Source of the DNA: Craspedostauros australis
Lineage: Eukaryota; Bacillariophyta; Bacillariophyceae; Mastogloiales; Achnanthaceae
DNA: 64,000 nt
NCBI GenBank assembly: GCA_026770025.1
Contig: JAMXDE010000033.1
Location: forward strand, 1 to 64,000
Direction of reading: 5' to 3'
Positions 1-64,000 of the stretch are shown here, piece after piece. Under the pieces are notes generated by a model. It was not told the DNA's origin and did not search any database. It saw only the letters and a list, made by a program, of their open reading frames with translations. The position numbers were made by a program, and so were the translations under genes. Numbering within the stretch: the first letter of the stretch is position 1; each line of letters opens with the position of its first letter.

Positions 1-138
1 CCAAGTGGTTATAGACCGCCATTGCATATATAGAGGTTCTGCGGTCAATTTTGGTGATTCATATGATGGTGAATATTCAGCGCCACTGAATATCGTGTTC
101 TGGACAGATGTACATACAAATGATCAATGCGCGAGCAA
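1..138. repeat. Satellite monomer, left of the LINE insertion
   Basis: This stretch is most of one ~181-bp satellite monomer of the kind that fills 8541-11815. It has the same ordered blocks: the GTTATAGACCGCCATTGCAT start, GGTGATTCATATGA, the dyad ATATTCAG/CTGAATAT, CGTGTTCTGG and TCAATGCGCGAGCAA. It is cut at 138 by the LINE, so the satellite array extends off the left edge of the window. Confidence 0.93.
120..138. repeat. Target-site duplication of the LINE, left copy
   Basis: The 19-bp sequence ATGATCAATGCGCGAGCAA ends at 138 and recurs exactly at 8541-8559. Both copies are satellite sequence, so they are the staggered-cut duplication made when the LINE inserted. The outer limit is slightly uncertain because neighbouring monomers vary. 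Confidence 0.88.
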
Positions 139-278
139 TAGTTTCGGAACTCCGACAAACCAAACCAAAGAAAAATAAAAACTAATTAATACCCTAACAC
201 AACACAAACAACAGCAAAGCAAAATGACTTCGAACGACGAACCCAACACGAGCAACCGCGAAGAGACGAAGGCAGAAG

Positions 279-2837
279 ATGGCCCAACCTTGCCACCTCC
301 CACCAAGGAACCTGACAAACCTGCGAACCCAAGAGAGGACGATACAGGCAACCATCATCGCGCCCGACGACAAGCAAAAAGAGCCATCCCTTACGATGGA
401 GGAACCGAGGAGAACGACCCCGACGACGTGTCCATCACCTACAAGCCAAGATCCAGCACGTTCAAGACCGCGGCCAACAAGACCGGCATCGACATCACGC
501 CATTCGCACGAGCAACAGGAGACGGATCCATCGACAGATCAGCAAAAGCAGCATGGAGAGCCAGAGCAATCTGGTATAACAAGGATGAGGCGACGGCCCG
601 ACCGCGAAAACCCGACCATCAAACAGTGGGAGCACTTCTTCAGAGATCTCGCAGACGGAAGGGTCACATCATTCGGGCCCATCACGCTGCCCAACAGAGA
701 CCCCACAAGAATGAGGCTCCTGCAATTCGTCATCAACGTTGCATCCACCGATCCCCACGAGGTATTCAAAGTACATCTCAACGACGACGGCACGGTACGA
801 ACGGCAAGAGCAGTCAAAGTATGGAAGGCCGCGAATCGACTCATGGGCTCCAACTACGATCTGGGAGCAGCACCTCTCGCAGACAACGACATCCACATCG
901 ACACAATGGAAGGCCTCACACTCCAGACGGAAGGCGCGGAAGCGAGCACAGCCAGGATGTCCACAAGCCAAGCATTTGCAGCCATGCCAATCGACACAAC
1001 CACGGGATCCATCAGCACAGACAGCGAGTCGTACACCAGCCGCCAGCCGTCCAAACGCACCAGATTCAAATCTCCGAAACAGACAACCGACATGCCACGA
1101 GTCAGCCAGAACAGCACGAACAACTCGCAATCTTCAGGGACGACAAGCAGCAACGATTCGTCAACTGACTCAGGCGTGACCAGACACAGAAGTGGCCCTC
1201 GGAACCCTGCCAACCGCAAGCCGTCCACAGACGACAACTCCGTCAGCTCAGATGAGGAATCCAACACATCCCAGGCAAAGATAGCACCACCGCGACACGA
1301 GCACACCACCAGATTCACAATCAAACTCAACGTCGACAGAACCGAAGACGACACCACAGCCGCAGTGCGAGAGCGCATCAAGCGATGGTTCCGGCAGGTC
1401 CGACGAATCGATCCTACAGCGGTGATCCTCCCATGGAGAGAGTCGGCCAACACAGGTCCCCACATCGCCCACTCAGGACAAATTCCAGAGAGAATGGAGG
1501 ACCTCAGAACCTTCTTTCAAGGATTGCGAGCGCCATCCGGGGCAACAGGAATCACGTACGCGAAAGTCCGCATCACCACCAGAGATGATCCCTTCGACAT
1601 CACGGCAGACCGCAACGCGGAGCTCAACCCATACTACTACAACGAGCATGAGGGATTGTACAAAGCCCAGCTCCAAGACGCAGAAGAGGTGAAAGAGATC
1701 GGCTTCCTACTATACTCTGGAGGATTCACAGACGTGGACAGCACAGTGGAAATCATAAACAGGAGCTTCCGACGAACAAACAGCGACATCAGAGTGGGCG
1801 GAAAGATGAAGAACATCATCCAGGTCAGCGACGAAACCAGAGAAAAGTACAGAGAAGGCAAGCGACACTGGACAGTCCAACCTTGGAGAGCGGTGAAGCT
1901 GGAAGTCGAAAGATCACAAGCTTACGCTGCGGTCGAAGAAGTCGCAAACCTCTTTAACACACGAGCGGAGAGACCGGGAGCCACCAACTTCCGGTTCTTG
2001 CCCGACAAGAAGTTTGAGCAAATGTCCCGAAAGAAGAGCGAGTTCCGAGACGGCCTCATGGCAAAACACCAGGCCATACTTGCAGTGATTGAGTACTCGG
2101 ACTCCGATGGAGTACTGCACCTGGACAAGAAAGTCAAAGGCAAGGACAACCGCTCCATCACTCTCCGTAAACTCATACTCCGAGAGACAACCAACGACGG
2201 CAAACGGATCTTCCACAGTGTGGACAGAGCCCGAGGCACCGACGACCAAGTCGTGGCGCACTCATTCCCCGAATACCTGGAACCAGCAAAGCATTTCATG
2301 AGCCTCCTGCCTGCAATCGCCCGACACAAAGTAGGCCCCAAAGCCGAAAAGTGGTTCAGTCCGGAGGTGTGGATTGCCAGCCTCAACATTGTGTACGACC
2401 CAGCGACCAACGACTACACGTCCCCTGACACGCACAACCTGGAAGACATCGCCGATGAAGAGTTCCCCGCCAGTGTGATCATCACCAATATCCCCGATAT
2501 GATGCCCACCACTCACAGGCCAGCGGCTCTTGACAATCGAAGCCTGTTCAATCCCAACTCGACGATCGGCACCGCCAACAGGTCCATCGACTCAGCGTAC
2601 ACAGCTGCCCCCAATCTGACCACAGGAGACCAAACAGACAGCGGATCCAACGCACCGAACACCCCCAACACAACCTCCCACACCACCGAAGGAATCCTGC
2701 GTACCGGCGCCAACACAAGATACAACCAGCCCCAGACAAGGGAAGCACAACTACTGGCACAGGTGCAAGCACTCCGGCGAGAACTTGGCAAACCCGACGG
2801 CGACCCTCCGCAGCCCAATGGAGGCCAGTCACCATGA
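279..2837 (+). CDS. LINE ORF1 protein (852 aa)
   Basis: ORF1 of the LINE, presumably the RNA-binding/particle protein that accompanies the ORF2 enzyme. The first ~320 residues are low-complexity and rich in Thr, Ser, Pro, Arg and Asp. A more ordered core starts near residue 345 (TTRFTIKLNVD) and runs to about residue 690, with charged alpha/beta-like sequence. The C-terminus is again Asn/Thr/Pro-rich. No CCHC knuckle or recognisable RRM is visible, so the function comes from position only. The ATG at 279 opens the long frame; an earlier ATG at 224 is in another frame and could act as an upstream ORF. The stop overlaps the ORF2 start as ATGA, an arrangement used for termination-reinitiation in other LINEs. 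Confidence 0.88.
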   Translation: MAQPCHLPPRNLTNLRTQERTIQATIIAPDDKQKEPSLTMEEPRRTTPTTCPSPTSQDPARSRPRPTRPASTSRHSHEQQETDPSTDQQKQHGEPEQSGITRMRRRPDRENPTIKQWEHFFRDLADGRVTSFGPITLPNRDPTRMRLLQFVINVASTDPHEVFKVHLNDDGTVRTARAVKVWKAANRLMGSNYDLGAAPLADNDIHIDTMEGLTLQTEGAEASTARMSTSQAFAAMPIDTTTGSISTDSESYTSRQPSKRTRFKSPKQTTDMPRVSQNSTNNSQSSGTTSSNDSSTDSGVTRHRSGPRNPANRKPSTDDNSVSSDEESNTSQAKIAPPRHEHTTRFTIKLNVDRTEDDTTAAVRERIKRWFRQVRRIDPTAVILPWRESANTGPHIAHSGQIPERMEDLRTFFQGLRAPSGATGITYAKVRITTRDDPFDITADRNAELNPYYYNEHEGLYKAQLQDAEEVKEIGFLLYSGGFTDVDSTVEIINRSFRRTNSDIRVGGKMKNIIQVSDETREKYREGKRHWTVQPWRAVKLEVERSQAYAAVEEVANLFNTRAERPGATNFRFLPDKKFEQMSRKKSEFRDGLMAKHQAILAVIEYSDSDGVLHLDKKVKGKDNRSITLRKLILRETTNDGKRIFHSVDRARGTDDQVVAHSFPEYLEPAKHFMSLLPAIARHKVGPKAEKWFSPEVWIASLNIVYDPATNDYTSPDTHNLEDIADEEFPASVIITNIPDMMPTTHRPAALDNRSLFNPNSTIGTANRSIDSAYTAAPNLTTGDQTDSGSNAPNTPNTTSHTTEGILRTGANTRYNQPQTREAQLLAQVQALRRELGKPDGDPPQPNGGQSP

Positions 2838-5800
2838 TAGGCAGCCACAGACGGGCACAGTCCAGCCCGGACACCGACGGACCCAACACGCCAGGGAATT
2901 CGAGTTCGGATGAATCGAATCTCCAACAACAACACCTCGGCCAAACCACCAACCAAAAGGCCAACACCCAAATCAGGATCGCCACCCTGAACGTAGGAAG
3001 CCTACCAACCGACCCTACGGACCCCAAAAACGACGACCTATGGCAAACCATACGCCAACACCACATTGACATACTGATGATGACGGAAGTGGGCATCAAC
3101 TGGAGCAAGACCCCGTCGGACTCCACGCTTGCCCGCAGAGCTGACAGACAGCTACGCATGGCGAAGATTGCCACAGCACACTGTCACACAGACAGCGACA
3201 GCCCACGACAATGGGGCGGCACCGCCGTACTTTCCCACGGAAACATCGCAGGCCGAGTCCTCTCCAGCAGCAACGACCCCGGAAAGTGCGGCAGATGGGC
3301 AAGCGTACTACTCCAGGGACGACAGGGCATCAAAGTCCGAATCGCCTCAGTTTACGTCCCCACCAAGTCCACCCAAACCTCTGGAACCGTCTACAACCAA
3401 CAAGCTGTCAAAGCCGCCCAGCGCCAATCGACACTGGACCCCATCGATCTGCTCATCGCCGACCTGCAAGCACAAATAGCACGATGGCAACAAGCAGGCG
3501 AGACAGTGATCATCGGAGGTGACGTCAACATGGACGTGCGACGGTCCAAGATCACCAACATGCTGCTCGCCGAAGGCCTCCAAGAACACCACACCAACAA
3601 CATACGACACCCGTATGCCACCATGATCAGAAACAGACGACGGACCCCCATCGACGGAATCTGGGCCACGAACGACGTCCAACCCAATCAAATGGGGCTG
3701 ACACCGTACGGCAGCTGGGACCACCGCATGGTGTGGTTCGACATCAGCACGAACCACCTATTCGGGCACACCAAGCAGCCAACCCCACCGTTCCGAGGGA
3801 GACGACTCCAACTCAGCCAACCCACCACGGTCAGAAGATACGTGCAGGTATACGAAAGCCAAGCTAACTCGCTACATCTTCTGGAACGGGCGCAATCTCT
3901 GAACCAAGCAGTCAGCAATGACCAGATGACACCGCTGCAGATTCAGACACTCGAGAAAATCGACAACGACAGAACTCAGGCCATACTCCAAGCAGAACGC
4001 AAGTGCCGCAAGATCAAAGCTGGGAAGGTGCCCTTCTCACCGATAGTGTCCAAGCTGAGGTGGGAACATCAGTTCTGGACTCTCAGCATCAAGAGGAGAC
4101 AAGGCCACAACATCAAAGGGCGCACAATCGACAAGGCGAAGAAGAAGGCCCACATCCAGCAACGCACGAAGCACATGACAACGGCAGAGATGCACCGGCA
4201 CCGCAACGCGGCGTGGAAGGCATATCAACAAGAGAAGAAACACGCCACTGAACACCGGAGGTCATTCTTGGCCGACGACGAAGACGAGGTGGCCAACACC
4301 GGAGGCGACACAGCCAAATACCGAGCCCAGCTGCTACAGCGAGAGGAGACCAAGGCAACATACCGAAGAATCCGGTGGTCCCTGCAGGCGGATGACTCCA
4401 ATGCCCAAGTGTCCATGGTCATAGACGACGGCCCAGGGGGTGAGAACAATCTGCTAACCGCAGGCGAAGAAGTGGCCCGAGCGTGCTGCAAGACCAACAT
4501 TGACAAGTACAGCCAGGCGTGGCAAGCGGAAGTCTGCCAGCGACCACTTAAGCGCAGCCTGGGGCGATTCGGATCCAGCCCAGCCGCCACCGCCATACTC
4601 AACGGCATCATCCCGTCGCAGATACGCAACAACACCAGCGACACCCTTCACTCACTCCGGCGGCCCCAAAGAGCCACACCGTGGCCCCCCGACCTTCTAC
4701 ATATCAGCCAGGAAGACCATTCGCGAGGATGGGCACGCATCAAGGAAAGCACGTCATCGGGTCCTTCCGGAATACACTTCGGGTGCTGGAAGGTCAACGC
4801 AACCATCCCCGCCCTGGCAACCATCGACTCCATAATGAGAGCGATCCCGTACCGCACAGGATACAGCCTCAAACGATGGCAGCAGTGCATCGACATACAG
4901 CTCCGGAAAAAGCCAGGCAACTTGGCAGTGACCAAAACGAGGACCATCGGGCTCATGGAAGGCGACTTCAACATGAACAACCGACTCCTTGGCAAACAAG
5001 CCAGGTCGCATGCAGAATCCAATCTCACCCTGGCAACGGAGCAGTTCGGCAGCCGCAAGGCGCACACAGCCCAAGAAGTGCTACTCAACACAGTCCTCAT
5101 CGACGACATCGCAAGGATCACAGGCGCACACTATGCCATATGCTCCAACGACGCAAAAGGGTGCTACGACCGCATTGCCCACCCCATCTTCAGCCTAGCC
5201 CTTCAACGGCAGGGAGTGCCTACAGCACCCATCACGAGCACTCTTCGCACCCTCCAGTCGATGACCCACCGCATCCGCACGTCAGCCGGAACATCAGTTT
5301 CGTCCTACTCCGGCAAGCAGCGCCACAACTACCTTCAAGGACTGGTCCAAGGGCTCGGATCCGCACCGACAGGGTGGCTGCTCATCAGCTCCGCCATTAT
5401 TGATAGCATGAGAGCCAGAGGGTACGGCCTCAACCTCCCCGACCCCATCACTCGCGATGGCCATACCATCATGGGCACCGCGTACGTCGACGACACCAAC
5501 ATCATGCAAAGCCTGCCCCCCACAACACCCAACGAGCAAGCGCAATCCTTCCAGGCAGCCGTGGACCACTGGGACGGCCTCCTTACCGCCACTGGCGGGG
5601 CACTGGAGCCATCCAAGAGCTTCTGGCAGCTCATACGGTTCAAGTGGCAGCGCACGAAGTGGGTCTACGACAACAAGATGCCCACCACGAACGTCTGCAT
5701 GAACACTCCGACCGGAGAACGCACCCAACTAGCCCTCACCGGCCCCAGGTCGGCCTCCAAATACCTTGGCATGGTGTCCCGGAGAGACGGACGCCAGTCC

Positions 5801-8392
5801 GAACACACGCAATATCTGCTCCAGAAATCCCTCACCTGGGCGGCACGCATCCGAGCGTCTCGCATCACCCGACAAGACACAGAGGTGGCTATCAAATCCG
5901 TACTTTGGCCATCGCTGCAATACTCGTCTCCGGCAACCACAATGTCCACAGACCAATGGAACAAAGTGATGAGCACAGCACTCACGACCGCACTGCCGGC
6001 CATGGGAATCGCCCGCACCATTGCACGCCAGTACGTGTTCGGCCACAAAGACGCCATGGGAATGGGAGTACTGCACCTGTACACAGCCCAGGTGACGTCT
6101 CACTTGGAAATGGTTCTCAAGCACTTTGAACGCCCCACAGAAACAGGACGACTACTACGCACCTCACTGCATCATCTCGAGCTGTGGACGGGATTGCCGG
6201 GGCTACTTCAACAGCATGAGAAAGCGTGGGGAAACTGGACCTGCTCCGGGTGGTGGCAAAACACATTCAAATCGGCGTCCAAGCTCGGCATCCAGATGAC
6301 AGACCAATCCCACCCATCCAAAATCCCCCGGACCGGAGACAGCCCCATCATGAACCTCGCCATCACTTCCGGCCTCCATCGACAGACTCTGGCGCTCGCC
6401 AACGTTGCTCGACTACACCTGCGAGTGCTCTGGCTGTCAGACATCTCCACGGCCGACGGAAGTCAGATACGACCGACGATCCTACAACGCGAAAGGCTGC
6501 CATCGAGAGGCATCACCTGGCCCAGCGTTGGCAAGGTCACCAAGTCGGCGTGGGAGGCGTGGGAAGCGGTCCTATCAACAGTGGCGGCCCCAGACCAGCC
6601 AGGATGGCACCTACGGACCCAACTTGGGCCATGGCAAGGCGCGCCGGCAGGGCGTGACACCCAACTACCGGATGGCACCATCTCCCCCTTCGACCGACCG
6701 GCCCCAGCAGCGGCCACGGACCCTCGCCCGGCCCTCGTGGTTGACCGCGCTCTTCGCAGATCCGGCATGGCCATCACATCCAGCGGGAGAATCGACAGAT
6801 CGCCAACGCCCGCCACCATACGAGAATGGCTGCATCGGAAAGGCCCCGCAGCGGAGGCAATGCTCCCCGATATACACATCCGAGGCGATGTCCATGCAAT
6901 AGTTCGGTCCATCGCAGCCGGCACCTGTGTGGCATGCAGCGATGCCTCGGCCAAAGACCACAAAGGATCTGCCGCGGCTATCATCCAGAGCGGCCTGCAG
7001 GACGATGCGCACCAGATCGTGGCGACAGCCGCCGTTCCCGAGGGCTCTCACCCAACCGACTCCAACAGAGCGGAGCTTGCGGGGGTCCTCATATCCATTT
7101 GGCTCATCACCTCGGTAGCAGAGTGGTCCGACATCCAAGGTAGCGCCACCGTCGCCTGCGACAACAACAGGGCACTGCAGGCGATAGACCCTGACAGGTG
7201 GCCGGAGCCACGAAAGAAGGACTTCGACCTGTGGTCCGAGGTGGTCCGCAACCTTCGCCAGACCAGAGTCCGATTCACTCCCCAGGAGGTCAAGGAGCAC
7301 GCAGACGACTCCGGTGAACCCATCACCGCCTGGGAGTCGCTGAACGTCCTCGCCGACGGCTATGCAGGGTACCACTGGGATCGGTTCTATGCAAGCAGCT
7401 CCCGAGCCCCAGCAATGGTGGTGCCTACGGAAGGATGGACCCTAAGCACCGCTGCCGGTCCCCTCACCGATCTCGACTACTGGACAGTCTCGTCTCTCAT
7501 CGACGATGGCGGCATCAAAAAGAAGTGGTGCGAAAGATGGGGAGCCTCCAGCCCGACGAACGTAGATTGGGAGCCCATGCGCTCGGTCTCCCGGAGATGG
7601 AGCGGAGGCAAGCGGCGAACGTTGCTCAAGCTCATGACGGGCACCGGCGCCAGTGGCAAGAACATGCAGCGACGCCAGCAGGAGCAATCCGCAGAATGCC
7701 CCAGGTGCGGCAGGCCGGAAGACAACACACACATCCTCATGTGTCCCAGCGCTGCGAGCCAGTCCATTTGGGCCAAAGCCATCCTCAAAGTGCGGTCAAT
7801 CGTGAGACCGCCCACCACCCCACCCGAAGTCGCCCAGCTAGTTTGCACGGCAATCAAGCGCATCACATCTGGAGGCATTCCTCCCTCAGGCATAAGGACG
7901 TCGCCCACTCAGAACATCCAGGTGAGACAGGCCAACATCGGTTGGGTAGCTCTAATCTGGGGCGGCTGGTCCACCTCGTGGCGAGACCAGGCCCCTCCAA
8001 TGGCTCCTCACCGGAGACGACGTGCTCCCAAGCTGCTCCGAGACTGGCAAGTGAGCATCACAAACCTCATGTGGCATACCGTCCTGCAACAGTGGCATGA
8101 CCGCAACGAAACCAAGGCGGAGCAGACGTCGCAAGGCATGACGGCTCTCCTTCAACAACAGCTTCACCGCCTCCGTACAACACCCACCGACGCGATCCCA
8201 GCAGTGCTGCGACCGCTATGGTCCAACCCACCAGCAACAGCCCAAATCGCCGCCCTAGTCCCGTGGGTCCAAGCGATGCAACAAGGACTCGGCCTCGCGG
8301 CACCGGACATCCCGACCGTACTCACCAACTGGATGAAAAACCAGCGACGTCGCCACCGAGCACCAGCCACTCGCCCCTCGAACCCAGCCTGA
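2834..8392 (+). CDS. LINE ORF2: endonuclease - reverse transcriptase - RNase H (1852 aa)
   Basis: The enzyme that nicks target DNA and primes reverse transcription of its own RNA there. Visible domains: AP endonuclease, residues ~47-300 (IRIATLNVGSLP, a Glu in MMTEVGINW, GGDVNMD, WDHRMVWFD); reverse transcriptase ~640-900 (SSGPSGIHFG, SNDAKGCYDRI, GLVQGLGSAPTGW and the active-site YVDD from residue 884); RNase H ~1365-1512 with a full acidic set, D1370, E1414, D1443 and D1508 in NVLADGYA; and a CCHC knuckle from residue 1622 (CPRCGRPEDNTHILMC). The tail has the W-x(2)-RN pattern (QQWHDRNETKA) seen in algal LINE ORF2 proteins. All key residues I looked for are present and the frame is open. 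Its ATG overlaps the ORF1 stop. Confidence 0.95.
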   Translation: MIGSHRRAQSSPDTDGPNTPGNSSSDESNLQQQHLGQTTNQKANTQIRIATLNVGSLPTDPTDPKNDDLWQTIRQHHIDILMMTEVGINWSKTPSDSTLARRADRQLRMAKIATAHCHTDSDSPRQWGGTAVLSHGNIAGRVLSSSNDPGKCGRWASVLLQGRQGIKVRIASVYVPTKSTQTSGTVYNQQAVKAAQRQSTLDPIDLLIADLQAQIARWQQAGETVIIGGDVNMDVRRSKITNMLLAEGLQEHHTNNIRHPYATMIRNRRRTPIDGIWATNDVQPNQMGLTPYGSWDHRMVWFDISTNHLFGHTKQPTPPFRGRRLQLSQPTTVRRYVQVYESQANSLHLLERAQSLNQAVSNDQMTPLQIQTLEKIDNDRTQAILQAERKCRKIKAGKVPFSPIVSKLRWEHQFWTLSIKRRQGHNIKGRTIDKAKKKAHIQQRTKHMTTAEMHRHRNAAWKAYQQEKKHATEHRRSFLADDEDEVANTGGDTAKYRAQLLQREETKATYRRIRWSLQADDSNAQVSMVIDDGPGGENNLLTAGEEVARACCKTNIDKYSQAWQAEVCQRPLKRSLGRFGSSPAATAILNGIIPSQIRNNTSDTLHSLRRPQRATPWPPDLLHISQEDHSRGWARIKESTSSGPSGIHFGCWKVNATIPALATIDSIMRAIPYRTGYSLKRWQQCIDIQLRKKPGNLAVTKTRTIGLMEGDFNMNNRLLGKQARSHAESNLTLATEQFGSRKAHTAQEVLLNTVLIDDIARITGAHYAICSNDAKGCYDRIAHPIFSLALQRQGVPTAPITSTLRTLQSMTHRIRTSAGTSVSSYSGKQRHNYLQGLVQGLGSAPTGWLLISSAIIDSMRARGYGLNLPDPITRDGHTIMGTAYVDDTNIMQSLPPTTPNEQAQSFQAAVDHWDGLLTATGGALEPSKSFWQLIRFKWQRTKWVYDNKMPTTNVCMNTPTGERTQLALTGPRSASKYLGMVSRRDGRQSEHTQYLLQKSLTWAARIRASRITRQDTEVAIKSVLWPSLQYSSPATTMSTDQWNKVMSTALTTALPAMGIARTIARQYVFGHKDAMGMGVLHLYTAQVTSHLEMVLKHFERPTETGRLLRTSLHHLELWTGLPGLLQQHEKAWGNWTCSGWWQNTFKSASKLGIQMTDQSHPSKIPRTGDSPIMNLAITSGLHRQTLALANVARLHLRVLWLSDISTADGSQIRPTILQRERLPSRGITWPSVGKVTKSAWEAWEAVLSTVAAPDQPGWHLRTQLGPWQGAPAGRDTQLPDGTISPFDRPAPAAATDPRPALVVDRALRRSGMAITSSGRIDRSPTPATIREWLHRKGPAAEAMLPDIHIRGDVHAIVRSIAAGTCVACSDASAKDHKGSAAAIIQSGLQDDAHQIVATAAVPEGSHPTDSNRAELAGVLISIWLITSVAEWSDIQGSATVACDNNRALQAIDPDRWPEPRKKDFDLWSEVVRNLRQTRVRFTPQEVKEHADDSGEPITAWESLNVLADGYAGYHWDRFYASSSRAPAMVVPTEGWTLSTAAGPLTDLDYWTVSSLIDDGGIKKKWCERWGASSPTNVDWEPMRSVSRRWSGGKRRTLLKLMTGTGASGKNMQRRQQEQSAECPRCGRPEDNTHILMCPSAASQSIWAKAILKVRSIVRPPTTPPEVAQLVCTAIKRITSGGIPPSGIRTSPTQNIQVRQANIGWVALIWGGWSTSWRDQAPPMAPHRRRRAPKLLRDWQVSITNLMWHTVLQQWHDRNETKAEQTSQGMTALLQQQLHRLRTTPTDAIPAVLRPLWSNPPATAQIAALVPWVQAMQQGLGLAAPDIPTVLTNWMKNQRRRHRAPATRPSNPA

Positions 8393-8540
8393 TGCTGACC
8401 CGACCTCAGAGCAGACGCCTCCACACACCGACACCTAGTGTCAATCCGTTCCCGCTGCGTGCATACACGTTGAATCAACGAGGCGGAATAAAAGCGCCCT
8501 CGGCGCATGACTTAACAGTTATAATCCGTGTGTTATATAT
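8393..8540 (+). other. LINE 3' UTR with poly(A) signal and stem-loop
   Basis: The untranslated 3' end holds AATAAA at 8487-8492, followed at once by a GC stem-loop (GCGCC, loop CTC, GGCGC; 8494-8506). It ends in a TA-rich run against the duplicated target site. Stem-loops near the 3' end are docking sites for the reverse transcriptase in several LINE families. That role here is an inference. Confidence 0.55.
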
Positions 8541-8559
8541 ATGATCAATGCGCGAGCAA
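8541..8559. repeat. Target-site duplication of the LINE, right copy
   Basis: Exact match of 120-138. It marks the right edge of the LINE, and satellite sequence resumes here in the same phase as where it was broken on the left. Confidence 0.88.
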
Positions 8560-11500
8560 ACCAACAATGGTGGGCCATGGTATGGTCCCCCATGGGTGTG
8601 TTCCGAGTGGTTATAGGCCATCATTGCATATTTATGGGGTCCTCCGGTCAAATTTGGTGATTCATATGACTGTGAATATTCAGCACCACTGAATATCGTG
8701 TTCTGGCCAGATGTACATAGGAATGATCAATACGCGAGCAAGGCAACGATGGTGGGCCATGGTATGGTCCCCAATGGGTGCGTTCCGAGTGGTGATAGAC
8801 CGCCATTGCATATTTAGAGGTTCTGCGGTCAAAGTTGGTGATTCATATGATGGTGAATATTCAGCACCACTGAATATCGTGTTCTGGCTAGATGTACATA
8901 GGAATGGTCAATGCGCGAGCAAACCAACAATGGGGGACGATGGTATGGTCCCCAATGGGTGCGTTCCGAGTGGTTATAGGCCGTCATTGCATATTTAGAG
9001 GTCTCTCCGTCCAATTTGGTGATTCATATGACTGTGAATATTCAGAGGCAATGTATATCGTGTTCTGGCCAGAATTGCATAGGAATGATCAATGCGCGAG
9101 CAAATCAACGATGGTGGGCCATGGTATGGTCCCCAATGGGTGCGTTCCGAGTGGCTATAGGCCATCATTGCATATTTATGGGGTCCTCCGGTCAAATTTG
9201 GTGATTCATATGACTGTGAATATTCGGCAACACTGAATATCGTGTTCTGGCTAGAAGTGCATAGGAATGATCGATCCGCGAGCAAACAAACGATGGTGGG
9301 CCATGGTATGGTCCCCCATGGGTGCGTTCCAAGTGGTTATAGGTCGCCAATGCATAGTTAAGGCGTCCTCCGGTCAAATTTGGTGATTCATATGATGGTG
9401 AATATTCAGAGGCAATGTATATCGTGTTCTGGCCAGATGTACATAGGAATGATCAATGCGCGAGCAAATCAACGATGGTGGGCCATGGTATGGTCCCCCA
9501 TGGGTGCGTTCCGAGTGGTTACAGGCCGTCATTGCATATATAGAGGTTCTGCGGTCCAATTTGGTGATTCATATGACTGTGAATATTCAGCACCACTGAA
9601 TATCGTGTTCTGGCCAGATGTACATAGGAATGATCAATGTGCGAGCAAACAAACGATGGTGGGCCATGGTATGGTCCCCGGTGGGTGCATTCCGAGTGGT
9701 TATAGGTCGTAATTACGTATTTATAGGATCCTCCGGTCGAATTTGGTGATTCATATGAAGTTGAATATTCAGCACCACTGAATATCGTGTTCTGGATAGA
9801 TGTACATAGGAATGGTCAATGCGCGAGCAACCCAACAACGGGGGACGATGGTATGGTCCCCAATGGGTGCGTTCCGAGTGGTTATAGGTCGCCAATGCAT
9901 ATATAGAGGTCTCTCCGTCCAATTTGGTGATTCATATGATGGTGAATATTCGGCAACACTGAATATCGTGTTCTGGCTAGAAGTGCATAGGAATGGTCAA
10001 TGCGCGAGCAAACCAACGATGGTGGGCCATGGTACGGTCCCCAATGGGTGCGTTCCGAGTGGTTATAGGTCGCCAATGCATATATAGAGGTCTCTCCGTC
10101 CAATTTGGTGATTCAAATGAAGGTGAATATTCAGCGCCACTGAATATCGTGTTCTGGCCAGATGTACATAGGAATGATCAATGCGCGAGCAAACCAACGA
10201 TGGTGGGCCATGGTATGGTCCCCAATGGGTGCGTTCCGAGTGGTTATAGACCGCCATTGCATATTTAGGGGTCACTCCGTCGAATTTGGTGATTCATATG
10301 ACAGTGAATATTCAGCACCGCTGAATATCGTGTTCTGGCTAGAAGTGCATAGGAATGGTCAATGCGCGAGCAAACAAACGATGGTGGGCCATGGTATGGT
10401 CCCCGGTGGGTGCATTCCGAGTGGTTATAGGTCGTAATTACGTATTTATAGGATCCTCCGGTCGAATTTGGTGATTCATATGAAGTTGAATATTCAGCAC
10501 CACTGAATATCGTGTTCTGGATAGATGTACATAGGAATGGTCAATGCGCGAGCAACCCAACAACGGGGGACGATGGTATGGTCTCCAATGGGTGCGTTCC
10601 AAGTGGTTATAGGCCGTCATTGCATATTTTGGGGTTCTGCGGTCAATTTTGGTGATTCATATGACAGTGAATATTCAGCACCACTGAATATCGTGTTCTG
10701 GCCAGAAGTGCATAGGAATGACCAATGCCCGAGCTAACCAACGATGGTGGGCCATGGTATGGTCCCCAATGGGTGCGTTCCAAGTGGTTATAGGTCGCCA
10801 ATGCATATATAGAGGTCTCTCCGTCCAATTTGGTGATTCAAATGAAGGTGAATATTCAGCGCCACTGAATATCGTGTTCTGGCCAGATGTACATGTAAAG
10901 GATCAATGCGCGAGCAAACCAACGATAGTGGGCCATGGTATGGTCCCCCATGGGTGCGTTCCAAGTGATTATAGGTCGCCAATGCATATTTTGGGGTTCT
11001 GCGGTCAATTTGGTGATACATATGAAGTTGAATATTCAGCAGCACTGAATATCATGTTCTGGCCAGAAGTGCATAGGAATGATCAATGCGCGAGCAAACC
11101 AACGATGGTGGGCCATGGTATGGTCCCCCATGGGTGCGTTCCAAGTGGTTATAGACCGCCATTACGTATTTAGAGGTCCCTCCGTCGAATTTGGTGATTC
11201 ATATGAAGTTGAATATTCAGCACCACTGAATATCGTGTTCTGGCTAGAAGTGCATAGGAATGATTAATGCGCAAGCAAACCAACAATGGTGGGCCGTGGT
11301 ACGGTCCCCAATGGGTGCGTTCCGAGTGGTTATAGGTCGCCAATGCATATTTAAGGGATCCTCCGGTCAAATTTGGTGATACATATGACAGTGAATATTC
11401 AGCGCCACTGAATATCGTGTTCTGGCCAGAAGTGCATAGGAATGGTCAATGCGCGGGCAAACCAACGCTGGTGGGCCATGGTATGGTCCCCGATGGGTGC

Positions 11501-11815
11501 GTTCCGAGTGGTTATAGGCTGCCATTGCATATTTAGGGGATCCTGCGGTCAAATTGCGTCACACACATGAAGTAGAATATTCAGCACCACTGAATATCGT
11601 GTTCTGGCTAGATGTACATAGGAATGATCAATGCGCGAGCACACCAACGATAGTAGGCCATGGTATGGTCCCCCATGGGTGCGTTCCGACTGGTTATAGG
11701 TCGCCAATGCATATTTAAGCGTGCCTCCGGTCAAATTTCGTCACACACATGAAGCTGAATATTCAGCGCCACTGAATATCGTGTTCTGGCCAGAAGTGCA
11801 TACAAATCATCGATC
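8541..11815. repeat. ~181-bp satellite array, about 18 monomers
   Basis: The block GAATATC-GTGTTCTGG recurs about every 180-182 bp from 8691 to about 11775, giving roughly 18 head-to-tail monomers. Each monomer carries a dyad (ATATTCAG, 5-nt spacer, CTGAATAT), a conserved TCAATGCGCGAGCAA block and GGGCCATGGTATGGTCCCC, which contains another inverted repeat (GGGCCATGG...GGTCCCC). Variant blocks recur at a 725-bp offset (9681 vs 10406; 10081 vs 10806), i.e. four monomers, so part of the array has higher-order structure. Short ORFs read in both directions through it are repeats of the unit, not genes. Confidence 0.95.
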
Positions 11816-12070
11816 CTCAAGCAAACCAACGATGGTGGGCCATGGTATGGTCCCCGATGGGCACGCTCCGAGTGGTTATAGGTCGCCAATGTATATTTAG
11901 GGGTCACTCCGGTCCAATTTGGTCATGCACGCAACGGTGAATATTCAGCTCCTCGGTGTTTCGCGATTTTGCTACTCATGCATGGGAATGACCAGTCCGA
12001 AGGCATGCAACCGATTGGGACCCATCCAAGGCCTTTCCGTCGGCATATTCCGTGGGTGTGTACGCTTTCT
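11816..12070. repeat. Decayed satellite monomers at the array edge
   Basis: The monomer pattern continues but weakens. GTGAATATTCAG is still present at ~11937, and the next ~100 bp follow the monomer order (TGCATGGGAATGACC, then ACCGATTGGGACCCAT) with many substitutions. After about 12070 the repeat can no longer be seen. Decay toward the edge is usual for satellites, which homogenise mainly in their interior. Confidence 0.7.
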
Positions 12071-13020
12071 TTTCTTGCGTAAGGGGTTGAAACCTTCATG
12101 TTCCTCGTACACACGATGACACCGATCGTCGAACGCCACTGTGGGTCAAACCGGCCTATATCTGCACTGCACTGATCAATTTGGAGGAATGAAATCATCT
12201 TGAGCTTATCCTTGGACCTCTCCCGGACACTTTCCATGTGGTTATTTGCTGCATTTGCATCTTCGAATACCGGCTCCTTCAAACTTTGCATTCATGTGAC
12301 ACCATCCAGGAACTGCCAACATGAACCATATCTGAACAAATCCCCATTGGAATCATCAATCTCAGGACGTCCATCAAACTGTGTTGTATGCAGGGGGCGC
12401 TCATAGGTGTATCAACGCCCTTGATCTGCTCCTGAAGCCTCCGCAAAGACCTGAATGGTTGGATACCCATACCCATATCAGCATGTGCATAGCCTGCAAC
12501 CTCAATGCCTCTCGGACGGATGGATGCACCAATGTAGGCTGATCTGAGCCAGTCTACAGCAACAAAACGCAAGCAATACTTTGATGCGTATTGGCACTAT
12601 CATCGGGCATATGCGAGTACGAGCCGTCCCGATCGACCACGTCCATGCATGGCACAGTGCCCGATCGTATTTTGTGAACGCATGCGGCAAAGTTGTGGGA
12701 GTCGATGGAGTTGTCAGTAATCCGTGACTGGGGACTCGATGAAAGATACCAATCAACAAATGGCGCCATCACCAACCTCGCCCCGAAAATTGCAACTCCC
12801 TCCATCATCCTACGTCGTCTGTCATGTTCCTTGAAGCTTCAGATCCTTGTGCATGAGCAAATAAATAATGCAAAGATCAAACTCTCTTATGGGGCTGCGC
12901 TGGAGGCGCTTCCCTCCGCCTCCTTTCAACTTCGCGCCGGACACTAAGGGAGCACAGAATCTGTTGATTGTTGTATGCATTCAGTGAATGTGCGAGCTGT
13001 CGTGTATGCGGCTGCTTTAC
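12071..13020. other. No recognisable gene
   Basis: Only short overlapping frames below ~125 codons on both strands, none with a recognisable domain. I see no repeat linking it to the rest of the window. Confidence 0.5.
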
Positions 13021-13023
13021 ATT

Positions 13024-13400
13024 TTAGGCCGGGGTTGGATGAGCGCGTCTTCTGCGCTTCAGCCACATGAACAGGGTGCCAGAGGCAGTCGGTTCATGCA
13101 ACATCTGTGTGGTTTGCTCGACCCATATCGCGACCTGCGCTATGTGCGCGTCTGCTGTTGGTGCCGTCCGTTGAATCCTGTGGTGAGTGGGCCGATGGTG
13201 CTCGCGGCGGAGACGAAATGATTCTGATCTATTGCGAAGAGCTTGATTTATTCCGGCTTCAGCCAAGTCTTGACCTTCAAAAAGTGCTTCGTTTCGAGCT
13301 GCCCATTGCTCCCACGCCATGCGCTAGATGCGACATATGAGCTATCCAGACCATTTCGCCACGGACTTTCTGGATTGTTGCCGCCTCAGAAAACCCCTCT
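13024..13400 (-). pseudogene. LINE ORF2 C-terminal fragment
   Basis: A minus-strand frame of 98 codons opens MAWEQWAARNEALFE. This matches the W...RN pattern that closes ORF2 of the intact LINE (MWHTVLQQWHDRNETKA) and related algal reverse transcriptases. Just upstream, the same frame reads on with stops in it (around 13330-13345), so it is a dead fragment. It is rich in Arg/His further on, as such tails often are. It may be part of the same old copy as 15867-16481, with about 2.5 kb of unrelated or decayed sequence between them. Confidence 0.55.
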
Positions 13401-15866
13401 ACATCGGTTCCCAGATCCTCGTGCATGACACAACATCGTGCAGCATCGTTGTCCTTCTTTGATCATCAGACCAGCAACGTCAGAGCCATCAGTCATCCTG
13501 TTCCGTTCACAGCTCTACTACAATCAAGAGCTGACATCTCGTGCTATCGCACGGTGCATGCAGGGCATCGCTCACTCTCGCGCTGCAATCAGAAGACGAC
13601 AGTCAAGTAATCATCAATCAGCCTTTCACCCTTTTACAAGAAAGTTGGCACATGTGCTGCATAGTTCCATGGCACAAGTGGAGCACCCAGCATGGAACGA
13701 AAACAGCAATGACAACACCAATATTCGAATGGAGAAATGGAACAAAATGAAAACAGCACCGCACGACCTATTGTTGGTGATAGGAGCCCAAGCATTTGTA
13801 CAACTTTCATTTGTGGCAGCCATGCACGCACCTGGCAGGACGATTCCATGGGTGAGAGACGAGTGCACCCAAGCATGGAGAGTAAAACGATCGCCAGCGA
13901 CTGGCGCGCACCTCCAAAGCGGCAAAAAGTGAGCGACGTCACTTCACAGGTTGGAGTTCAGACAGGCAAAAAATGTGCCATGGGCCAGCTGAACCATTGA
14001 CTCGTCGTTTTTTGTTCCCTGTGGAGCAAAACGCTAGTTCACCATCCCTGCAAAATATCAGGCAAAACACGAAATGGCTGAGACTGCAATCACCATGAAC
14101 CACGGCAGCAAGCTGAGTATAGCAGGAAAATGGACAGCAGCTCTCTTGCGGTAGCCTATTTATTACGTTTGTTGCGGGGATGATGCGGATGGTGCTCTCC
14201 ATGTCCTTGAAGATGTGCCGGTTGTGAAAATGGAATCTGCAGCGAGATCGCAATGTGTCACGACCGATCATACTTCAATTGCATGGGCTCGCAATGATCA
14301 TGGGATTGGTGGCCGTCGCCGCGAAAGCATAACTTCATTCTTTTGTGCTGTTGGCGTTGTTCCTTGGTCCGTCTGGTTGTTTCTTGTGAACCGCATTCCA
14401 AAAGTAACGAATACGTGGTCGAGTATTCGTAGCGTGGCTATTGCGTTGATACATGCCGCGAATGGTTGGAGATGGTCCTCAAGGTCACAACGTAGTCCTC
14501 TGAATTGCATGTCCGTAGGCACATACGTACCAATGACCCGGAACGTAACCGCGTGATGCAGCGGATCAAAAGTGTATGTAGCTGGTACCCCCAAAATGAT
14601 CCGACTACTATGTGATAGATCGCGGTCTTAGAATACAGCTACTTGGGTTTATGACTAGTTGACTGAGGTGCGGAAGCTGATGGTCTGATGATTGCCATAC
14701 ACCGCGGGCAAGTGCGAGGAGTGTGTGTGTGTGCTCAGTGAAACGGATGCGAAACCAAACGGATGTGTTGATATGCTGAAAATTGAGTCTGATAGGATAG
14801 CGTCCAGTGATCGAATTACTTGGGAGACTGAACGTCTTTGGTTGAGCATTGTCGATCGATGATTGTCGCATAGGGGCATGGCCCCACGAAGGATCATGCG
14901 TTGGAGGATGCGCACATTCTCGGCGCACTGAGGATGCGGCCCGATGCTTTTGGCGCGAACTGACCGATCGGTATTTCTTTTTGTCCAGGTCTGAGTCCAG
15001 CTTGGGAACAGTCGTGGACTTGAGTCTGCTCACATTTTGAGATGTGTGCACAACTGCAATGATGCCGACACACAGGCGTCATGTGGATTCAGGCGCCGCC
15101 TCGGTGATCTAGAGAGTTGCAGTGGGATGGCGACGGCATCTACATCAGAAATGATTCGCCATGACCACGCAGATCATCTGATCGACCATCTGAATAATAA
15201 TAATAACTCACTGACTATCCCTTGCATTCAAGGTTGCCTCGAAGGCTTCATAGTCGCCCGCAAACGACGAGCCAAAAGGCCGACCACGCCAGAACGACTT
15301 CTATTAGGATCTCGCTTCCCTGCCTTCCACAGATTGCCATCTCCATAAATCACATAGAACATACGCACTGGGCACCCGATTCCACATCCGCCGTGCACTT
15401 CACCCATATCATGAATTCCCGCGTCTCCGCCTCGCTTGTTCACGCTCTGCCCTCTTGGACCGGAGACTGCTCGCGCACTTCCTCTTCTGCCCCTCCTGAT
15501 GCCATAATCCTCCCTTTGGCGCCCTCTTCGTTGCCTGTCACCCATGGTGGGCGTTGCTGCTCCTGTCCTCGGCCCCGTCTGCCATAACCGGCTTGCCGCT
15601 GTTCCTACTCTGGCCGCCTCCACATGCCGTACCCGCGCAAGTTGCTCATCCACTGGTATTCTCTGGACCTGCTCCTTGCTCGTGTTCTCCAGCAGCCCTG
15701 CGTCCCTCCATAATAATCCTCTACTCCCTCGCTGCTACACCACTTCCACCTTCTCTTGCGCCTGCTGGACCTTCTCTGTCTATTTGCTCCAAAGCTCATC
15801 CTCGTACAGTGCCTGATTTCATGGTTTCCACGCCACCCATCGTGCTTCCCACAGGTCTCGAATCGC
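13401..15866. other. No supported gene; scattered decayed sequence
   Basis: Frames of 60-165 codons overlap on both strands with no stable domain. A minus-strand stretch near 14298-14594 contains VTFRVIGTYVP, reminiscent of the AP-endonuclease strand IRVIGVYVP of LINEs. It is too short and isolated to call, though it would fit a scattered LINE relic. A GT microsatellite lies near 14718-14732. Confidence 0.4.
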
Positions 15867-16481
15867 TTAGCTAATCCAATGCGTTGGCGTATCTCTACTG
15901 CCACTGCGCCGCATCGTTTCAGTCCGTACTCGCCGCCACTGCCAAGACCACCTCCCCAGCACCATCTTGTCCCATCCAATCTTGCCTTGCGCCATCGATG
16001 CTCTGTGCACATCAGACCACCCTTGCGGTTCCGTCTCGCGCTGTTCTGTCCACATTCGCACCTGTCGCACGATCTCTTGTACCATTTGCGGATCCCCCTC
16101 GTCCATTCTCATCGCGTGCGCCCACTTCTTCAAAGCAGCATGCCTCACGCGCATCGCAGCAGGATGCTGACACTGCATCACATGCGCCTTCATCTCTTCC
16201 TCTGTTTTGCATACCAGGCATAGGCCATCGCTCCAGAATTTCCACTTCCGCATATTCCTGCCGACCGGTCCGAAATGCGCCGCGTGCTTCACCACTTATC
16301 GTCGCCTTCCATTCTCCAGCCCATGCATCGCCGCTCGTATAGAATGGCCGTCGACGTCAGCCATCTCCTCCCAGTCCATTTTGCCTGTCCTGCTCTGCCA
16401 CTGCTTGGTTTTCTGCCACTGCACGTGTTCCCACAGAATATCCTTCGTGCTCGCGCAAGCCTTCTCTCCCCCTATCCACAC
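15867..16481 (-). pseudogene. LINE ORF2 zinc-knuckle/C-terminal relic
   Basis: One minus-strand frame reads DWEEMADVDGHSIRAA, then (past a single in-frame stop near 16296) RNMRKWKFWSDGLCLVCK, a C-x2-C...H...C knuckle ending HVMQCQ, and GKIGWDKMVLGRWSWQW. This order (DW motif, knuckle, IGW...G..S..W) is the C-terminal signature of LINE-type reverse transcriptases in diatoms and is shared by the intact LINE here (CPRCG...HILMC, ANIGWVALIWGGWSTSW). The reverse transcriptase itself is not visible upstream. The piece is a relic of a related but different family member. Being a LINE, the in-frame stop is ordinary evidence of decay. Confidence 0.7.
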
Positions 16482-17017
16482 TGGCCACTCATCTCCATGC
16501 AGTTCCTCATCACGCTCCGGACCGTTCCGTCTCTACTCCGCTCCCGCCATTTTGTCGACATCGTCGTTCCAGTGCGATGATCGACCATCTGAATACCTGC
16601 GATACTATACTGCGATCATCTCTCTTTCACATGCCACCGATCACACGCATATTGGCGACCGCCACCACATTCGTTCAAATTCGCCACACCAATCAATCAT
16701 CCTGCTCCCACTACGGATTCCAGATGATGTGCGCCCTCTGGAAATGGCCAATAGCCCGAACACAAACGATCAAAGGTAACAATCATGTTCAATGATGGCA
16801 CTACCCATACATGGGTCGCCCTGCTCGTTCGCGTCCTCATTCCACTCTGGTCAAGTCTCATCTGTCTGCCTACACTGTAGCTGATCCGCTCAATTATGTA
16901 CAATAGGGTGGGACACAATCCATTGCGCTTGGAGCAGCGCTGATATGTCGGTCGTATCGGTGCTCCGCTCGATTGGTGTCTCCTTTTCGTCCTGCTCTAC
17001 TCCCCACACTGCAGTCG
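16482..17017. other. No recognisable gene
   Basis: Pyrimidine-rich plus strand with short frames only. Upstream of the decayed LINE frame it may hold further unreadable parts of that element, but nothing can be aligned by eye. Confidence 0.4.
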
Positions 17018-18330
17018 ACCATTTTCTGGAGTCGACCCATGGGCGAAAGATGACGGAAACAAGAGACGACGGCGACACACAAAACTCGGATCGGATCCAC
17101 AACAAAACTCCTCCAATCGCCGTGCGCATCCTCACTCTCCTCAGTTCTGGGACATCATGGCCGATTCCCGTCGCATGGAATACAATCCAAAGCAGAGAAA
17201 GCACACGACCATGAGAGAAATACCATTCCTCACAGGTATCATACTATGATTGTCTGAATTATATGTTATAACATAAAAGTGCACTCTCCTCGTATTCGTT
17301 ATGCCATCGTATTGCGCATCACATCGTGATGATGTGGTGACGAGGATGAGTTGGACATCATTGAAAACACATCGATCGTGTAGTAGTGTAGTAGTGTAGT
17401 CGTGTAGTAGCGTAGTAGCGTAGTAGCGTAGTAGTGTAGTAGCGTCGTGGTGGAGTACCTTAGTATAGTAGCATAGTGTTATCAGTACAATAGCGATGAT
17501 GTTGTGGTGAGCAGTCGCGAAAACGCTCTGTGATGGCTGTGCGCGTCATGCTTTTGTCCGCCATTTTCTGGAGTCGACCCATGGGCGAAAGATGACGGAA
17601 ACAAGAGACGACGGCGACACACAAAACTCGGATCGGATCCACAACAAAACTCCTCCAATCGCCGTGCGCATCCTCACTCTCCTCAGTTCTGGGACATCAT
17701 GGCCGATTCCTGTCGCATGGAATACAATCCAAAGCAGAGAAAGCACACGACCATGGGAGAATACCATTCCTAACAGGTATCATACTATGATTGTCTGAAT
17801 TATATGTTATAACATAAAAGTGCACTCTCCTCGTATTCGTTATGCCATGGTATTGCGCATCACATCACGATGATGTGGTGACGAGGATGAGTTGGACATC
17901 ATTGAAATCACATCGATCGTGTAGTAGTGTAGTAGTGTAGTAGTGTAGTAGTGTAGTAGCGTCGTGGTGGAGTACCGTAGTATAATAATATACTATAGTA
18001 TTATATAGTATAATACTATTATAGTAGCATAGTGTTATCAGTACAATAGCGATGATGTTGTGGTGAGCAGTCGCGAAAACGCTCTGTGATGGCTGTGCGC
18101 ATCATGCTTTTTTGTTTGTGCGAAGTACTCCGAATCGAATCGTCATCGAAGTTTTGTGATCACAGTGTGTATCCTCATCCTCGTCGATTCAGGGATCGAC
18201 CATGGCCGATCCGTGCGAACGGCCAAGATGACGGAATCAAAAATGCATGTCCAATCCGCAACAAAAGTTTCTCCGATCGCCGCGAACATCCTCGCTCTCC
18301 TTGATTCTGATCACACCCCCGATCGTTTCT
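17018..18330. repeat. Three-copy tandem module with GTAGTAGTG microsatellites
   Basis: Copy 1 begins at ~17018 and copy 2 at ~17558 (offset 542 bp). They are nearly identical over CATTTTCTGGAGTCGACCC, GATGACGGAAACAAGAGACG, a GTAGTAGTG/GTAGTAGCG microsatellite and a closing GTGATGGCTGTGCGC. Copy 3 (~18115-18330) is diverged but keeps the order: GATGACGGAATCAA, AACAAAAG(T)TTCTCC, GATCGCCG, CATCCTC(G/A)CTCTCCT. No domain is visible in the short frames they share (e.g. 89 codons from 16945), so I treat it as a non-coding or decayed module. Confidence 0.8.
17978..18026. repeat. AT palindrome inside module copy 2
   Basis: A run of TATA/AGTAT steps that is largely self-complementary (CTATAGTATTATATAG... 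TATAATACTATTATAG). It is absent at the matching place in copy 1, which reads straight from the microsatellite into GTAGCATAGTG, so it was gained after the copies split. Confidence 0.6.
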
Positions 18331-18533
18331 GTTTTGGACCGAAAGTCGACACACGATTCGAATCACTGCGTACCAGCACCAACGCACACAGAGAAGCACA
18401 CCAAAACACCACGCGAGACACAGCAGAATTCACTGTATCACAATTGCTATATTGTACGTTTACTAGAATGATCCATGACTACTCTACGCCCAATACGGGC
18501 TGTAGTTCATCATGGATCCTGATGTTCATTCTC

Positions 18534-21065
18534 TCAAAGCTCCATCCTGTTGACGCTGTTGCTGTCGTTGGCAGCTTTGGTTGCTTTGATTGCTTGTCTC
18601 GCTTTGCTTTGTCGGGTTGGTTTGTTTCCCACGTCTCTCTCCCTCTCAAGAATGAGGGAGTTCAATTGGCCCATGGTGACCTTGTTGCCGAACTCGTTGC
18701 GGATGTGGAGACAAACGTCTTGTTCTCCGACGATGCCTCTCTCAGCGAGACGGTCGAACTCCTCCCAAATGTACCTGCGACGCCCGAAGGTGGACTTATT
18801 AATGTTGTCCTGGAGGGCCTTTCCCATGTTCTTCGCCGGAATCAACCCCCTCATCCCCACGAAGTACTCCTCCCAAAGCCGCTCCAACGTGCGGATTTGT
18901 CTAGTGAGGACTGCTTGCCCTGGAGCAGGCTTCTCCGTCTGCTTTGCGATCGTCCTTGCTCTGGCTCTCGCTTCCTTTGCGATTCGCTTCTGCTCTGCAG
19001 CCTCTGCAAGAATTCGCTCCAATCTCTGTTCTTGGAGTTGCGCTTCAGCCTCTGCTCGCTCCACCTTGGATGGTTCTGTTTCGACCTCCATTGGCGCGAA
19101 TGTTGCGGTTGGTGCAGGTTCTGTGGGTGGTGTGGGTGGTGCTGGTTCAGGTTCTGCGGTTGGCACAGTCGCATTGATTGGCACAGTCGCATTGATTGGC
19201 ACAGGCACATTGATTGACATAGGCACATTGATCGGCACAGTTGCTGCTGGTACCGGATCGATGATGGGAGGTTGATGGTTGCTGTTCTTCGTAAGAAGAT
19301 CGAAGAGGGCGTCGAGCTTCTTTTCCATCCTGTCCAGCTTCGTCTCCATCAGGTCCTGCTTCGTCTCCGTCCTGTTGCTCTTGACCTGGTTGGCCAGGAC
19401 GGTAGACCTGATCTCTTCAACGCTCGCCATGACGTTGCCAAGGACACGCTTTTGGGTATCCAACCTGTCGACCGCAACCTCTGCGAGCCCGTTGGTGTGG
19501 TGGTAATCCTGGAATGGATTGCCATCCATACCAGCTGCCTGATCCATGCTCGGACGTGGACCCTCTGCAATCTTGAGTGCACCACGCACGTTGCCAACGT
19601 AGAGGCAGACTCGCTTCACAGGGTTAGCATCTGGGTCCAAGTTAGATTCCCGTGCCAGCTTGCGGTAGGCCTTACGCACACTGTCAGAGAGCCATGCAGG
19701 CATCATCTGGCAGGCCTTAGAATCCATCGCACCCCACAGGAGTCCACGAGCAAATGCAAGGGCAAGGGGGGCATTGAATTTTTTCGCCATGCCTGCACCC
19801 ACATGCTCGAGGAGCCACTCGTCTGTGACCAATTCTGGATTGATCACGTTGTACTTGCATGGCGCACCGATGGTGGACTGGCATGCTACCTCTGCATCAA
19901 TGCATGAGAGAGTGACATCAACATAGCGGGTGATCATTTTACCATTTGGCTCAGCCCACCGAGCTCTCCTGTTGACCTTGTGGGGGCTGCAACCGACATT
20001 GCTTGCGTGGGTGGCAGCGCACTTCCTGATCGAATGTGTTCCAAGCAGCTTCACTGGCCTGGTACTAGAGACGATCTTGAAATCAGGATCGCTAGTACAG
20101 AAGTTAACGGCATTTGTGGCCATGCTTGCTGTTGCTTTAGGCACTTTTGCGCCGCTTCCGGAGAAAAAGAAGATGTAGGGTTCCTCTCGTTGCGAATGAG
20201 CCAAGGAGACCTCCATATGGATTGCAAGGGCAAGGATCGGACAGTAGGCAATGTCAAACGATCCGACGATGATCTGGAGAGGAATCTTGTGGATGTCTGT
20301 AGAATTCTTGGACTTCATCACCCTGATGCCAATGTGCCCTTCGGCATTTGGGATGGTGTAGAAGTAGGAATACTTGAGGTCTGCAATGTCACTGCAACGG
20401 CCGATGAGGTGGAATTGCAACTTGAAGAAGGAGGTGAGACCGCACGAGGTTTGCCAATCATTCGCAGCACCAAGCATGGACAACAACTGCTCGAACTCAG
20501 TGATTTCGAATGACTCTCTCTCTGTGCTCTCCTTGCAATCGCCCGTCTTCTCCAATTTCGCGACATGTTTGATCGCCCTTTCGACATATTTGCTGCGCAC
20601 TGGATTTCCCGTATTAGTGCGATCGCACCAATCTTTGCGTGGCATCTTCGAGGAGATGGCAGATTTGTAGCGCTGCAGAGTACCCAACCTGGCAGAAGAG
20701 GAGGCATCACTGGGCCCAGGATTCTCAGTTCCAAATGCCATCTTCATCAAGAAGCACGCAATGTGCTCAGGACGGACATGATCATACTCGGCGGCGGTGT
20801 ACGGTTCACTCTTTGCCTGCAGCACCTCCAGCTCTGCTGCACTGTACTTCTTCCTCAGGAAGTATGTCATGAACACAATCACCTTTGTATTGACGTCTTT
20901 GGTGGAGGAGCACATGGCAGGGACTGTATTGGCTGGTGCATTGTCAGGTGCATTGTCAAGTGCATTGTCAGGTGCAGTGATGGGCACAATGGGAGGCACG
21001 ATGGGATCGGTGGTTGGACTGCCAGTAGGGGCGGCGAGAGTAGTCATATTGGAGGTATCAGGCAT
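18534..21065 (-). CDS. Crypton-type tyrosine recombinase (843 aa)
   Basis: A tyrosine recombinase that would cut and rejoin DNA through a Tyr-DNA bond, the only protein of Crypton DNA transposons. Residues ~55-170 form a helical core-binding region. The catalytic domain (~185-400) shows the full set: R223 in FHLIGRCSDIADL, H344 and R347 in GTHSIRK, and the nucleophile Y381 in ITRYVDV. A Pro/Val/Thr low-complexity linker and two charged coiled-coil stretches follow. Residues ~716-793 (LERLWEEYFVG...RRRYIWEEF) fit the GCR1_C-type DNA-binding domain that Cryptons carry. The ORF is open from the ATG with no visible damage. Element ends are not identifiable: Cryptons lack terminal inverted repeats, and I found no paired boundary. 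It resembles the stramenopile Crypton group, an inference. A domesticated host gene is possible. Confidence 0.85.
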   Translation of the reverse strand: MPDTSNMTTLAAPTGSPTTDPIVPPIVPITAPDNALDNAPDNAPANTVPAMCSSTKDVNTKVIVFMTYFLRKKYSAAELEVLQAKSEPYTAAEYDHVRPEHIACFLMKMAFGTENPGPSDASSSARLGTLQRYKSAISSKMPRKDWCDRTNTGNPVRSKYVERAIKHVAKLEKTGDCKESTERESFEITEFEQLLSMLGAANDWQTSCGLTSFFKLQFHLIGRCSDIADLKYSYFYTIPNAEGHIGIRVMKSKNSTDIHKIPLQIIVGSFDIAYCPILALAIHMEVSLAHSQREEPYIFFFSGSGAKVPKATASMATNAVNFCTSDPDFKIVSSTRPVKLLGTHSIRKCAATHASNVGCSPHKVNRRARWAEPNGKMITRYVDVTLSCIDAEVACQSTIGAPCKYNVINPELVTDEWLLEHVGAGMAKKFNAPLALAFARGLLWGAMDSKACQMMPAWLSDSVRKAYRKLARESNLDPDANPVKRVCLYVGNVRGALKIAEGPRPSMDQAAGMDGNPFQDYHHTNGLAEVAVDRLDTQKRVLGNVMASVEEIRSTVLANQVKSNRTETKQDLMETKLDRMEKKLDALFDLLTKNSNHQPPIIDPVPAATVPINVPMSINVPVPINATVPINATVPTAEPEPAPPTPPTEPAPTATFAPMEVETEPSKVERAEAEAQLQEQRLERILAEAAEQKRIAKEARARARTIAKQTEKPAPGQAVLTRQIRTLERLWEEYFVGMRGLIPAKNMGKALQDNINKSTFGRRRYIWEEFDRLAERGIVGEQDVCLHIRNEFGNKVTMGQLNSLILERERDVGNKPTRQSKARQAIKATKAANDSNSVNRMEL
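19160..19240. repeat. In-frame minisatellite in the Crypton linker
   Basis: About five imperfect 18-bp units (ATTGATTGGCACAGTCGC type) encode the repeated Pro-Ile-Asn-(Ala/Val)-(Thr/Pro)-Val segment of the linker between the catalytic and DNA-binding domains. The unit is a multiple of three, so changes in copy number leave the frame open. Confidence 0.7.
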
Positions 21066-23000
21066 GTTGGACGTATGCAGGATGGTGTGGTAGATATGAC
21101 AAGATCACTTTTGATGCAAAACAAAGGTGCCACAGTCAAGATCATGAATCATCTGTTCTGCTGCTGTTCTGCTGCTGTTTGTTGTGTTGTGTTTGTTGTT
21201 CCAATCGCTCGGCGCCAAAAATCGCACTATTTGATTTCTCGCAGAAAACCACCAAGCAGACCACAGGAAAATGCCCAACGATACCACGAGTTGAAGCATT
21301 TTGTGAGCGATGAGTCGTGATACAATACACGAATCTAGAGCACGCCCCAAAAACCATCCATGTGACTGCTTATGATGCTATATCTCAACAACACCTCATT
21401 TACAATTAAAACTAAACAGTTCATTCGGACACCTGTCTATCAGTGATTCTGAATGTCGAAGTTGGATTTCTATGAACTTTATTTTTAACATCATTTTGGC
21501 TTGCTGTCCGTGATGCAACGGATGCCAAAAATTCTGGATGCCACCATGCTGCCCACCCTTCATCATCCATGATCATCATCATAATCCTGAAATCTCTGCA
21601 ACATGCGCACCACATTGGCTCCGCATACCCCCCATCTATCCACTCCATGAAGATCCGCGCGGATATCCGCATCTCATACTCCGAAGTCTCCCTGCACTGA
21701 AATGCAGAATTTCGACATTTTTTGGGCCACACGGATGCCGTTCGTATTCGGATCCGTATCTCGTCGATACGATCCATGCAGCTCCTCCACATGCCCCTCA
21801 AGCGTTCCCACATCCCTTGGCGACACACTGATGTGTTCAGAATGGGTGGGGCGCCCATGCCCCCGATGGTACACCTCAGTATGATGAGGCTATCGTGCTG
21901 TTTTTGAACTCCAAAATTGACCCCTTGGTGTGAATTCGCATCTGCAGCCTGTTCCAGACAAGATAACAAAGGAATTCTTCGATGTCCTCTTTCCTGGCTT
22001 GATTTTGACCACATCATACATGGATGGCTTGGCGATTTGGGGTGAATTGTTGATGGTGCCCATTGGCGAAGCCATGTGACGAGTGGGCTGCCACCCACCA
22101 AAAGAAACTCTTGCCCTCCACTGTTTCTTTCCGTCCACGCCTTCCAGGCCATCTTTGAGCCTCAAACTTCGTGGGCGTCTTCACATCGTTGTCCTTGATG
22201 CGTCTTGCCCATCCATGGTTGTTGGGATGGCCTCTGCATTCCAGGCAGTGACCATACCCAACCAGCGGATTTTCCTCCAAATCGTGCCGTTTGCGCGTGG
22301 TCCTGTCACGGTCCCAATTGAACCACTCCGGCAGCCCCCTCTCGCTCATCCATCAAACTTTCCATGGCGGTTCCGCCTGTGCACTCAGATCTTGCAATGG
22401 AGCGATGGTTATCGCAGCGCCGATGATGCCGTTCGACGGCGCTTGGGGAGTTTCGTTGTGTTTCTCCATTGTCGTGTTGTTGTGGTGCTGTTGTGTCAAG
22501 TGTGTTGTTCTCAACGGTTGGGGGACGTGGAGATTACCCAGAATTGTACCGAATGTGCGCAAAGCACAATGCACAGAACGCTTCACAAGTACCAAGGCCA
22601 CGCAACCCTTCCACTACCACGTAACACAGCAATGATGTCCTGTGGCGTCTTGTGATTGGTGTTCTGTGGAGTGGTATCGTTCCTTGTGACGTCGAAGACG
22701 GATCGAAACGACCAACACGAAATAGATAAATATACAAAATAACCGTGTCTCCCATATTGGAGCTGGACCTCAACAACTAGCGTTATCGTGGTGCATTTTC
22801 TCCCATCCGCTGGCCGGCGCGAAGTGCCAATCGGCAATGACAATTTCCAAAAAGCGCGCGCCTTGGCATTTTTGAAAAAAGTCCAGAGCATCGAGTCTCA
22901 TCCATGCATGCTGCCGACAAGGACCGGACCGACTCAGTTTTGGTACCACCGTTCCGGACAAACTCGTTTGTTGATACCATGGGAAAACTTCCGTAGTATC

Positions 23001-23023
23001 GGGCGCCACGTCAGTGGGCGCCC
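23001..23023. repeat. GC-rich inverted repeat
   Basis: GGGCGCCAC, spacer GTCA, GTGGGCGCCC: a near-perfect hairpin with 9-10 bp arms in otherwise non-coding sequence. Its role is unknown. Confidence 0.7.
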
Positions 23024-23896
23024 CTAAGTAATCGATTGGCTCACAGCTCTTTTTCGAAACGAGTTTACAGGGGACTTCGGTTACTTCGAAAGGGAGAGAA
23101 TTACAGTGGAAATGGAACACACGAAAATGAGCAGAATTTCTGGAGGAAATCTGCAATCGACGATTTCTGAGAGAATCAGGAACATCGTCTGTCCATCCAT
23201 CAATGGTACCAAGAGAATCTCAAGGTACTTCCCAACTAAACCTCAGATGACGATATCATCTGACAGGCTACTGCATCACCAATGGAACATGACATCTGGA
23301 GAGCAGAAGGACGCCTACTGACGTCGACAGGATGTCATTGTGTCACCATGTTGACATCTGTCTCCAAGTCAGAGCAGGAGGCGAAGATCCAATGACCGAA
23401 GAGGATCAGCATCATGGATACTGAAGGTGAACTTCAAATGGTAAGTACTCATGGAGTAGGAGCCAGTAGTGAATGAACGGAGTGTCGAATGCGGAGTACG
23501 CATCGAACATGGAGTATCATGCAGTACAAGTACACGATGCTGAGACAGAGAGAGAGAATACAGAGAGGAGCGAGAGAGCATCTCGCGTACCGACTCATAG
23601 TCGGAGACTGAATCTACGAAACAGATTGAAGCACCGAGAGCATCGGGCAAGAGAACGGGCATACACTGAGAGGATCGGAGTAGCCAACTAATGAAATAGC
23701 AAACAGACGACTATCAACCAACACCATCTTCCACGATCGTAGGCTTCCAATCACAGAACTTGCCAACATCTACGTTCTCGGTGCGGTATCCTTCACACCC
23801 ATCTACGATTACGTTCCAACATATCAGAATCAAAGTTGCAACCTGGACCGACTTCAAAAGAAAATCGTGTGACGTCGGGGAGTATGTCAGGAATCG

Positions 23897-24037
23897 GGTG
23901 TTGTGAAACACCGAATTGCCGCTCCTCCCAATAATGTGGAGTTGAGCACTATGGAATGCTCCATTACCGCACCTCCCAATAAGTCAAGAGTCAGGAGTCG
24001 AATGTCATGAAATGCTACATTACCGCAACTCCCATCT
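23897..24037. repeat. Short tandem repeat, three imperfect ~52-bp units
   Basis: The block ATT(G/A)CCGC(T/A)(C/A)CTCCCAAT recurs with its core starting at 23919, 23967 and 24023, each preceded by a GAAA(C/T)(A/G)C(C/T)-like stretch. The units differ by several substitutions. Confidence 0.6.
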
Positions 24038-25781
24038 TTGACCATTGTGACACAGAAAATGTGAGCTGCACGTGTTTTGTGAAGGAGAACGACACGTGCC
24101 GAATGCGAACCGGACTATGGTGTCCGTGACCTCAATGCAGGAATGCCAATCACACGTGTATGTCGCATGGGGCAGGGATGTTGGAATCGTGACCAACATC
24201 ACGATACACGCGACTACAGCCCCCATGTCGCAACCAATGAAAAAGAGTACTGGAGGAAGGCCAATGTCACGAAGTGTGAGACGGCCTGTGAACGAACCAG
24301 TGATGACGAACTTCCAAGAAGCCGGTGAAGCGATCGGCGAAGAAACCAGCAGAAACGACAGGAGAAGCATCGGAGAAGATCGGAGATGATCGGAGATGTT
24401 TGATGGTCGAGGAGCTGAATGAGCTCCCAACCAAGGTGCTCCTGCGACGAATGGGCAATCGTGATCTGATCGAATGAACCGATCTGTGTGATGCCTACGA
24501 CTCGGTGATGTCTATGCTAACGAAGCTATTGGTAGAGGGCAGGAGATGGAATATCTGAGATGCATGATGAGATGCATGATGAGATGAACCAATACTGCAA
24601 GATGAGATGTACATGGAGTACATGCTGCATGACATGATGAAACAGGAGGACAGCACTGCATGAGCAAGGGCAAGACTGTGTGCTACTGTGGATTATGTAT
24701 GCTTTGGCAAATGGAATTGAAAGTGATGAAGATGTTGTACTCACAGTTCCAACAATGCAATAACATGAATAGGTAACCAGAGACTACTACTAGAGACTGG
24801 GGTACCCCGGATTTCCAACAGGAGTACAAAAGGAACGTAGGCTGAAAGGAAATTTGTTTGTTTGTGAAAGTACTGGTTGTAATGTAAAGGCTTTGCAATT
24901 TTATGATTATTGATGGATCGTCTGAATGAATGGGAGCAGAATGAACAGCGTGAATGGCAATGCTGTACACATTTTCACCACGCAAACCCACATGACTTCA
25001 GGATATTCAGATGATCAATTGTGCCTGTTTTGCCACGTTGTTTCATGCAAGGCATTGCCCACAGGTGTGTTCTTCCATGCTTGTCCACTCATACCAAGAC
25101 CAGAGGTCTTGGGAGATCTTTGTTTGATGTTGCCGGCATGCAATTGGTCTTGGATGAGAAACGTGATGTTAGCACAGGCCAATGTTGGAATCCTGTGGCA
25201 TGCATCAGTTTTTATGGCTTGACAGTAGCATGTTGTATACATACAGAAGGTGTATCTTGGCCTACCTGCATGGAGGTCAAAGATCACATTGGGCAGTCTT
25301 GGTTTAATTCCCACGCTAACACAATTGTGATGTTGATGGTCAGTTTTCGTCCGTGCAAAACAAAAGACTGCACAGAAGGTACCAAGCATGACAATTTGGA
25401 CCCCTTTGATTAAAATCATCAGGGTGTCCCAATATTGTCTGTGGCCATTAACTCAAACTCACCGGAAACACGAGTGAGACTCTCCACGAATCACTTCTTC
25501 CGTTGTCTCATGCTGACCGCTTTGGTGATGTGGAAAACGAATGACATCGGCAAGGCCAAATCCAAGACTCTATCCAATGTTATCGTTACTATCCGACACA
25601 AGGGTACTATACTTATCAACACAGAGCAAACTTGGCGAGTGCTGGATTCGTCGATTCCCCATGCCATAGTCGTAAGCAAAGTTGAGGCCTTCCTGCGCAA
25701 GCGATCTTCGCGAACATACCATTCCCAGTTCCGCAACTCGTGGGTGTCAAAAGAGCATGCAAAGCCATCCCGCATCCACCA

Positions 25782-26444
25782 TGTTGAAACAGGTCTCAAT
25801 CCTGTTGCTCATGTAGACCGGGTGGGGCTACAATTGGTTCACTAAGTTAGTTGTTCTGTTATCCCGGGTTTGTAGGTTGGTGATTCCTCTTTCTCTGCGA
25901 TTTATGAGCTCGACTTGTCTGTCAAAAGTCAACTCATGTCAATCTCCAGTTGCCCTGCAAACTCGTGTAGTTCTGACTCCTATTGAGTCAGATCATTTCC
26001 TAATTCCTAACGATCCACCGCGATGTGAATCCTCGACCTGCGCCAGTTTCCCGCAGTTCGTCGTGTTGTTGTCTTATTTGGTCTTGGTTGTGTCAGACAG
26101 AGATTCAGGAACTCGATTGCGTCAGTCTCTAATCCTGACGTCTTACCTAAGTGGTTCCTCTCATCCATATATATCTGGTCTTGCTCCTCTGCTGACGTTC
26201 ATGCTCTGCTCCTCACGTTCCCGCTGACGTTAGATTCCTCTCGATCGGTAGATTATTTGTTTCTGAAGATTCCGAGATTCTTTCGTCATATTCGAGGATT
26301 CTGCTGTAAATTTCCGTTTTCGGGTTTGGAACATTTGATCGTGAGAAGGAGTTCTGGACAAACAAATATGTGTGAGCAGTCATTTGCGCAACTGTGACCC
26401 CTACCGGGTCATACACGAATCTGAATATTCGTCATGTTCCAACA
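25782..26444 (-). repeat. 3' LTR of the first Ty1/copia element
   Basis: 663 bp, starting TGTTGAAACAGG and ending TGTTCCAACA on the plus strand. As far as I can read it is identical to 31017-31679. It contains direct and inverted short motifs, including TTCCTAATTCCTAA. Confidence 0.92.
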
Positions 26445-26496
26445 CTCTCCCTGTTTGTGCAGAACCTCTCCTTTCATCTCAAAATGACGTCGATTG

Positions 26497-29400
26497 TCAC
26501 TTCAACCCTCCTTGTCTGATGGATGGCACCAGTCTCTCATGAATGCTCTCCTTCACATTCTTGGTCATGGGATCCGCGAAGTTCATCTCGGATGGTGTGA
26601 ACTTCATGGTCATCTCTCCTCCCTGTACCATCTCCTTGATGAAGTGATATGCCACATCGATGTGCTTGGTGCGTAGTCCAACCTGCTGGTTCTTGGTCAA
26701 GAAGATTGCTCCAGTGTTGTCGCCATGTAGAGTGATCTGCGTGTTGGTTCCGGTCATCTCATCCAGCAGCATCTTGGCGAACTTGCATTCGGTTGCGCAG
26801 TTTGCCATCGACACGTACTCCGCCTCTGTGCTCGAGAGTGTCACCGATCGCTGTGTCTTGGACTGCCAGCTCACAAGACACCCTCCGACCGTCACGATGT
26901 TGCCTGAGACGCTGCGACGATGATCCTTGTTCGTTGCGTAATCCGAATCGCACCATGCTTCGATCTCCAGCCTGCGCGGCTTCCTGAGCTTGATGGCATA
27001 GCTGTCCTCCTTCGCAATCTCAGCCTTGATGTATCCGATCAGTCTCGCCATCGCCTTCCAGTGTTCCTTGGTTGGATGCTCCAGATGTGATGCAAGTTCT
27101 CTGACAGCGTTGGCACACTCTGGTCCCACTTTCTTCATCATCCAGAGAAGCTTGCCAACGATGGATCGGTATCCAGCTCGATTGTCCACTTCATCATCTT
27201 CGGTCGCCTTCACCAGGGTAGTTGATGGGTATCCTGGGGTCTCAAAGAGTCTGATGTTCGATCCGTAGTGCTGTTCGAATTCCTTGATCATCTGCTCCAC
27301 GAAGTCGTCCATGCTGACCACCAGGCACTTGCCATCTGCATCAGTCATCCTCTTGTACCATACTCCCAGATGTTTGGTGAGCTCTCCAAGATCCGTGATG
27401 TTGAACTTGCGTGCGATCTCTTCCTTGATCCATTCGACTGTGACTGGGTCTCCTCCGATAGCAGCATCGTCGACATACACGATCACCAGTGCTGTGACTT
27501 GCCCGCTCGACTTGTACACGAACAAGCATGGATCTGCCAGACTCTTGGTGAATCCAATGTCCACCAGTGCTGCTGTGAAAGTCTTCATCCATGCTCTGGG
27601 TGCTTGAACCGTTCCATACACCGCCTTCAGCAGTTTTGCAACATGCTTGTGACGATATTCTGGATCTGCCCTTCCGTCAAAGTCTCCGTCCACGAATCCT
27701 TCTGGGATCTCGATGTACACCTCTTCTTCAATCTCTGCGTTCAGGAATGCTGCCTCCACATCCAGGGCTTCGATCACCCATCCAGTGTTGGCCAGGCACA
27801 CCGCCAGCATTGTTCGAATTGTGGTATCACTTGCGACCGGGGAGAATGACTCTGTGAAGTCCACTCCAGGGATCTGTTCGTATCCCTTCACCACCAGCCT
27901 CGCTTTGTACCGTGTTGACCCATCCTGTTCGGACTTCTTCACGAATATCCAGCGAGACTTGAGTGCAGTGCGTCCTCGTCCCATGCTGCCTCGATCAATG
28001 ACTTGGAGACAGTCGCGCTTCTGGAAGTTGTGAACCTCCTTTTCAGCTGCTCCCTTCCACTTGTCACCATCTGGCCTGCTCAGAGCGTCCTTGAGCGTCT
28101 TCGGCAGCCCTGGATCAGAAGTAAGGGAAGCGTTGAAAACCATCAACACTCTCCCGGATCTGGTGTTTGGCCTTCCATCATTCCGGCCTTGCACCTCGTA
28201 GGATCTCCAGGTCTGTAGTTTCGCTCGCTCTCTCTCCATCTTGGATGACCCTCTCCCAGCTTGCGGAACTGCCAGACGAGTTGGATGTCTCTCACGTTGG
28301 TTCGCAGGTGTCACACGCCGTTCATTCGCCTGATGCACATCCACCATCTCGAAGTCATCCATGCCCTCATTTCCATCCGAATCAGAGACAAGCCCAGGAT
28401 CCACAACGATTCCGTTGATATCGTCCCGGACATGGTCGGTTGGGTCCGCCATCACACCGCTCTCATCGTCCGAAATGACATGAGGAAGTTCATCGATGCT
28501 GACCATCTTTGGAATCTTGGTGGTTGCCGCTCTCTCCCCAGTGGACGGAGTCATCATCAGTGGAACATCCGCATCGACCACAGCCTTCTCATCTGGGACT
28601 ACGGCTGCGGTTGCTGCTGGTGTTGGATTGGATGCAGGCTCAGGTTGTGCAATGATCTCCACACCATCCACGACCCCTGCTCCATGCCACTCCATCCAGT
28701 TCAGGTCTCTGGACATCACCACCTTGTTGGTATCGACCTTCAGCATCCGATAGGTATCGCCTGCATGGTTGTCAGCATAGCCCAGCATCACCGTTTTGAA
28801 TGCTTTCGGTGTAAGCTTCGGCTTCTTGGCGCGATCCGTTACGTATCCGACGCGTCCCCATTCCATCAGATGCGGATAGAGCTTGGGATTCTGGCTGTAG
28901 AAGGTTTCATCTGGACTTTTGTCGTTGCCTGTCGTGACCGTCAGGTTATGGAGCCGGGTTGCCGTGTGGATTGCCTCCGCCCAAAGCCGTCCTTGTGCCT
29001 CATCAGTGAGATCAGCATCCAACATGAGCGCCAATGCCGAATCTCGAATCGTCACGAATCCTCTCTCGACAACACCATTCATCATTGGTGTGTTGGGGGC
29101 GGTGTACTCCAGTTGGATTCCATGCTCGTCACAGACCTTCTCCAGCTTCCCTTGGTTCTCACCAGCATTGTCACACCGAATGGCCTCCACCTTCAGGTCT
29201 GCACCTTTGAGTTTGGTGAGTAGAGTCTCCACCTGTCCTGCAAGCTGGCTCTTGTTTGTCAGGAAGTAACTCCACTTCTTCTTGGAAACCTCATCCACGA
29301 TCAACAGCCAGTAGTTGCTTCCTTTGGCCGTCTTCTTGTATGGACCAGAGATGTCCAGGTATAGGCGTTGAGCGATGTGGGTAGCTTTCTCAAATGCCTT

Positions 29401-30945
29401 CTTCCTCACTCCCTTCGCCTTTGCTTTTGCCTTTGCACATGCCTCACATGCTCTCCAAGTCCCAGTGAGTGACCAGCCTGCCTTTGCTGCTGTCAGCTTG
29501 GTGTAGCGCTCGTTTGGATGCCCCAGGATGCGATGAGCTCGATTGACATCCATGGTGCTCTTCCTCTCCACAGTTTCCGTGGCCATGATGGATTCCGTTG
29601 GCTTCCCCTTTGACTTGCATTTGAGGAAGTACAGGTTGCCGTCTCCATTGTCATCTTCATGTTGGAACTTCAGACTGATGTTGGCGCTTGGATGTTTCAA
29701 AGTGATATCATCCTTGCCTCCACTGAGCGTGCATCCCTTCTCCAGGAATTGGGGAATACTGATGATGTTGTGTGCGAATCCTGGGACCACGAAGACTGAC
29801 TTCAAGATGAACTCGGTACCGTCCAGGCACTCTCCATGGAATTCCCCCACATGGGTTGGTGTCACCATGTTGCGGTCTCCCACCTGCACCTGTCTGTCAT
29901 CGGTGACCGCCACCAGATCTGTGATCCCTTCGGTTGACCAGGTCACATGGCATGTAGCTCCGGTGTCAGCCAGCCACTTGTTCTTGTCTCCAGCCTGCCT
30001 GCCATCTGTCCCAGTTACATGAGATATCGCTGCCATACCAACGAACATTCCAGAGTGGGTGTTCCCAGATCCTCCTGCTTGTCCGCCCTGTCCGCTCTTC
30101 TCCGGACAATCCTTGGCCTTGTGCCCTTGCTTCTTGCATCTGTAGCACTTGATTCGTTGGAGGTAGTCATTGTTGTTGGTTGGTGGCTTGGTGCACTCTG
30201 CTGCCTTGTGTCCGTATTCTCCACACTTGCGACACGTGCCCTTGAACCCGCTCTGATACCCCTTCGTCATGGTGTTGAAGGCCTTGTTGGTTGAAGTCGA
30301 CGCAGTGCTCCCATCCTCACTCGTCCTCACCTTCCTCTTCCAGAATCGGATCAGGGACTTCTTCAGCGACTCCCACTTGAGGTCTCCATCATTCAGCTCT
30401 CTATCCAGTGTAGTCTTCACCTCGCTGTAGATCTCCTCCGGTAGGTTCACCATCACATGCGCAATGCAGTCGTCATCCGTCTTCTCCACGCCGAAATCCT
30501 TCAGCTCCTTCACAATCTTGTTGATTCTCATCATCCACTGGCTTGGATCCTCTTCCGGAGTCTGCAGTGTACACATGGTGAACTCGTTGAGCTTCGTCAC
30601 CTTGTCTGCCTTGTCCCGCGGTGCATACCTGTCCTGAAGTGCCTTCAACGCTGCCACAGCATCACCCTTGGGTTGGTGATCTGTCTTGCACTCCCTCACG
30701 ATGCTTCTCGCCAGCCCCTCAGTGCTGAGCATCAGTGTGCTGTATGCTGCCTTGTTCATCCGCTCAGCCTTCTTCTCTGCTTCGCTCTTGGCTGCCTGAT
30801 CATGCCTTGGTACCGCGACTGTCTCGTCCAACACCTCATCGTACCCCTTGCACGCAGCGAGAGCCATGAAGACGTCCAACCACTCGTCAAAGTCCTCGCC
30901 ATCGAACTTGACGATCTTCACCGACTTGACCCCGTCTTCATCCAT
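26497..30945 (-). CDS. Ty1/copia gag-pol polyprotein (1482 aa)
   Basis: A single-frame gag-pol polyprotein. In order: a gag domain (to ~residue 210); two CCHC knuckles (CRKCGEYGHKAAEC and CYRCKKQGHKAKDC, ~250-285); aspartic protease (WLADTGATCHV, ~325); integrase with a His/Cys head (ILGHPNERY...CEACAKAK) and catalytic core (LYLDISGPY, IRCDNAGE); reverse transcriptase (SFSPVASDTTIR, LVIVYVDDA near 1155); and RNase H (AWCDSDYA, TLSSTEAEYV, ~1330-1400). Integrase before reverse transcriptase is the Ty1/copia order. Lineage is most likely one of the diatom copia groups, an inference from style. Confidence 0.95.
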   Translation of the reverse strand: MDEDGVKSVKIVKFDGEDFDEWLDVFMALAACKGYDEVLDETVAVPRHDQAAKSEAEKKAERMNKAAYSTLMLSTEGLARSIVRECKTDHQPKGDAVAALKALQDRYAPRDKADKVTKLNEFTMCTLQTPEEDPSQWMMRINKIVKELKDFGVEKTDDDCIAHVMVNLPEEIYSEVKTTLDRELNDGDLKWESLKKSLIRFWKRKVRTSEDGSTASTSTNKAFNTMTKGYQSGFKGTCRKCGEYGHKAAECTKPPTNNNDYLQRIKCYRCKKQGHKAKDCPEKSGQGGQAGGSGNTHSGMFVGMAAISHVTGTDGRQAGDKNKWLADTGATCHVTWSTEGITDLVAVTDDRQVQVGDRNMVTPTHVGEFHGECLDGTEFILKSVFVVPGFAHNIISIPQFLEKGCTLSGGKDDITLKHPSANISLKFQHEDDNGDGNLYFLKCKSKGKPTESIMATETVERKSTMDVNRAHRILGHPNERYTKLTAAKAGWSLTGTWRACEACAKAKAKAKGVRKKAFEKATHIAQRLYLDISGPYKKTAKGSNYWLLIVDEVSKKKWSYFLTNKSQLAGQVETLLTKLKGADLKVEAIRCDNAGENQGKLEKVCDEHGIQLEYTAPNTPMMNGVVERGFVTIRDSALALMLDADLTDEAQGRLWAEAIHTATRLHNLTVTTGNDKSPDETFYSQNPKLYPHLMEWGRVGYVTDRAKKPKLTPKAFKTVMLGYADNHAGDTYRMLKVDTNKVVMSRDLNWMEWHGAGVVDGVEIIAQPEPASNPTPAATAAVVPDEKAVVDADVPLMMTPSTGERAATTKIPKMVSIDELPHVISDDESGVMADPTDHVRDDINGIVVDPGLVSDSDGNEGMDDFEMVDVHQANERRVTPANQRERHPTRLAVPQAGRGSSKMERERAKLQTWRSYEVQGRNDGRPNTRSGRVLMVFNASLTSDPGLPKTLKDALSRPDGDKWKGAAEKEVHNFQKRDCLQVIDRGSMGRGRTALKSRWIFVKKSEQDGSTRYKARLVVKGYEQIPGVDFTESFSPVASDTTIRTMLAVCLANTGWVIEALDVEAAFLNAEIEEEVYIEIPEGFVDGDFDGRADPEYRHKHVAKLLKAVYGTVQAPRAWMKTFTAALVDIGFTKSLADPCLFVYKSSGQVTALVIVYVDDAAIGGDPVTVEWIKEEIARKFNITDLGELTKHLGVWYKRMTDADGKCLVVSMDDFVEQMIKEFEQHYGSNIRLFETPGYPSTTLVKATEDDEVDNRAGYRSIVGKLLWMMKKVGPECANAVRELASHLEHPTKEHWKAMARLIGYIKAEIAKEDSYAIKLRKPRRLEIEAWCDSDYATNKDHRRSVSGNIVTVGGCLVSWQSKTQRSVTLSSTEAEYVSMANCATECKFAKMLLDEMTGTNTQITLHGDNTGAIFLTKNQQVGLRTKHIDVAYHFIKEMVQGGEMTMKFTPSEMNFADPMTKNVKESIHERLVPSIRQGGLK

Positions 30946-31016
30946 CTTGTCGTTGTTCTTCAGCCCTGATGGCCCAACTTCGTGTGTCTGAGTGTCTCAA
31001 GACACGTTTTAAAACG

Positions 31017-31679
31017 TGTTGAAACAGGTCTCAATCCTGTTGCTCATGTAGACCGGGTGGGGCTACAATTGGTTCACTAAGTTAGTTGTTCTGTTATCCC
31101 GGGTTTGTAGGTTGGTGATTCCTCTTTCTCTGCGATTTATGAGCTCGACTTGTCTGTCAAAAGTCAACTCATGTCAATCTCCAGTTGCCCTGCAAACTCG
31201 TGTAGTTCTGACTCCTATTGAGTCAGATCATTTCCTAATTCCTAACGATCCACCGCGATGTGAATCCTCGACCTGCGCCAGTTTCCCGCAGTTCGTCGTG
31301 TTGTTGTCTTATTTGGTCTTGGTTGTGTCAGACAGAGATTCAGGAACTCGATTGCGTCAGTCTCTAATCCTGACGTCTTACCTAAGTGGTTCCTCTCATC
31401 CATATATATCTGGTCTTGCTCCTCTGCTGACGTTCATGCTCTGCTCCTCACGTTCCCGCTGACGTTAGATTCCTCTCGATCGGTAGATTATTTGTTTCTG
31501 AAGATTCCGAGATTCTTTCGTCATATTCGAGGATTCTGCTGTAAATTTCCGTTTTCGGGTTTGGAACATTTGATCGTGAGAAGGAGTTCTGGACAAACAA
31601 ATATGTGTGAGCAGTCATTTGCGCAACTGTGACCCCTACCGGGTCATACACGAATCTGAATATTCGTCATGTTCCAACA
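31017..31679 (-). repeat. 5' LTR of the first Ty1/copia element
   Basis: Matches 25782-26444 throughout. The 18-bp perfect palindrome ACACGTTTTAAAACGTGT (31002-31019) spans its inner edge, where the primer-binding site of such elements lies. Confidence 0.92.
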
Positions 31680-31855
31680 CCACCACAACATCACGAAAAG
31701 CAGATCCAAACAAGACCTCTCCACGACCTGTTTGGGTCGGCTGCTCTTCGTTCGCTGCGGCATCAACGCAACAGAGATCTTGCGGATCTTGTTGAATGAA
31801 GAGAGACACATTCAAGGTATCACACCCAGATGCCAACATCACTCTTCCGATCCAT

Positions 31856-31867
31856 CCCATAAAAAGC
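31856..31867 (+). promoter_or_regulatory. Putative TATA-like element of surface gene A
   Basis: CCCATAAAAAGC lies 97 bp upstream of the ATG at 31953. It is conserved at the same distance before gene B (53003-53014), and a similar CTCATAAAAGC precedes the Lys/Gly-rich gene at 61591. Conservation and fixed spacing suggest a core promoter element; no transcript data support it. Confidence 0.45.
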
Positions 31868-31952
31868 ACACATCGGAACTCTCCGTCACTGTGCTTTCAA
31901 GGGCTGCTTCATTCGGATCAGCATCACCGTGCCCTGCGCAACCATCGCCATC

Positions 31953-34900
31953 ATGAGACTCACCTTGCTCTTCTTCAACGCTCTGCTCGTCGCCGCTTCG
32001 AGAGGTGGCGCGAACGCCTGGTTGCATGACCGCTTCCTCACCGCTCCCTTATCCTCTCGCAAACATGAGGAAGGCTCCTCCTCTGGCGCATCGGCAACTC
32101 CGTCTCACCGCACCAACAGTGCAGGTGTCGGCAACGGCAAACCATCCGAGATCGGAGGCAACGCTGCCAAAGCAGCGAAACCGCCGAACAACGCCGTTGG
32201 CGCAACGGAACGCTCTCTCCAGATGGACATACCACCAGTCGACGTGTGCTCTATCGCCATCCCACTCGAGTTCCCTGTGGGACAAACCAACATCTCGGTG
32301 GTGTCCCAAATCACAACCGTCACCATCGGCGCTGTGGACATTTGCGGGGTTTTCCCAGCCGCCTACGAGGGCTACACGATCGTTGGGAATGGCAACACCT
32401 TCTACGCCACAACCTGCTCCAGTGAGCACAATAGCGTCAACACAGAGATCACCGTATCCTCCTTCAAGGGCCCGGCGAACGCTTCATCCTGCCCATACGA
32501 TGAGTTCGAGTGCATCGGCGAAAACAGCAACGCTTTCTGTCCATCCTCCTTCAACTTAGCAACATACGTTTGGAAAACTGAACCAAATGTGACCTACCAC
32601 ATCGGAATCTATGACACTGGAAACACTGCTGGCACCTACGAGTTGACCATCGGCGACACCGGCGGTCCTCCTCCCGCCAACAACGTTTGCTCCTCGGCCA
32701 TCCCTCTGGTTCTACAGAATGGCACCGTCGCTGTCTCTGGAAGCACCGCCAACGCGTCACCCGATGGCACCGGCAAATGCTTCAGCAGCGTATTCTCTAG
32801 CGTGTGGTACAGTATCGTAGGTGACGGACAAGAGTTCACTGCGACGACCTGCTCCGAGCAGACCACGGCTCCAACTGCCGTGGAGCTGATTCGATCCGAA
32901 GATGGATCCTGTGATAATCTCGTGTGCGGACAGCTTGGGTTCGTCGACAGCAGCTGCGATCCCTCCGAGGGGAGGGGCTCCGTGTCCTGGTTTGCTCGCA
33001 AGGGCGCGACGTACTTCATCCAACCCACCGCAGTACTCGCCGGCAGCGGCGGAGACTTCGAGATGATCATCACCACATCCGAGCCATCTATCTTTGTAGT
33101 CTGCGACGATGCCAGAAATCAAGCCTTGGAGGGGATTTTCGGCACAAAATGTGGGTCCTGCCTTTTCGACGGTGTCGATTTTGACTCTCTCTCCTTCGGG
33201 TGCTCTGTCCCGTGCTTGGCCTGCAGCTCCGATCGCAGCGTCTGCACGCAGAAAACCACAACCACAACCGTCACCCCTTCCTTGGTGACCACGACAGAAC
33301 TACTCATCCAACACACCGAAGGCCCCAACGACGACATCATCTATCGCTACGCCGATGATGGAACATGTACGGTCATGGTCGGCAGCCAGACCTGCACATC
33401 CTGCTCCGTCGGATCATGTGGAAGGCCCATCCTCAGCTGCGCCAACATCGACGCCGATATGCCAGACCTTGACCTTTGCACCAACGAAACCTCTCCTGGC
33501 GTCGCTGGATCATTCAACATGTCCACCAGCCCGCTGTACGCCCTCATCTCATCCGAGTTCGATGGATGCAGCGTCTACGAATCAACGCTGCAATGCGAAC
33601 AGACGGCCGCAGAAGTTATCGAAGAAGATGACCTCAACTGCATCTGTGACTTCGATCCCACCGACGGCATGGCCGTATTGAAGTGCAATCAAACGTGCGG
33701 AGTCGTCTGCAACCTCGAAGAGACGATCTGCGGTTTGGGGTCGCGTACCCAGGACTTCCAGCTTGATGGTGAAGCCACATTTTCACAAATCCGATTCGAC
33801 TATCTCACAGGCTTCGATTCATCTTTCAACTCTCTGACCGTCGGCACGTTCTCGGACTCATCCTGCTTTGTGAGTGCATCCGATGGCTGGTCTTGCGACT
33901 GCGAGTCTGTGCAATGCGCCGACAACAGCACGGATCTTTCCTTTTCTTGCAACAAAGACACAGAATCCTTCGACTACAGCTTCTGCGAGCCAGGTCCTAT
34001 CGATATCCCTGTCTTCTCAGTGTTGTCTGAGGATGGATTCGAGATCTGCCTCGACAAGAGTCCGCAGAACAAGATTTGCCAAGCAGCAATTCTACTTGAT
34101 GCTGCGGATGACTTCGTTTCTTCAAATACCGGCATCCAAATTGACCCGAAGCCAAACTCCTGCGATAGCGAGGCCGCTGGTGGGCTGTGGTACGACATGA
34201 TTGGCTCGGGTGAAGTCATGAAGATCGAACCCTGCTTGGGCACCAATGAGACCACGAAGATATCCATACAAATGGGAATCTGCGATGCCGACGTGCAGTG
34301 CATGGACTCGACAGAGTTCAGCTGCGACCCACTCTTCCTCGATACCGAAAACGGAACATTGTACCAGATGCACTTCTTCGCCCCTTTCTCCGCCCGCAAA
34401 GAAAGTGTCACTTTCGCCGTCTCTACGGCAAACGCAGCGGAGACCGCATGCGCCAAGGTCAAGGAAGTGGAAGTAGCGACTGGTGAATTGAGATGCGCCT
34501 GTATATCGTATCGAGGTTCCATAGCCCTCGTTTGCCAAACCAGCTGTGGTGAGTTCTGCAACACTGATGTGACGGCCTGTGCCACAGTCCGTCTCTTACA
34601 TACGTTCAACTCGATGGGAGAGATGACAACGGAATCCACCACTTATACCTACACATCGGGCCGAGAGGGAACCACTGTGGAGTTGTTTGTCAGGCGGGGC
34701 TTTTGCTCATTGTGCACAGCCACATTCATACAATGGCCCCGAGTGACCAGGTGCAGAGATTGTCAAGTGCAGGCCTGTCCATCCGGAGATACGGCCGCGG
34801 TTGTGGACTGCACCAACATCGACGGTGGTGAAATCTTCAACTTCTGTGGGAACATCACGGTCGACTCCGACAGCCCGTTCCAGGTATTCGATACTGACGA

Positions 34901-35171
34901 GTTCGAACTCTGCTACGCCAATGGAACGCTGCCACCGACTGATGCGCCCACAGGAATGCCGTCCGCATCTCCGTCTGTGTCACCCAGCGGGTCGCCATCC
35001 GTTTCACCCAGCGGGGCTCCGTCTGTGTCACCCAGCGGGGCTCCGTCCATGTCACCATCCGGTTCCCCGACCTCCGGTGCAGCGTTCTCGTTCCGCATGA
35101 CATCCATGAGCAGCATCATCGCACCGTGTGTGGTGGCAGCCATCGCATCTTGGATGCTGTCTGTGGTGTAG
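31953..35171 (+). CDS. Surface protein A: secreted, Cys-rich, PSxSPSG stalk, GPI-type tail (1072 aa)
   Basis: Probably an outer-surface protein; ligand or role unknown. The chosen ATG gives a classic signal peptide (MRLTLLFFNALLVAAS, to ~residue 22); the frame is open 24 nt further upstream but without an ATG. The N-terminal half has two related ~140-residue units (each around CS.AIPL, YxxVGxGxxFxATTCS, a C-rich turn, YxIxxxxxxxGxYELxI), resembling pre-peptidase C-terminal-type beta-sandwiches. A middle of Cys-rich repeats (CNQTCGVVCN, CQTSCGEFCN) follows. From ~residue 985 comes the stalk (PSASPSVSPSG, then SPSGAPS repeats), then a hydrophobic end (IIAPCVVAAIASWML) with no cytoplasmic tail, typical of GPI-anchor signals. 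Gene B is its paralogue; a Ty1/copia element sits just upstream. Confidence 0.85.
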   Translation: MRLTLLFFNALLVAASRGGANAWLHDRFLTAPLSSRKHEEGSSSGASATPSHRTNSAGVGNGKPSEIGGNAAKAAKPPNNAVGATERSLQMDIPPVDVCSIAIPLEFPVGQTNISVVSQITTVTIGAVDICGVFPAAYEGYTIVGNGNTFYATTCSSEHNSVNTEITVSSFKGPANASSCPYDEFECIGENSNAFCPSSFNLATYVWKTEPNVTYHIGIYDTGNTAGTYELTIGDTGGPPPANNVCSSAIPLVLQNGTVAVSGSTANASPDGTGKCFSSVFSSVWYSIVGDGQEFTATTCSEQTTAPTAVELIRSEDGSCDNLVCGQLGFVDSSCDPSEGRGSVSWFARKGATYFIQPTAVLAGSGGDFEMIITTSEPSIFVVCDDARNQALEGIFGTKCGSCLFDGVDFDSLSFGCSVPCLACSSDRSVCTQKTTTTTVTPSLVTTTELLIQHTEGPNDDIIYRYADDGTCTVMVGSQTCTSCSVGSCGRPILSCANIDADMPDLDLCTNETSPGVAGSFNMSTSPLYALISSEFDGCSVYESTLQCEQTAAEVIEEDDLNCICDFDPTDGMAVLKCNQTCGVVCNLEETICGLGSRTQDFQLDGEATFSQIRFDYLTGFDSSFNSLTVGTFSDSSCFVSASDGWSCDCESVQCADNSTDLSFSCNKDTESFDYSFCEPGPIDIPVFSVLSEDGFEICLDKSPQNKICQAAILLDAADDFVSSNTGIQIDPKPNSCDSEAAGGLWYDMIGSGEVMKIEPCLGTNETTKISIQMGICDADVQCMDSTEFSCDPLFLDTENGTLYQMHFFAPFSARKESVTFAVSTANAAETACAKVKEVEVATGELRCACISYRGSIALVCQTSCGEFCNTDVTACATVRLLHTFNSMGEMTTESTTYTYTSGREGTTVELFVRRGFCSLCTATFIQWPRVTRCRDCQVQACPSGDTAAVVDCTNIDGGEIFNFCGNITVDSDSPFQVFDTDEFELCYANGTLPPTDAPTGMPSASPSVSPSGSPSVSPSGAPSVSPSGAPSMSPSGSPTSGAAFSFRMTSMSSIIAPCVVAAIASWMLSVV

Positions 35172-35780
35172 GCAAAGACCCTGATCAAGACCAGATAACA
35201 TCCGAGCACATGCTGCCTGCTGTTACATGCAGTAGGACGCAGATACACACACATGCTTGCTTCGTGATAGGTTCTTCGAGCACCGCGCCGTGAGATCCGA
35301 AACATCCATTGTCGCCCCGCACCCACATCACAGCAGGGCATGACACTGCATGGAAGTGGGCCGAAGTGGATAAACTCAAAAGAGTCCTCTGACATGAAGA
35401 GCAGAACAATGATCTAACCGACAATACTTCTGCAGCAGCGAGTGGCGCCTAGATAGTACGCTAGCTCGTTTTGTTGTCACCATTGCACTATTCGTGTAGT
35501 ATTCGTTCGGTACAGTATGGCACGAAAGCAAGATGAATATCCGTAGGTACGACTCGATGCGACGTGCATCTTGCGCAACCCATCTTGATATTGCTGGTAC
35601 GTGGGTTTTACTCGTACATCGCTTCGGCGTACTCCATCACGACTACAGCGCCTGCACCACAACGGAACATGAAGCTGAAGTCCAATCCGCACATCACCAT
35701 CAGCTGAAGCATCTTGCCCCAATATGTAGTAGATCGCATACGTCAGTTAGGCGCCACGCATCATCAGAGAACTTGGTGAT
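35172..35780. other. 3' flank of surface gene A
   Basis: The first ~230 bp match the 3' flank of gene B (56379-56590), e.g. GCAAAGACCCTGATCAAGACC after both stops, so this is shared downstream sequence, probably 3' UTR. The rest has no supported gene. Confidence 0.6.
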
Positions 35781-36328
35781 GAAGGGGTTGATGAAGTTGA
35801 TGAAGTTGATGATGGCGTTTGACACGAAGGCCGACATGGACTTTGATACAAAAAACGAGTTGAACATCAACATGGAATGTGATTTTGTTTTGCGCTACGT
35901 TCGGCGTCACTTCCTGTGCCGGCTTGTCATCCGTACTCGTATTCGTCTTCGTGCCTTGTAGTCCACCGCAGAATGATCCTGGATGGTGCGATGTGATGCG
36001 CTGTGGTGTGGCATGGCATTATTACTCCATGAGAATGTGTCATGCAGTTAGACCAGAGAACTTGGGAAAACGGCATCGAGCGATGGTTCGGTTTGGTTTG
36101 TTGCTTGGACCACGCCTCGGGGGCTTATTGATGTGGTGTTTATGAGTGTCTTCTTCCATCCTTTCGCTCTTGTAGGTTCAGACAGACTGCGGACTTCATT
36201 TCGCGCTTCATGGATCCTTCATGAATCCTTTGTTGGTGTTCTTCCAGGTGTCCGGAACCAAGAGGTCACCAACTCCAGTCACGGTTTCTGGGCCATTCGC
36301 TCCGGTTGAACCTTTGCTGGGAACAGGA
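35781..36328. repeat. Duplicated non-coding block D, copy 1, left half
   Basis: Matches 51150-51640 with moderate divergence: GAAGTTGATGATG repeats, GTGTGG(C/T)..TTATTACTCCA, GAGAACTTGGG(A/G)AAACGGCAT, GTGTCTTCTT(C/T)CATC and ATTCGCTCC(G/A)GTT. It is split at 36328 by the large Ty1/copia element and resumes at 48155. No ORF is conserved between the copies. Confidence 0.8.
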
Positions 36329-36855
36329 TAATAGAGCTAAACTAGTAACCACCTTAGTGAGAGAGACTACGAATCATCCGACTCGCCTGCATTCCAGTTG
36401 GTCGAACAGACATTTCGCTGAACTCCACGTTTGGAGACAGATCCAGAACCTTGAAGCGGATCTTCGGAATTCGTGTCAGGGAACCAATGGGGTTCCGATA
36501 ACCAAGTTTCTGACACCCTCCATTGCCAAAACACCGACGCACGGAACTAAAGCCACAACAACGAGCACCATCGCCCGTTGTCTCTCACAGAACCCATACG
36601 ACGGATCTCGACCCACGGTACTTGGGCTACACAACCCACACGCATTGTCATACAGGACATCACAGGAGATTCCCCTCGAAGAGAAGAACCATAGCACTAA
36701 TCTCATAATCCGCACGTTTCTTCACCATCTACCAGTATTCTAATTGACTACTTGTGGAACAGAAGACTCTCGTCCGGATCGCTTGCCAGTCAAGCCTCTG
36801 CCTACAGCTAAAGAACAGCCAACAAGACAACAGCCATTACGTTTGGGCTCTATTA
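36329..36855 (+). repeat. 5' LTR of the large Ty1/copia element
   Basis: 527 bp, identical as read to 47628-48154, with perfect 8-bp terminal inverted repeats TAATAGAG/CTCTATTA. Confidence 0.93.
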
Positions 36856-36900
36856 GATTAACAGTCGCAAAAGATTGTCAAGCTCTTAGACCTCTGCAAG

Positions 36901-39900
36901 ATGACCGTCACCCAACGCCTCCAAGACTCCAACCGGCCACCTCCCAAGAGGAGCCCAGGAGACAGGACCGAAGCCTTTGAGACCCTTCCTGCGGACCCAA
37001 AGGACCCAAGCCTCTCTGCCATCCTTGATGGTACGCCAGGCTACCCCACGACTGGGCCGTCTTCGCTCTCCTTCGTGGACATCGGAGTCGATTTCATCGA
37101 GGTCACCTTCCGACACCCCATCATCGTGGATGCATGGAACCGAAAGGAAAGAACCAACGAAACCGAAATCGTGCGCCACGTCCACAAGACTACCTGGAAC
37201 GCGTTCACGGAACTCGGACAGGAGTTTCGGATCAGCATCGAAACCGCCATGATCTTTGATCTCTTCCCGACTAAGACCCTCGCAGAAGAGAAGACCATCT
37301 CCCAACTGTTGATCACCATCCACGAAGAGGCCACCGACATGGACCCGGCATTAGTCATGTTCAACCTCAAGCACCCGGACGACGTAGCAAGGAACTACGA
37401 GACAGGACTCCTCATCTACCACATCGGAGAATGGGTCAGATCCATCGAAGTGGAGGAGGAATCCACCCTCGAATCCACCCTTGACGCGATGTTCGCCGAC
37501 ACGGCCACCACCGCCAAAGCCATGGCAGACTTCTGCCGTTCCGAAAGGTGCGGCAAACGCCACCACCACAAAGCGTGGTTGGATGCCATTGGAGAACACA
37601 AGAAGGCACTCTCCAACGCATCCGCGACCAGCATCTCTTCTGGGTCAGAAGCATCTACCCATAGAACCGGACGCGACAACGACAGCCACCAAGGAGGAAC
37701 CCCATCTGGGCTCTCCCTCATGCTCGGTGGGAATACCCCGCACCGTACCCCACCCAACTTCCAGAACGAAACCCAACTCTCCAGCATCGCCAAGCAAGGA
37801 TCACAAAACACGTCACCAGTGATCATCGACACCCGTGGTACCACTCCGCCCAACGAAGACACCGAACCAGGCACTGACTACGACCAACGCCCTGGTAACG
37901 ACGAAACCGTGAACGTATCCGACAACCGCGGCCCCACAGGACGGAACCGACTCTTCCCCAACGTAGACCCCGCGACGATCGGCGATTACAACCGCAACCC
38001 AACCGGCGCCAAGGTAGTAACCTTCGCCCCCGAAACGACCGCCGGAGGCCCAGGAGGTACCAACGCACCCCGGATGAACCACCCAGAGAACGACGGGAAC
38101 CGCCCACCCCACGATCGGAACCCGCATCCCTACCACGGTCCCGCGGATACACCAGCCTCACACGGCATGGGTAACTATCGAAACGACAACGGGCACGAAC
38201 CCGTGAACCGAAACCCTGCCGGCAACCCACCCGCGAACCATGGGACAAACCGCCCGCACCATGACAACCATGGACCGCCAATTAACCATGGACACAACAA
38301 CGGTAATCCGTATGGGTATCCCCCTAACCTGGGAAACCAACTCCCTCATGGCCCACCGATTCCGATGTACCACGGAACCCACCCAGGAGGATTCCCGCCC
38401 ATTGGAATCCCTATCCCCATGGGCCACTTTCCCCATGGAGCCGGAGGTTTTCCAATGCCGCAAGGAGCCTTCACCCCTGTTGGACCCCCTCACCCCGGGT
38501 ATCCACCACGACCACCCGCGTATGGGTACCGCCCAACCGATCCCAATGGAGGTTTCGGAAGACATGACCCTCGCAACATGGGTCCGAACACCCCACACGG
38601 GCGACACGAACCCGGGTATACACCCCATCGAGGATCCACCCGCAGCGAACCACCAGTCGCCCAGGCCAAGCTAACGAAGCGACGCCCCATCCCGGACTCC
38701 GCCAAATTCACGAGTGATGCGGCGTCCTTCCAAATGGTGAAACACCAAATCCATGCCCACCTCCTTGGAAACGACATGGCGTACCTGATCAACGACCAGT
38801 TCCGGCACCGATACCATTCCCAAGGAATCCACGCAATCAAGGACCACATTGACCCGGTGACTGGAGTGCCAACAACCACATCACCAGAACAGGTCGCGAG
38901 CGACGTCAGGACCCTATTCGCGGGACTATATTCCGTCTTCGCCGGCGGCCCAGCACACGGACTCGCCACCAGAGGACTCCTCAACGAGGACGGTATCCTA
39001 TTCTGGAATGAGCTCCTCAATACCTACGATAACGACTGGATCCGAGGAATGGAGGTCGACTCTCTGATGAAGAGGGTACACAACTTCAACCCCAGCAGAC
39101 AGGACCTGGGATCCTACGTAAAGGAAATCCAGGATATATTCGCGAACGTGAATTTCCTGGCGACCAACCCGGATCAACAAGTCTCCGACGCGCAACAACG
39201 CCGCACACTCCTCAACCACCTCATCGGTTGCGACGACATCAACGTTCGCACCATGGTCCGGAGCATCGAGCGAAGCCCGGACATGCAGTCGATGGGAGCC
39301 ACCTGCATGTACCTCATCTCCGAGTCCGCTAGGGACAATGCGGTAGCCAACAACCAGCGGGGATCAAGGTCCGGCAAACGCAGGATCTTCAAGGCAACCG
39401 CCGAAACCAACCAAGATCAAGGTGAATCCAACACTGAGATGGTCATCAATGCCATTTCGAAGAAACTACAGGAGGATCCCACCTTCATCTCACAAGAAGT
39501 ATTCGATGGACTACCTGAGAAGGTCCGTCGAGTGATCATGAAACTCCGCAGTTCCCTCCGCTGGGCCCGCCGCAATAACGACCGGAACGGATCCGGATTC
39601 ACCCGCGTCGAGGGCAAGAAGGAGCAGGAAGAACCCCAACCACCTGCCAGCGTGAAGCCCCCAGAGAAAGGGGAGGAAACCAATCCACACAAGCAGTATG
39701 GAGGTGTTACCCACGCGAACCTGGCCAGGTACACCGCAGGATCCACCGAGGGATCTGATTCCCAGGACGGGAATGGATCGGACCTATCCTCGATTGACGC
39801 TTCGGAGCTTGCCAAGTTCCTAGTCGATTATGGAGGACACGAGAAGAACGGCAACGACCGACTCGTGAAAATGATCACGATGAGTGACTCATCCGACGCC

Positions 39901-42900
39901 CCAAGCCCCATCGACCCACCAGAATCCAAACAACGCCAATCAGTGCCCGAACAGCTGATCAACCTGGCGACCTTCTCTCCGCAAACATACGCGGTATGTG
40001 ACGGAGGCGCACAATGCTGCGTTATCGGGAACAAGGACCGGGTCTGGAAGATTGACTACTTCTACCCGCATCGGACGTACAACATCGTCGGTGCCGTGGC
40101 CAGCACGATGAGGAAGAACAACCTCGCGGTGGTAGACGCAAGTATCAAGGCCAGGACCAGAGAAGGCAACGAAGTGATCCTCCGGATCTACGAAGCCGCT
40201 CTGAACGTCGACAGTCGGGTGACGCTGTTATCCGACCACCAAATTCGGGCCAGTGGAGCCGTCCTCGATACGGTTTCGTCGGAACACCGGGCATCGTTCG
40301 CGACACCAGGCACGGGCCGACAATGCCTAATGCCTGACGAAGACACGACGATCAACTTGGAGATGCGAGACGCGCTGATGACATTCGACGTATTCCCCAT
40401 CATGGAGGACGATGAGGATCTGCCCACCTATGACATCACCCCAAAGCAAGGATGGAACCCTTCAGATCACCAAGGAGGACACGTATGCAACGTGCCCATG
40501 GGTTGCTACCTTACCAGGGACCCAATTGGAGGAGACAAGGTTGTCGACTGGGATGACCAACCTGATGCACCGCGTGACGCTGGAGCAATGGATCCAAGCG
40601 CCCACAACGCATCGAAGGATCCCACGGAACCCAGGACACGCCAGGCCATAGACGGTATCCCGAATAATCCCATGGAAGGACGAGAACCCATGGACCCCAA
40701 CGCCCATCACCCAGATGAGCACGCCACAGGAGACCCCAACCGTGTACACGAGGAGTACCCCAAGGTGGACGCATTCCTTGACACCCTAAGTCTCGAGGAG
40801 CTCATCGGAATGTCACATGCAATTGACACGGTAACATTCGCGAAATCGGCTACCGACACTGCCACCTCGATCCAAGGCACCCTTTTCGACATGGTGGACA
40901 ATCTCTCCGCGGGAGACATCGACCACCTATACAGGGAGCTGGGCATCGATCGCGAGGCCAACGCAGTAGGAACGGACCAAATAGGATACATCAAGCCAAC
41001 CGACGTTCCATCGACAAAGGTATCAGATCCAGATGACAAGGCTGACAGCGTCATCTCATCCTTACACTCGGTAGGATCCGAACCGGCGTTCCAGAGAAAT
41101 CGGGAGACTTTTCGTATCCCCAACGAGATCGGCGTGACCAAGGCAACACGTGTCGATACCCTCCGGGGAGACCCGCGAAGCGCACCTGAATTCCACGGGC
41201 ACACCAAGGGCGAGAAACCCGCTGGGATTGACGACCCGGGAAAGGACAATCCCATGGACACCATGGACCGACACCCTGCGGAAGCTATGACCGAGTACAG
41301 CCACCAAGGGTTCCCGTTCCGAGCTAAATGGAAGTCCATCGATCTTCACAAGATCCGACCGTACCTTGGGTACCTACCCACGCACGTGATCAAGCAGACC
41401 CTCGCCAGAACCACGCAACTCATGCGGGCAGTGATCACTTACCCTATGCGAAGGCATAAGAAGTCCAGATTCGAGTGGATGCGACGACAACGAATCCGGG
41501 AGATCGTGGCGACGGACACCATATTCTCCAACGTCAAGTCTTTTGGAGACGGATACTCCATGGCGCAAATCTTCTACGGGACATCCTCCCACATGATCAA
41601 CGCATACGGCCTGAAGAAGAAAGAAGGAGTTTTCGTCGCCTTCCAGGATTTCATCAGGACAGAGGGTGCACCATGGGCTTTCCACAGCGACAACGCGAAG
41701 GAACAGACCGGAGAGAAGGTCCTCAAGCTTCTTAGGGACCTCCACATCAAATCAAGGTTGACAGAACCGCACAACCAGCAACAGAACCCGGCCGAGCACA
41801 ACGCCATCCTGTACATGAAACGATGTGTCACGACGCTCATTGACCGGACAGGGGCACCACCAAAAGCATGGTTCCACGCTTTCCGATACATGTGCTACGT
41901 GCACAACCATACATCAGACCCGTCCCTACGGTACGCAATCCCATACACCGTACGACACGGAGAAACCGTCGACATCTCTGCGCTCTTGACTTTCCAATTC
42001 TACGAGAAGGTCTTGTACCATGACCCCAACGCTACCTTCCCGAATTCGAAGGAGAAGTCAGGATACTGGCTCGGCGTGGCAGAGTCCCATGGGGATTTCC
42101 TCACCTACCACGTGCTGGATGACGAATCTCGACGTGTACTGGTACGGAGCGTGGTCCGCCCCTTCAGGAAGGGTATAAACAACAACAGGCGTGTCACCTT
42201 CGACCAAGACATGGACCCCGAGACAGATAACCCCAGCACACGGACCCCGCTGGAACTGTCTGGTACCCCGCAAGGGTGGAAGACCAAGACCCCACCTAAA
42301 AGAGGGTATGCGGCGACGGCCAAGACGACGCACCCACGGGCATGGGAGAACAAGACCGACAAACCGACGCGACCCGCCGGGATCCCAGACTCAGGGGAGG
42401 CACGGAACACAGGACCCGTCACCCGATCCCAAACGCTAACCAAGCGGACAGCGAAGGCACCCACGACGCGTGCCACCGAGAAGGACAAACCGCGAACGAG
42501 CCGCGATACGCCAGACAGGGGAGACTCTGACCCAGGATCTTCGTACCTTCCATGTTCGTCGGGACCACCATCATACCAACGCATGGATGACGGCCCCAAA
42601 GAAAGGGGAGGGAATAAGAGGACCAAGCAAAACAAACGGTCCGTTTTGTCCACAGGCACCAGGAAAGGCATCCCATGGAAGAACATCGTCCATGGAACGA
42701 TCAGATCCATAATCCAGACCATCGCAGCGGATCCAGTCACGACAGGCGTGAACACCGCGCCACCGCAAAGGGTACCCACCCTAACAAACCATCCAGGGAA
42801 CCCGAGGCAGAACCCACCAGGATGCAACACGGGCATCCCATGGGACACGACATCCATCTCCTTTGCCTGCAACCTGACAGCAACAGAAGTCAACCAACTC

Positions 42901-45900
42901 GCATACCTGGCCCAATGTGACCAGTACACCGAAAGAGACAACTTCATCCTCGATGGAAGGAACCTCAACTGGAAGGCAAAGAGAATCACTCGTCACCACC
43001 ACGAGACACGAGAGGACGGAACCACCGAAGCAATCCTAGAGATCCTATGGATGAACGGAATGCGATCATGGTGCAGGATGGGAGACCTAAGGGCCCAACA
43101 GCCAGACATCATCATCGAATACACCGAGCAGAACCACCTACAGGACCAGAAAGGGTTCGAATGGGTGGAACTCCACAGAGCAAGGAACCAGCACATGCGA
43201 ACAATGCTAGCCACCAAACTGGCAAACCACCGCCCAGGAAACAAGTACAAGTTCGGCACCCTGGTACCCAATAGCCTGAAACACGCCATGGCTATCGACA
43301 GGCTCAACGGAAACGGACTCTGGAGCGAAGCTATCAACAAGGAACTGGACCAGATCAAACGGTTGGGGACCTTCAGACAACCAAGACCGAACAAAGCACT
43401 CGATGGGTACACCAAGATCCCATACCACATCGTCTACGACGTGAAGTTCGATCTACGTCGAAAGGCAAGACTGGTGGCAAACGGGAACAAGACGTCCCCA
43501 CCAACAGAAGATGTATACTCAGGAGTGGTAGCATCAGACACCATCCGAATCGCCTTCGCCATCGCAGCAGCCAACGGACTAAGAGCATACGCCGGCGACG
43601 TAGGGAACGCGTTCCTATACGCCGACACCCTCGAGAAATGCTACATCCGAGCAGGCCCTGAATTCGGTAACCTCGAAGGCAAACCCCTCATCATCCAAAA
43701 GGGACTCTACGGCCTGAGGACATCCAGCGCGAGGTTTCACGAACACTTCGCGGACACCCTCCGAACCATGGGATTCCTACCCTCCAAGGCCGACAATGAC
43801 ATCTACACCCGAGAAGCCGACGACCACTACGAGATGATCACTACATACGTGGATGACGTACTGGTCTTCAGTAAGGACCCCATCCCAATCATCGACGACC
43901 TCAAGAAACGGTACACCATGAAACAATGCGGTGACCCAGAGTACTACCTTGGCGGGAACATCGTCGACCTTCCCAAGAACTGGAAGGACAGGGGAGTCAA
44001 CATCGGACTCTCAGCCCAGACGTATATCGGAAATGTCATCAAACGAGTGGAGCAACTAGTAGGGAAGACAATCCCGAAGGCATCCACCCCCATGGTAGAG
44101 GCCTGTCACCCAGAAAGTGACACCTCGGACTTCACAAGCGCTGAAGACGCCAGGACCTACCGATCGATACTGGGTTGCCTCAATTGGGTCGTGACCCTCG
44201 GGAGGCTGGACATCCAATACGCCACGACGACGATGGCACGGTTCGCCATGGCACCAAGGGAAGGACACCTCTTGACCATCCAACGTATCATTGGGTACCT
44301 CAAAGGTCGAGAAAGGGGAGCCATTCTCTGCGACCCCAACCCAGTGGACCACATGAACATCGACACCACCCTCTCAAGCCATTGGAGAGAATTCTACCCT
44401 ACCGCATCAGAGGTCACCCCCGTATCAGTACCAACACCAAAAGGGAAACCGGTACAAATCACGTGTTACGTGGACGCCGACCATGGCCATGACCAGGTCA
44501 CACGGAAATCAATGACGGGCGTGGTTCTACTGATCAACAACACCATCGTCAAAACCATCTGCAAGCGACAGAACACAGTGGAGACATCAACCTACGGATC
44601 CGAATTGGTAGCCGCCAGGATAGCTACCGAGGCGGTCACAGGCCTGCGATACATGCTGAGAGATCTCGGAGTCCCCATCGACGGACCCGCAATCATGCTC
44701 GGAGACAACAAAGCGGTGGTACTCAATACTACGGTTCCATCCTCAACGCTGAAGAAGAAACACTGCTCATTGGCCTTTCACCAAATCCGGGAATGCATCG
44801 CCGCTGGAATCATTGTGTTCGCCCACATTGCGTCAGTTGACAACATCGCCGACATACTCACCAAGCCTCTTTCCAAAACACCATTCCACCACATCACGTC
44901 GAGAACGATATTCCGGAACTCAATCCATGAGTCCGGATACCACAGCGAGACCATATCACAAGCCATAACGAAGAGCAGGACGACCAGAGCAGACGATGAT
45001 CCCGATATATTGGCCACGGAAACGCAAGAACCATCACTACCGAAGGAAGAACACACTATGAGCGTGAACATGGCAAGGTACCAACAGACCTCCATGAAGT
45101 ACAGCCCGACATCAAAAACCCTTCGGCTAACCAGAACCCAACGAGAACCGAACCCCCTCGGAACGGCACAAAGGAAATCACCCAGAACCATCAAGCGCAC
45201 CAAGAGCACACCGGCCTCGACCAACCGCCAACAGACGCGAAATTCCAATGTCGTATACGACATGACCGACAACCGTAACACGAATCAGAACCACGAGCCA
45301 GCCGGCGCGCCAACCGCCAATTTCACGATCCGGCGTGGCGACACACCACCATCAGCCCTCACAGACGAATTCAGCGCACTATCGAGTATCAACCCCTCAT
45401 GTGGAAGCGACGTCCTCTACTACCCAAGAGACATGCTGGAGACAGGGCCCATCATGCCAAGGAACCAATCACACGTCGCCACATCGACCAAGTTCCGGAA
45501 ACCGCCACCTGGAGTCACCATGCCAGCCATCAAAGAAGGCAACTGTGAAACTTCCTTCCACACGGGCCTGACACCTCGGGCTTTCGTCACACCTGAGCAC
45601 GAAACATACAGGTGCGACATGCTGATCGCTGATCTCCAAGAAGACCTGGCACGGAACGCGACCGCACCCTCTATTGCATTCCGCGACATGAACATGCTTT
45701 CACCACAAAAACGGAGCCGCCACAACCAGGACCCCAGACACAACCTCTCCCCATTCCAGACAAGGACACGCAAGATGACATTCCCGAAGTACTCCCCGTT
45801 CTACAAGGGCATCCATTGTCCCGTCCCCGGATCCAGAGTGCTATATCCCGCAGGAAAGAAGGGACCCTTCCAAGGAATCGTCGTCGGATACAGTGGCCGC

Positions 45901-47529
45901 AGAGTCCGAATCTTCTGCACGAAGGGAAACGAGAACACACCAGCCGGCCGTGTTTCCCACGTAGAGAAACAATCCATCTACCCCCTCACCCTCTCCGAGT
46001 ACCTGGATGACAACCTCCAAACCACCGAGGTCCTCAGCATCGCCATAGCCGATGGCCAGTGCTTCTACCCCGCTCAAGACGGCGCATGGGCCGAACTAAC
46101 CGACGAGTTCCGCGCGATCATGCGGAAGCCATCCATATGCCACTTCTTCAAGGTGAGGAAGAACCGGATCCCAATCATCCTCACACGAGCAAGGAAGGCA
46201 CGAATGGTCCGGAAACAAAGCGACACCCTCGCCACCAACTTCGCACGAGAGAAGAAAGCACTCGCGAACGAGCCTTTTCCCCCTTCCGATGATGATGAGA
46301 TGGTCAATGGGATACCATCCCTCGAAGATACCCGTCCCAGTCTCGAAGAGGGAGAGACACCAGAAGGCAGGTTCCTGGATGAGATCCCTGACGGATTCTT
46401 CGACGAGAAGATGACCGCAGAAGAAGCCAGCCACCAGGAGTCTGAATCAGAGGCGCACCACGATGGAGACCAAGAATCGCAGGACCCAGGAAGCGTGATT
46501 GACGTGGAAGCAGAGATCGCGAGTGGAGCGGTGATCAGCCATCCCAGACCTCCCGTCAGACGATCATCACGACCATCACCGGCGTCCAAAATCTTGACCG
46601 CCACGCGAGATGGACAAGGGTATACCGACAAGGTACGCCCAAAGCCCATGATCCCAACCGACCATTCCGTGGACAGTGCGTCCATCCCAGAGCCCGGCGA
46701 CAGTGACGATTCTGGGTCCATCTACCGACCAGAAGGCAAGCCGATCAAACGGAACCAAGCGTCGCGACGACCCAGCTCTGGAACCAACAGCAAGCAAAGC
46801 AATCGCCCCAAAAGAGAGGGGCTCTTCGACGAATCCGAGGACTCCACCATTTCCTCGGGAATGTCGGGAATCAAGACGATCAAACAGGTCAGGTCCGCCA
46901 AGAAAACCACGAGTGGGACCATCAACGCGAAGAAAGCTCCCACCACGGCCGCGGAGAATCCTCCCGAGGCAGCAGAGCCGATGCCTCCCATAACCCAAGA
47001 CGAACAACCAGAGCCTCCTACACTACCGGAGGAACCAATCGATGACGACGTACCGGTAGCAACCGCGTACCCGGCACCTGTGATCCACAATGAGGATGCG
47101 GACGCCAACACTCGCAGTTTTCCCATCCTGAACCATCCCCTACCATTGACTCCCAACACTCCGGAGACCAGCAACGCTAACAAGAGGGCCCGGACGGAGC
47201 CCCGACCAGCGATTGCATACCCATCGCCACGACGTCTTCGGTCTGGATACATCATGTCCAGCAACCATGGACCAGCGATGATGCAACCATCCATGTTCCA
47301 GATGCCCCACGACCCCACAGCTCAGATCAAGGCCGTCCTCCAAAACGACGAGAGGACTCCTATGGTCATCCAAACCCTCGCTGATATCCTTTTCCGCGGA
47401 GGGTTTGACCACATCAACCAAGTCCAGCAGGTCAGCATCACCTCCTCGTTGAATGAGGCATTGGAGACCATGCTCACCAACCGCCACCAACGCCGCGGCT
47501 TCTACGACAACAACGAACAGCCCGAATGA
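36901..47529 (+). CDS. Giant Ty1/copia polyprotein (3542 aa)
   Basis: One frame more than twice the usual copia length (~1300-1600 aa). In order: a ~230-residue N-terminal part; a long Pro/Gly/Asn/His low-complexity stretch (~230-590); a gag-like helical domain (~600-830); an aspartic-protease-like segment (YAVCDGGAQC, ~1030); a spacer of ~400 residues; integrase core (ATDTIFSNVKS, AFHSDNAKE, NPAEHNAI, ~1500-1660); a low-complexity spacer; reverse transcriptase (VYSGVVASDTIR, TTYVDDVLVF, ~2110-2340); and RNase H (CYVDADHGHD, TYGSELVAAR, ~2515-2670). About 860 further residues follow with no counterpart in ordinary copia. Within them ~2960-3030 (SRVLYPAGKKGPFQGIVVGY) looks like a small SH3/Tudor-like barrel, and the last ~80 residues are helical. 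What the extension does is unknown. Confidence 0.92.
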   Translation: MTVTQRLQDSNRPPPKRSPGDRTEAFETLPADPKDPSLSAILDGTPGYPTTGPSSLSFVDIGVDFIEVTFRHPIIVDAWNRKERTNETEIVRHVHKTTWNAFTELGQEFRISIETAMIFDLFPTKTLAEEKTISQLLITIHEEATDMDPALVMFNLKHPDDVARNYETGLLIYHIGEWVRSIEVEEESTLESTLDAMFADTATTAKAMADFCRSERCGKRHHHKAWLDAIGEHKKALSNASATSISSGSEASTHRTGRDNDSHQGGTPSGLSLMLGGNTPHRTPPNFQNETQLSSIAKQGSQNTSPVIIDTRGTTPPNEDTEPGTDYDQRPGNDETVNVSDNRGPTGRNRLFPNVDPATIGDYNRNPTGAKVVTFAPETTAGGPGGTNAPRMNHPENDGNRPPHDRNPHPYHGPADTPASHGMGNYRNDNGHEPVNRNPAGNPPANHGTNRPHHDNHGPPINHGHNNGNPYGYPPNLGNQLPHGPPIPMYHGTHPGGFPPIGIPIPMGHFPHGAGGFPMPQGAFTPVGPPHPGYPPRPPAYGYRPTDPNGGFGRHDPRNMGPNTPHGRHEPGYTPHRGSTRSEPPVAQAKLTKRRPIPDSAKFTSDAASFQMVKHQIHAHLLGNDMAYLINDQFRHRYHSQGIHAIKDHIDPVTGVPTTTSPEQVASDVRTLFAGLYSVFAGGPAHGLATRGLLNEDGILFWNELLNTYDNDWIRGMEVDSLMKRVHNFNPSRQDLGSYVKEIQDIFANVNFLATNPDQQVSDAQQRRTLLNHLIGCDDINVRTMVRSIERSPDMQSMGATCMYLISESARDNAVANNQRGSRSGKRRIFKATAETNQDQGESNTEMVINAISKKLQEDPTFISQEVFDGLPEKVRRVIMKLRSSLRWARRNNDRNGSGFTRVEGKKEQEEPQPPASVKPPEKGEETNPHKQYGGVTHANLARYTAGSTEGSDSQDGNGSDLSSIDASELAKFLVDYGGHEKNGNDRLVKMITMSDSSDAPSPIDPPESKQRQSVPEQLINLATFSPQTYAVCDGGAQCCVIGNKDRVWKIDYFYPHRTYNIVGAVASTMRKNNLAVVDASIKARTREGNEVILRIYEAALNVDSRVTLLSDHQIRASGAVLDTVSSEHRASFATPGTGRQCLMPDEDTTINLEMRDALMTFDVFPIMEDDEDLPTYDITPKQGWNPSDHQGGHVCNVPMGCYLTRDPIGGDKVVDWDDQPDAPRDAGAMDPSAHNASKDPTEPRTRQAIDGIPNNPMEGREPMDPNAHHPDEHATGDPNRVHEEYPKVDAFLDTLSLEELIGMSHAIDTVTFAKSATDTATSIQGTLFDMVDNLSAGDIDHLYRELGIDREANAVGTDQIGYIKPTDVPSTKVSDPDDKADSVISSLHSVGSEPAFQRNRETFRIPNEIGVTKATRVDTLRGDPRSAPEFHGHTKGEKPAGIDDPGKDNPMDTMDRHPAEAMTEYSHQGFPFRAKWKSIDLHKIRPYLGYLPTHVIKQTLARTTQLMRAVITYPMRRHKKSRFEWMRRQRIREIVATDTIFSNVKSFGDGYSMAQIFYGTSSHMINAYGLKKKEGVFVAFQDFIRTEGAPWAFHSDNAKEQTGEKVLKLLRDLHIKSRLTEPHNQQQNPAEHNAILYMKRCVTTLIDRTGAPPKAWFHAFRYMCYVHNHTSDPSLRYAIPYTVRHGETVDISALLTFQFYEKVLYHDPNATFPNSKEKSGYWLGVAESHGDFLTYHVLDDESRRVLVRSVVRPFRKGINNNRRVTFDQDMDPETDNPSTRTPLELSGTPQGWKTKTPPKRGYAATAKTTHPRAWENKTDKPTRPAGIPDSGEARNTGPVTRSQTLTKRTAKAPTTRATEKDKPRTSRDTPDRGDSDPGSSYLPCSSGPPSYQRMDDGPKERGGNKRTKQNKRSVLSTGTRKGIPWKNIVHGTIRSIIQTIAADPVTTGVNTAPPQRVPTLTNHPGNPRQNPPGCNTGIPWDTTSISFACNLTATEVNQLAYLAQCDQYTERDNFILDGRNLNWKAKRITRHHHETREDGTTEAILEILWMNGMRSWCRMGDLRAQQPDIIIEYTEQNHLQDQKGFEWVELHRARNQHMRTMLATKLANHRPGNKYKFGTLVPNSLKHAMAIDRLNGNGLWSEAINKELDQIKRLGTFRQPRPNKALDGYTKIPYHIVYDVKFDLRRKARLVANGNKTSPPTEDVYSGVVASDTIRIAFAIAAANGLRAYAGDVGNAFLYADTLEKCYIRAGPEFGNLEGKPLIIQKGLYGLRTSSARFHEHFADTLRTMGFLPSKADNDIYTREADDHYEMITTYVDDVLVFSKDPIPIIDDLKKRYTMKQCGDPEYYLGGNIVDLPKNWKDRGVNIGLSAQTYIGNVIKRVEQLVGKTIPKASTPMVEACHPESDTSDFTSAEDARTYRSILGCLNWVVTLGRLDIQYATTTMARFAMAPREGHLLTIQRIIGYLKGRERGAILCDPNPVDHMNIDTTLSSHWREFYPTASEVTPVSVPTPKGKPVQITCYVDADHGHDQVTRKSMTGVVLLINNTIVKTICKRQNTVETSTYGSELVAARIATEAVTGLRYMLRDLGVPIDGPAIMLGDNKAVVLNTTVPSSTLKKKHCSLAFHQIRECIAAGIIVFAHIASVDNIADILTKPLSKTPFHHITSRTIFRNSIHESGYHSETISQAITKSRTTRADDDPDILATETQEPSLPKEEHTMSVNMARYQQTSMKYSPTSKTLRLTRTQREPNPLGTAQRKSPRTIKRTKSTPASTNRQQTRNSNVVYDMTDNRNTNQNHEPAGAPTANFTIRRGDTPPSALTDEFSALSSINPSCGSDVLYYPRDMLETGPIMPRNQSHVATSTKFRKPPPGVTMPAIKEGNCETSFHTGLTPRAFVTPEHETYRCDMLIADLQEDLARNATAPSIAFRDMNMLSPQKRSRHNQDPRHNLSPFQTRTRKMTFPKYSPFYKGIHCPVPGSRVLYPAGKKGPFQGIVVGYSGRRVRIFCTKGNENTPAGRVSHVEKQSIYPLTLSEYLDDNLQTTEVLSIAIADGQCFYPAQDGAWAELTDEFRAIMRKPSICHFFKVRKNRIPIILTRARKARMVRKQSDTLATNFAREKKALANEPFPPSDDDEMVNGIPSLEDTRPSLEEGETPEGRFLDEIPDGFFDEKMTAEEASHQESESEAHHDGDQESQDPGSVIDVEAEIASGAVISHPRPPVRRSSRPSPASKILTATRDGQGYTDKVRPKPMIPTDHSVDSASIPEPGDSDDSGSIYRPEGKPIKRNQASRRPSSGTNSKQSNRPKREGLFDESEDSTISSGMSGIKTIKQVRSAKKTTSGTINAKKAPTTAAENPPEAAEPMPPITQDEQPEPPTLPEEPIDDDVPVATAYPAPVIHNEDADANTRSFPILNHPLPLTPNTPETSNANKRARTEPRPAIAYPSPRRLRSGYIMSSNHGPAMMQPSMFQMPHDPTAQIKAVLQNDERTPMVIQTLADILFRGGFDHINQVQQVSITSSLNEALETMLTNRHQRRGFYDNNEQPE

Positions 47530-47598
47530 AGCCCGCTCGCCGCCATCTTGGGCGGCGGAACAAACCACACTATGATTAGCTTTCTTGCTTTCAGTCAA

Positions 47599-47616
47599 CT
47601 CACGTTTCAACGTGAG
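47599..47616. repeat. Perfect hairpin near the 3' LTR of the large Ty1/copia element
   Basis: CTCACGTT, TC, AACGTGAG: 8-bp perfect arms, 11 bp before the 3' LTR and next to the purine-rich tract. The other Ty1/copia element has a related ACACGTTTTAAAACGTGT palindrome at its opposite LTR junction. Confidence 0.7.
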
Positions 47617-47627
47617 ATGAAGGGGAG

Positions 47628-48154
47628 TAATAGAGCTAAACTAGTAACCACCTTAGTGAGAGAGACTACGAATCATCCGACTCGCCTGCATTCCAGTTGG
47701 TCGAACAGACATTTCGCTGAACTCCACGTTTGGAGACAGATCCAGAACCTTGAAGCGGATCTTCGGAATTCGTGTCAGGGAACCAATGGGGTTCCGATAA
47801 CCAAGTTTCTGACACCCTCCATTGCCAAAACACCGACGCACGGAACTAAAGCCACAACAACGAGCACCATCGCCCGTTGTCTCTCACAGAACCCATACGA
47901 CGGATCTCGACCCACGGTACTTGGGCTACACAACCCACACGCATTGTCATACAGGACATCACAGGAGATTCCCCTCGAAGAGAAGAACCATAGCACTAAT
48001 CTCATAATCCGCACGTTTCTTCACCATCTACCAGTATTCTAATTGACTACTTGTGGAACAGAAGACTCTCGTCCGGATCGCTTGCCAGTCAAGCCTCTGC
48101 CTACAGCTAAAGAACAGCCAACAAGACAACAGCCATTACGTTTGGGCTCTATTA
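47628..48154 (+). repeat. 3' LTR of the large Ty1/copia element
   Basis: Pairs with 36329-36855; followed by the second copy of the target duplication CAGGA. Confidence 0.93.
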
Positions 48155-48760
48155 CAGGACAGGATGGAGAAAGATGAGTGAGATGCCAATACGACAGTTT
48201 GTGTGGATCCGTTCAACTGGAGATGCTCTTGAGACAGAGCTGTGAAAGTGTGGACGTGACGGTCTGAGGCGGAAAGGCGTCGTTGGTGATCTATTTTCAG
48301 CGTTGATGAGTGGTTTAAATGATACAGTTGGCATCGTCTGTGCGATTGTTGTTCGTGTCGTTTCTGGTTGTTACCGCTTCTGTTTTGTTGTTCTGTCGGT
48401 GTTGATTGGACACCATCTCTCCATGTATGGAGAGATGGCTATGAGATGCGGTAGATACGGATCATTGCGGGTTGGTGGAATGTCGAACGAGTATCGGCCG
48501 GACCCAAGGACGTGATGAAGCCCACCCAACACAGAAACCGATGTGGTGTTCGCCGACTCCATCCGATTGGCGGATGGGATGAGAGGGGTTCGCTCTCGTC
48601 AGGTCAGTCCACAATGACATTCTCACAAGAGCGCATGCTGCTTCGTATGCCGTGTTGACACTGTTGTGCTTCGCACACGGAGGCAGAGAACGTTATCACA
48701 ACATTCAGATTTATAGTGAAAGGTCCCAGAAAGAGACCCTGCTCCGGAACGTCTGTGGTG
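48155..48760. repeat. Duplicated non-coding block D, copy 1, right half
   Basis: Continues 35781-36328 after the Ty1/copia insertion. It matches ~51640-52110: GATGCCAATACGACAG(T/A)TTGTGTG, GAGACAGAG(C/A)TGTGAAAGTG, GGTG(G/T)AATGTCGAACGA(G/A)(T/A)ATCGG(C/A)C and CCCTGCTCC(G/T)GA. No conserved ORF. Confidence 0.75.
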
Positions 48761-49183
48761 GCGCCAACAAAGAAAATCCGCTGTGAGTGTCATGTGGAAC
48801 CGCACTCCAGGATGTCTCCGGGCGGCGAGCGCTATCGCCAGTCAACCGATTCTGTGGTTCGAGCTCTGGCTATTCCAAACCAGCGCAGATGGCACTAAAC
48901 TCGTCGAAGGCTGTCTCTATCAATGGCAGCACTGGAGAGCACTGAAGTACTTCGAGATGGACCTCGGATGTGCTCGGCTTAAATTTCACGAACCTTGGAA
49001 GATCGCAGCACAACTTCTCGTTTGTGGCGTCGTGCAATCGGGCAAATCGGGCATGGCCGATCTGTGGTCTCCTCGCCACCGTCGATGCCGCCGGGTGTGC
49101 ATCCAACTGTCCAGCTGTGGCGTACTTGAAGTGCCGTGTGTGCACATGCACTAATATACAAATGTTACTCTCTTATGTTGTCT
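48761..49183. other. No recognisable gene
   Basis: A plus-strand frame of 123 codons (48783-49154) overlaps minus frames of similar length with no domain. Includes the 3' flank of the minus-strand membrane-protein gene. Confidence 0.45.
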
Positions 49184-50404
49184 CTAAGCCCCTCTGATGT
49201 CGAAGAAATGCTGGGTGATCTCCGCATCGCAACGGAAAAAGGAGCTGAAGTCGAAGGCGTACATCGAGAACCACTGGAGCAGAGCCATGCCAACATACAC
49301 TATGTATGTCAGCTGGACGCCAGGAATCTTTTTCGGTCCCACCCTCATCTCGAGCGGTAATGTCGCATACAGTATATTGGTGATGATGAGGTTTGGTACG
49401 GAAGCATATCCCGCTGACAAGGCTTGCACCATTGACGACACGACGTTGTCTCTGTGGCTTGGACAGCCCGTCAACGGGAAGAGGGCGCGGGCGAAGCAAC
49501 GGCCCGTCCCTGCTGAGAATACCACGAGGTTGAGCATACTCATATATGTGATGTGGAGAGCGTATCGCTTGCTGTCGCTTGGAATCCTCTTCTTGTCGAA
49601 GATGCTTCGTCCAGACCACCAGTACATGCCGGTCAGAGCTGGGGTGAATGCCGGAACAGCCACGAACAGGCATACGGCCGCCAGCTGTAGAGCTGTAGGA
49701 TCGGCGGCGGCGTGAGCCCAGTGGGCTTGTGCAAGAGGGACAAGCTTGCTTGCTTTGAACGCCGGTGCTGCATTCGTGGAAAGTTCGGTGACGATGAAAG
49801 GTAGATGGATGTTCATGGCAAACCACCCAAGCTTTTTGTGAAGCTCGACGAAACCGAAGCAGATGGAAAGGATCATTGCGAAGGAGCAAAGCAACCAGAG
49901 CAGCATGCTCACGAAGTGCGTGTTCTCGCTGAGGAAGACGCTGAAGCTGACGGGGCCGGATCCGCCCCAGGTGACCTTGTACACCATGAAGATGAAGAAG
50001 GGAATGGTGCAGATGATGCTTGCGATGAAGTTGGTGTATGCGATGGTTCGGGTGGAGATGTTGAGAGTGACATTGCGGAATGTGTAGGTGGACAATGCAA
50101 TCGAAAGGATGGCCATAACAAGCCACCAGTTCGACGAGCCCATGGAAATGAACATGCGCGCAATGGTGTCGGCTTCCTCTTGCGACAAGACGAATGAAGG
50201 AATTGCCTCAACGTGAGTGGAGGTGGTGATGTTAGTCATCTCGAAAACGCCGGAGTTGTTCATCTTGTCCAAGTTGACGAAGGGCCCGAAGCGAGTCGCG
50301 TTTAGTAGAACCGACTCCGCATTCTGCGGCATCCATGGGCTCTTGACTATCTCTGTGTTCATCTTCAGGCTCATGCTCGTGCTCATGATTGTGCTGAGGC
50401 TCAT
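49184..50404 (-). CDS. Orphan multi-pass membrane protein (406 aa)
   Basis: I do not recognise the family. After a ~90-residue polar N-terminus with several N-glycosylation-type sites (NAT, NIT, NVT, NIS), there are seven to eight hydrophobic segments: ~93-109, 122-143, 164-186, 194-208 (weak), 238-262, 281-299, 327-349 and 363-384. Conspicuous residues include MVYKVTWGG after the second segment, FGFVELHKKLGW after the third and TGMYWWSGRSIFDKKR after the fifth. No retinal-binding Lys pattern of microbial rhodopsins is visible in the last segment. The frame is intact and opens with several close Met codons, so the exact start is uncertain. It lies between the two copies of block D, opposite in strand to the surface genes. 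Could be a receptor, channel or transporter; no basis to choose. Confidence 0.75.
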   Translation of the reverse strand: MSLSTIMSTSMSLKMNTEIVKSPWMPQNAESVLLNATRFGPFVNLDKMNNSGVFEMTNITTSTHVEAIPSFVLSQEEADTIARMFISMGSSNWWLVMAILSIALSTYTFRNVTLNISTRTIAYTNFIASIICTIPFFIFMVYKVTWGGSGPVSFSVFLSENTHFVSMLLWLLCSFAMILSICFGFVELHKKLGWFAMNIHLPFIVTELSTNAAPAFKASKLVPLAQAHWAHAAADPTALQLAAVCLFVAVPAFTPALTGMYWWSGRSIFDKKRIPSDSKRYALHITYMSMLNLVVFSAGTGRCFARALFPLTGCPSHRDNVVSSMVQALSAGYASVPNLIITNILYATLPLEMRVGPKKIPGVQLTYIVYVGMALLQWFSMYAFDFSSFFRCDAEITQHFFDIRGA

Positions 50405-51149
50405 GGTTGCTTGTTTGTTTTTGCTAACGTGTTGGTTGGCGTGTTGAGTCTCTGCTGCTCTTTGTTGGTGTTTGTGGTTGACTTTGCTCTGATCTGATCG
50501 TATCTGGAGTGTAGAGTGCAGTCGTGTGGGTTGGCTTGGATTGGCCTAGTTTGGGTTTGTGAGGCCGGATTGGGTTTGGATAGACTTGGGATGATCGATT
50601 TATGGAATCTTCCATCGATTCACCTCGAGGTCTGCACCCTGACCTACCAACTAACACCAGCATACCATCATGCCACTAGGTCAGCCTCGACCTTCGCGCA
50701 ACAGTTGCGTGCCTCCACTATGATATGCTCCTCGCCATGGGATGACGCCACATTCAATACTGCTTCACTTGCCTCTTCTCTCATCTCGTGCTTCGTTCCC
50801 TCCTCCACACAACTGCACTCCATGTGCTGTCATGTCGGCCAACTCTCGAGAAGGCTCAAAAGGTCTGCGGTACAGAGGATCCACAGATGGATATGAAGAC
50901 TGATGAGCGTGAAGTATGGAATTACATGTGCTAATCGAGTGACTGTCGATGCTTGCAGGTGTCTGTACTTGTTGGATGGTTGCCCATGAATGCGAATGAG
51001 GCCAGAGGATTGAATGACATGGCTGATCTCATTTGATTGAACCGTGACACGGTGGAACCCTCCGGCACTGATCTGTTTGGTTTCGGTGATCACTCATGGC
51101 TTTTATCGTCACCGTGTCCACGGAGGTGATTGACATGCCATGATGTGAC
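50405..51149. other. Upstream region of the orphan membrane-protein gene
   Basis: Holds the 5' flank of the minus-strand gene at 49184-50404. The plus strand just upstream of its ATG is rich in G/T (TTGTTTGTTTTTGC, GTTGGTTGG), i.e. an A/C-rich leader in sense. A plus-strand frame of 126 codons (50516-50896) shows no domain. Confidence 0.45.
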
Positions 51150-52110
51150 GTTGAGGTTGATGATGAAGTTTGTGTGAAGGCTGATACGAAGGACGATGTC
51201 GAAGTTGATGATGACGTTGGTGTGAAAGCTGATACGAAGGTTCACTTTCGTGGTCGGCTGGAGCGTGGTGTGATGGTGTGCGGTGCAGCGTGGTCTTATT
51301 ACTCCACACACTCGCGCACGGAGCAATCGTACCGATTGGGCAGAGAACTTGGGGAAAACGGCATTGAGTGATGGTTCGGTTTGCTGGTTGGATCACACCA
51401 AGAGAACTTATTGGCGTGGTGCTTGTGGGTGTCTTCTTTCATCGTTTCACCCTCGTAGGTTCAAACAGACAACGGTGCTTTGTTCCACACTTCCTCAATC
51501 CTTCATGGATCTTTTGTGACCCTTCGTGATGCTTCTCCATCTGTTTGGGACCGAGAGACAATCAACTTCAGCCTCGGTTTCTGTACCCATTCGCTCCAGT
51601 TCAACTTTCTTCGGGGACAGGATAGAACAGGACGTGTGGGATGCCAATACGACAGATTGTGTGAATCCGTACAATTGGAGATAGTCTCGAGACAGAGATG
51701 TGAAAGTGCGAACATGATACTATAGTCCCATCCAGAATGACGTTGTTGGTGTTCTGGTGTTATGCGTAATTTTGTGCTTTGTGTGCTTTGTGTGCGCTTT
51801 GTGTTGTTCTGCACAGCGTCCGCCAACAGGACACATCCATCAAAAACGCGAATCGGAGGTGCGGTACATAACTTGTTTGGGATAATACAGTGATTCGGCC
51901 ATTATTGCTTGGTGTAATGTCGAACGAAAATCGGACGAAACCAACGGAGGAGGCAAACTGTTCGACAAAAAACAAATGAGATGTTCGTCTACTGTGTCCG
52001 ATTTGTAGGCTAGACAAGAGATGGGTCGTACTCCGCCGGATCTTGGAGCGCGTTGACTTCATTTTGACGAAAGCAGAGAATGAGCCCTGCTCCTGACCTC
52101 TTGTGGAACA
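51150..52110. repeat. Duplicated non-coding block D, copy 2
   Basis: The uninterrupted paralogue of 35781-36328 plus 48155-48760. It lies upstream of surface gene B, whereas copy 1 lies downstream of gene A. It includes an internal ~60-bp duplication (GCTGATACGAAGG...GAAGTTGATGATGACG). At ~51614-51650 it keeps the unoccupied version of the Ty1/copia target (GGGGACAGGATAGAACAGGAC). Confidence 0.78.
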
Positions 52111-52850
52111 CGCAGCGAGGCGGCATCATCGGATCCATGATGGCGGATGGCGATGCTGTCTTGATCTGGATGTGCACCTTGGCATTCCTCACGAGTTTAG
52201 CCTTTCTTGCAAGTTCTTCTCGCGACTCTTGGGTGGGCGAAACTAAACTCTGAACCAAACAGCATCCTTGCACAGATCACGTAATACCGGGCACAGGAAT
52301 GTCGCGCGAGAAGCGAGTCCAAGTTGGTGCTGATGTCGAAAGCATCGACGACAGCCAAGAACCATCCTATTGTACTTCGTTGAACAGAGAAGACGCGTGG
52401 CTTCTCAGATCATGCCCAGGTGTGAGAGGGGGCCAGCCCAAGCGAGCGATGACGACCCACGACCCAGTGGCAATGCGCAGTTCCGATGCCCGCACTATCC
52501 AACGAGGGTGGAGTCGGCAACTATCATCTTTCCTCGGCAGTTACAAATGGGTGGTGTCGCCAGCGGCCGTACTCTCCACGCGCAACCCGTACGAAAGGTT
52601 CAGCGTCCCATCCCATCCATTTTGGTGTCGCGGAAGAAGAGAATCTTGTGAAGCCGAACCCGGGACTCCGCGACACGTCATGACAGCTGTTGGAACAGAA
52701 AAGATGTATCAATGCAGAGCAGATGGCGCAGGCGGTACCCTTGCTCGCTAAGTATGCTCGAGTCCGTTGCGACATGGCATTTTCCATTCTGCGACTCATG
52801 TGCGTCAAGTGAGCACGGCCATTCCTTCCTGTGCCGATCTACGACATCAC
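52111..52850. other. No supported gene; faint antisense relic near the right end
   Basis: Frames of 87 (52010-52273, minus) and 150 codons (52299-52751, plus) have no domain. The minus strand at ~52780-52887 shares CS.D.HE and nucleotide blocks with 25740-25781, i.e. the left flank of the first Ty1/copia element. Confidence 0.4.
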
Positions 52851-53002
52851 CAAAAGCCAATCCAAAGATCTTTGCTGTGTTCTTCAATCAGCTTGCTTCC
52901 GCGGTGGCATCGGCACAACAAAGATCTTGTGGATCCTGTTGAATGAAGAGAGGCACATCCAAGGTGTCACGCCCAGATGCCGACATCACTCTTACGACCT
53001 AT

Positions 53003-53014
53003 CCCATAAAAAGC
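53003..53014 (+). promoter_or_regulatory. Putative TATA-like element of surface gene B
   Basis: CCCATAAAAAGC, 97 bp before the ATG at 53100, at the same spacing as in gene A. Confidence 0.45.
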
Positions 53015-53099
53015 GTACATCGGAACTCTCCACCAGTGTGCTTTCAAGGGCTGTTTCATTCGGATCAGCATCACCGTGCCCTGCGCAACCATCGCCATC

Positions 53100-56000
53100 A
53101 TGAGACTCACCTTGTCCTTCTTCAACGCTCTGCTCGTCGCTGCTGCTTCGGGAGGTGGCGCGAACGCTTGGTTGCATGACCGCTTCCTCACCGCTCCCTT
53201 GTCCTCTCGCAAGCATGAGGAAGGCTCCTCCTCTGGCGCATCGGCAACTCCGTCTCGCCGCACCAACAGTGCAGGTGTCGGCAACGCCAACGCCAACGGC
53301 AAACCATCCGAGATCGGAGACAACGCTGCCAAAGGAGCGAAACCGCCGAACAACGCCGCTGGTGCAACGGAACGCTCTCTCCAGATGGACCCGCCACCAA
53401 TCGACGTGTGCTCTGTCGCCATCCCGCTCGAGTTCCCTGTGGGACAAACCAACATCTCGGTGGTGTCCCAAATCACAACCGTCACCATCGCCGATGCGGA
53501 CTTTTGCGCGAGTTTTCCAGCCGCCTATGAGGGCTACACGATCGTTGGGAATGGCAACACCTTCTACGCCACGACCTGCTCCAGTGAGCACAATAGCATC
53601 CGCACAGGTCTCACCGTGTCCTCCTTCATCGGTCCGGCTAACGCTACGTCCTGCCCATACGATGACTTCGCTTGTCTGGGAAGCAACTTTGGCGACATCT
53701 GCCCGTTCAACCAATACGGTGCAGCATCATTCATTTGGAAGACGGAACCAAATGTGCTCTACCACATCGGACTCTATGACGTCGATGAGACCGCTGACAC
53801 CTACGAGTTGACCATCGGCGAAATCCCCGGTCCTCATCCCGCCAACGACGATTGCTCCGCGGCCATCCCTCTGGTTCTACAGAATGGCACCGTCACTGTC
53901 TCTGGAAGCACCGCCAACGCCTTACCCGATGGTAACCCCGACAAATGCTTCAGCAGCGTATTCTCCACTGTGTGGTACAGCATTGTAGGTGACGGACAAG
54001 AGTTCACTGCGACGACCTGCTCCGAGCAGACCACGGCTCCAACGGCCGTGAGGGCGATTCGATCTGTGGACGGATCCTGCGAGAAGCTTGAATGCGGACT
54101 GACCGGATTTGAAGATTTCACCTGCGGCACGTCTCAGAGCCAGGGCTCCGTGTCCTGGTTTGCTCGCAAGGGCGCGACGTACTTCATCCAGCCCATCGCC
54201 GCAAACCCTGGCAGCGGCGGGGACTTCGAGATGACCATCACCACATCCGAGCCATCCATCTTTGCAGTCTGCGACGATGCCAGAAACCAAGCCGTGGAGG
54301 GGCTTCTCGGCACAGAATGCGACTTCTGCAGTTTCACTTTTGACTCTCTCTCCTTCGGGTGCTCTGTCCCGTGCTTTGCCTGCAGCTCCGATTTCAGCGT
54401 CTGCACACAGAGAACCACAACCACATCCGTCACCCCTTCCTTGGTGACCACGACAGAACTACGCATCCAACACACCGAAGGCCCCATCGACGACATCATC
54501 TATCGCTACGCCGATGATGGAACATGCACAGTCATGGTCGGCAGCCAGACCTGCACATCCTGCTCCGTCGGGTCATGTGGAAGGCCCATCCTCAGCTGCG
54601 CCAACATCGACGCCGATATGCCAGACCTTGACCTTTGCACCAACGAAACCTCTCCTGGCGTCGCTGGGTCATTCAACATGTCCACCAGCCCGCTGTACGC
54701 CCTCATCTCATCCGAGTTCGATGGATGCAGCATCTACGAATCAACGCTGCAATGCGGACAGACGGCCGCAGAAACTATCGAAGAAGATGGCCTCAACTGC
54801 ATCTGTGACTTCGATCCCACCGACGGCATGACCGTATTGAAGTGCAATCAAACGTGCGGAGTCGTCTGCAACCTCGAAGAGACGATCTGCGGTTTGCAGT
54901 CGCGTACCCAGGACTTCCAGCTTGATGGTGAAGCCACATTTTCACAAATCCAATTCGACTATCTCACAGGCTTCGATTCATCTTTCAACTCTCTGACCGT
55001 CGGCGAGTTCTCGGACTCATCCTGTTTTATGAGTGCATCTGATGGCTGGTCTTGCGACTGCGAGCCTGTGCAATGCGCCGACGACAGCACGGATCTTTCC
55101 TTTTCTTGCAACAAAGACACTGAATCCTTCGACTACAACTTCTGCGAGCCAGGTCCTATCGATATCCCTGTCTTCTCAGTGTTGTCTGAGGATGAATTCG
55201 AGATCTGCCTCGACAAGAGTCCGCAGAACAAGATTTGCCAAGCAGCAATTCTACTTGATGCTGCGGATGACTTCGTTTCTTCAAATACCGGCATCCAAAT
55301 TGACCCGCAGCCAAACTTCTGCGATAGCGAGGCCGTTGGTGGGCTGTGGTACGACATGATTGGCTCGGGTGAAGTCATGAAGATCGAACCCTGCTTGGGC
55401 ACCGATGAGGCCACGAAGATATCCGTGCAGACGGGAAGCTGCGATGCCGACGTGCAGTGCATGGACTCAACAGAGTTCACCTGCGACCCACTCTTACTCG
55501 ATGCCAAAAACGGAACATTGTACCATATGCACTTTTTCACCCCTTACTCCACCAGCAATGAAAGTGTCACCTTCGCCGTCTCTACGGCAAACGCAGCGGA
55601 GGCCGCATGCGTCAAGGCCAAGGACGAGGAAGAAGCGACTGACGAATTGACATGCACATGTACAAGTTCACAGCTCGATTCCGCATCCCTTTCTTGCTCA
55701 ACCAGCTGTGGTGAGTTCTGCAACACCGATGTGACAGCCTGTGGCACAGTCTCTCTCTTCAGTGAGTTCAACTCGATGGGAGAGGCCACATTGGAATCCA
55801 CCACTTATACCTACACATCGGGCCGAGAGGGAATCACTGTGGGACTGTCTGTCTTCACGGGAGATTTCGTATTTTGCGAGGGCCTATTCACGGATGGGGC
55901 CCAAGCAACCTCCTGCACATTATGCAACTTCGTGGGCTGCCCATCCGGAGATGCGGCCGTGGTTCTGGACTGCTCCAACATCGACGGTGGTGAAATCTTC

Positions 56001-56378
56001 GACTTCTGTGGGAACATCACGGTCGACTCCGACAGCCCATTCCAGGTATTCGATACTGACGAGTTCGAACTCTGCTACGCCAACGGAACGCTGCCACCGA
56101 CTGATGCGCCCACAGGAATGCCGTCCGCATCTCCGTCTGTGTCACCCAGCGGGTCGCCATCCGTTTCACCCAGCGGGGCTCCGTCCATGTCGCCATCCGG
56201 TTCCCCGACCTCGTCACCATCTGTCACAGCGTCGCAGTCGCCCACCATCCAAACCTCGGCCCCGACCTCCGCTCCGACCTCCGGTGCAGCGTTCTCGTTC
56301 CGCATGACATCCATGAGCAGCATCATCGCACCGTGCGTGGTTGCAGCCATCGCATCTTGGATGCTGTCCGTGGTGTAG
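53100..56378 (+). CDS. Surface protein B: paralogue of A (1092 aa)
   Basis: Same architecture as protein A: signal peptide (MRLTLSFFNALLVAAAS), two beta-sandwich-like units, Cys-rich middle, PSxSPSG stalk and hydrophobic GPI-type tail (IIAPCVVAAIASWML). The stalk is longer (extra SSPSVTASQSP and APTSAPTSG). The match to A is patchy. About 54450-55410 is almost identical to 33290-34260 even at third positions. Segments around 53600-53830, 54050-54350 and 55640-55930 differ in most residues between conserved Cys positions. That mosaic suggests gene conversion plus local diversification. Intact frame; the 5' flank is shared with A and is not interrupted by a retroelement. Confidence 0.85.
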   Translation: MRLTLSFFNALLVAAASGGGANAWLHDRFLTAPLSSRKHEEGSSSGASATPSRRTNSAGVGNANANGKPSEIGDNAAKGAKPPNNAAGATERSLQMDPPPIDVCSVAIPLEFPVGQTNISVVSQITTVTIADADFCASFPAAYEGYTIVGNGNTFYATTCSSEHNSIRTGLTVSSFIGPANATSCPYDDFACLGSNFGDICPFNQYGAASFIWKTEPNVLYHIGLYDVDETADTYELTIGEIPGPHPANDDCSAAIPLVLQNGTVTVSGSTANALPDGNPDKCFSSVFSTVWYSIVGDGQEFTATTCSEQTTAPTAVRAIRSVDGSCEKLECGLTGFEDFTCGTSQSQGSVSWFARKGATYFIQPIAANPGSGGDFEMTITTSEPSIFAVCDDARNQAVEGLLGTECDFCSFTFDSLSFGCSVPCFACSSDFSVCTQRTTTTSVTPSLVTTTELRIQHTEGPIDDIIYRYADDGTCTVMVGSQTCTSCSVGSCGRPILSCANIDADMPDLDLCTNETSPGVAGSFNMSTSPLYALISSEFDGCSIYESTLQCGQTAAETIEEDGLNCICDFDPTDGMTVLKCNQTCGVVCNLEETICGLQSRTQDFQLDGEATFSQIQFDYLTGFDSSFNSLTVGEFSDSSCFMSASDGWSCDCEPVQCADDSTDLSFSCNKDTESFDYNFCEPGPIDIPVFSVLSEDEFEICLDKSPQNKICQAAILLDAADDFVSSNTGIQIDPQPNFCDSEAVGGLWYDMIGSGEVMKIEPCLGTDEATKISVQTGSCDADVQCMDSTEFTCDPLLLDAKNGTLYHMHFFTPYSTSNESVTFAVSTANAAEAACVKAKDEEEATDELTCTCTSSQLDSASLSCSTSCGEFCNTDVTACGTVSLFSEFNSMGEATLESTTYTYTSGREGITVGLSVFTGDFVFCEGLFTDGAQATSCTLCNFVGCPSGDAAVVLDCSNIDGGEIFDFCGNITVDSDSPFQVFDTDEFELCYANGTLPPTDAPTGMPSASPSVSPSGSPSVSPSGAPSMSPSGSPTSSPSVTASQSPTIQTSAPTSAPTSGAAFSFRMTSMSSIIAPCVVAAIASWMLSVV

Positions 56379-57204
56379 GCAAAGACCCTGATCAAGACCA
56401 GATAACATCCGAGCGCATGCTGCTTGCTGCTACATGCAGGAGGACGCAGATACACACACAAGCCTGCTTCGTGGTAGGCTCCTCGAGCACCTAACCGACA
56501 GACCCAAAACAGCCATTGTTGTCCCACACCTACATCACATGGCAGGGCATGACGCTGCATGGAAGTGGTCCGAAGTGGATGAAGTCGAAAGTTGTCTACC
56601 TCTTAGGAACGTAACTCTAGTATTCGAATGTGAATCAGTTGGGTGTGCTGATGGGGCAACCTGTCTCTCGATCCTTTCGTTTCGAGAGAGAGAGTCGTAT
56701 TCTGCGAACAGAACTTCAGCAGTTGCAACATTGGGACTCGTGAGATTCACGTGATCTATTGTAGTCGACATGGCAAACCTCTGACATTGCTGCCATGCCA
56801 CCCATTCTGGTGCTGCGTGACCGAGTCTGATTTGAGCAGTTCCGCTTGAGATCGTTTGTGGAATCTCACTAAGTTCTCGTGTTGGTATCATGTGATGTGA
56901 GAAAGACGTATTTGTATGGTACCTGCATCTACGCATACACCTACACGTTCACCTCTTAACTTTGAAGGTGCGACTGCATGATAACCACACTTGTACGAGA
57001 GCAGTACTACTATGCGGCTCTCCATCCTAACTCCATCGGGCCAAACAACCAAACATGTGTCAGTGGACGAGTGTGTTCGTGAAAACAACTGCTCCGATTA
57101 GAGTGCCCTTCGATTCCATGCCAGCACATGTAACAGTCGAATGTACGTATGCTGCATAGGAGTCGCATGGTCCTATCTTCCGCAGTATTTCCTGAAAAGC
57201 GCTT
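56379..57204. other. Intergenic region between gene B and EMC3
   Basis: The first ~210 bp match the 3' flank of gene A. The remainder has short frames only and contains the convergent 3' ends of gene B (plus) and EMC3 (minus). Confidence 0.6.
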
Positions 57205-58113
57205 CTACGCCTTCTTCTTCTGCTTGCTGCTCTTGGCCTTGCCGGAACCGGACGCATGCAGCAGGAAGTCATCCCCGGCGCGTCCCACGACGCGGGACTT
57301 CTTGGGATACTTGTTCTTGAGTAACCGCTTCTCGATGGTGTCGAGGTTGGATTTGAACTTCTTGGGCAGCATGAGCTCGAGGTTCTCGGCCTCCGTCGTG
57401 AGCATTTCGGCCATCTTTCCGTCGTTGGGACCGTTGGGCGGACCGCCGCCGGGGCGCTTGCCGAGCTGGTGCAGCATCTTGCCGTCCTCCGTCTGCTCGA
57501 GCGGGGGGATGCCGACGACGAGCTTGAAGAATCCGCGCAGGCCGAACATGACGAGGAAGTACCAGCTGACGCTGCTGACGTAGGACGTGTCGAGGGTGGA
57601 GAGGCCTTCGAGGCCGCGCTGGAACATCTGCTTGAAGCCCATGGTGAGGGAGAAGGGGACCTTGAGCAGGATGAATCCCGAGAAGAAGTGCTGGATGGCC
57701 TGCATCATGACCATGTTCTGGACCATGAAGGCCATGCTTCCCTTCATGCCTTCCATGGCCGCCAGCGGGTTGGGCATGTCGTCGTCGTCTCCCGGTTGGG
57801 CGGCGCGGCGGTCGGCCTCCTCCTGGAGGGTGCTGTCGCACCATTGCGACGTGTCGCTCAGGATCTTGGGGTAGGCGGCAGCGCGCGCGTGGAACTTGGA
57901 CGAGGCCAGGAAGTTGAAGGAGCCACCGCGCAGGGCGGCCGTCATGCGCACGGCGCTCTGCGACCTCTGAGTGATCCTGGTCTGGTCCTTGGGACTGGCC
58001 TGCAGCAGCTTGCCGACCTCCATGCGCAGCAGCCCGGCGGCCACCATGATCACGAACAGCGGCAGCACCACCCAATCGCGGATGCTCGAATCCAGCAGGA
58101 TATTCTCCGTCAT
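57205..58113 (-). CDS. EMC3: ER membrane protein complex subunit 3
   Basis: EMC3 is the core membrane-insertase subunit of the ER membrane protein complex, which helps tail-anchored and multi-pass proteins into the ER bilayer. It is related to the Oxa1/YidC/GET1 insertases. The 302-aa protein has the family's length and layout: an N-terminal ILLDSSIRDWVVLPL leading into TM1 (~14-29); a long charged cytoplasmic loop with MAALRGG-like and FLASSKFHARAAAY segments; TM2 (~126-150); TM3 with the hallmark SWYFLVMFGLRGFFKLV (~183-200); and a basic C-terminus (GKAKSSKQKKKA). The start agrees with EMC3 proteins. A DDDD stretch in the loop is a local addition. No intron. It lies in tandem with a likely ER-lumenal gene (58635-59735). 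Confidence 0.95.
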   Translation of the reverse strand: MTENILLDSSIRDWVVLPLFVIMVAAGLLRMEVGKLLQASPKDQTRITQRSQSAVRMTAALRGGSFNFLASSKFHARAAAYPKILSDTSQWCDSTLQEEADRRAAQPGDDDDMPNPLAAMEGMKGSMAFMVQNMVMMQAIQHFFSGFILLKVPFSLTMGFKQMFQRGLEGLSTLDTSYVSSVSWYFLVMFGLRGFFKLVVGIPPLEQTEDGKMLHQLGKRPGGGPPNGPNDGKMAEMLTTEAENLELMLPKKFKSNLDTIEKRLLKNKYPKKSRVVGRAGDDFLLHASGSGKAKSSKQKKKA

Positions 58114-58634
58114 GGTTGCTCTTTTTTGTTGTGTTTAAACTTGCTTGCTTCCTATGGCTAGATACCAATAGATGCCAATGGATGTTAGAATAGAATATAC
58201 TAACAGATATTATATGATCCCTTGGTTGTAGTCAACACAGCAACGGCAGACCTGTTTTGGTGGATGGACACTCGAGCTTCTGTGTTGATGCTGAATGGAT
58301 CGAACCGTGTTTCGGTTTTTGCCGCCACGCTTCTTTCGTGCTGTCACCAACAACATCACGAAAGAAGCGTGATGAAAAGTCTGCCACAAAATCCATCAGA
58401 AACGACCAATTCGACCACAGCTATCATCAAGCCGAGACTCAGGCCTCTGAGCATCCTTGGGTTCCGGATACAATGATGCGGTGGCCTCACCATCACGTTT
58501 GTCTACCCACAAGTCTCTCACATACATGTGTAAATCGAAGTGCGTTGTTATGGCATGATATTCTTCCTAATTTCTAAATCTTCATTCGAGTACTCTCTCA
58601 TTCTGCCTGAAGATAGCAGAGTACTGTATGGTAT
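58114..58634. other. Intergenic region: EMC3 promoter and cyclophilin-like 3' flank
   Basis: 521 bp without a supported gene. The EMC3 leader is A/C-rich in sense (AACAAAAAAGAGCAACC before the ATG). Confidence 0.55.
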
Positions 58635-59735
58635 CTACAACTCTCCTTCGGCGGCGCTGGAAGCATCCTCCTCTGGCTTCTCATCATCCTCGTCGTCGTC
58701 GTCGTCATCATCATCATCATCATCGTCGTCGTCGTCATCACTGGCCTCTTTCATTTCCATGTTGGCGAATCCGCTCAGCGAATCCGGGACGTTAGTCTTG
58801 ATGGTGCTCTCGATCTTGCATTCCTGCATGTAGCTCAGCTCCGGAAAATCATTGGGCAGGTACGTGTCGTATCCATCGTCCTCGTAGATCTTCTCAGGCA
58901 CCGGACCTTCGCCGTATGGTGGAATATCTCCGTACTTCCAGTACCACTCCGCCACGACGTCGTCCAGATCCTTCTCATCGACGTACCCGAATGGTCGGTA
59001 ATTCATCTCGTCGAACAATTCCATCTGCTCCTTGGTGGTATCCGGCATGACGATGAAGACCTCCGTGGAACGCGTGTCCGGTGCCTTGTCGCCAAACGCC
59101 ATGATCCCCCTCTGGAACGGCACGCGCGTCGCGATCTCCTCGTCGACGATGGTCATGGTGCGGTACTTGTTGCGCATCTCGGCGTTGGGCGAGATACCGA
59201 AGCGGGCCCAGTAGTATCGATCGACGTAGTGCAGGGCGTTGTTGTCGTAGTATCCTATGTCGACGAGCTCCAGGAACCGCGCCGCACCGAACGGTGCCCA
59301 TGTCGGTTCGACCGTGATGTGGATGTCACCCTCGGACGATCCGCACGTGACGAGGACCTTCTCGGGATGGATGAGGTGGATGATGGGGCTGCCGGCCTCG
59401 ACGGTCACGGTGATCTTCTTCATGACCCAGCCGTCCTCGGCGTTGGCGAATTCGTCCTGATCATCGATCTCGTCCTGCGTGAGGGGCAGGTAGTAGACGA
59501 ATTTGTGGCCGACGACGGAGTTGAACGAGGCCAGTTCGTACGGTTGCACGGTCTGGACCTCGTGTTCGCGCGGCTTGTCCTTGGAGCTGCGCGCGTCTTC
59601 GACCCAGTGCATCTTCACCGGCTTGGGGTAGAAGTTGGCGAAGGTGATGTGGGCAGTCTTCTCCTCCTCCTCCGCGGCGACAGAGAAGGTCAGCGCGTTG
59701 ATCACGGCGAGCGCGAGAACGAGATATCGCATCAT
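58635..59735 (-). CDS. Secreted/ER cyclophilin-fold protein with poly-Asp tail (366 aa)
   Basis: Cyclophilins are prolyl isomerases; this one probably works in the ER lumen. The start at 59735 gives a signal peptide (MMRYLVLALAVINALTFSVAA); the frame runs 65 codons further upstream through a (CT)n leader, which I read as 5' UTR. Residues ~28-85 (KMHWVEDARS...NSVVGHKFVYYLP) resemble a VHL-type beta domain. Residues ~135-310 are a cyclophilin domain: GDIHITVEPTWAPFGAARF, ARFGIS, IVDEE, RGIMAFGDKAPDTRSTEVFIVM, RPFGYVDEKD, YGDIPPYGEGP. At the catalytic FFR/FHR site it reads L168-H169-Y170, so the key Arg is replaced and isomerase activity is doubtful. A run of ~16 Asp (~333-348) and an acidic end suggest low-affinity Ca2+ binding. 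The last residues EGEL are a weak HDEL-like signal at best. Confidence 0.85.
   Translation of the reverse strand: MMRYLVLALAVINALTFSVAAEEEEKTAHITFANFYPKPVKMHWVEDARSSKDKPREHEVQTVQPYELASFNSVVGHKFVYYLPLTQDEIDDQDEFANAEDGWVMKKITVTVEAGSPIIHLIHPEKVLVTCGSSEGDIHITVEPTWAPFGAARFLELVDIGYYDNNALHYVDRYYWARFGISPNAEMRNKYRTMTIVDEEIATRVPFQRGIMAFGDKAPDTRSTEVFIVMPDTTKEQMELFDEMNYRPFGYVDEKDLDDVVAEWYWKYGDIPPYGEGPVPEKIYEDDGYDTYLPNDFPELSYMQECKIESTIKTNVPDSLSGFANMEMKEASDDDDDDDDDDDDDDDDEDDEKPEEDASSAAEGEL
58685..58740. repeat. In-frame GTC/ATC microsatellite (poly-Asp codons)
   Basis: A run of GTC and ATC triplets on the plus strand, read as GAC/GAT (Asp) by the cyclophilin-like gene. Mixed codons indicate some age or selection for the peptide. 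Its length is likely to vary between alleles. Confidence 0.9.
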
Positions 59736-61590
59736 GGTGGTGCCTCGATTCCGTCTTCCAGAGTAGAGAGAGAGAGAGAGTAGAGAGTATTCCTGGAGTA
59801 TTGCTGCTTCTATTGATGCTGCCGATGTGTGCAATGACAAGGACAACAATGATGATGTCGGATGATGTCGACAAGGGACGAGTGATGAGTAATGAGTGAT
59901 GAGGGATGAGGAGAGTTGTGACAATGACACGCCTGTGAGTTGTGGTGGTGCGTTCGCTGCTGTCTTGTGAATGGCAACGGAAATGATCGGGTTGGTTTGA
60001 TGAGTGGGGTCGCGATGGTGCTCGGTCTACTATTCGGATGGCGCACCCTGATGCGGGCTCTGATGTGATGTTGGGTGCGGTCCAATGTGGCGTGACCGTT
60101 GAGAAGCCAGATTAATTGGAAAGAGTTCGTCATTGCTCTCACTCAACGGACACGCGGCATTTTTTGCGCTGGGGTCGTCTGTGTTCTGATTCGTTGTGGT
60201 CCATGTAGTCGGTAACGCATGACCTCATCGATCACAAGATCAAACGCGGCGAAACCCAAACGTCACGATGACGGTATGACCGTTAGGTTCAAACAACAAT
60301 CGTTGTCGCGAAATGGCCCGCAAGCCTGGACATCATGTGTGTGTTGAGGGAAACACCGATCAAATCGTCCACATCTTTCATCACTGCCAAAAAAAGGAAA
60401 ATGCAGCTCTGGGCGTTCCACAGTTGGAGCGTTTCTGGAGATGTTCATGTGCATGTCCATTGAGATTCGAAATGGAGCTGTCGCAATCATTGTTCATGTT
60501 GCTCCCACGTATGGCGCAGTTCACAGACGGTTCCCTTGCATCGCAGATACTCCTCCAGTCAAAATTCTGTCTTGGGCATGCTGCGAGGCTGTCCAGAGCA
60601 GAGCAAGCACGATTGCTCCTCCTTGTGGAATTGCTCCGAAGCAGATACTGTTTTGGGGAGTGTTCTGCATCACCCTTCTGCCCCATTTCCAGAATGTGCT
60701 GTCGGGTCCCAGTCCGCAAATACAATCTTGAACGACTTGCCATGATCAACATCCGTAATTCGTCGTGACTGCACCGTTCATCACAGACGTTGATGGATTT
60801 CGAAACGCGACCATCCATGCAAAGTGACACGAGTGACGGATGGGACTACTACTATTGCTGATGAGTGCTCGTGACAACATTCGCCACACAGCGATCACAG
60901 TTGCGGTGCGCCACCTCTTCACCAAGTTCCCTTCCTATTAACGCCTCCAACGACCAGCACACTGCCGAATTGCTCCTGAATTTGGTCCACGATTTACTGC
61001 CGTTTTTGGCTTTGTGGAACAGCATGTGGGGTGGCCGAATTTCTTGGTCGTGGCCAAAATTTGGAGATTGCCTGCAATTTTTGGGATGGGCCATAACGGT
61101 CGTGTAAGCAAGCGCGCTTAAAGAAGGTGTTCGCGATTTGAAATATCTGACATGGTACTTAGACCCAGTGTCTTGTGACTGCGACTCACAACATGCTCCC
61201 AACGTCGTTCGTTTTCGCGACTTGCTGGCACAATTGTTCATCTCCCACCAACGCAACGACGATGGGAGATGCAGACAGAGAGGATGCCAAGGTGGGACCA
61301 CCCACAAGAGAGGACATACTCGCAGAGTGCCCGCCACGCATGGAGCTCGATAACAAGACTTCTCCATAGTGACGGTCATCGAGAGTGGAGTAGCAACCGC
61401 AGCCGCGACAAGAACAACATCATCATTGAAACCCAATCTCCATCCAAAACAAGACCGAGCCGTTGCCCCCTTTTACATGTGGCGCCACCTGTCATAAACA
61501 GCAGATCATCGCAGAGCCGATCACCGCAGAACCGATCATCACCGATAGCAGAGCATAGCACCTCGCGATTGCAGGATTGGAACGGAGGGC
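59736..61590. other. Intergenic, no supported gene
   Basis: Contains a (CT)n tract in the sense of the cyclophilin-like gene at ~59761-59785, probably in its 5' UTR. Frames at 60313-60768 (plus), 60381-60830 (minus) and 60852-61436 (minus, 194 codons) overlap each other and show no domain. I do not call them. A repeated TGATGAGT/AATGAGTGATG stretch lies at ~59880-59905. Confidence 0.5.
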
Positions 61591-61600
61591 TCATAAAAGC
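61591..61600 (+). promoter_or_regulatory. Putative TATA-like element of the Lys/Gly-rich gene
   Basis: TCATAAAAGC, 104 bp upstream of the ATG at 61695. It resembles CCCATAAAAAGC at 97 bp before surface genes A and B. Confidence 0.4.
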
Positions 61601-61694
61601 AACAACCAGGACAGTGAGCAGGACAGTGAGCAAGGCAGTAACATAGACAGCAGGACAGCAACCAACCAAGAAACGAAGCAGACGCAACGCAATC

Positions 61695-62604
61695 ATGATG
61701 TTCAAGCACTCCATCATGTTCCTCATGGCACTGCTCGTGCTCATGGCTGTGTCTTCAACAGGTGCGTGCAAAGTGCGAGATTGGATGATCATTGACGATG
61801 CAGCATTGGATGGTGTCACCATCATCAATCGATGGCCGAGACAGAGCGCATGAGACGCCACTGCAGCTCCCGCTGTGGCTGTGGATGGGATCCCATTCGA
61901 TTTCGCACGACCATGGCGGCTTCAAGAGGTTGGTTCCATCTACACATGTCCATGCTGATCCTCATTGGCTCACTCTCATCGTTCTATACGCACTCTCATC
62001 GTTCTATCCATCCATCTACACGCGCATGCATACACGCGCATACACACATACACACGCAATAACAACAGACGCCGTCCGCACACGAGAACGTCAGCTGAAC
62101 GAAGAAAAGAAGGAGATGACAGAGGAGAAGAAAGAGAAGCTGACGAAGGAACCCAAGGCCGTCAAGGCCGTCAAGGCAGAAGGCAAGGGCATCAAGGGAA
62201 CGGGGGTCGTCGTGGATCCACCGTCCAAGGGAACCAAGTCACCCAGCCACACCAAGTCGCCCGGCCACACGAAGGCACCCAGCCACACGAAGGCGCCCAG
62301 CGACACGAAGGCACCCAAGGCCACCAAGGCACCAGATTGCAACGGCAAGGGCAAAGGTAAAGGCAAAGGCAAAGGCAAGGGACTCGGCAAGGGATCCAAG
62401 GCATTCAAGGGAGACGATGACTGCATAGCCAAGGGCGGAGACGGCGCTGTCGATGTCGATGAAGATGAACCGATCGTCGACGAAGATCCCGATGAGGATG
62501 AACCACCGGACGATCACACCGAGGATGTCGAAGATTCCAAGGCGACATCACCCAAGAAGGCCAACGGCCGCCGTCGTCATACCCGAAGAACCAACTGGCA
62601 GTAA
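61695..62604 (+). CDS. Secreted Lys/Gly-rich low-complexity protein, two exons (200 aa)
   Basis: Exon 1 (61695-61761) encodes a signal peptide (MMFKHSIMFLMALLVLMAVS). It ends at a GT donor (GGTGCGTGC). Exon 2 (62069-62604) starts after AACAACAG, and the phase-1 join (G|AC = Asp) keeps the frame; the intron is 307 bp and full of microsatellite-like CACA. The mature protein begins DAVRTRERQLNEEKK and is highly charged. Next come THTK(S/A)P-type repeats (SPSHTKSPGHTKAPSHTK), a (GK)n run, an acidic stretch (DVDEDEPIVDEDPDEDEPPDD) and a basic end. Lys-rich repeats after a signal peptide, an RxL site (RQL, residues 30-32) and an acidic part recall silaffin-like silica-associated proteins of diatoms. 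That is composition, not homology. Exon 2 alone could be misread as a longer unspliced ORF. Confidence 0.68.
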
Positions 62605-63397
62605 ACCTGCGCTGTCGTGGAATACAGCACAACACATTGCATTGATGCGCAGGCAATCCAAACTGGTCGCATGAATCTCGATGCCTACCTGCTACGATCC
62701 CACCTGTCTCGGTGATTCCCTTGTAGAGTACATATCATAGTTCCTCGTCCGTACGTGTGTTCATGTCTTCAGCAGGAAGAAGGAGAGCGCGATACCACAG
62801 TCATACACATACCATACACATAGTAACAACAGCAATAGCAAACACAATGACACAGATGACAACAGCGCAGCTCCGACGCGATGTGATCTCGGGGGATGAA
62901 ATGGACGACACCAAAGACGCAAATGATCTCGTCGATGTGTCCGGTCCAAACCAAAGCCAGACTGTCGCATGTGAAGCGCAATGACATCACAAGAGATCAA
63001 CAGCGTCGCAAGCATCTCTTCATGGAACAGAGCTCGGCGTCCTGTTGACGCATGTCTCCATCCATTACACTCATCCATTCTCTTCATGCAGGTTGCAGCG
63101 AACTGACATTCAACCATGAATTCCTCTCTAGCTTTACTATTCGTAGCACGTTATTCTAAGTCGTGCATAATCGCATGTGGAAGATTCGATCAATCGGCGG
63201 TTCGGATCCGAACGATCTTGTCGCAGAACAAGAACCCGCACATCAGTTCCGAATCCACCAAACAGGGCAATGCGGGTTGCGACACCGACCTCTGCCAGCC
63301 ACCACAGCCCATCCATTCATCCATCCATCCATCCATCCATGCGCATGGTGACCAAGAAGGAGGCAACAAGTCGAAGTCAACAATCAAGACATGCACC
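62605..63397. other. Intergenic, no supported gene
   Basis: Between two plus-strand genes. Short overlapping frames only. Contains a (CATC)n microsatellite at ~63310-63340 that probably lies in the leader of the next gene. Confidence 0.5.
63310..63340. repeat. (CATC)n microsatellite
   Basis: About seven CATC units (CCATCCATTCATCCATCCAT and on), ~60 bp upstream of the chosen ATG at 63398. Confidence 0.9.
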
Positions 63398-64000
63398 ATG
63401 CCAGCCAAGCAGCGATCATCTTCATCCGCTGACTTCCTGGAAGTCGGCATGTCGACAGCTGTACCGCACGGAAATGAGACTGACGGCACTTCCAGTCTGT
63501 TGAAACGAGCTTGTGATGACGTCAATCGCGACGATCATGGCAAGGATCATGCTTCCATCGCAACTGCTGCGATCACAATCATCCTTTCGTTGCCCGCATT
63601 GATTGGTATGTGATGCTGGCCATCTCTTGTCATCCCGCTGCTGGGCGGCACGGTGACGAGAGCAGCTCGGCATTTGTCTCACACGTTGAATCTGGTCGTC
63701 ACTGCCATGCTCATGACTTTCATGTCATGCTACATGGCCCACGAGGCACGTACCAAACGTCGATACCGGCACGCTTCGTCTGCATCGTGCTGGATAATCC
63801 ACGGCCCGACGATCCTGATGATCCTTGCATCAGGTTTGATCCTGATGGACCCCTTGCGACACTACCTGCAAGATCAAGGCTACCTGCGGGCATCCATGTA
63901 CATTCCCAACTGCCCCACGCGCAGCTACCAAACCCCGCCGCGATCCTGCACTCAATCTTCCGAATGCGGGGCACACCATTGTGGCGGTGAGTTCTACGCG
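63398..64000 (+). CDS. Multi-exon membrane protein, partial at the window edge
   Basis: I read exon 1 as 63398-63605 (MPAKQRSSSSADFLEVG..., hydrophobic ATAAITIILSLPALI at its end), then a 60-bp intron from GTATGT (63606) to AGCAG (63665), then exon 2 from 63666 (RHLSHTLNLVVTAMLMTF...) to a GTGAGT donor at 63987. Exons 1 and 2 are in one frame, and the only stop between them (TGA 63611-63613) falls inside the intron. Three hydrophobic segments are visible, the last being IIHGPTILMILASGLILMD followed by PLRHYLQDQG and then Cys-rich sequence (CTQSSECGAHHC). The HGP...LASGLILMDPLRHYLQD pattern looks like an uncharacterised diatom membrane-protein family, from memory only. Start chosen as the first in-frame ATG near the exon; further exons lie beyond the window. 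Confidence 0.65.

Follow-up and report, generated by a model that had tools for sequence, protein, structure and literature searches.

Copia elements of diatoms have been described as CoDi elements. The part of the diatom survey drawn on here gives lengths of 5182-8062 bp for full-length elements and of 153-844 bp for their LTRs, and lists 26 families of which 3 (CoDi3.2, CoDi4.2 and CoDi4.3) lack TG/CA ends (Maumus et al. 2009, PMC2806351). For CoDi-A elements a putative chromodomain has been placed at the C-terminus of the integrase (IN), according to the sections used of two further papers (Llorens et al., PMC2774666; also PMC5348765). LTR elements with other than TG/CA ends are known from plants as well, and the types given in the consulted part of PMC5659011 are TG-GA, TA-CA, TG-TA, TG-TT and AA-CA. 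Two further features of plant copia elements are relevant here, both taken from excerpts of one survey (PMC6317226). Some lineages are primed by half a tRNA, namely Osser, Bryco and part of Gymco-II by half of tRNA-Met and Bianca by half of tRNA-Ile, and tRNA-Asn figures there only among the complete-tRNA primers (2% of elements). Furthermore, SIRE elements often (74%) carry a heterogeneous extra ORF at their 3' side.

Positions 36329-48154 of the window, by which we mean the whole 64,000-nt stretch of DNA that was analyzed, constitute a complete LTR retrotransposon of 11,826 bp (Table 1). It resembles the CoDi elements, as far as these are characterized in the excerpts of PMC2806351, in its order of protease (PR), IN, reverse transcriptase (RT) and RNase H (RH) and in an LTR length that falls within their range. 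It shares LTRs without TG/CA ends with 3 of their 26 families, and the lack of a CCHC finger with those outside CoDi6.2-6.5. Unlike the CoDi elements it is 11,826 bp long instead of 5182-8062 bp, a comparison made by description only. Given these precedents, for a diatom host, which the PT/PS-repeat proteins of the window may suggest, the ends and the missing CCHC finger are not unprecedented, while the size lies beyond the range stated in the same excerpts. A giant copia element of diatoms was not described in the titles and abstract openings of the open-access literature searched, nor in the parts used of PMC3601003, PMC9998398, PMC8147415, PMC12803021 and PMC11541908. As it stands the element is one well-formed copy of a kind already known, Ty1/copia. 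What sets it apart is chiefly the great length of its one protein, together with the RNA fragment that probably primes it, and its interest rests on the C-terminal tail of this protein, on the probable priming by half of a tRNA-Asn and on its size.

Table 1 Features of the giant copia element and of its target site (positions in the window)
Feature	Position	Strand	Basis
Target-site duplication, 5' copy, CAGGA	36324..36328	+	sequence reading
5' LTR, 527 nt, ends TAATAGAGC...GCTCTATTA	36329..36855	+	LTR alignment, inverted termini
Probable primer-binding site, directly 3' of 5' LTR	36856..36869	+	complementarity to tRNA-Asn anticodon arm
Single open frame, 3542 codons, Gag-PR-IN-RT-RNase H-extension	36901..47529	+	ORF list
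N-terminal/Gag region, aa 1-1033, with P/G/N/H-rich low-complexity stretch at about aa 250-590	36901..39999	+	composition
Protease active-site Asp, CDGGAQCC, aa 1034	40000..40002	+	motif reading only
Piece with integrase core D1539, D1597, E1632 (D,D35E)	41308..42240	+	rve profile, motif
IN-RT segment, aa 1982-2106, predicted sheet and helix	42844..43218	+	model, mean pLDDT 56.5
Reverse transcriptase and RNase H	43198..44886	+	RVT_2 8.1e-25, motifs
C-terminal extension, aa 2663-3542, 880 residues	44887..47526	+	composition, codon usage
Polypurine tract GAAGGGGAG, adjoins 3' LTR	47619..47627	+	read from sequence
3' LTR, 527 nt, same as 5' LTR	47628..48154	+	LTR alignment
Target-site duplication, 3' copy, CAGGA	48155..48159	+	sequence reading
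Empty site, uninterrupted paralogous target region	51341..51717	+	73% / 83% identity to the two flanks

Boundaries, ends and insertion site

Pairwise alignment showed that the two LTRs are identical at 527 of 527 nt, with no mismatch and no gap, and the insertion is therefore regarded as recent. The LTR termini TAATAGAGC and GCTCTATTA are perfect inverted repeats of 9 nt, with the non-TG/CA end sequences TAATAG/CTATTA. At the 5' junction ...GGAACAGGA is joined to TAATAGAG and at the 3' junction CTCTATTA to CAGGACAGG, with CAGGA as the duplication. The outermost bases beyond the two LTRs are unlike each other; therefore the boundary is unambiguous and the ends cannot slide. For an empty-site test 120 nt of each flank were joined, one CAGGA was removed and the product was aligned locally to positions 51341-51760. 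This yielded a single, imperfect local alignment of 222 columns, interrupted by a 4-nt gap next to the point of insertion. That the window contains such a paralogous, apparently empty site speaks for a clean insertion. The element is very probably a young, structurally intact and probably autonomous Ty1/copia LTR retrotransposon that is presumably active.

Nearly all that a sequence-only reading of this DNA had reported on the structure of the element agrees with these data. The coordinates it gave are exact to the nucleotide, the CAGGA duplication it described as exact is found on both flanks, and the non-TG/CA ends are indeed TAATAGAGC...GCTCTATTA, although the perfect inverted repeat is one nucleotide longer than it had noted. 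The single 3542-codon frame and the giant Ty1/copia polyprotein were also correctly recognized, its description of this protein as more than twice the normal size is fair when set against a 1482-aa copia ORF in the same window, and the long low-complexity spacers it mentioned are borne out. Its proposal that the unusual ends mark a distinct lineage finds no support, as 3 of the 26 diatom copia families treated in the consulted part of PMC2806351 lack TG/CA. The integrase would recognize the non-TG/CA ends of its own LTRs, as may be gathered from the termini that match over 9 nt and from the clean duplication of 5 bp. TA-TA ends are absent from the non-TG/CA types given in the part of PMC5659011 used here, and ends such as TAATAG/CTATTA would help to show how far end recognition by an integrase can drift.

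Probable primer-binding site

A point missed in the sequence-only reading is a probable primer-binding site. From position 36856, 11 nt are complementary to E. coli tRNA-Asn(GUU), asnU, at its nt 30-40, and 14 nt are complementary to a presumed yeast tRNA-Asn sequence. The 11-nt asnU complementarity occurs at 3 of 127,990 positions on both strands of the window; on the + strand, the sole strand scanned for it, the 14-nt complementarity is confined to 36856. Pairing begins at the first base past the 5' LTR and ends at nt 40 of asnU. Since it involves the anticodon arm and goes no further than this nucleotide, a 5' half-tRNA is naturally read as the primer. Drosophila copia uses a half-tRNA primer of 39 nt. 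Minus-strand synthesis is thus likely to be primed by the 5' half of the host tRNA-Asn(GUU), and the 3' end of this tRNA half (nt 39-40) would pair directly after the LTR.

It is improbable that the element primes itself or uses another RNA as primer, with the tRNA-Asn match a product of chance. The tRNA was chosen after inspection of the sequence, tRNA-Asn was the only tRNA compared, in its E. coli and yeast forms, and the 14-nt version relies on a presumed sequence, all of which would favor chance. Against it, the match starts exactly at the edge of the LTR and ends at nt 40, close to the 39 nt of the Drosophila copia half-tRNA, and by our own arithmetic the chance of 11 nt at that place for any of ~46 isoacceptors is near 7e-4.

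Like Osser, Bryco, part of Gymco-II and Bianca, the element has its probable primer-binding site beside the 5' LTR and would pair there with the anticodon arm instead of the tRNA 3' end; unlike these lineages, for which the excerpts of PMC6317226 give tRNA-Met and tRNA-Ile halves, it would use tRNA-Asn(GUU). If true, this would be a third tRNA beside the two half-tRNA types in those excerpts of the plant survey. Priming by half of a tRNA-Asn was not described in the titles and abstract openings of the open-access literature searched.

Polyprotein and its C-terminal extension

The long frame contains no internal stops. RVT_2 was found in the polyprotein with E 8.1e-25 (88.3 bits, cut-off 31.6), and the integrase core profile rve matched with E 6.4e-4 at 20.4 bits, below its gathering score of 32.6 (Pfam). 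The spacing between D1597 and E1632 is 35 residues. By motif reading the YVDD of the RT is located at aa 2316-2319 and the acidic RNase H residues are D2525, E2568, D2602 and D2651. Integrase precedes RT and RNase H, and this order, PR-IN-RT-RNase H, is that of copia; therefore the element belongs to Ty1/copia. Among nine pieces of the polyprotein no Pfam family beyond RVT_2 reached its cut-off, the N-terminal pieces aa 1-240 and 590-900 included. The protease had no Pfam profile match and was assigned by motif alone, and RT-RNase H had no match among PDB chains at E up to 1. A pattern search of the whole polyprotein found neither a CCHC knuckle (Gag) nor an HHCC motif (integrase). Both are common in Ty1/copia elements, not universal. 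The extra length, relative to the 1482-aa copia ORF of the same window, is spread over several places: 1033 residues lie ahead of the protease Asp, and the integrase is preceded by about 300 residues of D/P-rich spacer and followed by about 200 of T/P/R-rich spacer. The size excess would be mostly low-complexity spacer at the N-terminus, between PR and IN and between IN and RT, plus the tail of 880 residues. The element's own protease is expected to cut the single polyprotein into Gag, PR, IN, RT-RH and a C-terminal product.

The stretch between IN and RT bears on the question whether the element belongs to the CoDi-I/CoDi-A copia lineage, with aa 1982-2106 as a chromodomain that targets integration to marked chromatin. 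We regard this reading as quite possible, at somewhat less than an even chance. In copia order the chromodomain of CoDi-A, as placed in the consulted part of PMC2774666, lies between IN and RT, where aa 1982-2106 lies. The single-sequence model of this segment (mean pLDDT 56.5) has four strands (44-55, 61-69, 74-80 and 88-94) and a helix (102-123). The lack of CCHC fingers also fits, these being reported only in CoDi6.2-6.5 in the excerpts of PMC2806351. By eye only, aa 1982-2106 looks chromodomain-like. The searches speak against a chromodomain: a profile built from four chromodomain sequences gave an hhalign probability of 0.14% with aa 2010-2106 and of 0.04% with the whole polyprotein (12 columns at aa 2001-2012), the IN-RT stretch had no PF00385 match (Pfam) and no match among PDB chains at E up to 10, and Foldseek with the model gave no match at E up to 0.001 and no chromodomain among the best 50 of 349 matches. 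The best Foldseek matches were phosphoglucomutases (E 0.05, TM 0.3), which is meaningless at such model quality. A chromodomain in the IN-RT stretch is thus unsupported by profile, PDB or fold comparison. Like CoDi-A/CoDi-I in the sections used of PMC2774666 and PMC5348765, the element may have a small beta-sheet domain between IN and RT; unlike in these elements, with their integrase chromodomain, none is recognized here by profile or fold. Judged from position and general features alone, membership of CoDi-I itself may be right, with the balance slightly against it.

The C-terminal tail, counted from the last conserved TKPL motif, is 880 residues long. Over aa 2670-3542 its own frame has 0 stops, and the two remaining forward frames have 26 and 21 (sums over three pieces of 9, 5 and 12 and of 6, 1 and 14). 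Its relative synonymous codon usage (RSCU) correlates with that of RT-RNase H at 0.91 in frame, at 0.74 and 0.64 out of frame and at 0.22 on the opposite strand. By comparison, the values for the integrase, for aa 1-1025 and for the second copia element of the window were 0.87, 0.88 and 0.66. Judged by these statistics the tail is genuinely coding and carries the element's own codon usage. Since 880 codons have stayed open with strong in-frame codon usage, the tail must have been translated, and its frame maintained, until recently. The sequence-only reading had counted about 860 residues after RNase H; the coding extension stands and its length is corrected to 880.

Over most of its length the tail is of low-complexity or disorder-type composition, the main stretch of ordered-type composition being ~aa 2950-3110. 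None of its pieces came near the cut-off of a Pfam family (best E 0.14) and nothing was found in NCBIfam at E up to 1. HMM searches and structure prediction of the C-terminal part, the check that had been proposed along with the sequence-only reading, thus gave no family at cut-off and a model of low confidence: the single-sequence model of the barrel stretch has a mean pLDDT of 35.6. The 'barrel-like segment' that the same reading had placed in the tail amounts to a guess at that pLDDT, the barrel piece having no match among PDB chains at E up to 10. For the added function that it had suggested (targeting, packaging or chromatin binding) no positive evidence was obtained from Pfam, NCBIfam, PDB or the chromodomain profile. 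The barrel as a duplicate of the SH3-like C-terminal domain of the integrase was rejected (score 27, Z 0.97, equalled in 16.8% of 1000 shuffles), and so was a chromodomain in the barrel stretch, where the chromodomain profile had no match. From composition, ~aa 2950-3110 may be a fair place to look for a folded module.

These data leave a real possibility, well short of even, that tail and spacers serve no function and are low-complexity padding that is tolerated because the protease trims it. The disorder-type composition of most of the tail, the lack of a family at cut-off in Pfam and NCBIfam and the barrel piece's lack of significant similarity to the integrase C-terminal domain agree with such padding; the 880 open codons with their strong in-frame codon usage and the ordered-type composition of aa 2950-3110 argue against it. 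That the tail arose by in-frame fusion of an extra ORF of envelope-like or SIRE type is improbable. Its position and heterogeneity fit the SIRE 3' extra ORF, and like SIRE-type copia the element has extra coding sequence past RNase H; unlike in SIRE-type copia, described with a separate 3' ORF in the excerpts of PMC6317226, this sequence lies in frame with pol within one polyprotein. It also has no transmembrane-like segment (maximum 19-residue hydropathy 0.7), and an envelope was rejected for lack of a membrane segment.

The role found most likely for the tail, put forward tentatively, is that of an accessory product that tethers RNA or protein in the particle or pre-integration complex. It would be processed from the polyprotein, with a single small folded module set among flexible, charged stretches that do the tethering. 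Conservation of the tail would make this a copia element with a further product added to its polyprotein, and a role in targeting or packaging could then be tested directly. A more far-reaching proposal is that of a distinct giant copia lineage, primed by the 5' half of a tRNA-Asn, with LTR ends of its own that a matching integrase recognizes. Its C-terminal protein would be under selection, and the small folded module in it would steer integration by binding to chromatin or a host factor. This combination we consider unlikely.

Relatives of the element

Relatives were sought in prokaryotic, viral, phage and plasmid collections only, with no eukaryote genomes among them. In these collections no relative sharing the C-terminal extension was found, and scans of viral contigs gave no relative at all. 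With RT-RNase H as tblastn query, matches were found in 3 of 72,556 plasmid records and in 0 of 50,697 phage records; with the IN and barrel pieces the plasmid records gave no match at E up to 0.01. A scan of genome contigs with an RT query yielded 3 loci, all of which the whole polyprotein matches over RT-RNase H alone. The query aa 1982-2700 matched 3/3 (E 1e-3), 1/395 (1e-8), 1/232 (1e-6), 3/294 (1e-6) and 1/21 (1e-6) in five genome sets, where the matches in the sets of 395, 232 and 21 and one of those in the set of 294 are genomes of the first set, so that only two further genomes are added. Among the matches listed, all start at residue 158 of this query or later, i.e. in RT-RNase H. Similarly, the whole polyprotein matched 9 of 9 loci (L001, L002 and L022-L028) over RT-RNase H with 22.6-27.9% identity, and nothing outside this region at E under 0.1. 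We take the copia-matching loci in these collections to be eukaryotic contamination. In a tree built from 12 copia rows, of which these loci supply 10, the element is on a long branch with no supported placement.

An ordinary copia element is present in the same window at 26497-30945 on the minus strand. It belongs to the same superfamily (tblastn 23.6% over 569 columns, E 4.6e-25) and, unlike the giant element, encodes 1482 aa, has CCHC knuckles and shows TG...CA-type ends. The window also harbours PT/PS-repeat proteins.

Genes of the window outside the giant element

The giant element, the Ty1/copia retrotransposon with the 3542-codon frame, was found to be inserted between the copies of a duplicated gene pair (88% identical at the DNA level), the products of which, of 1080 and 1100 aa, carry PT/PS-rich repeats close to the C-terminus. 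The EMC3/TMCO1-like membrane protein gene is in line with nuclear eukaryotic DNA.

Features of the window other than the giant element
Feature	Position	Strand	Pfam
First ORF of adjacent pair	279-8392	+
Second ORF of adjacent pair	8541-11949
843-aa ORF	18534-21065	minus
Ordinary copia element	25782-31680	minus
Its direct repeats	25782-26445 / 31017-31680
Duplicated gene, first copy	31753-35382	+
Duplicated gene, second copy	52900-56591	+
EMC3/TMCO1-like gene	57205-58113	minus	4.6e-37

Other mobile elements and possible mobile elements

The window also harbours an ordinary copia element, with a 1482-aa ORF encoding Gag, zinc knuckles, IN, RT and an SH3-like domain. Its direct repeats (664 nt each) are identical and have ends of the TG...CA type, with a one-base ambiguity in the boundary. 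Like the giant element, it is young.

The second ORF of the adjacent pair encodes an endonuclease and an RT of the non-LTR type. The pair is followed by a tandem array with a unit of ~181 bp; the window itself opens with 138 nt that are similar to this unit. The 843-aa ORF matched GCR1_C at a score above the cut-off, and phage integrase at one below the cut-off. This domain arrangement is reminiscent of Crypton tyrosine-recombinase transposons.

Copia-type RT in plasmid and MAG records

Copia-type RT regions were found under bacterial plasmid labels (NZ_CP115454.1, NZ_CP115302.1, NC_015657.1) as well as in MAG contigs (L003-L005, L022-L028), and probably represent eukaryotic contamination.
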